This document shows, in pieces, positions 1 to 44,727 of a stretch of DNA of 44,727 bases. Source of the DNA: an uncultured Lachnospiraceae bacterium (lineage in GTDB: Bacteria; Bacillota; Clostridia; Lachnospirales; Lachnospiraceae). The stretch is taken from contig CAMOGQ010000010.1 of NCBI GenBank assembly GCA_946614165.1, forward strand, positions 1 to 44,727. Direction: 5' to 3'. The notes under the pieces were generated by a model that worked only from the letters and a program-made list of their open reading frames with translations, did no database searches and was not told the DNA's origin. A program made the position numbers and the translations under genes. The stretch's first letter is position 1, and each line of letters starts with the position of its first letter.

Positions 1-138
1 CATCAATAATAAAGCAATCTAATTACCTGCGTTACCGTTTTTTGAGAAATTCACGGAAACGTCGATGATCCTTTTCAGCTTATTTGTATCTCTTTTACCT
101 TTAAAAAAAAGCTCCTTCAGATGTCATGATTATTCAGA

Positions 139-849
139 TTACTTCATTTCTTCGATCCAGGAACGGATCTCATCTTCCGATGCACCGGCATCGAACCGTT
201 TTCCGTCCTGCCAGTCTCCGCTTCCGGCGTTTTCTGCCAGATTCTTTCCGCTTCTTCCCATTCCGCTGGAGCTGGAAGTGCAGAAAGGAATCATCTGGAT
301 ACCGTCAAAGCTTAAGCTTTCCACAAAGGTATCCATAATGCGGGGCTCTTCTCCCCACCAGATGGGATAGCCGATATAGATTGTGGAATAGCCCTCCAAA
401 GACACGGGATCAGAGCCGATCTCGGGTCTTACGGAAGGGTCGTCCTGTTCGTGGGTGGTGCGGCTGTCACTGTTGTTCCAGTTGAGGTCCGCTTCCGTAT
501 ATTCTACAGCGGCTTTGATCTCATAAATGTCCGCGTCAGTGATGGCGGCGATCTTTTCGGCTACAGCCTTTGTGTTGCCGGTGGCGGAGAAATATACGAC
601 CAGCACATCCTTTGCAGGAGCGGCAGTATCTTCATGATTTTTATCGGAAGCAGTATCCTCTGCGGAAGGGGCTACTTCTTCCTTATTTTCTGTTTCTTCA
701 GCTTCCGGAGCGGCTTCTTCCGCTGAAGGTTCAGCAGTTACTTCCTGTGCGGGAGCAGCCTTTCCGGAAGAGGCGCCTTTACCGCCTCCGCATGCGGAAA
801 GTCCAAGAGCCAGCGCGGAGGCCAGCAGTAAAGCTATGATTCTCTTCAA
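139..849 (-). CDS. Flavodoxin-like lipoprotein
   Basis: Predicted lipid-anchored extracytoplasmic flavodoxin-like protein of 236 residues, probably binding FMN. Seen: a TTG start with AGGAG six bases upstream; an N-terminal signal peptide ending in the lipobox LSAC (Cys about residue 20); a low-complexity Ala/Glu/Pro linker to about residue 80; then a flavodoxin fold beginning VLVVYFSATGNTKAVAEKI, the usual phosphate-binding loop, and the later YIGYPIWWGEEPRIMDTF segment typical of the Flavodoxin_4 group. It lies 16 bp downstream of the decarboxylase/cupin gene on the same strand and is probably co-transcribed from the promoter near 1718-1748. Family members are often paired with small oxidoreductases; the substrate is unknown. 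Confidence 0.88.
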   Translation of the reverse strand: MKRIIALLLASALALGLSACGGGKGASSGKAAPAQEVTAEPSAEEAAPEAEETENKEEVAPSAEDTASDKNHEDTAAPAKDVLVVYFSATGNTKAVAEKIAAITDADIYEIKAAVEYTEADLNWNNSDSRTTHEQDDPSVRPEIGSDPVSLEGYSTIYIGYPIWWGEEPRIMDTFVESLSFDGIQMIPFCTSSSSGMGRSGKNLAENAGSGDWQDGKRFDAGASEDEIRSWIEEMK

Positions 850-865
850 AACGATCTCCTACTTA

Positions 866-1624
866 TTATTTCAGTCTGCCGTAATCTTCGTCGGAAACAG
901 GTTCCAGCCACTCGTTGCTGGTCTCCTCTCCTTCCACTTCTACGGCCAGGTGGGAGAACCAGGAATCGGGAGCGGCACCGTGCCAGTGCTTGACCTCGGC
1001 AGGGATATTGATCACGGTTCCGGGCACCATTTCCACGGCTTCTTTTCCCCACTCCTGGTAGTAGCCTCTTCCGCCGATGCAGACCAGCATCTGGCCGCCG
1101 CCCTTTTTCGCATGATGGATATGCCAGTTATTGCGGCAGCCGGGCTCGAAGGTCACGTTGAAAACGGGAGTCTGTTCCGTGGATAAGGGTGCCAGATAGC
1201 TCTGTCCTACAAAGAACTGACCGAAGGGATTGGGGTCTCCGATGGGGAAGGCAATGGTATTCTGGTATCTGTCCTTTTCCGTCAGGGCAGACTCTTCTTC
1301 CTTCCAGACCTCTTTGGCAAGGCGGAATACAGCCCAGGCCTTGGGCCAGCCCACATACATGGCTGCGTGGGTAATGATTCCTGCGATTTCTTTCTTTGTA
1401 ACGCCGTGGGCCTTGGCGTTCTCCAGATGGTAAGTCAGAGAAGAATCCGTAATGCCGGATGCCATCAGGGACATAACTGTGATGATGCACCTGGTCTTTA
1501 TGTCAATGGAATCATCGTTCCATACCTCTCCGAAGAGTACGTCATCATTGAGATGAGCAAACTGAGGGGCGAATTCACCCAGCTGTTCATGTCCTGCTGT
1601 CTGAACAATTTTCTTTTCTTCCAT
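866..1624 (-). CDS. Carboxymuconolactone decarboxylase family / cupin fusion protein
   Basis: Two-domain protein of 252 residues. Residues about 20-110 form a carboxymuconolactone decarboxylase (AhpD-like) helical domain, with the segment KTRCIITVMSLMASG and the later TKKEIAGIITHAAMYVGWPK. Residues about 130-245 form a cupin, with metal-ligand type histidines in NWHIHHAKKGGGQ and in AEVKHWHGA. Such fusions are common in anaerobes beside flavodoxin or aldo-keto reductase genes and are thought to act in redox or carbonyl detoxification; the exact reaction is not known. ATG start with GGAGG eight bases upstream. First gene of an operon with the flavodoxin lipoprotein, transcribed from a consensus promoter about 95 bp upstream. 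Many AhpD proteins carry a CxxC pair; none is visible here, so this is unlikely to be a thiol peroxidase. Confidence 0.88.
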   Translation of the reverse strand: MEEKKIVQTAGHEQLGEFAPQFAHLNDDVLFGEVWNDDSIDIKTRCIITVMSLMASGITDSSLTYHLENAKAHGVTKKEIAGIITHAAMYVGWPKAWAVFRLAKEVWKEEESALTEKDRYQNTIAFPIGDPNPFGQFFVGQSYLAPLSTEQTPVFNVTFEPGCRNNWHIHHAKKGGGQMLVCIGGRGYYQEWGKEAVEMVPGTVINIPAEVKHWHGAAPDSWFSHLAVEVEGEETSNEWLEPVSDEDYGRLK

Positions 1625-1717
1625 GATAAATCCTCCTTTTCCCGGTCTTCTGCCGGCGAACGATGTATTTTCTTAAATGATTACAGCTGACTGACAGACC
1701 TCTCCGGCCTGTCACAG

Positions 1718-1752
1718 TTATTATAATTTTATACTGACACTATGTCAATATA
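1718..1752 (-). promoter_or_regulatory. Consensus sigma-A promoter with overlapping dyad operator
   Basis: On the minus strand, -35 TTGACA (1743-1748) and -10 TATAAT (1720-1725) are separated by exactly 17 bp, a perfect housekeeping promoter for the decarboxylase/cupin and flavodoxin operon. A near-perfect dyad spans 1730-1752, with arms TATA-x-TGACA and TGTCA-x-TATA around a 3-bp centre. It covers the -35 box and spacer, the position expected of a repressor operator. The regulator is not adjacent in this window. Confidence 0.75.
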
Positions 1753-1798
1753 AAAAAGACAAAAGGTTGAAGGAATTGTTATAGGCAGACAAAATGAG

Positions 1799-1825
1799 AC
1801 CGGCACGAATCACTTTCATGCCGGC
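1799..1825 (-). terminator. Possible terminator after the SDR gene
   Basis: Inverted repeat CCGGCA (1800-1805) and TGCCGG (1819-1824). On the minus strand it is followed by the T-rich TCTCATTTTGTC. It lies about 120 bp past the SDR stop codon. The stem is short and the T-tract interrupted, so support is weak. Confidence 0.4.
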
Positions 1826-1946
1826 CATACACTTCCTGTCCGGGATCCGTACTGAGCCGGACTCTTCTTTCGAGATTGCCGATAAGAGAAGCCTCCTGTT
1901 ATAACTCATTATGATTGGTAAATCTATTCGTTTTTATGTTTCGGCT

Positions 1947-2795
1947 TCAGCCGCCCAGCCTGAAAACGCCTGTCCTTATAGAAGCAATAACACCGCCGTC
2001 GATCAGCAGATCTGTTCCGTTGATGAATCCTGCATGTTCTCCGAGGAGGAAGGCTCCTGCTTCTGCGATCTCATCGGAAGTACCGCAGCGCTCCGCTGCG
2101 GATGCATCCACCATCTTCTGATAGCCCTCTCCTGCCGCGCTGAATTCATCATATGCAAGGGGTGTTACGATCACGCCCGGGCTGATGGTATTGATCCTGG
2201 CACGTCGTGCCTTCCAGGTGGTTGCGGCTGCTTTCTGGGCCTGCAGGTGATTGACCCTTTTTGCGATCATATAAGCCAGGCCTGACCTCTTCTTGGCTGT
2301 CTCTTTCATAATGGGCAGATCCATCAGCTTTTCAGTGGGCGTATTCAGAATCTCCAGTTCCGTTTCATAAGGAATCGGGAACATGTATCCGGTCTGACTG
2401 GCTACGATCAGACCGGCTCCTCCTTCTGCCATCACTTTACCGAAGGCATCTACCGCATAGCCGGTCCCCACCATATCCAGAGCCAGTATATGCTCCGGCT
2501 CTGCCTGATTGGGAGAAGCCCCTGCTGTATCGATAAAGTATTTCACAGGTCCGAAAGAGGCCGCCTTTTCTGCAAAAGCCTCTATACTGTCCTTTTTCAG
2601 GGCATTTACGATCATGGTTTCAACATCGTATCCGCTGTAAATGAAATCATGGGAGACTTTTTCAAGGTTTTCTGCGCTGATGTCGCCCAAAAGGATCTTC
2701 CTGCCTGCCGCGATCCTTCTTACAACGGCGCATCCCATGCTCCCTGCCCCCAGCAGGGCAATCACTTCCTTCTTTTCATTTCTGTCAAAAATCAT
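1947..2795 (-). CDS. SDR family NAD(P)-dependent oxidoreductase
   Basis: Short-chain dehydrogenase/reductase of about 282 residues. The nucleotide-binding turn is VIALLGAGSMGCAV near the N-terminus, which is closer to a generic GxGxxG loop than to the classical TGxxxGxG of SDRs. The catalytic Tyr-x-x-x-Lys is visible as YMIAK, preceded by a Ser in VASQTGYM. The C-terminal part has NTISPGVIVTPL and FINGTDLLIDGGV, the classical SDR end motifs. An upstream ATG at 2810 exists, but GGAGG lies eight bases before the ATG at 2795, so I prefer 2795. It appears monocistronic. The substrate cannot be read from sequence. Confidence 0.85.
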   Translation of the reverse strand: MIFDRNEKKEVIALLGAGSMGCAVVRRIAAGRKILLGDISAENLEKVSHDFIYSGYDVETMIVNALKKDSIEAFAEKAASFGPVKYFIDTAGASPNQAEPEHILALDMVGTGYAVDAFGKVMAEGGAGLIVASQTGYMFPIPYETELEILNTPTEKLMDLPIMKETAKKRSGLAYMIAKRVNHLQAQKAAATTWKARRARINTISPGVIVTPLAYDEFSAAGEGYQKMVDASAAERCGTSDEIAEAGAFLLGEHAGFINGTDLLIDGGVIASIRTGVFRLGG

Positions 2796-2875
2796 GCTGT
2801 AATCCTCCATTTCTTATATAAAGCAATGTGTCTCATGTTTTTAATAATCCGCAAAACGCTCATTTAATCGAATGC

Positions 2876-3052
2876 TTATAATAAGGGGGTTGGCTGACAG
2901 TTTTATTGACGGATGCATGGATCCAAAAAGAAGCACGTCAGACCAATTACTTCCCCTTATTATAAAAAATAAGTGCAACTGACAGGGATAATCACTCCCT
3001 ATCAATTACACTTTTATGGTACTAAAATGACGCCGCCGGGAGTCATTTTAGT
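2876..3052. repeat. Array of three consecutive inverted repeats in a gene-free stretch
   Basis: No gene is visible between 2811 and 3288. The stretch holds: a perfect 13-bp inverted repeat (2876-2888 with 2953-2965, unit TTATAATAAGGGG) whose inner flanks also pair imperfectly (2889-2899 with 2937-2946); an 18-bp hairpin (2971-2988 with 2996-3013, 7-base loop) whose three mismatches become G-U pairs in a minus-strand transcript; and a perfect 11-bp hairpin (3021-3031 with 3042-3052, arm ACTAAAATGAC) followed by a T-rich run. The layout resembles the ends of a small non-autonomous element or a degraded insertion sequence. No transposase is present. Confidence 0.6.
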
Positions 3053-3173
3053 TTATTTATTTGTATTTACAGACAAGACTTGATTTGTCAAGGGGAGATT
3101 CTGCGAATTCCCATATTATCTGAAATCTGGATAACAACTATCAGCCTTAAAGCCGTTATTCTCAATAAATTTA

Positions 3174-3201
3174 CCGGAAAGCCATCAGCTCGGCTTTCCG
3201 G
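3174..3201. repeat. Perfect 10-bp hairpin
   Basis: CCGGAAAGCC (3174-3183) and GGCTTTCCGG (3192-3201) form a perfect stem with an 8-base loop, followed on the plus strand by TCTCTTCTG. No gene ends just upstream on either strand, so it is not assigned as the terminator of a visible gene. Confidence 0.5.
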
Positions 3202-3217
3202 TCTCTTCTGCCATATC

Positions 3218-3246
3218 TTGATAATATTTATATTTTCGAATATAAT
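3218..3246 (+). promoter_or_regulatory. Promoter of the CsoR/RcnR-type regulator
   Basis: -35 TTGATA (3218-3223), a 17-bp spacer and -10 TATAAT (3241-3246) lie about 40 bp before the TTG start at 3289. The spacer contains the symmetric TTCGAA, a possible part of an operator. Confidence 0.7.
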
Positions 3247-3288
3247 ATAGAGAAAACATCAGCCTAATACTGAAGGGAGGATTAATAA

Positions 3289-3648
3289 TTGAGCCAACAT
3301 ACTCACACACATATTGATAGTGATGGGCATATCATTACACACACTCATGAGGTGCGGGAATCACAACTTGATAGCCACAATCATTATCATTCTCCTGAAG
3401 AGAAGAAACGTCAACTAAATCGCGTATCGCGTGCAATTGGACATTTACAGCATGTTAAAGCGATGATAGAAAACGATGAAGATTGTTCCGATGTTTTGAT
3501 TCAAATATCTGCCGTCACATCAGCGCTCAGAAATCTCGGAAAAGAGATTATAAATGAGCATATGACACATTGTATTGTCCATGCTATTGAAGAAGGAAAT
3601 ACTGACGCGGTAGAGGAATTTCAGCTTGCGGTTAAAAAGTTCCTATGA
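3289..3648 (+). CDS. Metal-sensing transcriptional repressor, CsoR/RcnR/FrmR family
   Basis: Small all-helical DNA-binding metal sensor of 119 residues; the family forms tetramers that leave DNA on binding a metal (or aldehyde, for FrmR). Seen: a TTG start with GAAGGGAGG eight bases upstream; a His-rich N-terminal tail (ten or more His in the first 34 residues, e.g. THTHID and HNHYH); then the family core. The ligand set is Cys66, His91 and Cys95, with extra His94 and His98 in EHMTHCIVHA, a stretch resembling RcnR. Cys-His-Cys is the CsoR pattern, while the His-rich tail and the IVH context suggest nickel or cobalt. It sits at the left edge of the methyltransferase/ABC importer cluster, so I infer it regulates that cluster. 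The metal is not proven by sequence. Confidence 0.88.
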   Translation: MSQHTHTHIDSDGHIITHTHEVRESQLDSHNHYHSPEEKKRQLNRVSRAIGHLQHVKAMIENDEDCSDVLIQISAVTSALRNLGKEIINEHMTHCIVHAIEEGNTDAVEEFQLAVKKFL

Positions 3649-3705
3649 CAAGCAGTAGTTTTTGCCAATATTTTGCGGCTTTGCTGTTGGCATTTACTGA
3701 ACAAA

Positions 3706-4494
3706 TCACCTAGAGACTTCGTTTTTTGAAGCACGTACTAAAAACAAAGGCGTTGAAGCGAAGCTTATCTTTTCCTTCTCGGACCACACTTGCTGCCAGA
3801 TTTGATCATTGGACGTTACAGCTAATCCAAGCCCCGAAAGAGTTTTAACATCCCAGCCCGGCCTGACGATGGAAGACAATGGAACACGACGGGCGATATC
3901 CTCCATCACATCGAAATTATCGCCAATGTTCTCGTCTTTAAAGCCATGCTCCGCTGTATTCCGTCGATCTTGCGTAAATGCTTCCCTAGCAACGTCATCA
4001 AAGAGGTAGCTGTACCAGTTGGCGTCAAAGTTAAGCATCAATCCGCCAGGTTTTAATACCCGCGCCCATTCGGCATAAGCCTGCTCTGGATGAGGAAGAT
4101 TCCATGTTAAGTTGCGACTGACTATTACGTCGAAAGAAGCATCCTCAAAAGAAAGGGTCTCTGCATTCATTTCTACCCAGTTGATTTTGTCGGCCAAGTG
4201 GCCGGCATTCTTTTTTGCCTCAACGAGCATATTTGGCGTCAAATCAATAGCAGTCACATTACAACCCATCTCGGTTAAAATAATAGCAAAAAAGCCTGGT
4301 CCGGTACCAATTTCTAATACACGTAATGAGTCTGCTGTTCTCTCGGGAAATTGTCTCCTTATCTCCGTATAGAGACAATTACTCCATTTTCTGTGTTGCT
4401 CTGTAGTCAGTTCTTGCCTATTAACCTCTGAATAGCCGGAAGCCCGATTCGTCCAATACGCTCTGTTTTCAGATATTATCGTCTGTTGGGACAC
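3706..4494 (-). CDS. Class I SAM-dependent methyltransferase (paralogue 1)
   Basis: Methyltransferase of 262 residues with a Rossmann-type SAM site: motif I LEIGTGPGFFAIIL, an acidic residue at the end of strand 2 in VTAIDLTPNM, and the post-motif segment SRNLTWNLPHPEQAYAEW. It shares this last block, and LNFDANWY, with the methyltransferase at 5674, so the two are paralogues in one cluster. GTG start at 4494, overlapping the upstream metallo-amidohydrolase gene by 26 bp, which indicates translational coupling. Acceptor unknown. From its neighbours I infer modification of a metal chelator or of a ligand that the ABC importer brings in. Small-molecule O- or N-methyltransferase is the safe family call. 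Confidence 0.85.
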   Translation of the reverse strand: MSQQTIISENRAYWTNRASGYSEVNRQELTTEQHRKWSNCLYTEIRRQFPERTADSLRVLEIGTGPGFFAIILTEMGCNVTAIDLTPNMLVEAKKNAGHLADKINWVEMNAETLSFEDASFDVIVSRNLTWNLPHPEQAYAEWARVLKPGGLMLNFDANWYSYLFDDVAREAFTQDRRNTAEHGFKDENIGDNFDVMEDIARRVPLSSIVRPGWDVKTLSGLGLAVTSNDQIWQQVWSEKEKISFASTPLFLVRASKNEVSR

Positions 4495-5422
4495 CGTAAG
4501 TCACCATCGGTCCTTTCTCTATAATGTTTAGTGACGCACACTGATGCAGCAAAATGCCATTCTGTGGCGCATATTCGGTATACAGCACGTTGCCAAAATA
4601 GTCCCGGATCTCGCCTAACTTCTCTCCCTGGATGAAATAGTCGCCGGGTTGCTTCTCGGGATACCAACAGCCGGTACAAGGTGCATCATCACTGTACTCG
4701 AAAAGCTGCGTCTTGCTATAGGAGATTGGCTTACCGGGAAGCACCCCTAAGCAGCGCAGAATGTTTTTTACATCGGCCTTATCTGCCTCGATTTCATCGC
4801 GGCTGAACAGGCTCAGCTGTCCCCGCTCAATAAGTACGCTGGGTATGCCATGGACGGAAGCCAAATTATAGGCTCCGCCAGTGCGGCAACGGGAGCGGAC
4901 ATAATACTTCGTATTGATGCAATCAATCATTTTGCGGGCCTGTTCTTCTGCAGGAGTATCGCCCAGGTAGTAAGCGTAAGGGATTAACGTCTCATATCCA
5001 TCGCCGCTATGCAGGTCAATATAAGCGTCCACGTTTTGGATGAACACCTCAAAGAGCATGGCGGCGAGCCGATCGGCTTCACTGCCTTCCCAGTTGCCAG
5101 GAAAGACTCGATTCAAATTTTTCCCATCCTCGTAGACCATGGACATGGTGCGATTCTCGAAGCCGGATCGATTGGCAAGAGGCAGGATGATAACATTACC
5201 ATGCAGATCTCCCACATCCAGTTCGTTGCTGAGCTCAATTGCTGCCTGGATACCTACATATTCGGCGTTATGAATGCCTGCAGAGATGAGGACAGTAGGC
5301 CCCCTATGTTGTCCACAAAGCAGTACATGGGGTACATGCAGCTCAGTGCCTTCTACATGGATGTGATCCTTTAGGGTTTTCCCGGGTGTCAGCTTATGGC
5401 CGGCGATAACTTTGACTTCCAT
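4469..5422 (-). CDS. Succinylglutamate desuccinylase/aspartoacylase family zinc hydrolase
   Basis: Zinc-dependent M14-like amidohydrolase of 317 residues. The zinc ligands are visible: His51 and Glu54 in GIHNAEYVG and His138 in AYIDLHSGDG. The NLNRVFPG segment (about 102-109) matches the family's substrate-binding loop. Family members cleave N-acyl amino acids, releasing the acid and a free amine. The C-terminal third is a beta-rich domain as in other AstE/ASPA proteins. ATG start with GGAG six bases upstream. First gene of a minus-strand pair with methyltransferase 1, transcribed divergently from methyltransferase 2 and the importer. A role in opening an amide bond of an imported metal chelator is inference. 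Confidence 0.86.
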   Translation of the reverse strand: MEVKVIAGHKLTPGKTLKDHIHVEGTELHVPHVLLCGQHRGPTVLISAGIHNAEYVGIQAAIELSNELDVGDLHGNVIILPLANRSGFENRTMSMVYEDGKNLNRVFPGNWEGSEADRLAAMLFEVFIQNVDAYIDLHSGDGYETLIPYAYYLGDTPAEEQARKMIDCINTKYYVRSRCRTGGAYNLASVHGIPSVLIERGQLSLFSRDEIEADKADVKNILRCLGVLPGKPISYSKTQLFEYSDDAPCTGCWYPEKQPGDYFIQGEKLGEIRDYFGNVLYTEYAPQNGILLHQCASLNIIEKGPMVTYGVPTDDNI

Positions 5423-5482
5423 AGCGGCTCCAAATATACTTTAATAATTATATAAATTATCATGTGTCAGCTGGCAAAACAA

Positions 5483-5559
5483 GCCCCGAGGGGGGATATG
5501 TGATCTTGCTCTGCACACAAATAACGGCAAAAAAGCAAAATAATATCCCCCGGGGAGGC
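5483..5559. promoter_or_regulatory. Inverted pair of G-tract motifs in the divergent promoter region
   Basis: Between the divergent genes at 5422 and 5674 there are two related 19-mers in opposite orientation. The one at 5481-5499 reads AAGCC, a GC-rich core, GGGGG, ATAT. The reverse complement of 5543-5561 reads the same except for four core positions. G/C tracts flanked by AT-rich ends are the hallmark of CsoR/RcnR-family operators. The two copies can also pair through GGGGGATAT with ATATCCCCC. A minus-strand -10-like TATTAT lies at 5585-5590; two TTGACA boxes at 5610-5615 and 5631-5636 serve the plus strand poorly. The assignment as operator is inference. Confidence 0.5.
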
Positions 5560-5673
5560 TTACAAACGCAAGCGGCGGGCAGTATAATATTTTGCTGAAT
5601 ATGCTCTTTTTTGACATGGTGCGATTAGTGTTGACATTACCAGACAACACGGAATGCGAAAGAGGATTCAAAA

Positions 5674-6399
5674 ATGGATTATATTAAGCATCGGGTAATA
5701 CAATATTGGTCTCAGCGAGCGGAGGGCTTTGAGGCGCAGCGGCTTCGTGAATTTGCCAGTGAGAAGAAAGACCGCTGGCTTGCCGAGTTTCAAAAATATC
5801 TTTCTACGGATAAGTCGCTGCGTGTTCTGGACATAGGGACTGGAACCGGTTTTTTTGCCTGTGTTTTTGCTGCTGAAGGACATGAAGTAACCGGCATTGA
5901 TTTAACGCCGGATATGATCGAGCACGCTGAGCATATGGCCTCTATTCTTGGATTGACCGTTGATTTTCGACTCATGGATGCAGAGGCACCGGTTTTCCCG
6001 CCGGAAAGCTTCGATGTGCTGGTCACTCGTAACCTGACCTGGACGCTGCCGCATATAGAGAAGGCCTACCGGGAGTGGTACAAGCTATTGCGGCCGGAAG
6101 GTGTTTTAATCAACTTCGACGCGGATTACAGCGCCGCACTGGAGGATGGGAAGGAGCATGAACTACCCGCAAACCATGCTCATAAGCTGGTCCCCGATTA
6201 TATGAAAGCGGAGAATGATTCCATCACCGCGGAGGTCGGCGCATATCACGGGCCGAGGCCGCAGTGGGATGTGCAATTGCTCATCGAAGCGGGTTTTGAG
6301 CGCGTCACGGTCGATACGGGCGTATATAAGCGTATCTATGCTGAGATCGATGAATTCTTCAATCCCACACCGATCTTCACGATCGCCGCTTATAAGTAA
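5674..6399 (+). CDS. Class I SAM-dependent methyltransferase (paralogue 2)
   Basis: Methyltransferase of 241 residues: motif I LDIGTGTGFFACVF, acidic strand-2 end in VTGIDLTPDM, and TRNLTWTLPHIEKAYREWYK, which is nearly the same block as in the protein at 3706-4494. The C-terminal half diverges, so the two paralogues may act on different positions or substrates. It is the first plus-strand gene of the importer operon, 46 bp before the first permease, and divergent from the zinc hydrolase. Methyltransferases of this type are seen beside nickel/peptide ABC importers in anaerobic Firmicutes (general recollection, not checked here). Confidence 0.85.
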   Translation: MDYIKHRVIQYWSQRAEGFEAQRLREFASEKKDRWLAEFQKYLSTDKSLRVLDIGTGTGFFACVFAAEGHEVTGIDLTPDMIEHAEHMASILGLTVDFRLMDAEAPVFPPESFDVLVTRNLTWTLPHIEKAYREWYKLLRPEGVLINFDADYSAALEDGKEHELPANHAHKLVPDYMKAENDSITAEVGAYHGPRPQWDVQLLIEAGFERVTVDTGVYKRIYAEIDEFFNPTPIFTIAAYK

Positions 6400-6445
6400 T
6401 ACGTCATCTTATAACTTGATTTGCAACATAAAGTGAGGCATGACC

Positions 6446-7390
6446 ATGAAACACTACGCTCTCAGGCGGCTGCTGCAGTTGATCCCGATCTTGCTGGCAA
6501 TTACGTTTCTGTCATACGGCATGATGCGGATTGCGGGCAGTGATGTGGTCGAACAAAAGATGGAAAATACAAGTGGCACGGTCTCGCAAGAGATGATCGA
6601 TGCGGCAAGAGAGGAACTTGGCTTAGACAAGCCCTTTATCGTACAGTATTTTTCCTGGCTCGGCAATCTGCTCCGGGGGGATATGGGTACTTCCTATGTT
6701 TCCAATAAACCGGTCTTCTCAACCTTCGTTTCCAAGCTACCAGCCACTCTGCTGCTTACACTCGTCTCCATCCTGCTTACAGTGATCATTTCGATTCCGC
6801 TTGGGATATGGTCTGCCATCAAACAGAACAAGGCAACCGATTATGTGATTCGCACAGCAAGCTTTATTGGCAATTCTCTGCCGAATTTTTTTGTTTCTCT
6901 TCTTTTGATGTACCTGTTCGCCATTCGGCTGAACTGGTTTCCGGTCATTTCCAAAGGCGTCAGCCTGCAGAGCGTGGCTCTCCCATCCCTTACGCTTGCG
7001 ATAGCTATGTCGGCCAAGTATCTGCGGCAGGTTCGCGCGACAGTCCTTGACGAGCTGAGCAAGGACTATGTGCTTGGTGCAAAGGCAAGAGGTGTGAAGT
7101 TCTCGACGACCATGATGAAAAGCGTCATGAAGGCATCCCTCGTGACGATTATTACTCTGCTGACGCTTTCCATCGGCTCTCTGCTGGGTGGTACGGCTAT
7201 TGTCGAATCTATCTTCATGTGGGACGGCGTCGGGAAAATGGCAGTGGACGCCATCAATATGCGGGATTATCCGATTATTCAGGCATATGTCATGTGGATG
7301 GCTATTATCTACGTGTTGGTGAATTTAATCACCGATCTGAGTTATCGGTATCTTGATCCGCGGATCAGACTGGGAGGGATAGAACAATGA
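6446..7390 (+). CDS. ABC transporter permease, NikB/DppB type
   Basis: Inner-membrane permease of 314 residues for a nickel/peptide-class ABC importer. Six hydrophobic segments follow the family plan, starting with LLQLIPILLAITFLSY. The periplasmic loop after TM1 and the cytoplasmic EAA-type loop (KDYVLGAKARGVK) that docks with the ATPases are present. An ATG at 6440 lies only one base after GTGAGG, so I chose the ATG at 6446, seven bases from GAGG. It overlaps the next permease by ATGA, showing translational coupling. Peptide, nickel and opine-metal importers share this fold; context favours a metal complex. Confidence 0.9.
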   Translation: MKHYALRRLLQLIPILLAITFLSYGMMRIAGSDVVEQKMENTSGTVSQEMIDAAREELGLDKPFIVQYFSWLGNLLRGDMGTSYVSNKPVFSTFVSKLPATLLLTLVSILLTVIISIPLGIWSAIKQNKATDYVIRTASFIGNSLPNFFVSLLLMYLFAIRLNWFPVISKGVSLQSVALPSLTLAIAMSAKYLRQVRATVLDELSKDYVLGAKARGVKFSTTMMKSVMKASLVTIITLLTLSIGSLLGGTAIVESIFMWDGVGKMAVDAINMRDYPIIQAYVMWMAIIYVLVNLITDLSYRYLDPRIRLGGIEQ

Positions 7391-8244
7391 ACGAAACAGT
7401 CACGGTTCGCGTTCAAAAAGTAAAAAAGAACGGCATCAAGGCTCGCCTGATTTTTTTTCTGATTTTAGTTGCAGTTCTACTTCTCGTTACGATTTTTGCA
7501 GATAAGATTGTCCCCTACGATCCCTATGCGCAAGACCTGAGCCTTTCCAGGCTACCTCCATCCGCATCGCACTGGATGGGAACGGATCAATATGGACGTG
7601 ATGTTTTCTCGCGCGTTGTCGTCGGCGCACAAACCAGCGTCTTCTCGACGCTGGCACTCGTTGGGGTTATCTCCGTATTCGGAACTATCGTGGGAACGCT
7701 CTGTGGCTACTACGGCGGCGCGCTTGACTCTATTGTCATGCGCATCTCTGATGTCTGCCTGGCCTTCCCTGGGCTGGTCTTTGCGCTCGCGATCGCGGCG
7801 CTGCTGGGCGGAGGCGTCAGCAACGCGGTCATCGCACTGGCGGTCATAAGTTGGCCAAAGTACGCGCGTGTGGCTCGAAGCCAAACGCTTGCACTGAAAA
7901 ACGGGCCCTTTGTGTCAGCGGCACGGCTCTCCGGAAGCAGTTCCATGCAAATGATTCTGCGGCACATCCTGCCGAACATCATCGGCCCGATCCTGGTCAC
8001 AGCCATGCTGGATATTGGGACGATGATGATGGAGCTGGCAGGCCTGAGTTTCTTGGGCCTTGGTGCGCAGCCCCCTACAGCCGAGTGGGGCAATATGATG
8101 AGCGGCGGAAGAAGTATGCTCCAGACCTACCCATGGCTTGTTCTCTCTCCCGGTTTCGCTATTTTTCTGACCGTCGTGATTTTCAACCTCCTGGGAGATA
8201 CTGTACGAGACTATATGGACCCGAAAAACTCCCGCGCCCGTTAA
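7387..8244 (+). CDS. ABC transporter permease, NikC/DppC type
   Basis: Second permease, 285 residues, partner of the gene before it. It has one N-terminal hydrophobic segment after a basic tail, the family segment HWMGTDQYGRDVFSRVV (about residues 59-75), and the EAA-like loop FVSAARLSGSSSMQMILRHI. The start overlaps the stop of the upstream permease (ATGA). The C-terminus ends in LGDTVRDYMDPK, as usual for DppC/NikC. A short hairpin and the binding-protein gene follow within 50 bp. Confidence 0.9.
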   Translation: MNETVTVRVQKVKKNGIKARLIFFLILVAVLLLVTIFADKIVPYDPYAQDLSLSRLPPSASHWMGTDQYGRDVFSRVVVGAQTSVFSTLALVGVISVFGTIVGTLCGYYGGALDSIVMRISDVCLAFPGLVFALAIAALLGGGVSNAVIALAVISWPKYARVARSQTLALKNGPFVSAARLSGSSSMQMILRHILPNIIGPILVTAMLDIGTMMMELAGLSFLGLGAQPPTAEWGNMMSGGRSMLQTYPWLVLSPGFAIFLTVVIFNLLGDTVRDYMDPKNSRAR

Positions 8245-8250
8245 TTTGTG

Positions 8251-8270
8251 ATCTATAATTTTTTATAGAT
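8251..8270 (+). repeat. Intercistronic hairpin before the binding-protein gene
   Basis: ATCTATAA (8251-8258) and TTATAGAT (8263-8270) form a perfect 8-bp stem with a T4 loop in the 49-bp gap between the second permease and the binding protein. With the hairpin at 9872 it brackets the binding-protein gene, suggesting mRNA processing or differential stability. Confidence 0.5.
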
Positions 8271-8293
8271 AAAAAGAGGAAAGGAAGAAAAAC

Positions 8294-9856
8294 ATGAAAA
8301 AGATTCTTGCAATTCTGCTGGTGCTCTGCCTATCTGTCGGCGTTATGTCCGGCTGCGGCAACAGCAACAACACTCCCGGCACCGACGCAAAGAAGACCTT
8401 TGTTTTCGGTGATACCACCTTCAACGCCGAGAATGAGGAGCCGGACATCAACCCCCATTATGCTTATTCTGGCTGGCCTTGCATTCGCTATGGTGTTGGC
8501 GAGACATTGATGAAGATTGCGGATGACGGCACGCTCCAGCCTTGGCTCGCAGAGAGCGCTGTTAATGTGAATGAAACAACCTGGGAAATCGTAATCAAGG
8601 ATGCAGTTTGTTTTTCCAACGGGAAGAAGTGCGACGCTGCTGCTGTCAAGGCCTGTTTTGAGCATCTGATCGAGGTGCACGAGCGCGCCGCCGACAACCT
8701 GAAGATTGCTTCTATGGAGGCAGATGGTCAAAAACTGACCATCGTCACTTCAGAGCCAAACCCGATCCTGATGAATTACCTCTCCGAAGCTTATGGCTGC
8801 ATCATTGACATGGAAGTCGGCATTCCTGATAACGGCTGTGTTGTAGGTACCGGTCCCTACGTTGCCACGGAAGTGGTTACCGATGATCATGTAAACCTTG
8901 TCAAAAACACCAACTATTGGGATGGCGAAGTCCATATTGACGAGATTACTGTCCGTACCATCTCCGATGGCGATACTTTGGCGATGGCTCTTCAGTCTGG
9001 TGAGATCAACGCCGCCTACGGTATGGCCTACGCCAGTTACCCTCTCTTTGAAAACGATAATTATAAATTTACCAGCATCCAGACCAGCCGTTGCTTCTGG
9101 GGTATGGTGAACCTCCACGAGGAGAACCCCGGCTATTCGATCATGAGTGATCCTGCCGTCCGCAAGGCAATTGCCCTTGGAATCAATAAGCAGGGCTTTG
9201 TGGATGTTCTGCTCAACGGTTATGGCTACACCGCTACAGGTGCCTTCCCCGACAGCTTTGCTTTTGGTAAGGGAGTTAATACGGTTTCGTATGACCCTGC
9301 GCAAGCAAAGACCGCTCTGGAGGAGGCTGGCTGGGTTGACACCGACGGCGATGGTATCCGTGAGAAGGACGGTGTCAAGCTGACCATTCGCTGGCTGACC
9401 TATCCCAGCCGTCAGGAGCTGCCTTTGTTGGCCGAGTCTGCGCAGGCCACGCTCAAGGAAATCGGTATCGACGTTCAGATCAATAACACCAAGGATCACA
9501 ACAACATCCGCAAAGATCCCACGGCCTGGGATATCTGGGTCAGCGCCAACGTAAACGCTGGCTTGGGCGATCCTCAGAACTTCTTTGACACCTACTGCCT
9601 GGACGCCTCTATTAAGAACTCCGGCGGCCATCACAGCGACAAGCTGGAGGAGCTTGCTGCCCAGCTGCGCGGCACCTTCGATCCGGATGAACGCGCCAGG
9701 ATTGCTGTTGAGATGCAGCAGGAGCTTCTGGACGACAATTCCTATGTCTTCTGCTCTTTCCTGCGCATGAGCATGATCATGCAGTCCAATGTCACTGGTC
9801 TGGAGGCACATACCTGCGATTTCTATGAACTGACCGCAGATCTGGACATCAACTAA
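8294..9856 (+). CDS. ABC transporter substrate-binding lipoprotein (SBP family 5, nickel/peptide class)
   Basis: Extracytoplasmic solute-binding lipoprotein of 520 residues. Signal peptide of about 20 residues ending in the lipobox MSGC (Cys21). Family-5 hallmarks follow: the early LQPWLAESAVNVNETTWEI block, VVGTGPYVATEVV, and NTNYWDGEVHIDEITVRTI. The N-terminal EPDINPHYAYSGWPCIRYGVGE stretch has the spacing of the metal/ligand pocket seen in NikA-like proteins. The gene sits in the middle of the operon (B-C-A-D-E order) and is flanked by hairpins, consistent with higher expression than the membrane parts. Dipeptide or opine-metal complexes are alternatives to nickel. Confidence 0.88.
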   Translation: MKKILAILLVLCLSVGVMSGCGNSNNTPGTDAKKTFVFGDTTFNAENEEPDINPHYAYSGWPCIRYGVGETLMKIADDGTLQPWLAESAVNVNETTWEIVIKDAVCFSNGKKCDAAAVKACFEHLIEVHERAADNLKIASMEADGQKLTIVTSEPNPILMNYLSEAYGCIIDMEVGIPDNGCVVGTGPYVATEVVTDDHVNLVKNTNYWDGEVHIDEITVRTISDGDTLAMALQSGEINAAYGMAYASYPLFENDNYKFTSIQTSRCFWGMVNLHEENPGYSIMSDPAVRKAIALGINKQGFVDVLLNGYGYTATGAFPDSFAFGKGVNTVSYDPAQAKTALEEAGWVDTDGDGIREKDGVKLTIRWLTYPSRQELPLLAESAQATLKEIGIDVQINNTKDHNNIRKDPTAWDIWVSANVNAGLGDPQNFFDTYCLDASIKNSGGHHSDKLEELAAQLRGTFDPDERARIAVEMQQELLDDNSYVFCSFLRMSMIMQSNVTGLEAHTCDFYELTADLDIN

Positions 9857-9871
9857 ACACAGCACTATTGA

Positions 9872-9897
9872 CGAGGGGCGGGTTCGCCCGCCCCTCG
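9872..9897 (+). repeat. Strong hairpin with TTCG tetraloop after the binding-protein gene
   Basis: CGAGGGGCGGG (9872-9882) and CCCGCCCCTCG (9887-9897) form a perfect 11-bp stem closed by TTCG, the very stable UUCG tetraloop class. No T-tract follows, so it is unlikely to be a full terminator. Its position just after the binding-protein gene and before the ATPase genes fits a 3' stabiliser that raises binding-protein mRNA. Confidence 0.7.
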
Positions 9898-9982
9898 CCT
9901 CCCGAATGGATATGGGTTCAGTTCGGAAACCCTTTCCGCATTGAGCCGATGACCATTCGTATCAATCAAAAGAGGTCGTGCT

Positions 9983-10771
9983 ATGGCAGTATTATTGGAT
10001 TATCAACATGTGGAGATCTCCTTCAACGGAAACGCTGTGGTCCATGACGTGAGCTTTCAACTCCATCCGGGTGAGATTCTTGGCCTGGTGGGCGAATCGG
10101 GTTCTGGCAAATCCACACTGGTCAAGGCCGCCATGGGTTTGTTGGGCAGCAGCGGTATGGTTACAAGAGGCGATATCTGGTTTGAAGGGAAGAACCTCCC
10201 GGATCTTAGCGACAATGAGATGCGGCATATTTGCGGAGAGAAGATCGGCATGATTTTTCAGGACTGCGGTGCGTCCTTGAGCCCTATCCGCACCATCGGC
10301 GAGCAGATCATGGAGAGCATGGCGGCCCACCGCAAGGTTGACGTCGCAGCGGCGAAGGCCACCGCTATGGAACTCTTCGACAAGCTCCATTTCAAGGACG
10401 GTGAGCGAGTCTGGAACAGTTATCCCTTTGAGCTCTCCGGCGGCATGAATCAGCGCGCAGGTATTGCAATCGCAATGCTGATGAATCCTGTAATCCTCAT
10501 GGCAGACGAGCCGACCTCTGCGCTTGATGTGGCCGTGCAGCGGCAGGTCGTGGAGGAAATGCTGAATGTCCGGAAGGTATTTGGCACGGCTATCATTATT
10601 GTAACACATGATATCGGTGTCGTCTCCGCCATGGCCGACAGCATCCTTGTGCTTCAGGAGGGTCATGTGATGGAGTACGGTAAAGCGAAGGACGTGCTGG
10701 AAAACCCGCAGAACGCATACACAAAAAAACTGCTGAGCGCCGTGCCCAGATTGAGGAGGGAGAGGCTGTAA
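9983..10771 (+). CDS. ABC transporter ATP-binding protein, NikD/DppD type
   Basis: Cytoplasmic ATPase of 262 residues. Walker A GESGSGKST (about 36-44), Q-loop FQDCGASLSPI, signature LSGGMNQRAGIA and Walker B VILMADEPTSALD followed by the switch His in IIIVTHDIG are all present. The length is close to NikD and shorter than DppD/OppD, which have a longer C-terminal tail; this supports a metal-type importer. It ends one base before the start of the second ATPase. RBS-like AAAAGAGG before ATG. Confidence 0.9.
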   Translation: MAVLLDYQHVEISFNGNAVVHDVSFQLHPGEILGLVGESGSGKSTLVKAAMGLLGSSGMVTRGDIWFEGKNLPDLSDNEMRHICGEKIGMIFQDCGASLSPIRTIGEQIMESMAAHRKVDVAAAKATAMELFDKLHFKDGERVWNSYPFELSGGMNQRAGIAIAMLMNPVILMADEPTSALDVAVQRQVVEEMLNVRKVFGTAIIIVTHDIGVVSAMADSILVLQEGHVMEYGKAKDVLENPQNAYTKKLLSAVPRLRRERL

Positions 10772-10772
10772 A

Positions 10773-11531
10773 ATGGAACCGATCCTAAAGGTCACAGACC
10801 TTTCCAAATCCTTTTCCCGCGCCGGGAAAAATGAATTCTTTGCTGTCGACCATGTGAGCTTTGAGGTCATGCCCGGTGAGATCCTCGGTATTGTAGGCGA
10901 ATCCGGCTCCGGCAAGTCTACCATCGCTAAACTGATCACTCGGCAGATTGATGCCACAACAGGTACGATCGAGATCGACGGGCAGGATATCACCAAGCTG
11001 ACCGGGCGGCAGTTGATCCCGGTTTATGCAAAGGTCCAGATGGTCTTTCAGACTCCGGCCGGCTCCTTTGATCCCCGGCGGACTCTGGGAGATGGGATCT
11101 GCGAAAGCCTGCGAAACAAGGGCATATCGAAAGTGGAACGCGAAGCCAAGGCACGTGGATTGCTTGAGCAGTGCGGCCTCTCTAGTGAATTTTTGGAACG
11201 TTATCCACATCAGGTCTCCGGAGGTCAATGCCAGAGGGCTGCAATCGCACGGGCGCTGATGTGCGATCCAAGAATTCTCATCTTCGACGAGGCAACCTCG
11301 GCACTGGATGTGACAGTACAAAAGCAGATCATCGAGCTCCTGCAGCAGCTACAAAGGGAGAAGAAACTCGCCTATCTCTTTATTTGCCATAATCTGGCTC
11401 TGGTGCAGCAGTTTTGCGACAAGGTACTGGTACTTTATGACGGAAAGATTGTCGAATATGGACTTCCAGATGATGTTATTCTGTATCCTCAGTCGGAATA
11501 CGCAAGGCGCTTGGTTGATGCTATTTTTTGA
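10773..11531 (+). CDS. ABC transporter ATP-binding protein, NikE/DppF type
   Basis: Second ATPase, 252 residues, pairing with the previous one. Walker A GESGSGKST, Q-loop FQTPAGSFDPRRTLGD, signature VSGGQCQRAAIA, Walker B ILIFDEATSALD and switch LFICHNLALV are intact. Starts one base after the NikD-like stop. Last gene of the importer operon; the hairpin at 11616-11638 lies about 85 bp downstream and probably stops transcription before the convergent relaxase gene. Confidence 0.9.
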   Translation: MEPILKVTDLSKSFSRAGKNEFFAVDHVSFEVMPGEILGIVGESGSGKSTIAKLITRQIDATTGTIEIDGQDITKLTGRQLIPVYAKVQMVFQTPAGSFDPRRTLGDGICESLRNKGISKVEREAKARGLLEQCGLSSEFLERYPHQVSGGQCQRAAIARALMCDPRILIFDEATSALDVTVQKQIIELLQQLQREKKLAYLFICHNLALVQQFCDKVLVLYDGKIVEYGLPDDVILYPQSEYARRLVDAIF

Positions 11532-11615
11532 TTTGCAGCTATTCATATCTGCATGAGTAGATGCCAATACTGGTGAATGCCAAGATTTTTCGGTTTTCCT
11601 CTTTGACTTTTTATA

Positions 11616-11638
11616 GGGAGCGGTATGTTACCGCTCCC
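11616..11638. terminator. Hairpin between convergent importer operon and relaxase gene
   Basis: GGGAGCGG (11616-11623) and CCGCTCCC (11631-11638), 7-base loop. The relaxase stop codon is in the loop. T-rich runs follow on the plus strand, and TATAAAAAG on the minus strand, so it may work in both directions. Confidence 0.6.
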
Positions 11639-13352
11639 TTTCACAATCTTTTTGCTTTTTACGCTGCGGTTGCTGATCCCGCTGCGCACGTTCCTTCTCC
11701 AGTTCTTTGCGTCTCAGGCGTTGGATAAGAGATCGGGGATCTTCTTCGCCCAGCAGCTCCGCCACATCCCGCTTCGCGCCGATCATAGTCCAGAAGTCAT
11801 ACTTGTCTCCATAGGCGGACTGGATCTTGTTTTCGGCAGAGGCCTCCTTCTGCGGCCGGATCTCAAGCTGCGCCATAACAAGCTCGTCGGGGTCAAAGTC
11901 TGCCGCCTGAGTTTTCAGCTCGTTGTATTCCGCCAGAGCGGCGTTCAGCTCGGCGGTATATTTCTGCTCCTGCTGTTCCAGCTTTTCGAGATTGGCTTCC
12001 ATAGCGGAAACGTCCTTTTTCACCGTGGCAAGACCGGTGTTCTCCGAATAATCTAGCATGGCGAGAAGATGCTTCTTTTCGGAGCGGAACTCTTCCCGTT
12101 CTTCCGTCAGCTCCGCAATGCGACGGGAAAGATCCCGGTGTTTAGGAATATTGAGCATCGGCGTCGCTTTCTTCTCGGCAAGCAGCGCGATTCGCTCTTT
12201 GCCCTTTTCCTTGATCTGTCCGGCGATCCGGGAATAACGCTCCAGCCCCGGCCTCATGACGTCAAGGCTCTTTGCCAGCCTGCGTTTGCCCGACAGGATA
12301 TATCCGAGCTGGTACTTGAAAATGATCATCTTTTCCCGCACGGACTCCATGGCTTCCGCAAGCGCGGGAATCGTGTTCTTGACGGCATCCATCAGCTTTT
12401 TAACCTGCGCCTTGATCTCTCGCATCAGGGCATTGTCCCGCTTGATCTGCCGGTTCAGCTCGCAGCGGTCGGACACGACGCCTTTTGCCTCCAGCGCACG
12501 GGCTGCAACGCCCTCGTGGATCGTCGGCTGTTCATCACGGCCCTGTTCGGCGAAGCTCCGGTGATCCACACGCTCATCAAAACCGTACCGTTCCAGAGAA
12601 TGGTTGACCGCATTGGCCCAGGCTTCCCGCCAGAGGACAAGCTCTTCCTCGCTGTTCCAGCGTTCGGAGATGGGGTTCTGCCTGCCGTATTTCGTACTCT
12701 TCGGATGCTTGGAAAGGCGGGTATAACCTTTTGCCTCAGCTTCGGAGGAAGCCATATATTCCTTCTTTCTGCCGACCTTGTACTGGTACTGCTTTTCCCA
12801 GCCGTCGGCCTGTGCCTCTTTGAACTCGGCAGCGGTAAAGCCGCGTTCCTCGCCGTTCCGTACACAGAGATATTCCTTCTCCGTCTTGTACTGCCAGGTG
12901 CCGTCCGGGTTCAGAGGGCGTACCGTCAGCAGGATATGGGCATGGGGATTGTGGCCGGGCGGATCGGGATCGTGGATCGCCACGTCCGCACACATGCCGT
13001 CAGATACGAAGCTCTCCTCAATAAAATCCGACAGCAGCTCCTCCCACTGTTCCGGTGACAACTCGACGGGCAGGGCCGGAACGAGCTCACGGGCCAGGCG
13101 GCTGTCCTTCGTCTTTTCATTTTCCTCCACGGCATTCCAGAGGATCTCCCGGTCCTGCCATTCAGGCGGAGCGGATTCCGGAAGAAATACCTGTTCCCAG
13201 ACGAGGCCGCCCTTGCGGGTGTAATCATGCTGTACGCCGTCGTAATCATTGTAGATGGCGCTGCAGCTCAGATAGGCCGACGCCGCGCAGGCGGAACGGC
13301 CTGCCCCACGGCTCACGACCTTTGCTTCCAGATGATAGATCGCCATAATCAT
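11628..13352 (-). CDS. MobA/MobL family relaxase
   Basis: Conjugative relaxase of 574 residues that would nick oriT and lead single-strand transfer with help from another element's secretion system. The N-terminus AIYHLEAKVVSRGAGRSACA is typical of MobA/MobL (MobQ) proteins. The metal-binding histidine motif is visible as HDPDPPGHNPHAHILLTVRP (about 153-172). The C-terminal half from about residue 300 is rich in Lys, Glu and Ala with heptad-like spacing and is probably coiled coil. ATG at 13352 has AAAGGA five bases upstream; an ATG two codons later is also possible. Last gene of the minus-strand transfer region, directly after the structured sequence at 13383-13760. Confidence 0.92.
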   Translation of the reverse strand: MIMAIYHLEAKVVSRGAGRSACAASAYLSCSAIYNDYDGVQHDYTRKGGLVWEQVFLPESAPPEWQDREILWNAVEENEKTKDSRLARELVPALPVELSPEQWEELLSDFIEESFVSDGMCADVAIHDPDPPGHNPHAHILLTVRPLNPDGTWQYKTEKEYLCVRNGEERGFTAAEFKEAQADGWEKQYQYKVGRKKEYMASSEAEAKGYTRLSKHPKSTKYGRQNPISERWNSEEELVLWREAWANAVNHSLERYGFDERVDHRSFAEQGRDEQPTIHEGVAARALEAKGVVSDRCELNRQIKRDNALMREIKAQVKKLMDAVKNTIPALAEAMESVREKMIIFKYQLGYILSGKRRLAKSLDVMRPGLERYSRIAGQIKEKGKERIALLAEKKATPMLNIPKHRDLSRRIAELTEEREEFRSEKKHLLAMLDYSENTGLATVKKDVSAMEANLEKLEQQEQKYTAELNAALAEYNELKTQAADFDPDELVMAQLEIRPQKEASAENKIQSAYGDKYDFWTMIGAKRDVAELLGEEDPRSLIQRLRRKELEKERAQRDQQPQRKKQKDCERER

Positions 13353-13382
13353 TCACGTCCTTTCTGCCTCCTGCAAGGGGCG

Positions 13383-13760
13383 GTTTTGTTTCTTTTGGCG
13401 CGGCAAAAGAAAATGGACGGTGCGGGATGGCATCGTCCATAACTGCGGGAAAGCTGCCGCACCCGAAGGGCGTGCCTTGTGCTGTGGCAGGTTTTCGCAG
13501 GCGGGTGGCAGGTTGTCCCGGCAGAGGACAACGGTTTGCAGCGAAGAGGCAAACAGGGCAGAGGCCTTCTGCCGGCCGCACAGACAATGACGGCAGGGGT
13601 ACACCGCGGCATTGTCTGCCCCCTCTGGAGAAGTATCCGCCGGATGCTTCGTGAAGAGCGCACGGCCCGACCGATGGGAGGGATACCACCGCCTGCTACG
13701 CAGGTGGTGAGTAAGTGCGCCCTTATCGGGAAAAAAGAAGGACGCTCCGGTTTCCCCGAG
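13383..13760 (-). other. Highly structured, probably non-coding region upstream of the relaxase (oriT candidate)
   Basis: About 430 bp between the relaxase and the DUF3847 gene. Hairpins: 13389-13397/13404-13412 (TTTCTTTTG, perfect 9 bp); 13413-13419/13434-13440 (ATGGACG); 13512-13518/13526-13532 (GTTGTCC); 13581-13589/13610-13618 (CAGACAATG); about 13687-13709 (CACCGCCTGC with GCAGGTGGTG); and a GC-rich CGCTC/GAGCG pair near 13743-13762. Three minus-strand frames are open through much of it (longest 157 codons from 13826), but their predicted proteins have no recognisable domain and an odd Arg/Cys/Pro-rich composition. I read it as a conserved structured DNA or RNA element, most simply the origin of transfer, rather than a gene. 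Confidence 0.55.
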
Positions 13761-13785
13761 CGCCCCGTCGCAGTTGTCATCAATC

Positions 13786-13983
13786 TCATCGTAATGCCCA
13801 TAGTAAAAAGTCCTCCAGTTTTTCAAGCTCCATCGTCGCCGCAGCGGGATAGGCTTTCTCCAAAATAGCGCCCTCCTGGATGAGCCGCCGTGTCCGGGCC
13901 TTTCGCTCCTTTACACGATCCCTGGCCTGCGCTTCCTCCATCCGGTGCTGTGCCTGTAACAGTTTCTTTTCGTTTTCTGTCAT
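13786..13983 (-). CDS. DUF3847 family small protein
   Basis: Basic protein of about 65 residues, predicted helical. It matches the DUF3847 pattern: a charged N-terminal helix (KLLQAQHRMEEAQ), a basic turn RKARTRRLIQEGAILE and a short acidic C-terminus. DUF3847 proteins are found just upstream of MobA/MobL relaxases in Firmicutes elements and may be accessory mobilization factors; function unproven. The ATG at 13983 is nine bases from AAAGGA; the ATG at 13989 is only three bases away, so the later start is preferred. Confidence 0.78.
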   Translation of the reverse strand: MTENEKKLLQAQHRMEEAQARDRVKERKARTRRLIQEGAILEKAYPAAATMELEKLEDFLLWALR

Positions 13984-14152
13984 TTTCATCGGTCCTTTCT
14001 GTCAAAATCTTTGTGAGTAGCAGTAAAAGCGTAGAAAAGCGCAGCTACTGCCACGCTCCCGGCATGATTACCGGAAAAGTGACAGCGGCTGCGCGGATAA
14101 GTGGTATCGATCACGTCAAAAGCAGCAGTAAAACCGCTTCCGATTGGCAGGA

Positions 14153-14530
14153 TCACAGACTGTTGATGAAATCCATGGCGGTGTCCAGATCCTCGTCGGT
14201 CATGGTCTGTTCTGCGGGAGGGGCTGTGGTCTGGATGCCCTGTAGCAAGGCTGCCAGACCGGAAAGACCCGCGCCGGATGCCTGCATCCCCTCTCGGATC
14301 GTATCCAGCACCTTCCGAAGAAAGGCGTCTTCCTTCTCTCTGGTTTCCAGATAGGGGTCGGCGGCAAGGCGTTCCTGCCGGGAGAAATAATCGTTGACCG
14401 CCGCCACGACGGCGCGGCTGTACGACTTGTATTTCTTCCGGTCCAGGGCTTGCAGGTATTCCCAGGCCTGCCGGTCATCCGGCCTGTTCAGGTTCAGCCG
14501 GATATTGGTGTTGATCGTCGTTTGTTCCAT
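14153..14530 (-). CDS. ParR-like partner of the ParM-like protein
   Basis: Protein of 125 residues directly after the ParM-like gene, with start and stop overlapping as TGATG, so the two are translationally coupled. The N-terminal third (INTNIRLNLNRPDDRQAWEYL, then KYKSYSRAVVAAVNDYF) looks like a ribbon-helix-helix DNA-binding domain. The middle helix ends in TREKEDAFLRKVLDTIRE, and the C-terminal TDEDLDTAMDFINSL is an acidic tail like those that contact the actin-like filament in ParR proteins. Role inferred from position and shape: binding a centromere-like site and linking it to ParM filaments. Confidence 0.7.
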   Translation of the reverse strand: MEQTTINTNIRLNLNRPDDRQAWEYLQALDRKKYKSYSRAVVAAVNDYFSRQERLAADPYLETREKEDAFLRKVLDTIREGMQASGAGLSGLAALLQGIQTTAPPAEQTMTDEDLDTAMDFINSL

Positions 14531-15450
14531 CAGACGCCTCCCGTGCTGCGCTGGGCCAGAAGCTCATACCCCTTGGCCGTAGCGCAGATATCGCCGTTGA
14601 TGGTGACACGGGCAGGGTCGTACTCGGCAAAGTTCTTAATGAGACAGCTCCCGCCGCCGACCACATAGAGCTTCATCAGCTCCGGGGTGTACTCATGCTC
14701 CCGCAGACGGCACAAGATCCCGGCAACATATTCGGAAGCTGATTCCCGGATGGCGTCGAGATACTGCTTCCCGATATCCGCCTCTCCAAAACGAAGCACC
14801 GTCTCGATCACGGTATCATCTACGGCCACACCGAAGCGCTGCATCAGCTTTTCCCGCACGGCGATCATGCACTGCTGGGTGCCGAACTTCTCCGTATAGC
14901 ACTTGCTGGCGACGGGCTTACCGTTATTGATATACATGATGTTCATGGTTCCGTTTCCGATGTCGCAGAGCATGTTGACGCCCTTGAATTCCCGCAAGCG
15001 GTCCGCAACGGTGGAGAAGCCCTGCGGGAATACGGCTGCGCCTGCAAAGGTCACGTGATAATCCTTACCCCGGAAGGAAAAGGATGCCTCTTTGTTGCGG
15101 AGCAGGTATGCCTTGAAGGCGTCCTTCTGTTCGCTCACCCAGGTGAGGGGCAGACCGACAGCCAGGAACACATCAGCCTCCGTCACGGCCCGGATGTTCA
15201 GCTCCCGCGCAATAGCGGCCAGCGTCAGGATATAATAATCCGGATCGGTCATCTTGTCGGCGGTGAACTCCTTGTGCTCGTCCCCGATGATATAATACCG
15301 GCCCTCGAAGATAAGCATGTCGCTCTTGAAGGTGGGCTCCTTGTCGTAGGCGGTCACGCCGGTCCTGAAACAGGTATGGGCCGTCTTGATGTTCCCGTAA
15401 CCGTGGTCGATCCCGATGATCACGGGTTTGCTGTTGATGGTGTAATTCAT
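14530..15450 (-). CDS. ParM/StbA-like actin-type ATPase
   Basis: Actin-like segregation ATPase of about 306 residues. Phosphate-1 motif IIGIDHGYGNIKTAHT, phosphate-2 motif MLCDIGNGTMNIMYI and adenosine motif LYVVGGGSCLI are all recognisable. The open frame extends 27 codons further upstream, but AGGAGG lies seven bases before the ATG at 15450, which also begins the conserved fold. In plasmids such proteins push DNA copies apart. In an integrated element they may maintain a transient circular form. It is preceded by a terminator (15493-15536) and so may have its own promoter or depend on read-through. Confidence 0.85.
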   Translation of the reverse strand: MNYTINSKPVIIGIDHGYGNIKTAHTCFRTGVTAYDKEPTFKSDMLIFEGRYYIIGDEHKEFTADKMTDPDYYILTLAAIARELNIRAVTEADVFLAVGLPLTWVSEQKDAFKAYLLRNKEASFSFRGKDYHVTFAGAAVFPQGFSTVADRLREFKGVNMLCDIGNGTMNIMYINNGKPVASKCYTEKFGTQQCMIAVREKLMQRFGVAVDDTVIETVLRFGEADIGKQYLDAIRESASEYVAGILCRLREHEYTPELMKLYVVGGGSCLIKNFAEYDPARVTINGDICATAKGYELLAQRSTGGV

Positions 15451-15492
15451 GTTTTTCCTCCTTTTTTGCCGCTGTGCGGCTGTTTGACGGCA

Positions 15493-15536
15493 TAAGAAAA
15501 GGCCCGTGGGACTTCCTTCCGGAAATCTCACGAGCC
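15493..15536 (-). terminator. Terminator after the recombinase, before the ParM-like gene
   Basis: On the minus strand the stem 15526-15536/15501-15511 (11 bp allowing G-U pairs, inner TTCCGGAA) is followed by TTTTCTTATGCC. The same T-rich tail follows the hairpin at 17970-18005. It lies 13 bp past the recombinase stop and 43 bp before the AUG of the ParM-like gene, so read-through would control parMR. Confidence 0.7.
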
Positions 15537-15548
15537 TCGGTATTTTCC

Positions 15549-17633
15549 TTATGCGATTTTTTCTTCCGCCGCGTCCTGCGCGGCATTCACTTCTTCGATT
15601 GATCCTATACGCGGAACGGTTGCCTTTTCTTTCTCCGCCCTTTGCTCGGCTTTCCTTTTGATCTGTGCCTCATACCGGCATTCATCGGAGCAGTATTTCT
15701 TATCGCTCCTTGTTGTTGAGAAGACCTTGCCGCAGTTTTGACAGGTACATTCCCGGCTTCGTTTCTCTGCGGCCTGCTGCCGGTAATATTTCACCTGGCA
15801 GTTATGGCTGCAATACAGTGCGTCAGAACGCTTGGCCTCAAACTCCTTGCCGCAATACTTACAGGTGCAGACATACTGGTCGCCGATGGAACGCTCACCG
15901 GCCTTGATCTGCTGATAACGTTCCCGGCTTTTGATGCGGTGACGCCTGAGCTGTTCCTGCCGCTTTTCTTCCTCCGGCGTAAGCACCGGGGCCGGAAGTC
16001 CAAACTGCCCGATGAAGCTCAAGTAGATGTCCACCTGCTGCACCCGTTCACCATCCACCTTTTCCGGCGCGTGGACGATGATCTTTTCGATGAATTCGTT
16101 GATCATCGGCGTGGTCAGCTCGGAGAAATCCGTATACTTCTTCGCCAGGGAGAGGAACTGCTCGGCGCGGGCCGTATCTTCCTCAAAGGAGGCGATCCGG
16201 GCCTCGGCTTCGGCAACGGAAATGTCAAGCTCTTTCTGTTCTGTCTCATAGTCCGCCAGCAGGCTGTCAAAGCGTTCGGCGCTGATCCGGCCTACGGCGA
16301 AGGATTCATAGAGCTTTTTGATGATCCCGTCCAGCTCGTCCCGGCGTTTCCGGTCCTTGTTCAGCTTTCTACGGGCATCCTTTGCGGCGTCCTGCTGACG
16401 GATCTGCGAGGCTGCCCGTACCTTCTCAAAAAACTCTTCCGGATTGGAGATTGCGTAGGCGCTGACCGTTCGGATGGTTTCGAGAATCAGGGTGCGGAGG
16501 GCCTTCGTCGTGATGAAATGTCCCTTGCAGGCTTTATACCGCTTCTGGCGGGACAGCGTATAGGTGGAGCAGTCGAAGAAATCCGACGGGAAATTCCCCT
16601 TTTCCTTATCGCCCCTTGTGCGGTGATTGTACATCTTTTCCCCGCAGTCGGCACAGTATACAAGGCCGGTCAGGGGATTCGCTACGCCGAAGGTGTCAAT
16701 ACGCTTGGGCGTTTTCCGAAGCTTCTGGGCAAGCTCCCAGGTCTCCCGGTCCACGATGGGCTCATGGGTATCCTTAAAGATCAGCCAGTCCTCCTTCGGA
16801 TTGGGAACACTGGTCTTGTCCTTGTAGGATTCCTTGTGGGACCGGAAGTTGACGGTATCGCCCATATACTCCGGTTTGGACAGGATGGTTCCGACGATAT
16901 AGCCGCTCCAGTTATACGGGCTCGGGAAATCCTCTTTGTTTTTCCACATCCCGATGCCGCGTCTGGCAAAGTAGACGGCCGGGGATTCCACCTTGTCGTC
17001 AAAGAGCATCCGGGCAATCTCATAGGGCCCGTAGCCCTCAATGGTCAACTGGAAGATCCTGCGGACGACTGCCGCCGCTTCCTCGTCGATGATCCACTTG
17101 TGTTTGTCGTTCGGGTCTTTCCTGTACCCGTAGATGGCGCTGTTGGTGGTTCGCTTGCCGGATTCGCCCTTCACGCGGATGGCCGTTTTCTGCTTACGGC
17201 TCAGATCACGCAAATACCACTCGTTCATGATATTCAGGAACGGGATGAATTCGTTGCTGGTCTGATCGTTGGAATCTACGTTGTTGGCGATGGCGATGAA
17301 GTGTACCCCGTGCTGCCGGAACATGACCTCCGTGTAGAAGCCGGTCTGCAGGTAGTCACGCCCGATCCTGCTCATGTCCTTACAGAGGATATGGGCCACT
17401 CTGCCTGCTTCGATATCGGCAATGAGCTGTTTCCAGGCGGGGCGCTCGAAATTACCGCCGCTCCAGCCGTCGTCCGTATAGTGGACGATGTTCTCATAGC
17501 CCTGAGCTGCAGCGTATGCTTCGAGGTACTTTTTCTGATTGATGATGGAGTTGCTATCCCCGGTCAGGTCATCGTCACGGGATAGTCTTTCATAAAGAGC
17601 TGTGATCTTTCCTTCAGTCTGCATTCGTGCCAT
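15549..17633 (-). CDS. Large serine recombinase (TnpX-like)
   Basis: Site-specific recombinase of 694 residues expected to excise and integrate the element. The N-terminal resolvase domain starts ITALYERLSRDDDLTGDS, with catalytic Ser18, and includes HILCKDMSRIGRDYLQTGF. It is followed by the recombinase domain, a zinc ribbon (YCADCGEKMYNHR) and a long coiled coil (about 420-510). An unusual C-terminal extension carries two FCS/MYM-like zinc fingers: CKYCGKEF...YCSHNC and CQNCGKVF...YCSDEC. The start overlaps the TnpW stop as TAATG. Length and partner genes match the Tn4451/TnpX group. Confidence 0.93.
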   Translation of the reverse strand: MARMQTEGKITALYERLSRDDDLTGDSNSIINQKKYLEAYAAAQGYENIVHYTDDGWSGGNFERPAWKQLIADIEAGRVAHILCKDMSRIGRDYLQTGFYTEVMFRQHGVHFIAIANNVDSNDQTSNEFIPFLNIMNEWYLRDLSRKQKTAIRVKGESGKRTTNSAIYGYRKDPNDKHKWIIDEEAAAVVRRIFQLTIEGYGPYEIARMLFDDKVESPAVYFARRGIGMWKNKEDFPSPYNWSGYIVGTILSKPEYMGDTVNFRSHKESYKDKTSVPNPKEDWLIFKDTHEPIVDRETWELAQKLRKTPKRIDTFGVANPLTGLVYCADCGEKMYNHRTRGDKEKGNFPSDFFDCSTYTLSRQKRYKACKGHFITTKALRTLILETIRTVSAYAISNPEEFFEKVRAASQIRQQDAAKDARRKLNKDRKRRDELDGIIKKLYESFAVGRISAERFDSLLADYETEQKELDISVAEAEARIASFEEDTARAEQFLSLAKKYTDFSELTTPMINEFIEKIIVHAPEKVDGERVQQVDIYLSFIGQFGLPAPVLTPEEEKRQEQLRRHRIKSRERYQQIKAGERSIGDQYVCTCKYCGKEFEAKRSDALYCSHNCQVKYYRQQAAEKRSRECTCQNCGKVFSTTRSDKKYCSDECRYEAQIKRKAEQRAEKEKATVPRIGSIEEVNAAQDAAEEKIA

Positions 17634-17854
17634 TAGGCGCTCCTTTCAGACTGTCGGCTCATTTGTGGTAGAGCCATTATATCATACTTTTCCCCGATGT
17701 GATCCCCCGAATTGCGAACGATCCGTAAAATTTTATCCTCCATCGTTTCCGTGGCACTCTCAGAAAAGAGCACCCGGACTTTGAAATTCGTGTTGCCGAC
17801 ACGGCGATAGAAGGTCTGTGCCGTGTCAGGCGGTCTTACAATGCTGGTGTTCAT
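17633..17854 (-). CDS. TnpW family protein
   Basis: Small protein of 73 residues of the transposon-encoded TnpW family, with the signature KVRVLFSESATETMEDKI followed by LRIVRN. The reading frame is open further upstream to 17989, but the ATG at 17854 has GGGAGG eight bases upstream and starts the conserved part. The stop overlaps the recombinase start (TAATG), so the two are translated together. In Tn4451 TnpW has no assigned biochemical role; the coupling suggests it modulates the recombinase. Expression probably depends on the attenuator at 17958-18112. Confidence 0.85.
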   Translation of the reverse strand: MNTSIVRPPDTAQTFYRRVGNTNFKVRVLFSESATETMEDKILRIVRNSGDHIGEKYDIMALPQMSRQSERSA

Positions 17855-17957
17855 GCTTACCTCCCTCTCTTGATTTTTCAAGAAAAATTCGTATAATTGT
17901 TTTGATGGTTCCGATTGCCTGTAATAGTTAGCACAATTATTTATGCCAACGCTTTCC

Positions 17958-18112
17958 GGGCATAAGAAAAGCCCTGAAAAGCGGATCATCCGTCATTTCA
18001 GGGCTACGTGGTGCCGATCTTTACCATTGGCCTTTTCTCCTTTCATCGAGATAGAAGTAATCCAATATATCAAGATAGGGTTACTCCCTCGCTAATAGGA
18101 GAAATCGGCACC
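17958..18112 (-). promoter_or_regulatory. Leader-peptide attenuator of the tnpW-recombinase operon
   Basis: Read on the minus strand: GGTGCCGAT then TTCTCCT (18112-18097); a ribosome site AGGAGAA (18041-18035); ATG at 18027 with seven codons ending in TAG (18006-18004); and a 10-bp terminator hairpin (18005-17996 with 17979-17970, AGCCCTGAAA/TTTCAGGGCT) followed by TTTTCTTATGCC. The 5' segment can pair with both the ribosome site (TTCTCCT/AGGAGAA) and the leader codons (GGTGCCGAT/ATCGGCACC). The leader stop codon overlaps the first terminator arm, so a ribosome there would block termination. No convincing promoter was found upstream of 18112. Confidence 0.65.
18004..18027 (-). CDS. Putative 7-residue leader peptide (MVKIGTT)
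   Basis: Seven codons plus TAG, with GAAAGGAG nine bases upstream of ATG. Too small for a protein function. Its value lies in its position: it ends on the first base pairs of a terminator hairpin in front of tnpW and the recombinase. Translation is inferred from the ribosome site alone. Confidence 0.5.
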   Translation of the reverse strand: MVKIGTT

Positions 18113-18170
18113 AGTTTGCGGAACCATTTTTCAGAGAGAAGAAAAAATTTTTTGAAGGGAGGTGCGAACG

Positions 18171-18899
18171 GTGAACGAATGGGAAAAAGAACTCTCCGAC
18201 GGTTTTGATCCGGAAGAAGAATTATCCGAAGGACAGCAAAGAAGCCTTGCCATAGAGCAGGAAGAAGCCCTGGCAATCGAGCTGGAAAGAGATGAGCGGC
18301 GTTCCCTCGAAAAGCCGGAGCCTCCCGCAAAACAGAAGCTCAAACGGGAGCTGGAGCAGGAAGCCCTGGCCCGTCTGGAATCCGCCGCACGCACCGTCTC
18401 AGACTGGAACGACGTGATTGCCTGGTGGGATAAGCTGGACGCCAACAGGGAACGCAGGGAACGATACCATGAGATCAGCCGCAGCGGGGACGATCTGCCC
18501 ATTGACTACGGAGCAAAAGAAGACGGCCCGCGTTTTCCGGACAGGATGAACAGCGTCCTGGAGAGACAGCGGCAGAAGGGAGATTTCATCGACACCATCT
18601 TCAACTGCCCTTACGATATCCATGAGCTGGTGACGGAAGAATATATGTCAAAGGCTCTCTCCCTGCTATCTGAGGATCACAAGGAGATCCTGTACTTCTC
18701 GGCAATCCGGGCGTACTCGACACAGCTGATCGGGGCCCTCCGTGGACAGACGGACCGGAACATCCGCAAAGTGAAAAATACCCTGCTGAAGAAGATAAGA
18801 AAAAAGATCCTCCCGGAGCTGAAACGCCGGAAGGATCTGGAGCTGCCGATGACCAAGGATGAGCGGGAATTCCTTGCCGAAATGGAAGCCCAATCTTGA
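18171..18899 (+). CDS. Sigma-factor-like HTH regulator of the element
   Basis: Protein of about 242 residues. The GTG at 18171 has AAGGGAGG eight bases upstream and is preferred over the in-frame GTG at 18162. The first 100 residues are highly charged and acidic (EEELSEGQQ and many Glu) and probably helical. The C-terminus, SLLSEDHKEILYFSAIRAYS followed by GALRGQTDRNIRKVKNTLLKK, has the layout of sigma-70 region 4 or a similar HTH. It is divergent from the tnpW-recombinase operon and first of three plus-strand genes. I infer a regulator of the element. The family call is moderate because region 2 of a full sigma factor is not evident. Confidence 0.6.
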   Translation: MNEWEKELSDGFDPEEELSEGQQRSLAIEQEEALAIELERDERRSLEKPEPPAKQKLKRELEQEALARLESAARTVSDWNDVIAWWDKLDANRERRERYHEISRSGDDLPIDYGAKEDGPRFPDRMNSVLERQRQKGDFIDTIFNCPYDIHELVTEEYMSKALSLLSEDHKEILYFSAIRAYSTQLIGALRGQTDRNIRKVKNTLLKKIRKKILPELKRRKDLELPMTKDEREFLAEMEAQS

Positions 18900-18967
18900 C
18901 AGAGATGCTATCGACCAGTATAATTGTAATAGCGTTTTTGCTTATATCGGTTACACGGAGGTGACGC

Positions 18968-19882
18968 ATGAACACCTTGTTTGAACGCACCAGCTCGTCC
19001 TGGGTGCGATACAGCAGTTATGAATGGAAAAAGGCGGAGGACGGCAAGCTATACCTGACACCAACAAGAGACGCGCAGCCGGGGATCTATGATCCGCTGC
19101 GGGACGCGCAGCAGCTCGTCCTGGACGCATTGAATATCGGGCGGATGTGCATGAGCAAGAAGCCCGACCCGGAGATTCAAAAGGCAATCCAGAGCTTTGC
19201 CGTAAAATACGGGCTGTTCGGGCTCATGACGGCCCTGCCCACGACGCCGAAGTTTATGGATTACGAGGCGGTATATCTGCCGAAGAATCCGTTTATCAAG
19301 GCGGAGTCCATGGATACGATGGAATACCTCGCCCTGTTCTTCCCCTTTGAGAAGCCGGATGTGGTTAAGCACGGGATCGAATCCATGTGGAACATCGAGG
19401 GCGACAAGGCTATGATGGCCCTTGCCATGACCATGAGCGACCGACCCATGGCGGTCAATATGGGCTTCCAGCGGGAATACGCCGAGCGGTATGACTGGCT
19501 GAAGCAGCAGTTCACCGACTGGATCTTCATCTTCTCCACCAGCTTCCTGTATTACCAGGATTACGACACAAGCGACGAGGATACACGCAATCTGTTCCGA
19601 AAGAGTATGGCCGCCTTTGACGGGAACGCGCCGAGCTATCATATAGAGCTTTTAGACAAGCCGACCATCGTATGGGATTTCCATTCGCTGCTGCTGGGCA
19701 TTCAGATGATGTTCAGTTTCATGCTGACGGACGAGAAGACGCCGCTCAGGCTGTGCAAGCACTGCATGAAAGTGTTTGTTGCCAGCCGTCCCAGCAATGA
19801 GTTCTGCAGCTATGAATGCAAGAACCGGCATAACGTGTATAAGAGCCGGGCGAAGAAGAAAGACGCGACCGGGGAGGAATGA
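18968..19882 (+). CDS. Zinc-finger protein of mobile elements (CGNR/FCS-like C-terminal finger)
   Basis: Protein of 304 residues with no recognised catalytic domain in its first 250 residues. The C-terminus is a Cys4 finger, CKHCMKVFVASRPSNEFCS followed by YECKNRHN, with a basic tail KSRAKKK. The finger has the same spacing and the same F...R....(F/Y)CS..C pattern as the two fingers at the end of the element's recombinase. ATG start with GGAGG nearby. It is followed at once by the RhuM gene (4-bp gap), and both seem to be in one transcript with the sigma-like gene. Function unknown; DNA or RNA binding is inferred from the finger. Confidence 0.65.
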   Translation: MNTLFERTSSSWVRYSSYEWKKAEDGKLYLTPTRDAQPGIYDPLRDAQQLVLDALNIGRMCMSKKPDPEIQKAIQSFAVKYGLFGLMTALPTTPKFMDYEAVYLPKNPFIKAESMDTMEYLALFFPFEKPDVVKHGIESMWNIEGDKAMMALAMTMSDRPMAVNMGFQREYAERYDWLKQQFTDWIFIFSTSFLYYQDYDTSDEDTRNLFRKSMAAFDGNAPSYHIELLDKPTIVWDFHSLLLGIQMMFSFMLTDEKTPLRLCKHCMKVFVASRPSNEFCSYECKNRHNVYKSRAKKKDATGEE

Positions 19883-19886
19883 ACTC

Positions 19887-20912
19887 ATGAGTGAGAAAGA
19901 TAAGAGGGAACTTCAAATAAGGAACAGCACTGTTGATTTCCTCGTTTTCACAAAGGATGCGAAGGAAGACGGTATTGAGGTCCGAGTTCAGAACGGAGAT
20001 GTATGGCTGACCCAAAAGGCTATTGGCCAGCTTTTCGATGTCGACCGCAGCGTTGTTACCAAGCACTTAAAAAATGTATTTAACAGCGGGGAATTGGATG
20101 AAGAACGAACTTGTGCAAATTTTGCACAAGTTGCGGACAACGGGAAAACGTATCACTATAAATTCTATTCTCTTGCCGCAATCATCGCCGTGGGTTATCG
20201 TATCAATTCTTCTCGTGCTACACAGTTCCGCCAGTGGGCGACAAAAGTGCTGGATACATTTACGAAGCAAGGGTATGTTCTGGACAAGGACCGGCTGATC
20301 AACGGTCAAATCTTTGATGAGGATTACTTTGACCACCTGATTTCCGAAATTCAGGAAATCAGGGCAAGCGAGCGCAGGTTCTATCAGAAAATCACAGATA
20401 TCTACGCCACATCGGTTGATTACTCTGTAGACAGCCAGATCACAAGAGATTTTTTTGCCACTGTACAGAACAAGATGCACTATGCCGTTCATGGCAATAC
20501 TGCCGCTGAGGTAATTGTTGCGAGAGCCGATCATACCAAAGAACATATGGGACTGACCACATGGAAGAACGCCCCCGGCGGCAAAATCGTAAAAGCGGAT
20601 GTGTCCATTGCCAAGAATTATCTGTCCAAGGATGAAATGCAGGAGTTGAACGAGATCGTGACGATGTATCTCGACTATGCGACCAGGCAGGCCCGCAGAC
20701 ACATTCCAATGACTATGGCGGACTGGGCATCAAAGCTGGATGCGTTTCTTCAGTTTAATGATGCCGACATTCTGCATGATAAGGGTAAGGTGACGGCCGC
20801 CATTGCCAAAGCTTTCGCCGAGAGTGAATTTGAGCAGTATCGGATTATTCAGGACAGGCTTTATCAGAGTGATTTTGATAGGCTGATTGCCAGCACTGAA
20901 AAGCCGGAATAA
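19887..20912 (+). CDS. RhuM family protein
   Basis: Protein of about 341 residues of the RhuM (virulence RhuM) family, found on pathogenicity islands and many mobile elements; molecular function is unknown. The N-terminal winged-helix-like half holds the family block VWLTQKAIGQLFDVDRSVV, KHLKNVFNSGELDE and TCANFAQV. The C-terminal half is helical and includes TADMDWASKL-like MTMADWASKLDAFL. The frame is open back to 19776 inside the preceding gene, but ATG 19887 has GGGGAGG nine bases upstream. The terminator at 20919-20953 follows directly. Confidence 0.88.
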   Translation: MSEKDKRELQIRNSTVDFLVFTKDAKEDGIEVRVQNGDVWLTQKAIGQLFDVDRSVVTKHLKNVFNSGELDEERTCANFAQVADNGKTYHYKFYSLAAIIAVGYRINSSRATQFRQWATKVLDTFTKQGYVLDKDRLINGQIFDEDYFDHLISEIQEIRASERRFYQKITDIYATSVDYSVDSQITRDFFATVQNKMHYAVHGNTAAEVIVARADHTKEHMGLTTWKNAPGGKIVKADVSIAKNYLSKDEMQELNEIVTMYLDYATRQARRHIPMTMADWASKLDAFLQFNDADILHDKGKVTAAIAKAFAESEFEQYRIIQDRLYQSDFDRLIASTEKPE

Positions 20913-20918
20913 AAGATA

Positions 20919-20953
20919 ATGCCCGTTATCAGCATGAAGCCGGTAACGGGCAT
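20919..20953. terminator. Bidirectional terminator between RhuM and TnpV genes
   Basis: ATGCCCGTTATC (20919-20930) and GGTAACGGGCAT (20942-20953) pair over 12 positions with one G-T pair. A short T-rich run follows on the plus strand and ATTATCTTTTAT on the minus strand, fitting two convergent genes. Confidence 0.7.
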
Positions 20954-20958
20954 TTCCT

Positions 20959-21339
20959 TCAGGCGTATACGAGTTCTGTCAGGATGACTTCTTCTGCGCG
21001 GTTGCGGATGGAGTTTCGGCGGCGGACCCATTCCATCTGATCGGATGCTTTCAGGGCTTCGGTCACGCCTTCCCGCTTCATCATGGCAGTTTCGATAATC
21101 TCCAGCCGGTCATTGCAGGAGCGGTCGATCTCGGCAAGGTGCTTCGTCAGCGTTCCTTCAAGCATCAGGGTGGTATACAGTGCGCGGCGGTGCTTCTTCA
21201 GGAACCGTTGCCGCATTCGGCCATATTTGCCGATCTGATATTCCTCCGGATCGGGAGGCAGGGACAGGTTCGGAAGAAGATAGTCTCCCTCCTGGCGGTA
21301 TGTACCGCCCATTTCTTCAAAAAGTGATTTCATGAGCAT
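20959..21339 (-). CDS. TnpV family protein
   Basis: Protein of 126 residues of the transposon-encoded TnpV family: MKSLFEEMGGTYRQEGDYLL near the N-terminus, then PNLSLP, a charged helical middle (YGRMRQRFLKKHRRALYTTL) and EWVRRRNSIRNRAEEVIL near the end. TnpV occurs in Tn4451-like elements; its role is not established. It is transcribed toward RhuM and is the outermost recognisable gene of the element on this side. The start could be Met1 or Met3. Confidence 0.85.
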   Translation of the reverse strand: MLMKSLFEEMGGTYRQEGDYLLPNLSLPPDPEEYQIGKYGRMRQRFLKKHRRALYTTLMLEGTLTKHLAEIDRSCNDRLEIIETAMMKREGVTEALKASDQMEWVRRRNSIRNRAEEVILTELVYA

Positions 21340-21526
21340 GGCTCTCCTTTTCTGTGATATAATGCCTTGCAGTTAGAGGACTGCGCCTGTTTTACGCTCC
21401 TTTCTTACAACTGCAACGCAATTCACCACAAATGAGCCGCAGTCATATGTATTAGGTGGCAGAAACCACCCTTCACATATTAGCTCTCAAGTTGATATTT
21501 TCGTTCTTTTTTCTAAGGAACTCACA

Positions 21527-22147
21527 TCAGGAAATGAAGCCGTATATCATCAGGGCAATCAGGATATATATGATCCTCATGGTCTTTTTCCCGGATAAAA
21601 TGTCCTTTTTCAGACCGGGAAGCCGGTCAACCAGAGGCTGCCATAAAAATGCGGTGCTGACCATAAAAAAGAGACAGACTGCTGAGCAGAGACTTCTGAA
21701 GAATCCGGAACCGGAAGTCAGAAGACCGGAAATCAGACTGAAATAAAAAAGACCGGCCAGGATCATGTTTCTCATTCTGCGGGACCGGAAGCCTACCGGT
21801 GTCCAGTAACCATGCTGCCGGAAAGAAGGGTCCGCCGGATCTTCATCTGGAATACCCCGCTTTTCTTCATAGACGTCACTTGCCCCTACGGAGAAATCAG
21901 TAAAGTGAGGGCCTTCCTCCTTAGGGCTGCTTCCGTGCTCCGGGAAAATATCACTGCCTGCATACCGAGATGAAAAGTCCTGCTCTCCGTAACGTCTGAA
22001 ATCTTCGTCCGATACTTCCTCTTCTTCCAGATCCAGATCGCTGATAATGATCTGCATATCACAGTAATCACAGTTCATTACCTTTTTCCCGGGTTTTATC
22101 CTGACGGGAGCACCGCAGTGGGGACATACAGCTTTTTCTATCTTCAT
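21527..22147 (-). CDS. Zinc-ribbon membrane protein
   Basis: Protein of 206 residues. The N-terminal rubredoxin-like ribbon has VCPHCGAP and MNCDYCDMQ (four Cys, residues about 8-32). A long acidic linker follows, and then about three hydrophobic segments in the last 80 residues (MILAGLFYFSLISGLLTSG, FLWQPL region, IIYILIALMIYGFIS). No enzyme motif is visible. Such ribbon-linker-membrane proteins in Clostridia are uncharacterised. First chromosomal gene beyond the mobile element. Confidence 0.7.
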   Translation of the reverse strand: MKIEKAVCPHCGAPVRIKPGKKVMNCDYCDMQIIISDLDLEEEEVSDEDFRRYGEQDFSSRYAGSDIFPEHGSSPKEEGPHFTDFSVGASDVYEEKRGIPDEDPADPSFRQHGYWTPVGFRSRRMRNMILAGLFYFSLISGLLTSGSGFFRSLCSAVCLFFMVSTAFLWQPLVDRLPGLKKDILSGKKTMRIIYILIALMIYGFIS

Positions 22148-22351
22148 TTTCAGAATTTCTCCTTGGATGCATTCTTCTGACAGTTAAGTATACTCTCAAT
22201 CCCATGCAGATTCCATAACCAATCGTTTTCTCCGGAATAATCCTCTGTTCACTGCTGTCATAAAAGTCTTTTATGTTTTTTCGGCAGTCCGGGCTTATCA
22301 TCTCTCATACCTGTTCCGAGAAGCATGACGAAAATTCTGAAAAGCTTTTTC

Positions 22352-22380
22352 TTATAAAAAAGGAGCCGGGATCCGGCTCC
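22352..22380 (-). terminator. Terminator of the PAP2 gene
   Basis: On the minus strand GGAGCCGG, loop of 3, CCGGCTCC, then TTTTTTATAAG. An 8-bp GC-rich stem with a clear T-tract, 40 bp past the PAP2 stop. Confidence 0.85.
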
Positions 22381-22419
22381 GAAAATGGTGTATGCTGACA
22401 GCGGAAAGGAAAGGCAGCT

Positions 22420-23370
22420 TCACTGCCGGGAAGAACATCCTTCCAACTGTTTTATGCACCAGGGAAAGATAAATGAGACATAGAACATTTGCAGGAAGCA
22501 TGATATGACCGTTCCTCCTGCCCCGGGAATCATGTTTTTGATCAGGGGGATAAGAATCAGGCTGACGGCATAATAGCCAAGAAGTCCGGCGGTCAGTCGC
22601 GAGATCCTTGATACCATGGGAATTTCTGTAGAAAAACCTATATACCTCCTCTCAAGGATCCATCCGGTAAGAAACCCCATGCACCAGCCGACGCCCTTGA
22701 AGGTATCGACTGCCATTTTTGCTCCGTCCACCAGCAGTCTGCCTGTCTGGTCAAAATCTTCCGGATAGGATTTTACGGCGGCAAATACAGCCACAGCAGC
22801 CGCGATCCCGATGCCTGCACCAAGTATCAGGATGTCTTTTTCAGGGTGCTTCTCAAGATACAGGGTCAGTCTGAACGTCAGCCACATCACAAGCAGTCCG
22901 GCTGCTGTGCCCGCCAGAATGTCCTGCGGCGCATGAACGCCCAGATAAATACGGCTGAAGGCCACCAGGGCCAGAATGATGCCAAGAAAAAGGCGAAGGG
23001 TCTTTGGAAGATCCTTTCTGATGGCACCTCCGCCGAAGAGCGACGATGCATTCATGCTGTGTCCGCTGGGAAATGAATAGCCGGTGGCCGTTGTCATGGA
23101 ATCACCGTAAGGCAAGATCCTGGGATCCCTGATCCATGGTCGGTAGACACATGCTGTCACTTTCAGAAACCCGTTGACCACTCTGATGCCGCTCCATCCC
23201 ATCAGAAGCCAGGTTCCGAATTCTTTACTGACGGACCAGTAAATGATGGCCATCAGGATCAGTACTGTATTCATCTCTCCAAAAAACGTCATCTTCAAAA
23301 GGAACTCTGCAAAAATACCGCCGGCTCCGTTCCTTAATTCCTGCAGTGCCAAAAGAATACTGATATCCAT
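22420..23370 (-). CDS. PAP2 superfamily membrane phosphatase
   Basis: Membrane phosphatase of 316 residues. All three catalytic motifs are visible: K-x6-RP as KVTACVYRPW, PSGHS in SFPSGHSMNAS, and SR-x5-H-x3-D in SRIYLGVHAPQD. Several transmembrane segments surround them. Family members remove phosphate from lipids such as undecaprenyl pyrophosphate or phosphatidic acid on the outer side of the membrane. ATG with GGAGG five bases upstream; terminator after the stop. The specific lipid is not predictable. Confidence 0.9.
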   Translation of the reverse strand: MDISILLALQELRNGAGGIFAEFLLKMTFFGEMNTVLILMAIIYWSVSKEFGTWLLMGWSGIRVVNGFLKVTACVYRPWIRDPRILPYGDSMTTATGYSFPSGHSMNASSLFGGGAIRKDLPKTLRLFLGIILALVAFSRIYLGVHAPQDILAGTAAGLLVMWLTFRLTLYLEKHPEKDILILGAGIGIAAAVAVFAAVKSYPEDFDQTGRLLVDGAKMAVDTFKGVGWCMGFLTGWILERRYIGFSTEIPMVSRISRLTAGLLGYYAVSLILIPLIKNMIPGAGGTVISCFLQMFYVSFIFPWCIKQLEGCSSRQ

Positions 23371-23414
23371 TTATTCCTCCTGCTAATTTCTATGGAAAGG
23401 CAAGTTCCGTATTT

Positions 23415-24086
23415 TTAATCCCCGGTCTTTCGCCGGGCATACAGATACAGGAACAGCACCATAAATAGTTCACCGAACATACTGATAAAAAAGATCAGAT
23501 CTGCGTTTCCAGAAGCCGGTCCCAGTGCGGAAAAAACAAACATTAAAAATCCTGACAGGAAGAAACAGGGAGTTTTCTGTCTGATCCATACGATCACTCC
23601 TGCAATCATCATAGGAATGACCGTTCCGAATGAAAGGATCATGCTGATCATGCCGGACCATTGTGGCGTTGCCTCTCCTGCCGCAAATCGGATTACGCCG
23701 GCAATCTCTCTCGGTTCCAGAACGGTGCAGACACCCTCGGCTGCTCCGGCTGTCATAAGAAGCACGGTAAAGATCCAGAGAACTTTCATTAAGGATTTTT
23801 TGAAATCCAGCGCATAGCCGCAGACAGGAAAGAGAAGCGGGATCAGAAGCCCGTGGGCAATAAAGCGGAAAGGGCTGACCGCGGCAAGTATACCGGCAGA
23901 CAAAAGAGCCCCAAGACCAATGACAGCAGCATCCAGAATAAGACCGAGCATCACAAAAAACGACAGAAGTGCTATTGGCTGTTTATGCCTTTTCCACAGG
24001 GAGAAAAGAAGAACTCCTATGATCGTTTCGCCCACTACGATACACCAGATGGCAAAAGGGCAGATGTTCAGTAACAGCTCCCGCAT
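23415..24086 (-). CDS. Multi-pass membrane protein of unknown function
   Basis: Hydrophobic protein of about 223 residues with six or seven transmembrane segments, such as FAIWCIVVGETIIGVLLFSL and MISMILSFGTVIPMMIAGVI. No enzyme or transporter motif recognised. The frame is open 27 codons further upstream, but GGAGG sits before the ATG at 24086 and the extension is not hydrophobic. Ends 45 bp before the PAP2 gene on the same strand, so co-transcription is likely. Confidence 0.65.
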   Translation of the reverse strand: MRELLLNICPFAIWCIVVGETIIGVLLFSLWKRHKQPIALLSFFVMLGLILDAAVIGLGALLSAGILAAVSPFRFIAHGLLIPLLFPVCGYALDFKKSLMKVLWIFTVLLMTAGAAEGVCTVLEPREIAGVIRFAAGEATPQWSGMISMILSFGTVIPMMIAGVIVWIRQKTPCFFLSGFLMFVFSALGPASGNADLIFFISMFGELFMVLFLYLYARRKTGD

Positions 24087-24252
24087 AAAAAATGCCTCCT
24101 TTTTTACCGCCTTAACTGCATGAACGGGAAATGGACAGGAACCCGCCTGCCTGAAGCCATTATACAAAAATATCGGTATGGATGCACAGAATATACATAA
24201 AAATCCGAATTAACAGAGATCGGTTTACGGAATGTAAACCAGAAAGCAGGAA

Positions 24253-24276
24253 AGCACCCGGAGGAATCCGGGCGCT
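24253..24276 (-). terminator. Probable terminator after the XRE/desulfoferrodoxin-like gene
   Basis: AGC-A-CCCGGA (24253-24262) pairs with TCCGGG-C-GCT (24267-24276) around a 4-base loop. On the minus strand it is followed by TTTCCTGCTTTCT. It lies in the 313-bp gap 24087-24399, where no gene was seen. Confidence 0.45.
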
Positions 24277-24399
24277 CTTTCTGTCTGCCTTATGAATGTT
24301 CCGTCAGCCTATAATAAAACGTTTACTGCATTTATTTCATTACGTCTCACCCATACCCCGGCTGAAGAGGACACGGTAAAGGGCAGATTCCGGAAATGA

Positions 24400-25071
24400 C
24401 TACCCGAAAAGGCTTTTTGCGGCTCTTTCCAGTTCCAGCCTTTCCCTGTAATCGTCATAGCTTCTTTCCCTGTCGTCGATCCCTTTTTTTACATCCAGGC
24501 AGAACAGACCGTCCCGGTTGCAGTAAAAGAAGATCTTCTTTACTCCACTGATCTTTACTCTGGCCTGTGCCTCTCCTTCCGGATAAAGCTTTATCATCTG
24601 AAGGCCGTCCGACGAAAGGGCCGCTATAAAGGAAATGTAATGGCTCTTGGTCATGGGATGGTCGATCTGTATTAAATATTCGTCCTCTGCTCTCTCCACA
24701 AAGATCATATGGCCTTCATCCGAATGCTCCGCTTCCAGGGGGATCAGCTGCAGTCCGTGGCAGTGGACCAGGGCCTCTCCCATGCTGTGGATTATGTTCC
24801 CGCAGACAGGGCATACGTAGAAACGGGAGCGGAGCATGTTGGCGGAAACATTGGCGTTTGTGACGGTCGCCCCCGAGATCAGCTCCGCCACGGATATGCG
24901 GAAAGCCTCCGCGATGGGCTCCAGCAGGGTTATGTCCGGGTATCCCTTTCCCGTTTCCCACTTTGATACGGTCTTGTCGCTGACACCCAGCCTGTCAGCA
25001 AGCTGAAGCTGTGTCATCCTGTTCTTTTCCCGCAGCCCTTTGATGACTGCGCCTGTAACATACTGGTTCAT
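24400..25071 (-). CDS. XRE-family HTH regulator fused to a desulfoferrodoxin-like domain
   Basis: Protein of 223 residues. Residues 8-62 are a Cro/CI-type helix-turn-helix (RMTQLQLADRLGVSDKTVSK). Residues 85-190 resemble desulfoferrodoxin/superoxide reductase: a first metal site with C87-x2-C90 and H103-C104-H105 in place of the usual Cys-Cys pair, then His121 (GHMIFVE), His138 and His144 in the hallmark HPMTKSHYISF, and Cys184 in YCNRDG. In active enzymes the last motif is CN-x-H, whereas here Asp187 takes the His place. I infer an iron-site redox or oxygen sensor that controls transcription rather than an enzyme. GAGGTGAT precedes the ATG. Confidence 0.82.
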   Translation of the reverse strand: MNQYVTGAVIKGLREKNRMTQLQLADRLGVSDKTVSKWETGKGYPDITLLEPIAEAFRISVAELISGATVTNANVSANMLRSRFYVCPVCGNIIHSMGEALVHCHGLQLIPLEAEHSDEGHMIFVERAEDEYLIQIDHPMTKSHYISFIAALSSDGLQMIKLYPEGEAQARVKISGVKKIFFYCNRDGLFCLDVKKGIDDRERSYDDYRERLELERAAKSLFG

Positions 25072-25200
25072 GTTTGATCACCTCCTGTTACTGCAGATTT
25101 TATCCTGCTTCAGGGAAAAGCACACCCTGCGTAAAGTAGAGTTTCCGGCAGTCTGCAGGAGGATGCAGACAGACCTGTCTCATTCTTCAGGCTTCGCTTT

Positions 25201-26058
25201 TTAAATGGCATTTTTTCGGATTTCTCCCGGGGTCCTCCCGAAATGCTCTGAGAACATTCGCCTGAAGAGCTTGTAGTTGTTAAAACCGTGCCGTTCCAGA
25301 AGATATTTAAGAGGTATTTCCGTTTCCACCAGGTCCTGATAAATCCTGCCCAGGCGGTATTCATTCAGGTACTGCAGATAGGTCATTCCTGTGTTTTCTT
25401 TGAATATGTGACAGAAATAATTGACCTGAAGATGGAGCTCCCCGGCTACATCGCTGAGCGTGACCGGTTCCATATAATGCTTTTCCGTATAGGCCATAAC
25501 AGCGGAAAGGCGCTCTCTGTTTTTCCGGCTGGAAGCGGGATCTGATGAGAAATAACCGGCATCAGAAAATACGGAATATACCTCATAGAGGATATCCAGA
25601 AGGACGCCGGCACTTTTCAGACCTGCGGCAGGACCGTTTTCCTCCTTCAGGTCCATGATTTTAAAAAGCAGCTTCATGATACGCTTAAGACCTGCCTGGC
25701 TGGCTTCATCCTCCGTAAACGGATCGCAGATAATTCTGTTTTTTCCAAGAGTCCCCAGGCAGTCAGAAAAAGCATCCGCAGGAATCTGCAGAAGCAGGGC
25801 GCTGTTGCCTTTTGTGCTTAAGGTGGAATGGACGGAATAAGGAGGGAGAATAATACAGTCGCCTTCATGCAGGTGGTACTGCTTTCCTTCGATGTTTACC
25901 ATAAGTTCGCCCTCTGTCAGAGAAATGATCTCCAGGGAATCATGCCAGTGGGAAGGGACAAATCTCTGGTCATTCAGAAAGCTTTCAAAATGCGCTCTTC
26001 CGTTGACAGCCAGATTGAATTCTATGATTTCATAAGGTTCGGAGCCCTGCTTTTTCAT
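25201..26058 (-). CDS. AraC family transcriptional regulator with cupin sensor domain
   Basis: Regulator of about 285 residues. The N-terminal cupin (about 30-110) includes FVPSHWHDSLEIISLTEGEL and ILPPYSVHS. The C-terminal double HTH is of AraC type: VTLSDVAGELHLQVNYFCHI and the end motif YKLFRRMFSEHFGRTPGEIR. The frame is open another 50 codons upstream, but AGGAG lies just before the ATG at 26058. Divergent from the GH5-GH43-GH42 operon with back-to-back promoters (26141-26198), so it is very likely the operon's sugar-responsive activator. Confidence 0.88.
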   Translation of the reverse strand: MKKQGSEPYEIIEFNLAVNGRAHFESFLNDQRFVPSHWHDSLEIISLTEGELMVNIEGKQYHLHEGDCIILPPYSVHSTLSTKGNSALLLQIPADAFSDCLGTLGKNRIICDPFTEDEASQAGLKRIMKLLFKIMDLKEENGPAAGLKSAGVLLDILYEVYSVFSDAGYFSSDPASSRKNRERLSAVMAYTEKHYMEPVTLSDVAGELHLQVNYFCHIFKENTGMTYLQYLNEYRLGRIYQDLVETEIPLKYLLERHGFNNYKLFRRMFSEHFGRTPGEIRKNAI

Positions 26059-26140
26059 CTGCTTCTCCTTCTTTGATCTGAACGGCGCACACTGCCGGGC
26101 AAAAACAAAAAACGTAAGATTGACCTGTTTATTCCATAAG

Positions 26141-26169
26141 ATTATAGCTTGTATATACTTCGAAAACAA
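26141..26169 (-). promoter_or_regulatory. Promoter of the AraC regulator gene
   Basis: Minus strand: -35 TTGTTT (26164-26169), 17-bp spacer, -10 TATAAT (26141-26146). It abuts the divergent glycosidase promoter. Confidence 0.65.
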
Positions 26170-26198
26170 TTGATACTGGTAACAGATACAAATAATAT
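26170..26198 (+). promoter_or_regulatory. Promoter of the GH5-GH43-GH42 operon
   Basis: Plus strand: -35 TTGATA (26170-26175), 17-bp spacer, -10 TAATAT (26193-26198), about 70 bp before the GH5 start. The -35 boxes of the two divergent promoters touch, so one bound regulator could act on both. Confidence 0.65.
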
Positions 26199-26271
26199 TC
26201 AGTAACATCCGGCGGCCATGCCCCGGTTACAGACTGAATATTTCACCGGAGAATCTGCGAGGAGGATACGT

Positions 26272-27399
26272 ATGAAAAAGATCAGAGGAGCTAATCTCGG
26301 CAACTGGCTGGTACTGGAAAAATGGATGGAACCGGAACTGTTCGAAGATACCGGTACAGAAGATGAGACCTGGCTTGTACGCAGGATGGATCCCGAAAAA
26401 CTGGCGGAGCGGATGAAGCAGCACAGGGATACCTATGTTACCGAAGAAGATTTCGCTGCCCTCTCCTCCCACGGAGTAAATCTGGCCAGGATCCCGGTTC
26501 CCTACTTCATTTTCGGCGACCGTCCTCCTTTTATCGGCTGCGTCGAATATCTGGATCAGGCCTTTGAGTGGGCTTTGAAATACGATATCCAGATCATGAT
26601 CGACCTGCACACCTGCCCCGGCAGTCAGAACGGCTATGACAACGGCGGTCTGACCGGTGTCTGCAAGTGGTGCAAAGATCCCGCGGAGGTGGAATTTGAA
26701 CTGACAGTTCTGGAACGTCTGGCGGAGCGCTATGGCAGCCATCCCGCTCTTTACGGCATCGAGGTGCTGAACGAGCCCATCAGCTGGCTGGTCTATTTCA
26801 CGGCTCCTTCCACAGGCAAAGCCGAGAATCAGGAAGAAGCCAAAGGTTCCGGCCATGTTCCCATGCCTTTCCTGAAGCAGTTCTACAGAGACGCCTACAG
26901 AAGGCTCAGGGCCATCCTGCCTCCCGAAAAGGTCATTGTATTCCACGACGGTTTCCGCCTGGGAGCCTGGAAGGACTTTTTCGTAAAGGAGGGCATGCAG
27001 AACGTAGCCCTGGATACCCATATCTATGTCTTTGCCATGGAAAACTTTGTTCCCATTCATAAGCCCTGGGTCTACCAGCTCTATATCAATTCTCAGAGAC
27101 GGCTGGTGGAGAAAGCGGCCAGGTATACTCCCGTGATCGTAGGCGAGTGGTGTATCTCCAACAAATATGCCCTTGCCGCGGAAACGGATGAAGAAAAGAG
27201 CCGCCGCTTCAGAGAACTGGCAAAGAAGCAGCTGAAGGCCTGGTCGGCCAGTGCCGGTTTCATCTACTGGAACTACCAGCTCAGGCGGGACCTGAACCTT
27301 CACATGGATGAGGAATGGAAGGACAGCTGGGACCTCCGCCGCTGCTGGAAGGAAAAATGGATGCCGGATTTCAAGGGAAAATCCCTTCGCGAAGAATGA
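26272..27399 (+). CDS. Glycoside hydrolase family 5 (glucanase-like)
   Basis: Cytoplasmic TIM-barrel glycosidase of about 375 residues with no signal peptide. N-terminal RGANLGNWLVLEKWMEPELF resembles exo-beta-1,3-glucanase-like GH5 enzymes. The acid/base Glu is in YGIEVLNEPISW (about residue 170), and the nucleophile Glu is in VIVGEWCISNK (about 290). IDLHTCPGSQNGYDNGG is the usual substrate-side loop. GAGGAGG lies six bases before the ATG at 26272; an in-frame ATG at 26218 lacks a ribosome site. First gene of the operon. Beta-glucan or another beta-linked oligosaccharide is the likely substrate. Confidence 0.88.
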   Translation: MKKIRGANLGNWLVLEKWMEPELFEDTGTEDETWLVRRMDPEKLAERMKQHRDTYVTEEDFAALSSHGVNLARIPVPYFIFGDRPPFIGCVEYLDQAFEWALKYDIQIMIDLHTCPGSQNGYDNGGLTGVCKWCKDPAEVEFELTVLERLAERYGSHPALYGIEVLNEPISWLVYFTAPSTGKAENQEEAKGSGHVPMPFLKQFYRDAYRRLRAILPPEKVIVFHDGFRLGAWKDFFVKEGMQNVALDTHIYVFAMENFVPIHKPWVYQLYINSQRRLVEKAARYTPVIVGEWCISNKYALAAETDEEKSRRFRELAKKQLKAWSASAGFIYWNYQLRRDLNLHMDEEWKDSWDLRRCWKEKWMPDFKGKSLREE

Positions 27400-27423
27400 T
27401 ACATACGCCGGTTAAAACATGAA

Positions 27424-27455
27424 CTCTGCAGGCCGGATGCCTCCTGCCTGCAGAG
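27424..27455 (+). repeat. Intercistronic hairpin between GH5 and GH43 genes
   Basis: CTCTGCAGGC (27424-27433) and GCCTGCAGAG (27446-27455) form a perfect 10-bp stem with a 12-base loop and no T-tract. Possible mRNA processing or stability element within the operon. Confidence 0.5.
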
Positions 27456-27480
27456 CATTCAACATACATGGAGAAAAAAT

Positions 27481-29112
27481 ATGATCCATAATCCTGTTCT
27501 GCCGGGCTTTAACCCGGATCCCTGTATCTGCCGGAAAGGCAGCGATTTCTATCTGGCGGTTTCCTCTTTCGAATGGTTTCCGGGCGTACCCGTCTATCAC
27601 TCGAAAGATTTAAAGCACTGGGAACTTTATGCAAATGCCCTGACCGATCCCCATACAGTGGATCTCAGGGGCCTGCCCTCTGCCAAAGGGATATGGGCGC
27701 CCTGCCTGACCTACTGCCGGGAGGATGATCTCTTCTATCTTGTCTACGGAATCATGCACTCCATGAACGCCCGCTATTTCGATATCAGCAACTACCTGAT
27801 CACGGCCAGGGATCCTGCAGGTCCCTGGTCAGAGCCCGTATATCTTCATTCCATGGGCTTCGACGCATCTTTATTCCATGACGACGACGGACGTAAATAC
27901 CTGGCGGCGCTGGAATGGGAGACCCGGGAAGGCCACGAAAAGCCCGGTCCCATCAGCATTATGGAATATGACCCCGTACTCAAAAAGGTAATCGGCTTTC
28001 CCAGACGCATCTGGAGGGGCGCTACCGACAGGGGCTGCATAGAAGCGCCCCACCTGACAAAACGGAACGGCTTCTACTATATCATGTGCGCCGAGGGCGG
28101 CACCGGATATTATCACAGCGTTACCATGGGCAGGTCCCGTAACGTATTCGGTCCCTATGAGCCGGATCCCATGGGGCCCCTTCTCACATCCTCTCCGGGA
28201 GACTTTAACGAACGCAGCGACTGGGACCATTTAAAGCCCCGCTACTATAATCCGGAAGTGACCCTGCAGAAGGCTGGACACGGCAGCTATGTGGATCTAC
28301 CCGGCGGAGAGACGTATCTCCTCTTCCACTGCTCCAGGCCCTTTACCCCGGAGCTCAGATGCACCCTGGGCAGAGAGACCGCAATTGCCAGGATGCGATG
28401 GACAAAGGACGGCTGGCTCCGGACAGAAAGCGGAAGCCCTCTTCCGGATGAATGGGTTAGGGAAAGCGCTCTTCCGGAAACAGACCTTCAGGGGCCTCCG
28501 GCCTTCGATGATTTTGACTCCGATACCCTGGGCCTTATGTACTATGCCCCCAGGATCGATCCGAAAAGCTTTACCGACCTCACTTCCCGTCCCGGCTGGA
28601 TCAGACTGAAAGGACAGGAATCTGGCGCTTCGCTGCATCAGGTAAGTATCCTGGCAAGGAAGCTTACCTCTCTTCATGCCGCAGCCACAGTAAAAATGGA
28701 ATTTGATCCTGTATGCTGGCAGCATTCGGCGGGGCTCATCCTCTACTACGACAACATGAATTTCTTCTATCTGGGCAAGACCTTCAGTGAAGAACTGGGA
28801 CAGCCTATGCTGCAGCTTCTCAGGCTGGAAAACGGGACCAGGTACGAATATCCTGACCATATCGTTCCCCTCAGGGAACAGGGCCCCGTCTGGCTCAGAT
28901 TTACCGTAGAAGGCAGAGACACCCGGTTTTACTATTCCTTTGACGGAGAGACCTACTTTCCCGTCGGTCCTTCTCTGGATACAAGCCTTCTGTCAGATGA
29001 GTATTCGGACTACGGAGAATTCACGGGGACCTTCGCGGGCATAACCTGCGCCGACAGGCTGCTCCATGAAAAAACAGCTGATTTCGACTTTTTTGAACTG
29101 AAAAATACTTAA
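27481..29112 (+). CDS. Glycoside hydrolase family 43 (beta-xylosidase/arabinofuranosidase type)
   Basis: Cytoplasmic enzyme of 543 residues. The N-terminal five-bladed propeller has the GH43 triad: base Asp in GFNPDPCICRKGSDFY, pKa-modulating Asp in GFDASLFHDDDG, and acid Glu in CIEAPHLTKRNG. The C-terminal 200 residues are a beta-sandwich as in XynB-type xylosidases (HSAGLILYYDNMNFFYL). No signal peptide. RBS GGAG about seven bases before ATG. It lies between GH5 and GH42 genes; together they would trim an imported mixed oligosaccharide. Confidence 0.9.
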   Translation: MIHNPVLPGFNPDPCICRKGSDFYLAVSSFEWFPGVPVYHSKDLKHWELYANALTDPHTVDLRGLPSAKGIWAPCLTYCREDDLFYLVYGIMHSMNARYFDISNYLITARDPAGPWSEPVYLHSMGFDASLFHDDDGRKYLAALEWETREGHEKPGPISIMEYDPVLKKVIGFPRRIWRGATDRGCIEAPHLTKRNGFYYIMCAEGGTGYYHSVTMGRSRNVFGPYEPDPMGPLLTSSPGDFNERSDWDHLKPRYYNPEVTLQKAGHGSYVDLPGGETYLLFHCSRPFTPELRCTLGRETAIARMRWTKDGWLRTESGSPLPDEWVRESALPETDLQGPPAFDDFDSDTLGLMYYAPRIDPKSFTDLTSRPGWIRLKGQESGASLHQVSILARKLTSLHAAATVKMEFDPVCWQHSAGLILYYDNMNFFYLGKTFSEELGQPMLQLLRLENGTRYEYPDHIVPLREQGPVWLRFTVEGRDTRFYYSFDGETYFPVGPSLDTSLLSDEYSDYGEFTGTFAGITCADRLLHEKTADFDFFELKNT

Positions 29113-29181
29113 AGATTTCTGACAGAACGGATCAGGGACTGATCCCAGACAGAAAATCATATCAGTAAAGGTGTTAAAACA

Positions 29182-31206
29182 ATGAGTAAAGCGCATGACA
29201 TGAAGGGCAGCCTGATCTTCGGCGCTGCCTACTACGAGGAATATCTTCCCTGTGACCGGCTGGAAAAGGATATGCAGATGATGAAGGAAGCCGGCATCAA
29301 TACGATCCGGATCGCGGAATCCACCTGGAGCGTGGAGGAGCCCCGCCCCGGCGAGTATGATTTTTCCCATGTGGACCGGGTCATAGACGCAGCCGAAAAA
29401 TACGGCCTGAATGTCATTGTGGGAACGCCTACCTACGCTGTCCCACACTGGCTGGTCCTGCTGGATCCGGACGTGCTGGCGGAAACGGCTCATGGAAAGA
29501 ACAGATTCGGCCCCAGGCAGAACATGGATATTACAAATCCCACCTACAGGCATTACGCTGAAGGAATTATCCGGGCCCTGGTATCTCATACGGCAGGGCG
29601 TCCCAATGTCATAGGCTTCCAGATCGATAACGAGACCAAGCATTACGGGGTCTGCGGAAAGCGGATCCTGGGCCTGTTTCAGGAATGGATGAAAAAGCGG
29701 TATTCCTCCATAGAGCAGGTAAATAAGGCCTTGGGGCTGAACTACTGGAGCGGATCCGTGACAAGCTTTGAGGACCTTCCGGATCCCACCGGGACCATCA
29801 ACGGAAGCTATGCCTGTGAATTTGAGATCTTCAGGCGGTCTCTGGCAGAGGAATTTCTTGTCTGGCAGTCAGACATCGTAAAGCAGTACAGCCGTCCGGA
29901 CCAGTTCATTACCCAGAACTTTGACTTCCAGTGGAAGTCCTTCGGGGCTCCCGGCCAGCAGGACGGATATTCCTTCGGGGTCCAGCCGGACATCTGTCAC
30001 TACGATGCTTCCAGGGCTGTTACTCTGATGGGAACGGATATCTACTGCTTCGACCAGGATGCTCTGACAGGCAGAGAGATCGCCTTCGGAGGCGACCTGA
30101 TCCGGTCTGTCCGGCAGGAAAATTATCTGGTCCTGGAAAGTCAGGCCCAAGCCTTTAAGGACTGGCTTCCCTATCCGGGGCAGCTCCGCCAGATGGCCTG
30201 GAGCCATGTGGCATCCGGAGCCTGCGGCGTCATGTACTGGAACTGGTACTCTCTCCATAACGGTCTGGAAAGCTACTGGAAAGGGATACTCAGCCACGAT
30301 TTCGAGCCCAATCCCACATATCTGGAAGTAAAGGAAACAGGGGAAGAACTGCAGCGGCTTGGCTCTGCCCTTTCGTGCCTCAGAAAAGAAAACCGCATTG
30401 CCCTGGTGGTCAGCTCGGAAGCCCTGAGCGCCATGGACCGGTTTCCTACGGATAAAGAACTGTGCTACAACGACATCGTCCACTGGATCTATGACGCACT
30501 CTACAAGCTGAATCTGGAATGCGACGTGATCTTCGATAAGGAAAAGGACTGGGACCGCTACGATCTTCTGATCTTCCCGGAGCTCTACTGCGTCCGTGAG
30601 GAAGTGATCTCCCATGTCAGGACCTTCGTCGAAAATGGCGGCACCGTATTTGCATCTTTCCGGAGTTTTTTTGCCGATGAGCACTGTAAGATCTGGCATG
30701 ACAAACAGCCTCATGACCTGACAGATGTCTTCGGCATGACCTACAACCAGTATACCCGCCCCGTAAATGTAACTGTGGACGGAAGGGAAGCTTCCTACTG
30801 GATGGAACTTCTGAAACCGGAAGGAGCTGAGACAAAAGCCTCCTATCAGCACAAATACTGGGGCAGCTATGCAGCCCTGACCAGAAATGCCTTCGGAAAG
30901 GGTCATGCCTGGTACCTTGGGACCATGGTCCCGGAGGACCAGCTGCAGGAATATCTCCTTGAGGCAGCGGCGGATGCCGGTATCCTTCCGGAAACAGATC
31001 TCAGATATCCCCTTATCTGCAGAAACACCGTTGATAAGGATGGCAGAAGAATCCATTTCCTTTTCAACTATTCATCCGACGATCAAAGCATCACCTGCCC
31101 CTGGAATGGGGAAGATCTTCTGACAGGAAAGCAGTTTGTCATAGGTCAGAGTCTTTCTCTCCCGGACTGGGGCGTCGTCATCCTGAAAGAGAATGCGGAT
31201 GATTAA
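29182..31206 (+). CDS. Glycoside hydrolase family 42 beta-galactosidase
   Basis: Cytoplasmic enzyme of 674 residues with the three GH42 parts. The TIM barrel opens with FGAAYYEEYLP and TIRIAESTWSVEEP and has the acid/base Glu in IGFQIDNETKHYG and a candidate nucleophile Glu in YLVLESQAQAF. The trimerisation domain (from about 400, NRIALVVSSEALSAMDRF) and a small C-terminal beta domain follow. No signal peptide. Last gene of the operon, with a strong terminator at 31264-31307. Substrate likely a beta-galactosyl (or related arabinosyl) unit of a plant or host oligosaccharide. Confidence 0.92.
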   Translation: MSKAHDMKGSLIFGAAYYEEYLPCDRLEKDMQMMKEAGINTIRIAESTWSVEEPRPGEYDFSHVDRVIDAAEKYGLNVIVGTPTYAVPHWLVLLDPDVLAETAHGKNRFGPRQNMDITNPTYRHYAEGIIRALVSHTAGRPNVIGFQIDNETKHYGVCGKRILGLFQEWMKKRYSSIEQVNKALGLNYWSGSVTSFEDLPDPTGTINGSYACEFEIFRRSLAEEFLVWQSDIVKQYSRPDQFITQNFDFQWKSFGAPGQQDGYSFGVQPDICHYDASRAVTLMGTDIYCFDQDALTGREIAFGGDLIRSVRQENYLVLESQAQAFKDWLPYPGQLRQMAWSHVASGACGVMYWNWYSLHNGLESYWKGILSHDFEPNPTYLEVKETGEELQRLGSALSCLRKENRIALVVSSEALSAMDRFPTDKELCYNDIVHWIYDALYKLNLECDVIFDKEKDWDRYDLLIFPELYCVREEVISHVRTFVENGGTVFASFRSFFADEHCKIWHDKQPHDLTDVFGMTYNQYTRPVNVTVDGREASYWMELLKPEGAETKASYQHKYWGSYAALTRNAFGKGHAWYLGTMVPEDQLQEYLLEAAADAGILPETDLRYPLICRNTVDKDGRRIHFLFNYSSDDQSITCPWNGEDLLTGKQFVIGQSLSLPDWGVVILKENADD

Positions 31207-31263
31207 AGAACAGAGCTTTAAGAAATCCTGAAATCTCAAAAACTATACCATCGAATCCGGGAT

Positions 31264-31307
31264 GCTGCCGGACCGCTGCAGAGCGCGGTCCGGCAGCTCC
31301 TTTTTTT
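31264..31307 (+). terminator. Terminator of the GH5-GH43-GH42 operon
   Basis: Perfect 13-bp stem GCTGCCGGACCGC / GCGGTCCGGCAGC (31264-31276 with 31285-31297), 8-base loop, then TCC and seven T. Confidence 0.92.
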
Positions 31308-31445
31308 ACCTTTTTTCAAACTTATGTATCACCTCATTCATTATCCGTAATTTCGGACATTCCCTATGCTACTTATATAAATGCAGAAACAATCTGCCTG
31401 TACTAAAGTCGGAAAAATAGCTGAAACGAAATAAAGGAGAATGAA

Positions 31446-31913
31446 ATGAACATGGATCAGACATATAACTGGATCAGTGAAATGGTTCCGGAGGATGTTT
31501 ATCGGAAAAATCTGGAAATCGCCGCATCCATCTATAAAGACTACAGCGAGGCCATAGACAGAGCTGGCCTGGGCCCCAGGAATAAAAAGAAACTGAAACA
31601 GGTCATAGACGATTATACCAGTGTCAAGTGGATGTATGCCTGCAGAGAGGAATGGCTCCTTCTGGTCCTTGCCGCCGTGACCGGATTTTTCGTAAACGCC
31701 TTCGAGACTCAGATCCGGTATGCGCCCATGCCTTTCAGAAGACAGATCACGTATCAGAAGCTCTGCAGCCGCATGGACTGCGTGGATCTGCTGCGCCCCG
31801 AAGAAAAGAAAAAGATCCTGGAAACGGCAGGATTCAGTGTCAAAACAGGATCCGGACATGAATTCATCTCCGTCAACTACATGGACATCATCAGAAAATA
31901 CAGAGCTGCCTGA
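31446..31913 (+). CDS. Hypothetical protein upstream of a DprA-like gene
   Basis: Protein of 155 residues that I do not recognise. It is predicted mostly helical, with a basic stretch GPRNKKKLKQVIDDY, a short hydrophobic stretch (LLLVLAAVTGFFVNAF, residues about 71-86) too isolated to call a membrane segment, and YAPMPFRRQITYQKL. AAAGGAG lies six bases before the ATG. It ends 21 bp before the DprA-like gene on the same strand, so the two are probably one transcript and may act together. Confidence 0.7.
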   Translation: MNMDQTYNWISEMVPEDVYRKNLEIAASIYKDYSEAIDRAGLGPRNKKKLKQVIDDYTSVKWMYACREEWLLLVLAAVTGFFVNAFETQIRYAPMPFRRQITYQKLCSRMDCVDLLRPEEKKKILETAGFSVKTGSGHEFISVNYMDIIRKYRAA

Positions 31914-31934
31914 TGACAAAAAAAAGGAAACGAT

Positions 31935-32852
31935 ATGAAAAATCTGGAAGAACTGCTCTTTCTTCAGAGCCTGCCGGGCCTTGGAAAAGCCGCGGTCTAT
32001 AGAGATTATATGAATCTTCTTCCGCAGGTGGAAGGGATCGATGGCCTTGCCGGCATGCTTGGCATGGACGTCTCTTCGGCAGAACATTTGAGAGAATCAG
32101 TAAAAAAACAGACGGATGACCTTCTCTCCCGCCGGAATCTTACGGTCATCACTGCCCTGGACGAAGAATATCCCGCATTTCTGGACGCCCTTGGCAGGAA
32201 GAAGCCTCTGGTCCTGTATGTGCTGGGAGATGCCTCTCTTCTGCTCTCCCCCGGCATTGCCGTTGTGGGAACAAGAAGTCCTTCCGCCCACACCAGGCGG
32301 ATCGAACCTGGCCTGATCAAGAACCTGATCGAGTTTACGGGAGAGCCCATCGTCAGCGGCCTGGCCGCAGGATGTGATGCCATAGCCCATGACGCAGCCA
32401 TGAACTATCACGGAAAGACCATGGCAGTGCTGCCATCCGGATTTGACCGTATCTTCCCTGAGGAGAACAGAGGCCTGGCGAAAAGGATTGCAGGAAGCGG
32501 GGGCTGCCTTATCTCGGAATATCTGCCCGGCATGCGGGCACAGAAATATACCTTTATAGAAAGGGACGGCCTTATTGCCGCCCTTTCCCACACAGTCTTT
32601 GCTGTGGAATGCGGAATGTCTTCCGGTACCATGGAAACGGTAAAGGCTGCTAAAATTTTGAAAAGAAAGCTCCGGTGCTACATGCCCGGAGATATAAAAC
32701 TGGGAGATTTTACCGGCAACGAATATATGGTACGGGAAATGGGCGCCGTTGCTGTCAGAAATACAGCCGGACTGAAGACCGTACTGGAAGGAATTCCGGA
32801 AATGGAACCTGTGCTTCAGGGTGCTTTTCACTTTGCCGGCAGACCGGCCTGA
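31935..32852 (+). CDS. DprA/Smf-like DNA-processing protein (paralogue)
   Basis: Protein of 305 residues with the DprA Rossmann core: VVGTRSPSAHTRRI, IVSGLAAGCDAIAHDAA and GSGGCLISEYLPG. The usual FxxRNRIIAGLS segment appears as FIERDGLIAALS, so the RNR is replaced by ERDG; this may change DNA binding. A helix-hairpin-helix-like N-terminus (LPGLGKAAVY) is present. True DprA loads RecA on incoming ssDNA. This copy stands alone beside an unknown gene, away from the usual topA/codY context, so it is more likely a specialised or defence-related paralogue than the housekeeping gene. Confidence 0.82.
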   Translation: MKNLEELLFLQSLPGLGKAAVYRDYMNLLPQVEGIDGLAGMLGMDVSSAEHLRESVKKQTDDLLSRRNLTVITALDEEYPAFLDALGRKKPLVLYVLGDASLLLSPGIAVVGTRSPSAHTRRIEPGLIKNLIEFTGEPIVSGLAAGCDAIAHDAAMNYHGKTMAVLPSGFDRIFPEENRGLAKRIAGSGGCLISEYLPGMRAQKYTFIERDGLIAALSHTVFAVECGMSSGTMETVKAAKILKRKLRCYMPGDIKLGDFTGNEYMVREMGAVAVRNTAGLKTVLEGIPEMEPVLQGAFHFAGRPA

Positions 32853-32867
32853 ATTCCTTTATATAAA

Positions 32868-32912
32868 AACACCCTGTCATAGATCATCATATCCATGACA
32901 GAGTGTTTTTTT
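32868..32912. terminator. Bidirectional terminator between DprA-like and GNAT genes
   Basis: AACACCCTGTCAT (32868-32880) pairs with ATGACAGAGTGTT (32895-32907), one mismatch, 14-base loop. A T-run follows on the plus strand (32906-32912), and A-rich sequence precedes it for the minus direction. Confidence 0.85.
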
Positions 32913-32916
32913 ACCC

Positions 32917-33366
32917 TCATGCTTTTTTCAGTTCCATTCCCACATGGGGAATGCCGTCCTCCATAAACTCTCCGGTACAGATGCGAAATTCTTCCTTTTC
33001 ATAAAAGCCTGTCGCATAGCACTGGGCTTCGATATAGATCCTGTCTGCAGCGTATCTTTCCCATACCTGTCTTATGCCTTCTTTCAGAAGTCTTCCCCCC
33101 AGTCCGGTTCCGTGATGCAGGGTAAGGACTCTGCCGATCTGCACTGTTTGATCATCCAGGGCAAATGCTCTGAGATAGGCTTTGACCTTGCCCTTTTCTT
33201 CAAAGAAGATATGAAGGCTGCTTTGATCTCTGTCGTCCAGATCCTGATAGACACAGTTCTGTTCTACCACAAAGATCTCGGCTCTGGACTTCAGAATCTC
33301 GTACAGTTCTCCTGTGGTCAGTTCAGAAAAGGTTTTTACTTTCAGTTCCATAATCCCTCGTTTCAT
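32917..33366 (-). CDS. GNAT family N-acetyltransferase (ElaA-like)
   Basis: Acetyltransferase of 149 residues. It has the ElaA-type N-terminus (LYEILKSRAEIFVVEQNCVY followed by QDLDDRD), a core strand AYLRAFALDD and the acetyl-CoA loop IGRVLTLHHGTGLGGRLL (variant of the R/Q-x-x-G-x-G/A motif). ATG at 33366 has GGAGG six bases upstream. Acceptor unknown. It ends at the terminator shared with the DprA-like gene. The following rSAM pair genes are transcribed toward it with a 45-bp gap and may read into it. Confidence 0.87.
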   Translation of the reverse strand: MKRGIMELKVKTFSELTTGELYEILKSRAEIFVVEQNCVYQDLDDRDQSSLHIFFEEKGKVKAYLRAFALDDQTVQIGRVLTLHHGTGLGGRLLKEGIRQVWERYAADRIYIEAQCYATGFYEKEEFRICTGEFMEDGIPHVGMELKKA

Positions 33367-33411
33367 AGCGGTCCTCCGGGCCTGGGCACAAGGTCCCGGT
33401 CTCTGCCCTAA

Positions 33412-34329
33412 TCAGGATTTCCTGTTTCTTTTTCCGCTGTTGGCGGTTCCTCTCACTTCCTCGTGATAGAAATAGTTTACAATGGTCGGATGCCCCTGGG
33501 GAACCCTTTCGTAGGGCGTTTCGTTATCTACAAAGCGGCATCCGTATTTTTGGGCCATTTCCTGGGCCTGTTTTTCCAGAGCTTCGAAATAGCTGCGGTT
33601 CTTATGATTGTAAATTTCTTCATAAAGAGGCAGGAGGTCTGCATGCTTATCCGCAATGTAATCCATGATGGTCTTTTTGAAGCCGCCGCGCAGATTCAGG
33701 TTCTCCAGCCATACCAGGTCGCACTGGTCCTTTGCCCTTTCAAAGATCGCCTTAATGTCGGTCAGGCCGGGAAATACGGGTGAAATAAAGCATACCGTCC
33801 GGATGCCGGCGTCATAAACCTGTTTCATGGCTGCCAGTCTTCTTTCAATGCTGACGGCCGCATCCATGTCGTCCTTAAAGGACTCATCCAGAGTGTTTAC
33901 CGACCAGGAAACGGTCAGCCGGTTCTTTTTATTGATCTCCAGAAGCAGATCCATATCCCTCAGCACCAGGTCTGATTTGGTGCAGATCAGGATATCCGCT
34001 CCGCTGTCCTTCAACTGCTCCAGAATAAGGCGGGTCTTTCGGTATTTTTCTTCCAGCGGGTTATAACCATCCGTGACCGTTCCGATAATGACTTTCTGTC
34101 CGTCATACTTCCGGGGATCTCTGATCTCGGGCCATTCCTTTACGTCCATGAAGCTGCCCCATTCCTCGGTATGTCCGGTGAAGCGCTTCATGAAGCAGGC
34201 GTAGCAGTATCTGCAGGCATGGGGACAGCCCACATATGGATTGACCGCATAGCCGCCAAGAGGGGCGTTGGATTTAGTCATGATGCTTCGTGTTTCGACA
34301 TGGTCTGTTATGATTTCTTTCTGTTCCAT
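33412..34329 (-). CDS. Radical SAM mobile pair protein B
   Basis: Radical SAM enzyme of 305 residues, SPL-like. The 4Fe-4S cluster motif is CPHACRYCYACF (C-x3-C-x2-C), followed by MKRFTGHTEEWGSF and KVIIGTVTDGYNPLEEKY. The family segment WLENLNLRGGFKKTIMDYI and the end NETPYERVPQGHPTIVNYFY match the NCBI-named radical SAM mobile pair protein B as I remember it. Overlaps the A gene by 22 bp. Both enzymes and the MarR gene form one operon. Substrate and product are undescribed. Confidence 0.88.
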   Translation of the reverse strand: MEQKEIITDHVETRSIMTKSNAPLGGYAVNPYVGCPHACRYCYACFMKRFTGHTEEWGSFMDVKEWPEIRDPRKYDGQKVIIGTVTDGYNPLEEKYRKTRLILEQLKDSGADILICTKSDLVLRDMDLLLEINKKNRLTVSWSVNTLDESFKDDMDAAVSIERRLAAMKQVYDAGIRTVCFISPVFPGLTDIKAIFERAKDQCDLVWLENLNLRGGFKKTIMDYIADKHADLLPLYEEIYNHKNRSYFEALEKQAQEMAQKYGCRFVDNETPYERVPQGHPTIVNYFYHEEVRGTANSGKRNRKS

Positions 34330-35006
34330 TCTTTCTGCGCCTCCAGTACCTTAATGAATGCTTCCGGCATTTCCTGTACCATATTTTCTTCTCCCATGAT
34401 GGGGACCAGATCCTCCTTCCAGAAAACCGGAATCTGCAGATCATGCGCCTGCTCTGTAAGGGACTTTGCCCAGGCAGGGTCTGTCTTTACCTTCCTGCTT
34501 TTTGCCCCGGTCATGGTACCGATGACGATCCAGTCGATGCCTTGAAGGTCCACAGTTCCCGGATCGTCAAAGAGGGGCTCAAAGGTAACGTGATAATGAC
34601 CTCCCCGGACATTCCTTCTGAGGGCATCGATCCGCCAGAGCTCCGATCTTCTGGTAACGGTGACTCCGAACCAGACATTTTTTAGATCGGTATCGATATT
34701 CAGAAGATCCGGCCGCTTGGACAGAAACAGGAACTGATGCTGAGGATTCCCGCGGATCTTTGAAAACACTTCCTCCAGCCAGTCCTTCTTCCATACGGAA
34801 AGGTCGCTCATGCCTGTCAGCAGGAAGTTCCGGGGTTTACTCCGGTCCATAAGACGCAGTTTCTCCGAAAAAAATTCGGGCCGGCCAAAATCTTCGATCA
34901 TATGGAAGCACCTTACATTGTTCCTGGCATAGCAGTAGTCGCAGCCTACGGTGCAGCCGATCACAAGATTCATGTTCTGGATCTGATCTTTAATGCATAC
35001 GCTCAT
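34308..35006 (-). CDS. Radical SAM mobile pair protein A
   Basis: Radical SAM enzyme of 232 residues with cluster motif CTVGCDYCYARN (C-x3-C-x2-C) close to the N-terminus. It continues with NFLLTGMSDLSVWKKDW, HQFLFLSKRPDLLNIDTDL and VWFGVTVTRRSEL. The RGGHYHVTFEPLFDDPG block and VFWKEDLVPIMGEENMVQEM fit the mobile pair A family. Start overlaps the MarR stop by ATGA, and its end overlaps the B gene. The size is close to the minimal SAM-radical core, so A and B may act as a heteromeric enzyme. Function unknown. Confidence 0.88.
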   Translation of the reverse strand: MSVCIKDQIQNMNLVIGCTVGCDYCYARNNVRCFHMIEDFGRPEFFSEKLRLMDRSKPRNFLLTGMSDLSVWKKDWLEEVFSKIRGNPQHQFLFLSKRPDLLNIDTDLKNVWFGVTVTRRSELWRIDALRRNVRGGHYHVTFEPLFDDPGTVDLQGIDWIVIGTMTGAKSRKVKTDPAWAKSLTEQAHDLQIPVFWKEDLVPIMGEENMVQEMPEAFIKVLEAQKEWNRKKS

Positions 35007-35440
35007 GATTCATTTCGCCTTTCCAGGTTCTTAAGGACACGGTCAAGATATTTTTCAAACTCCATGATCTCCTCTCTGGAAAAATCCCGGTAGTAGATCT
35101 GCTCCATCTCATCGGATACCTCATCATAATCCTGTTTCAGAAGACGGGCCGTTTCCGTCAGGTAGAGAAGGGTTTTCCGTTTATCTTTCGGGTCCTGCAT
35201 GCGCGTGATCAGCCCCTGCTTATCCATGCGTTCCAGCATGGTAGTAAGGGAAGTGATGGCAAGGCCGCAGTTTTCCGACAGGGTCTTTATAGGTATGCCG
35301 TCTTCCTGCCAGAGCACATAGAGGATCCGTCCCTGAGGGCCGTTGAAAGCATTGATCTTCCTTTTGCTGAGGACCTTTTCAAAGGTGCGGTCCCCCAGCT
35401 GCTTGATTTTTGTGATCAGAAATCCGCCGTGTGTATTCAT
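35003..35440 (-). CDS. MarR family regulator of the radical SAM mobile pair
   Basis: Winged-helix repressor of 145 residues. It starts GGFLITKIKQLGDRTFEKVL with AFNGPQGRILYVLWQEDGIP, the pattern of the regulator that accompanies the radical SAM mobile pair. The recognition helix is in LAITSLTTMLERMDKQGL and the wing in DPKDKRKTLLYLT. First gene of the operon. Its promoter and ribosome site are both inside a perfect 16-bp inverted repeat (35450-35487), so autoregulation is very likely. The inducing ligand is unknown. Confidence 0.9.
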   Translation of the reverse strand: MNTHGGFLITKIKQLGDRTFEKVLSKRKINAFNGPQGRILYVLWQEDGIPIKTLSENCGLAITSLTTMLERMDKQGLITRMQDPKDKRKTLLYLTETARLLKQDYDEVSDEMEQIYYRDFSREEIMEFEKYLDRVLKNLERRNES

Positions 35441-35449
35441 AAAAAATTA

Positions 35450-35499
35450 CTCCCATATAGTAGTAACCAGATACTACTATATGGGAGCATTTAAGTCAA
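35450..35499 (-). promoter_or_regulatory. Promoter and 16-bp palindromic operator of the MarR/radical SAM operon
   Basis: Minus strand: -35 TTGACT (35494-35499), 17-bp spacer, -10 TAGTAT (35471-35476). A perfect inverted repeat, CTCCCATATAGTAGTA at 35450-35465 and its complement at 35472-35487 with a 6-base centre, covers the spacer, most of the -10 box and the ribosome site GGGAG, which is nine bases from the ATG. Bound MarR would block the promoter. Confidence 0.85.
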
Positions 35500-35567
35500 G
35501 AGCCGGAACTGATCTTTCGGTTCTGAATGGACCGCTGCGAGCAGTATATATTCGTATACCGGTCCGG

Positions 35568-36509
35568 CTATTCCGTCTCCGATACATCAGAAACTATATA
35601 TTTTTCAAGGACATAGTCCAGAAACCATTTTTTTCTGTCGTTCATATCCCCGGCCGTATAGGCCATAGTCTCCTCATAACCTGCGTTCAGCAGTTCCGTT
35701 ACAGGTACCTCTATAAAGGAGGCTTCGGTGGATTCGCTTAAAAATCTCCTGTTTCCAAGTGTGATGCCGTCCCCCTGGGTGAGAGCGTAGGCCATGGACT
35801 GGAGATTTGTCATGACACGTGTTCTGGGATGCCGGAAATATCGGTGGAGCATGGTGGCTGTGACATTGTTGGCGCTGAAGGATTCCGTAGGGGAAAGAAC
35901 AAGAAATGTTTCATCTTCCAGTTCGCCCAGTGATACTTCCTTTCTCTCAGCAAGCGGATGCCGGGAAGGAAGCAGCGCATAGATCTTTTTTCTCGAGAGG
36001 ATCTGCGCCTGAACAGACTGAAGATTGTCATAATCAAACCCCAGTGAAAAGCTGAAATCTATCTGGTGACTTTGAAGCGCTTCTCTCTGCTCCCGCATGC
36101 TCAGGAATCGGAAGGAAAGGGGAATGGCAGGGAGGTCCCGGCCTGCAAGATAAGCTTCAAAACCGTCTGTGAGTGTCTCCGGCCTTACATCTCCCCTGTA
36201 ATCCCGAAGCATACTGATGGTCAGCTGATTGTGTCTTGCAGAAGCGATCTGCTGTACCTCGGCAGCGCTCTCCAGAAAACGCCGGTAAAGTGGAAACCAG
36301 GTATCAAAAAGAAGCGAGCCTTCTTCCGTCAGTTCCACACTCTGGGTCGAACGCTGAAAGAGGGGAATGCCAAGCTCCTTTTCAAGTTTCTGAATGTATT
36401 TCGTCACCGTAGGCTGGGTAATAAAAAGCATCTCGCTGACTTCCCGGTAATTCTTCTTCTGTGCCAGAGTCAGAAAAGCTTCAATCTGTTCTGTAGTAAT
36501 ATGATACAT
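35568..36509 (-). CDS. LysR family transcriptional regulator
   Basis: Regulator of 313 residues. The N-terminal winged HTH is ITTEQIEAFLTLAQKKNYRE then VSEMLFITQPTVTKYIQKLE, the classical LysR start; the rest is a periplasmic-binding-fold effector domain (from about 90). Divergent from the PTS-glycosidase operon with about 140 bp between, so it probably controls that operon in response to a sugar phosphate or related signal. A minus-strand promoter-like TTGACT, 17 bp, TAAGTT lies before the start at about 36527-36560. Confidence 0.88.
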   Translation of the reverse strand: MYHITTEQIEAFLTLAQKKNYREVSEMLFITQPTVTKYIQKLEKELGIPLFQRSTQSVELTEEGSLLFDTWFPLYRRFLESAAEVQQIASARHNQLTISMLRDYRGDVRPETLTDGFEAYLAGRDLPAIPLSFRFLSMREQREALQSHQIDFSFSLGFDYDNLQSVQAQILSRKKIYALLPSRHPLAERKEVSLGELEDETFLVLSPTESFSANNVTATMLHRYFRHPRTRVMTNLQSMAYALTQGDGITLGNRRFLSESTEASFIEVPVTELLNAGYEETMAYTAGDMNDRKKWFLDYVLEKYIVSDVSETE

Positions 36510-36652
36510 GACAGCTTCCTCCCTGCACCCAACTTATTCCAAATTGGCATTAAAGTCAATCTTTTTCGTAATTGGACGATAATGCCTGCCTGAAAGTAAC
36601 ATATAGGTGTAAACAAAAAGCCCCGCAGCTTAATCAGAAGGAGGAAAAAGCA

Positions 36653-38047
36653 ATGGCAAAGACAAAGGCAAAAAAAGATTATCCCCAGCTGGCAAAGGAC
36701 ATCGTCAGACTTGTCGGCGGTGAGGAAAACGTGGTTTCCCTGGCCCACTGCGTAACAAGGCTCAGGTTCAAGCTGAAGGATGAATCCGTCGCACAGACAG
36801 AGCAGATCGAAGGTCTGCAGGGCGTATTACAGGTCCTGAAGGCATCCGGTCAGTACCAGGTGGTCATCGGAACAGATGTCACCCAGGTCTATGACGAGAT
36901 CGGAAGACAGACCGGCATTCTCTCCGGTGCCGGAAAGGCAGATAAAGAAGAATCCGGTGAGAATAAGAACGAAGAGAAAAAGACAGTTCTGAACGTGGCG
37001 ATCGATACCATTTCCGGCATTTTCCTTCCTTTTATCGGAGCCTTTATGGCAACCGGTCTTCTGAAGGGTATTCTGGTCATCTGCACTACCCTGGGCGTTC
37101 TTTCTGCCGAAAGCACTACCTACACCCTTCTCTTCTCCCTTGCAGACGGTATGCTTAACTTCCTGCCCATTTTCCTTGCTCATACCGCAGGCAAGAAATT
37201 CGGAGCCAACCCTTATGTCAGCATGGCCATTGCTGCGTCACTGGTCCATCCCAATATTACAGCCCTCTGGGGCGGCGGCGGTGCTGTGGACTTCCTGGGA
37301 ATTCCTGTGACCCTGATCAACTATCAGAGCTCCGTTATTCCCATCGTTGTGGCTGTATTCCTTCAGTCCAGGATTGAAAAGCTGGTCCAGCCCAGGATCC
37401 ATCAGGCCGTACGCGGCATCATCGCTCCCGTGATCTCTCTGGTCATCGTAGGCCTGCTCACCTTTATGGTCATCGGTCCCGTTTCCAACCTGCTGGCAGT
37501 GACCCTTTCCAATGCAATTTCCGCTCTGCTGTCCATCGCTCCCCCCGTGGCAGGCGCCGTACTCGGAACCCTTTATCCCCTGATGCTGATCTTCGGCTTC
37601 CACTGGGGAATTATCCCTCTGGCCATGAACAACTTCGCCACCATGGGCGGCGATCCCCTCTTTGCCATCACGATGGGTACCAACTTCGCCGTAGCGGGAT
37701 GCACACTGGGCGTCCTGCTTAAGACTAAGAAGGCAGATGTACGGGAACTCTCCATTTCCGCTTTCGTTTCCGCACTGCTGGGCGGCGTTACCGAGCCCGC
37801 CATCTACGGCGTGCTGCTCAAGTACAAAAAGCCCTTCGCCGTTGTCTGCATCATGAGCGGCATCGGCGGCATCATCCTGGCCATGTCCGGCGCACTGCTG
37901 ACAGCCATGCTCACCGGCAGCCTTATGACTCTTCCCGCTCTGATCGCCATGATGGGCGCTCCTGTAGCCATCGCAGCAGCCATCGGCCTTGTGGGCGGTG
38001 CAGTCTGCACATATCTGTTCGGCTACAGTGATGACATGAACAAGTAA
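36653..38047 (+). CDS. PTS sugar transporter EIIBC, glucoside family
   Basis: Membrane phosphotransferase permease of about 464 residues. The IIB domain (about 1-90) has the phospho-Cys in VSLAHCVTRLRFKLKD. After a Lys/Glu linker comes a IIC domain with eight to ten membrane segments, including the family block LMLIFGFHWGIIPLAMNN and GGVTEPAIYGV. No IIA domain is attached, so a general IIA must serve it. AGGAGG before the ATG at 36653; the upstream extension to 36572 has no support. It would import and phosphorylate beta-glucosides or similar disaccharides, feeding the downstream glycosidases. Confidence 0.9.
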   Translation: MAKTKAKKDYPQLAKDIVRLVGGEENVVSLAHCVTRLRFKLKDESVAQTEQIEGLQGVLQVLKASGQYQVVIGTDVTQVYDEIGRQTGILSGAGKADKEESGENKNEEKKTVLNVAIDTISGIFLPFIGAFMATGLLKGILVICTTLGVLSAESTTYTLLFSLADGMLNFLPIFLAHTAGKKFGANPYVSMAIAASLVHPNITALWGGGGAVDFLGIPVTLINYQSSVIPIVVAVFLQSRIEKLVQPRIHQAVRGIIAPVISLVIVGLLTFMVIGPVSNLLAVTLSNAISALLSIAPPVAGAVLGTLYPLMLIFGFHWGIIPLAMNNFATMGGDPLFAITMGTNFAVAGCTLGVLLKTKKADVRELSISAFVSALLGGVTEPAIYGVLLKYKKPFAVVCIMSGIGGIILAMSGALLTAMLTGSLMTLPALIAMMGAPVAIAAAIGLVGGAVCTYLFGYSDDMNK

Positions 38048-38062
38048 GAAGGAGAACCGGGT

Positions 38063-41186
<3,124 letters not shown>

Positions 41187-41214
41187 ACGGCATTCAATCT
41201 CATAATCAAAAAAT

Positions 41215-41280
41215 ACAGCCATTTTCCGATAGAGTACTCCTTTTGAGAGCGCCGGGGCCGGGAAATGGCTGTTATTTTTC
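41215..41280. terminator. Bidirectional terminator between GH1 and the radical SAM pseudogene
   Basis: ACAGCCATTT (41215-41224) pairs with AAATGGCTGT (41263-41272), followed on the plus strand by TATTTTTC. On the minus strand ATTTTTTGATT follows. It serves two convergent genes. Confidence 0.75.
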
Positions 41281-41284
41281 TGTC

Positions 41285-42163
41285 TTACAGTGTTTTCTTG
41301 TTTCTGCGCCTTAAGGCCATCCTGTCCATGTCGCCAAAGCGGATGGCCTGGTCCAGCACTTCTATGATCTTATCCTTTCGGCTCAGGAAATCAGGTCCTG
41401 TCAGGTTGGCCGCAACCGTATAATGTGTAATGAAAGCGCAGTCAACGTTCAGGTTTTCTACAAAGAGCTTCAGTTCTTCCAGCATCTCCTTCTCGGACAG
41501 AGGATCGAACTCTTCGCGTCTTGCTTCTTCCAGCAGAGGCGTACCCGGGAAAAGGGTCAGACCGCCGGTTCCCACCAGCATGGGATGGCATTTGCTGAAG
41601 ATCTGGGCGGAATGTACGGCATGTTCTCTGCTGTGGGATCTTCCGGCCACGCCGTATAAAAATGTCATCCAGTAATCAATGCCCGCTTCCTCCAGCTTAT
41701 GGCACAGCTCCAGGATATCTTCTGCGTGATAACCTTTGTGAATACGGTCCAGGGTCCAGTCGTCTCCGCTTTCCACTCCAAGGGAAATCTCCCTCATGCC
41801 AAGTTCCTTCAGCTTTTTCAGTTACTCCACGGTCTTGTTCTTAAGGTCGGTGACCCTGCCTGCCAGATAGATATATTCCATCCTGGGCAGGTATCTGTGG
41901 ATCATTTCAAATATCGCCGCCAGTTTGTCATAGGTAAGGACCAGGGGATTGGCCGACAGCAGCTGTATGGTCCTGGCATCAGGATCCGTTTCTGACAGCT
42001 CCTTCAGATCTTCCTCGATCCATTCCATAGGGGACATCCAGAATGAAAGATCCTTGTACATGGTGCAGAACTTGCATCTGTTGTGGGTGCAGCCCTGTGT
42101 GATCTCCAGAAGCGGCCATGTGGGCCAGTAAGGGTTTCTGTATACTGTTCCTGTAAAATGCAT
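41285..42163 (-). pseudogene. Radical SAM protein interrupted by an in-frame stop
   Basis: One reading frame of about 293 codons broken by a single TAA at 41822-41824. The upstream part (114 residues) has the cluster motif GCTHNRCKFCTMYKDLSF (C-x3/4-C-x2-C) and YIYLAGRVTDLKNKTVE. The downstream part continues in the same frame with LKKLKELGMREISLGVESGD and WTLDRIHKGYHAEDI, joining naturally across the stop. Intact homologues read a Glu at this point (family memory), so GAA to TAA is the likely change. Without read-through the product lacks two thirds of the barrel. The rest of both halves is well kept, so the event is recent or a sequencing error. Confidence 0.85.
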
Positions 42164-42193
42164 TGTCTCTTCTCCTCTTCTCCTCTTCTCTTC

Positions 42194-42718
42194 TTACAGT
42201 TCGGTCACGAATTTTTCGATGGGCATGCGCTTAAAATGCCATGCGTTTGGTCTGGCTTTTTCGGAAGGATAACCCATGGCAAACATCATGGCCGGAACAA
42301 TGTTGTCCGGCAGTTCGAACACATCGGCCACTGTCTTTGCGTCGAAGCCCCTTAGCCATACGCTGTGGACGCCAAGCTCTTCCGCTTCATACATCATGGT
42401 GGTGGCTGCTATGCTGGCATCCTGCTCTCCTGAGTTGTAGTTGTAAAACATCCTGTCTCCGGGCTGCTTCCATACGGTATTGATGTCATAGCAGACCAGA
42501 AGCATCAGGGGAGCATTATAGTGGAAAGGCGTCACCATCTTTGCTTTTGCAAGAGCCTCTTTTGAGCGGATAATATAAAAGCGCTGGGGCTGATAGTTGC
42601 ATGCGGTGGGGACGATGCGTCCTGCCTCAAGGATCTTATCCAGCTTTTCCTGCTCCACAGGGCGGGGATCAAAGAAGCGTTCGGAGTATCTGTTTTTTGC
42701 CAGTTCAAGAAAATTCAT
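42194..42718 (-). CDS. Nitroreductase family protein
   Basis: FMN-dependent nitroreductase-like enzyme of about 174 residues. The N-terminus NFLELAKNRYSERFFDPRPV, RIVPTACNYQPQRFYIIRS and the later NIVPAMMFAMGYPSEKARPN are diagnostic. GAAAGGA is nine bases from the ATG at 42718; a TTG six codons earlier is less likely. It usually reduces nitro groups, quinones or flavins with NAD(P)H. Divergent TetR gene at 42892 is a likely regulator. Confidence 0.88.
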   Translation of the reverse strand: MNFLELAKNRYSERFFDPRPVEQEKLDKILEAGRIVPTACNYQPQRFYIIRSKEALAKAKMVTPFHYNAPLMLLVCYDINTVWKQPGDRMFYNYNSGEQDASIAATTMMYEAEELGVHSVWLRGFDAKTVADVFELPDNIVPAMMFAMGYPSEKARPNAWHFKRMPIEKFVTEL

Positions 42719-42891
42719 ATCTGACCATCCTTTCAAAACCTCGCAGACCAGTCAGGTCTGTATACGCTGTTTTTAATTTTTCTTTCTTATGAGCCCATTC
42801 TGCAGGAATTAATGGAAATATTCCATATACAGAATTATAATAATGATAGATTTTCTTACATAATACTATTTTTGTAACAAAGAGGAAGACC

Positions 42892-43452
42892 ATGGCTGAT
42901 ATTACAAAAAAATGGATCGCCGATCATATGCGGGAAATCATGAAATATAAATCTCTGGACAAGATCCGTGTCACGGAGATCTGCAGGGCTGCAGAAATAG
43001 AACGTCCCACCTTTTATTATCATTTCAGGGACAAGTACGAACTTGTGGCATGGATGTTCTGTACGGATGCCTACGGTACAGACATTATTTCCCTTTCCTC
43101 TGCCGCAGCAGGTCTGAATCGCATGAAGCAGGACATTCTCTTCTATAAAAGGGCTTATGAAGATGCATCTCAGAATGCCCTCTGGCGCTATATGCTGGAA
43201 TATTTTGTCAGACGCTATACAGATCTGGCAAAAGAAAAGCTGGGCACCGATGTCCTCGATCCCCAGCTTGCTTACAGTATTCGGTTTTATTGTATGGGCG
43301 CTGTCGGCATGACCCGGGAATGGGTTCTGACCGACAATATCACTTCGGCGGAAACCGTAGTACAGATGATGTTCTCTTCCATGCCCGAAAATATGCGCTC
43401 TGTCCTTTTCTCCTCTGCTTCTGGTGATCTTCCTGAAAAGGCCCGACCCTGA
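42892..43452 (+). CDS. TetR/AcrR family transcriptional regulator
   Basis: Regulator of 186 residues. The N-terminal HTH is typical: KYKSLDKIRVTEICRAAEIE followed by RPTFYYHFRDKYELVAWMF. The C-terminal ligand domain resembles the group around dihydroxyacetone-kinase-type regulators. AGAGGAAG before ATG. Divergent from the nitroreductase (174 bp gap), which is its likely target. The ligand is unknown. Confidence 0.87.
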   Translation: MADITKKWIADHMREIMKYKSLDKIRVTEICRAAEIERPTFYYHFRDKYELVAWMFCTDAYGTDIISLSSAAAGLNRMKQDILFYKRAYEDASQNALWRYMLEYFVRRYTDLAKEKLGTDVLDPQLAYSIRFYCMGAVGMTREWVLTDNITSAETVVQMMFSSMPENMRSVLFSSASGDLPEKARP

Positions 43453-43581
43453 ACCGGAAGCAGGACATTTCTCTGATTCAGATCTGCAGTTCCTTTGGCT
43501 TAGACGGCCAAAATTTTCAAATTCATTTATTATTCTGAAAAGGCTTCATTTTCGGCACCATCATCGATGCATCCGATATTA

Positions 43582-43989
43582 TCAGGAGTTCTGCCTCCCG
43601 TATCTTTTTCCGCAGCCGCTGCAAGTGCCTGAATGGACCGAGATGGGGCTGCCGCATTCCGGGCAGCTCCATTTTTTACGTTCTTTCATTAGAAATTCAT
43701 CCATTCCCATTTTTCGTATATCACGGATATTCTGAATCGGCGATTCTGACAGGGGATACCTGTCCGCGTATCGGGTTTCCTTTTCCATAACATCTTCACA
43801 GGGAAAATCCGGACATTCGTCGCAGAACCTGTATCCGTTTTCTCTTCTCTTCCGGCACAGAACTATACCGCAGCCTCTGGAGCAGAATTCCGGTTTGTGG
43901 TCGTCCGGTCCGCAGCATCCGGCGCAGGGACGGTCTTTTCTCTGGGCATAGGCGCAAAGACTGCAGTCGAGGCCGCAGGGAGCGATCAT
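43582..43989 (-). CDS. DUF3795 family cysteine-rich protein
   Basis: Protein of 135 residues with many Cys. It opens with IAPCGLDCSLCAYAQRK, the DUF3795 start, then CAGCCGPDD, a second Cys cluster (FCSRGCGIVLCRKRR), FCDECPDFPCE and a C-terminal ribbon CPECGSPISVHSGTCSGCGK. It likely binds zinc or an Fe-S cluster. DUF3795 proteins are common in anaerobes and methanogens and have no known function. GGAGG lies upstream of the ATG at about twelve bases. Confidence 0.85.
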   Translation of the reverse strand: MIAPCGLDCSLCAYAQRKDRPCAGCCGPDDHKPEFCSRGCGIVLCRKRRENGYRFCDECPDFPCEDVMEKETRYADRYPLSESPIQNIRDIRKMGMDEFLMKERKKWSCPECGSPISVHSGTCSGCGKRYGRQNS

Positions 43990-44055
43990 ATCGGCAGAAA
44001 CATATCCTTATCTCCTCCTTTTTCTCACATTCTTTCCCATGCATGGTTAAAGAAA

Positions 44056-44106
44056 TAAAAAATGGCTTTCGGCATACTGCAGCCGCTGCAGTATGCCGAA
44101 AGCCAT
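44056..44106 (-). terminator. Very long perfect hairpin, terminator of the glutathione peroxidase gene
   Basis: A 21-bp perfect inverted repeat (44062-44082 with 44086-44106; arms start ATGGCTTTCGGC) with a 3-base loop, followed on the minus strand by TTTTTTATTTC. About 105 bp past the peroxidase stop. The stem is far longer than other terminators in the window. Confidence 0.8.
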
Positions 44107-44210
44107 GGACTTACGATGCTGTGACTTTTACCTGCCGGGATGAATACATCATTAAGCCATCGCTTCAGGCTGTCAGTCATCTGCCTGAGTCTTAAGATAT
44201 AAAGCCGATC

Positions 44211-44699
44211 TTATAATAAAGATTTGATGCAGGCTTCCACATCGGCCATATCGGCAGTGGGCTCAAAACGGGCCGCAACATTTCCCTGACGGTCAATGAT
44301 GCATTTGATATCAGGCTTCTTATCCCAGTCGGGATCTGCTGCGGCAAACATCTTTTCAAGAAGTTCCTTGTAGGGATGCTCTGTAAATCCTTCAAAGCCC
44401 TTCTGAGATTTAAGGTAAGTATAAAGGGGCAGCTCGTTTTCGCCGTTCACATCTGCCTTTTTCATCTGAGGGAAGGTGGTGTTGAAATGCAGGGTGCAGA
44501 ATTCATGGATCTCATCATCTGTTCCCGGAGCCTGTCCTCCGAACTGGTTGCAGGGAATGTCGAGGATCTCAAGTCCCTGTTCATGATAATCCTTATAGAG
44601 CTGCTCGATGGACGCGTACTGAGGTGTAAAACCGCAGCCGGTAGCGGTATTGACTACCATAATGACTTTGCCTTTATAGATAATATGAAGTGACCTCAC
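44211..44699 (-). pseudogene. Glutathione peroxidase-like gene, 5'-shortened and lacking the W-N-F-x-K segment
   Basis: Open frame of 162 residues from a GTG at 44699. Peroxidatic Cys22 in NTATGCGFTPQY, IPCNQFGGQ with the conserved Gln, and EFCTLHFNTTFP are present. Two faults are visible. Upstream of VRSLHIIYKGKV the expected 15-20 N-terminal residues are missing, with an in-frame TAA at 44718-44720. Near the C-terminus DIKCIIDRQGN stands where family members have DIK-WNFTKF-(L/I)-ID, a net loss of five residues including catalytic Trp and Asn. The rest is well conserved. Probably a recent pseudogene or a redox-inactive variant; sequence error is the alternative. Confidence 0.7.
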
Positions 44700-44727
44700 A
44701 TTTGTAGCAACGTGGATTTACCTGTAT

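Follow-up and report, generated by a model that had tools for sequence, protein, structure and literature searches.

A candidate nickel- or cobalt-chelate uptake locus with its own methyltransferases and amidohydrolase in an uncultured Lachnospiraceae bacterium

Why should a nickel-type ABC importer be encoded together with two methyltransferases and an amidohydrolase? The question is raised by positions 3289 to 11531 of the window, by which we mean the whole stretch of 44,727 nucleotides analysed here. Hydrogenases and B12-dependent enzymes need nickel and cobalt, and to our knowledge the acquisition of these two metals by Clostridia of the gut and rumen is poorly known. Classical nik operons are controlled by NikR, and we know of none with dedicated methyltransferases and an amidohydrolase. 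We read the locus, with a probability of roughly 45%, as a chelate-uptake system for nickel (cobalt in some relatives) with dedicated ligand-modifying enzymes. The theme of metal-chelate uptake had been proposed in the initial annotation and is supported, as is the repeated partnership of the importer with methyltransferases and amidohydrolase. The features of the locus are as follows.

3289..3648, + strand: CsoR/InrS-like metal-sensing repressor with a His-rich N-terminus (Pfam Trns_repr_metal, 88.7 bits)
3706..4494, - strand: MT1, class I SAM methyltransferase (Pfam; AF2 model with mean pLDDT 96.3; clade support 100/99)
4469..5422, - strand: AspA, AstE/AspA-type zinc amidohydrolase, overlapping MT1 (Pfam AstE_AspA_cat, 90.3 bits)
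5481..5497, + strand: putative CsoR/InrS-like G-tract operator, AAGCCCC-N3-GGGGGAT (strict pattern)
about 5543..5561, - strand: putative second operator copy, inverted and degenerate (relaxed pattern; missed by the strict pattern)
5674..6399, + strand: MT2, class I SAM methyltransferase, paralogue of MT1 (Pfam; clade support 100/96)
6440..7390, + strand: NikB-like permease (NCBIfam Opp2B, above cut-off)
7387..8244, + strand: NikC-like permease (NCBIfam Opp2C, above cut-off)
8294..9856, + strand: NikA-like solute-binding lipoprotein (Opp5A_nikA 314 bits, under the cut-off of 600; best PDB match 3t66)
9983..10771, + strand: NikD-like ATPase (Pfam/NCBIfam)
10773..11531, + strand: NikE-like ATPase (Pfam/NCBIfam)

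All nine genes are open and intact, and they belong together as one set. Pfam and NCBIfam confirmed the families Trns_repr_metal, Methyltransf_11/25 (twice), AstE_AspA_cat, SBP_bac_5, BPD_transp_1 (twice) and ABC_tran (twice); the genes first described are thus real and their families right, but they number nine and not eight. The divergent operons around shared G-tracts were also found as described, with one strict and one looser, inverted operator copy, and such pairs recur in relatives.

Conservation of the whole set across relatives held only in part. Nik genes adjoin MT2 in 28 of 30 close loci, whereas MT1 was seen in 16/30 and AspA in 14/30, so that neither is in every one (several contigs are short, and the AspA of L183 was counted as present though it is a fragment of 191 aa in the fetched frame), and the CsoR gene is an occasional neighbour. 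The MT1, AspA and MT2 enzymes recur beside three importer types at about 77-95, 50-72 and 30-50% identity to the window, in differing gene orders. One locus with Nik genes (L161) has a methyltransferase that falls under the threshold and was counted as having none; a short contig with csoR and a NikA gene (L168) was placed in neither class.

The wider sample held 64 methyltransferase regions, made up of most of the methyltransferase hits (G652 and G664:C20 were left out) and the regions of seven same-genus matches. Within 8 kb of the methyltransferase, Nik permease genes were found in 39/64 regions, FecCD in 5 more, ECF in 4 more and DUF4198 only in 3 more, so that 51/64 have some metal-uptake gene, the three DUF4198-only regions included. 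It should be noted that many regions are akin to each other, and these counts are therefore not independent events. Around 20 control methyltransferases we found no Nik, FecCD or DUF4198 gene and one ECF gene, the control regions being scanned whole and the family regions only to 8 kb from the methyltransferase. The methyltransferases are hence not mostly apart from the importer, which had been named as an observation that would speak against the proposal. No importer lies within 8 kb in 12/64 regions, and these count against the chelate-uptake reading. As the importer travels with its own methyltransferases, and often with an amide-cutting enzyme, the linkage suggests that Clostridia of the rumen and gut may alter the metal-carrying molecule chemically. 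We recognised no description of the methyltransferase-AspA-Nik set in the open-licence literature searched.

The importer itself resembles the NikABCDE/Opp2 nickel importers in its five genes, and differs from them by the dedicated methyltransferases, the amidohydrolase and a CsoR-type operator. The permeases pass the NCBIfam models Opp2B (NF045470, 366 against 350 bits) and Opp2C (NF045474, 318.8 against 300), while NikA stays below the nickel equivalogs NF045468 (Opp5A_nikA, 314 against 600) and TIGR02294 (168 against 393). Among PDB matches of NikA the nickel-binding protein 3t66 is best and S. aureus NikA next; the latter recognises a Ni-His-thiazolidine complex, according to PMC12086673. 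A His-His pair of NikA (446-447) was considered as a family feature and dropped, since of the 65 sequences aligned only the closest orthologues have it. The SBP_bac_5 family also takes up peptides and NikA is under its NCBIfam cut-off, which would suit a peptide or amino-acid importer lying by accident next to unrelated housekeeping methyltransferases. We hold this to be very improbable, as three importer classes are linked, the operator is shared, riboswitch and HypB contexts occur (see below) and Nik linkage is 0/20 in the controls.

MT1 and MT2 share 36-38% identity and are paralogues, as first proposed, and the RNLTW block noted in both proved to be a family signature, with R127 and W131 invariant in 77/77 aligned methyltransferase sequences. 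In the tree they fall into two clades with the supports listed above; both clades are represented, by a single member apiece, in the window and in eight other loci. Among the best 25 of 47 rows of scores, no named NCBIfam methyltransferase family (CpaM, UbiE, ArsM and others) is over its cut-off; CpaM scores highest, at 71.2 for MT1 and 54.8 for MT2 against 180. The fold search with the AF2 model of MT1 gave generic methyltransferases only, with TM to query at most 0.59 among the 50 matches listed. Direct methylation of a metal or metalloid, as by ArsM, was considered and rejected: ArsM has a conserved Cys, in contrast to this family, whose alignment has no conserved Cys column (highest 17/77 sequences), and the ArsM models are far under cut-off.

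The closest characterised family to AspA is DoeB, N-acetyl-diaminobutyrate deacetylase. AspA shares the Pfam domain of the DoeB and AstE-AspA deacylases and has solved relatives in 3cdx and 6twl; it differs in lying far under the DoeB equivalog (TIGR02994, 77.9 bits against 402.7) and in forming a subfamily of its own tied to Nik importers. It occurs in 13/391 genomes and the methyltransferase family in 28/391, with both in 8 (P 2.5e-7, or 2.2e-6 without the genome of the window), and a Nik importer is in its cluster in 10/13. As a point against our reading, AspA lies near only 3/64 regions of the wider sample, and roughly every second close locus showed no MT1 or no AspA, so that the importer does not require either of them.

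The sensor has InrS (5fmn) as its best PDB match, carries the Trns_repr_metal domain, and aligns H34, C66, H91 and C95 with InrS H21, C53, H78 and C82, which we take to be the nickel ligands of InrS, thus keeping the His/Cys/His/Cys positions. Its place in the set was borne out for the window and less so elsewhere, with a CsoR gene labelled as close neighbour in 5/83 regions and also in L209 and L220. The G-tract palindrome is more widespread; it was found in the divergent promoter of the window and in 16/16 intergenic regions of relatives, these being our own choice from the 30 loci. The strict pattern occurs in 38/94 methyltransferase regions (25/30 and 13/64) against 0/20 controls, and is absent from L040, L047, L060, L062 and L065. 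The copy at 5481..5497 is the only exact match in its own genome, and 18 whole genomes gave 11 matches, of which ten precede methyltransferase/Nik units and the other precedes a MATE gene; five methyltransferase-bearing genomes (G281, G352, G370, G301, G353) have no exact match. The operator also stands, in one or two relatives each, ahead of MATE-DUF4198-HypB, FecBCD-methyltransferase and ECF-methyltransferase units, as in L038 (FecB-FecCD-ATPase-MTa-MTb) and L053 (two ATPases, EcfT-like, S component and MTc).

We suggest that the CsoR-like protein may bind this operator in a metal-dependent way. In its Pfam family, the four InrS positions and the G-tract palindrome the sensor is like those of the InrS/CsoR/RcnR group, and it differs by going with an importer and enzymes and not with an exporter alone. 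Repressors of the CsoR type normally respond to an excess of metal, and usually let go of the DNA once metal is bound. Metal would then induce the genes, whereas an acquisition system should behave in the opposite way. By this analogy the sign of control is wrong for a simple starvation-induced importer, and counts against the simple version of our reading. An alternative is a response to excess, where the sensor would switch the set on at high nickel or cobalt, methylation and MATE export would detoxify, and the Nik-type transporter would bring in a protective ligand or peptide. The InrS-like sensor and operator, the MATE genes preceded by the operator and the heavy-metal P-type ATPases nearby in L043 and, read by eye, in L221 agree with this. 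We nevertheless find it improbable, since the cobalamin riboswitches of relatives imply that ample B12 represses the genes, which fits acquisition, and HypB serves nickel enzymes.

MATE, EamA, HypB, DUF4198 and FecCD gave no match at E 1e-3 anywhere in the window, so for these partners we rely on relatives. HypB (TIGR00073, 257 against 121 bits) follows operator-MATE-DUF4198 in L052, a layout found again by tblastn in L059; in L066 the operator is followed by MATE, split over frames, and HypB, with DUF4198 lacking, and in L172 the distance from MT2 to the HypB gene behind it is 1.1 kb. Together with the InrS-like sensor, HypB suggests that the NikABCDE of the window may import nickel. The metal is thus probably nickel in this lineage, and cobalt in relatives under cobalamin riboswitches (RF00174). 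Such riboswitches head AspA/Nik units in G353, G149, G284 and G442 and methyltransferase units in G290, G447, G531, G597, G562 and G269, as in known cobalt operons; the window has none, with one elsewhere in its own genome. A same-strand cobalamin riboswitch lies at most 7 kb upstream of 9/64 methyltransferase hits against 0.51 expected, a count that leaves out 13 hits: two from the own genome, five from riboswitch-free genomes (G084, G205, G264, G303, G404) and six from genomes without riboswitch search (G337, G425, G652 twice, G687, G722). Among the nine cases, G430 is probably a separate unit. The NiCo riboswitch was also tried as a control element and rejected; it is over cut-off in 11/51 genomes, and none of the 12 places listed is near a methyltransferase locus. 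B12-element control of NikABCDE is noted for C. tetani and D. hafniense in PMC2667541.

A further alternative is tetrapyrrole salvage, in which corrinoids or F430-like compounds would be the source of the nickel or cobalt and the macrocycle would be the substrate of the enzymes. In its favour, the permease of the FecBCD partners is near BtuC models, whose cut-offs are not reached, and in G149 a methyltransferase stands behind the cobalamin riboswitch together with FecBCD and NifH/NifD-like genes. Small chelates better suit the Nik-type binding protein and the HypB of the window lineage, and no tetrapyrrole enzyme is among the window proteins scanned; we consider this explanation very improbable.

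From the computed gene identities, conserved linkage, operator sequence, MT1/MT2 pair and riboswitch and HypB contexts we infer a cycle, including its ligand, methylation target, direction, metal and operator binding. In our uptake reading NikABCDE would take in nickel or cobalt complexed with a small organic ligand, which MT1 and MT2 would methylate in the cytoplasm, while AspA would cleave an amide bond of the ligand or its precursor. Methylation or cleavage may then loosen or break the chelate and pass the metal to HypB-type and other metal-binding proteins, and the modified ligand would be expelled where a MATE or EamA exporter exists, with the genes controlled by the CsoR/InrS-like operator. 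A more specific version we regard as doubtful: every type of metallophore importer in these Clostridia (Nik, Fec, ECF) would be served by a SAM methyltransferase of its own, which would cap the chelator after import and so free the nickel or cobalt within the cell, and MATE would expel the spent ligand. Reduction and hydrolysis are known routes of metal release; metallophore biology would gain a new one if the metal is indeed freed by methylation.

If methylation instead builds the ligand, the locus would belong to an undescribed family of nickel/cobalt metallophores. Here the methyltransferases and AspA would make or tailor the ligand, MATE or EamA would export it, and NikABCDE would recover it with nickel or cobalt, opine-like without CntM; we judge this somewhat unlikely. 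The conserved operator sequence and the two fixed methyltransferase lineages, taken with the subfamily of amidohydrolases and the various classes of importer and exporter, make a testable regulon. Opine-type (Cnt) systems (staphylopine, pseudopaline, bacillopaline, yersinopine) are the nearest known kind, to which relatives compare by an Opp- or FecCD-type importer with an EamA or MatE exporter. PMC7438024 describes zincophore clusters with such importers, EamA/MFS/MatE exporters and, in some, extra methyltransferases of unclear role. The present locus differs by its Ni/Co contexts, the amidohydrolase and a genome without NAS/CntL.

The absence of nicotianamine synthase had been noted for the window and extends to its genome (0 PF03059 hits, 87.65% complete), but not to all relatives. 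A NAS-like gene lies behind NikBC-MT-NikADE-EamA in G531 (31.1 against 27.1 bits), and in G536 a second candidate of lower score (25.1 bits, just under cut-off) adjoins MT-NikABCDE, where Methyltransf_31 scores better. Among 20 genomes only one is over cut-off, with one control genome positive, which argues against a self-made ligand; staphylopine dehydrogenase CntM (PF10100) was found in 0/20 and likewise in no control genome. The self-made ligand is favoured by MATE or EamA genes that lie within or next to the units of G284, G442, G389, G149, G353, G531 and L052/L059, yet most methyltransferase regions have importer and methyltransferase without such exporters (MATE within 8 kb in 8/64), as does the window. 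Given how common MATE genes are, some of them may be neighbours by chance. A MATE gene is also indicated in L221-L223 by the blast label only.

What recurs here is an importer accompanied by a methyltransferase of its own. In the window, domain searches agree on nine intact genes at 3289-11531, the features being:

3289-3648, + strand, CsoR-like sensor
3706-4494, - strand, MT1, SAM methyltransferase
4469-5422, - strand, AspA, AstE/AspA-type zinc amidohydrolase, its gene overlapping MT1
5481-5497, predicted operator, G-tract palindrome of CsoR/InrS-like type
5674-6399, + strand, MT2, SAM methyltransferase
6440-11531, + strand, five-gene Nik-type importer (NikB-NikC-NikA-NikD-NikE)

MT1 and MT2 are paralogous class I methyltransferases; the predicted structure of MT1 (mean pLDDT 96.3) matched generic methyltransferases in a fold search. 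The permeases place the importer in the Opp2/Nik type, and its NikA-like binding protein scored under the nickel equivalog cut-off. Between nikA and nikD the sequence shows a strong, G+C-rich inverted repeat (9870-9899, read by eye), which may set the dose of binding protein. Immediately 3' of nikE come a MobA/MobL relaxase and a serine recombinase with Resolvase/Recombinase/DUF4368 domains (11628-13352 and 15549-17633); a mobilizable element thus adjoins the cluster. Upstream (139-2810) are Flavodoxin_4, CMD-family and SDR genes, and relatives of the CMD and flavodoxin genes are also close to two methyltransferase loci, L040 and L048. The rest of the window (25201-39661) holds polysaccharide-use genes (GH43, GH42, GH35-like) and an AraC regulator.

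With MT2 as query, a scan of contigs from genomes returned 30 loci, chiefly from Oscillospiraceae/Ruminococcaceae MAGs, many ruminant-derived by their record titles. Nik genes adjoin MT2 in 28 of these, the exceptions being L045, where the contig stops just past MT2, and L054; MT1 was present in 16/30 and AspA in 14/30, several contigs being short. The importers fall into three identity classes and three gene orders, so the enzymes were retained while the importer was swapped. A profile search (E 1e-25) found the MT family in 28/391 class and 24/299 phylum genomes, the window's own genome and G172 being counted in both samples. Among 64 fetched MT regions, partly akin to each other, Nik permease genes lay within 8 kb in 39; a further 5 had FecCD, 4 an ECF importer of the MptD kind, 3 DUF4198 only and 1 csoR only, and in 12 no importer was found within that distance. 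The 20 control methyltransferases gave one ECF and no Nik, FecCD or DUF4198.

In a 77-sequence tree MT1 (13 rows, support 100/99) and MT2 (20 rows, 100/96) form separate clades. The window and eight loci in the tree (L037, L064, L065, L164, L169, L170, L172, L177) hold one member of each, hence this part of the family conserves the two as a pair; outside it a single methyltransferase is common. The AspA subfamily occurs in 13/391 genomes, 8 of which also hold the MT family (P 2.5e-7; 2.2e-6 with the own genome excluded), and a Nik importer is within the AspA cluster in 10 of the 13 (exceptions G094, G082 and G214). AspA and the second methyltransferase are each absent from many relatives.

As methyltransferases with no obvious export signal accompany several unrelated importer classes, hydrolases and exporters, their substrate is best explained as a small molecule carrying the metal. 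The enzymes may cap this ligand after import, in keeping with importers having a methyltransferase each and with the many regions of importer plus methyltransferase only. Alternatively they may help to build a self-made metallophore, in keeping with the MATE/EamA exporters of relatives and with a NAS-like gene in G531, with a weaker one in G536. Opine-type metallophore clusters, similar in transporter repertoire (PMC7438024), carry a NAS synthase, whereas none was found in the own genome (3.78 Mb, 288 contigs, 87.65% complete). A search of 20 genomes for the staphylopine dehydrogenase CntM (PF10100) gave no match, and the control genomes gave none either. Given the missing NAS synthase and the Opp2/Nik permeases, we regard the system as a variant form of Ni/Co uptake via a chelate and not as a Cnt system.

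In four ECF/MptD loci with MATE (L131-L134) an L-2-amino-thiazoline-4-carboxylate hydrolase family gene lies 4-116 nt from the MT-family gene (ATC_hydrolase, PF14196, was scanned in L133), a neighbourhood that would suit a thiazoline-like ligand. According to PMC12086673, the NikA of S. aureus recognises a Ni-His-thiazolidine complex. Two further loci encode a ~497-aa protein of two methyltransferase-like halves (L136 4409-5899, L137 4204-5691). Its neighbour is a small, His-rich protein that matched no Pfam family and has a relative in L125.

The divergent promoter (5423-5673) contains the palindrome AAGCCCC-N3-GGGGGAT. A relaxed form was found in the corresponding region of 16/16 hand-picked loci, mostly as two inverted copies, and the strict form in 38/94 MT regions (25/30 and 13/64) against 0/20 controls. 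Across 18 whole genomes the exact pattern gave 11 matches, against 2 for a reversed control pattern. Ten are upstream of MT/Nik units, the first gene being a small gene in G005 and an AraC-type gene in G149, and the eleventh precedes a G172 MATE gene by ~55-75 bp. Four genomes of the same genus that lack the MT family had zero exact matches; G281, G352, G370, G301 and G353 have the family and no exact match. In relatives, further copies precede MATE-DUF4198-HypB-DUF4213/364 (L052, L059), MATE-HypB (L066, with MATE split over frames and DUF4198 not found), FecB-FecCD-ATPase-MTa-MTb (L038), and two ATPases-EcfT-like-ECF S component-MTc (L053, whose first reading frame has an over-long 5' end that contains the copy). 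MTa is related to MTc (25%), while MTb and MT1/MT2 are other groups. Some copies have no assigned gene, e.g. just 3' of nikE in L039, L053 and L061. L038 (12403-19568) unites Nik, a CobW-like GTPase, an ABC ATPase, DUF4213/DUF364, FecBCD, four methyltransferases and several operator copies. Metal binding normally takes CsoR-family repressors off DNA; such release leaves the sign of control here unexplained, and counts against reading the cluster as chelate uptake. So do the 12 importer-free regions, the many relatives that lack AspA or the second methyltransferase, and the score of the binding protein under the nickel equivalog cut-off.

Among PDB structures InrS is the sensor's best match, with His/Cys at 4/4 positions aligned with the InrS nickel ligands. 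HypB is above the equivalog cut-off in L052 and L172, and relatives also have DUF4198 nearby, as well as DUF4213/DUF364, domains with a putative role in heavy-metal chelation; the window has none of these partners (E 1e-3 for HypB and DUF4198). Because of these relatives and the InrS-like sensor, nickel is the likely metal in the window's lineage. In other families cobalamin riboswitches, which suggest cobalt there, head the units riboswitch-AspA-LysR-NikBCADE-CsoR (G353), riboswitch-CsoR-AspA-LysR-NikBCADE (G149), riboswitch-NikBCADE-MATE-AspA (G284) and riboswitch-NikBCADE-MATE with AspA divergent (G442), as well as MT units in G290, G447, G269, G531, G597 and G562; cbiK-like and cbiL-like genes, named by sequence inspection, are nearby in G290 and G447. 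A same-strand riboswitch lies <=7 kb upstream in 9/64 counted MT hits, one of which (G430) is probably outside its riboswitch's unit, against 0.51 expected from riboswitch density; the count leaves out 13 hits, namely 2 in the own genome, 5 in riboswitch-free genomes (G084, G205, G264, G303, G404) and 6 in genomes outside the riboswitch search (G337, G425, G652 with two, G687, G722). The single cobalamin riboswitch of the own genome lies outside the window. In G149, L210 (4863-8087) has, between a cobalamin riboswitch upstream and an MT-family gene downstream, genes like NifH and NifD together with FecB, FecCD and ATPase genes.
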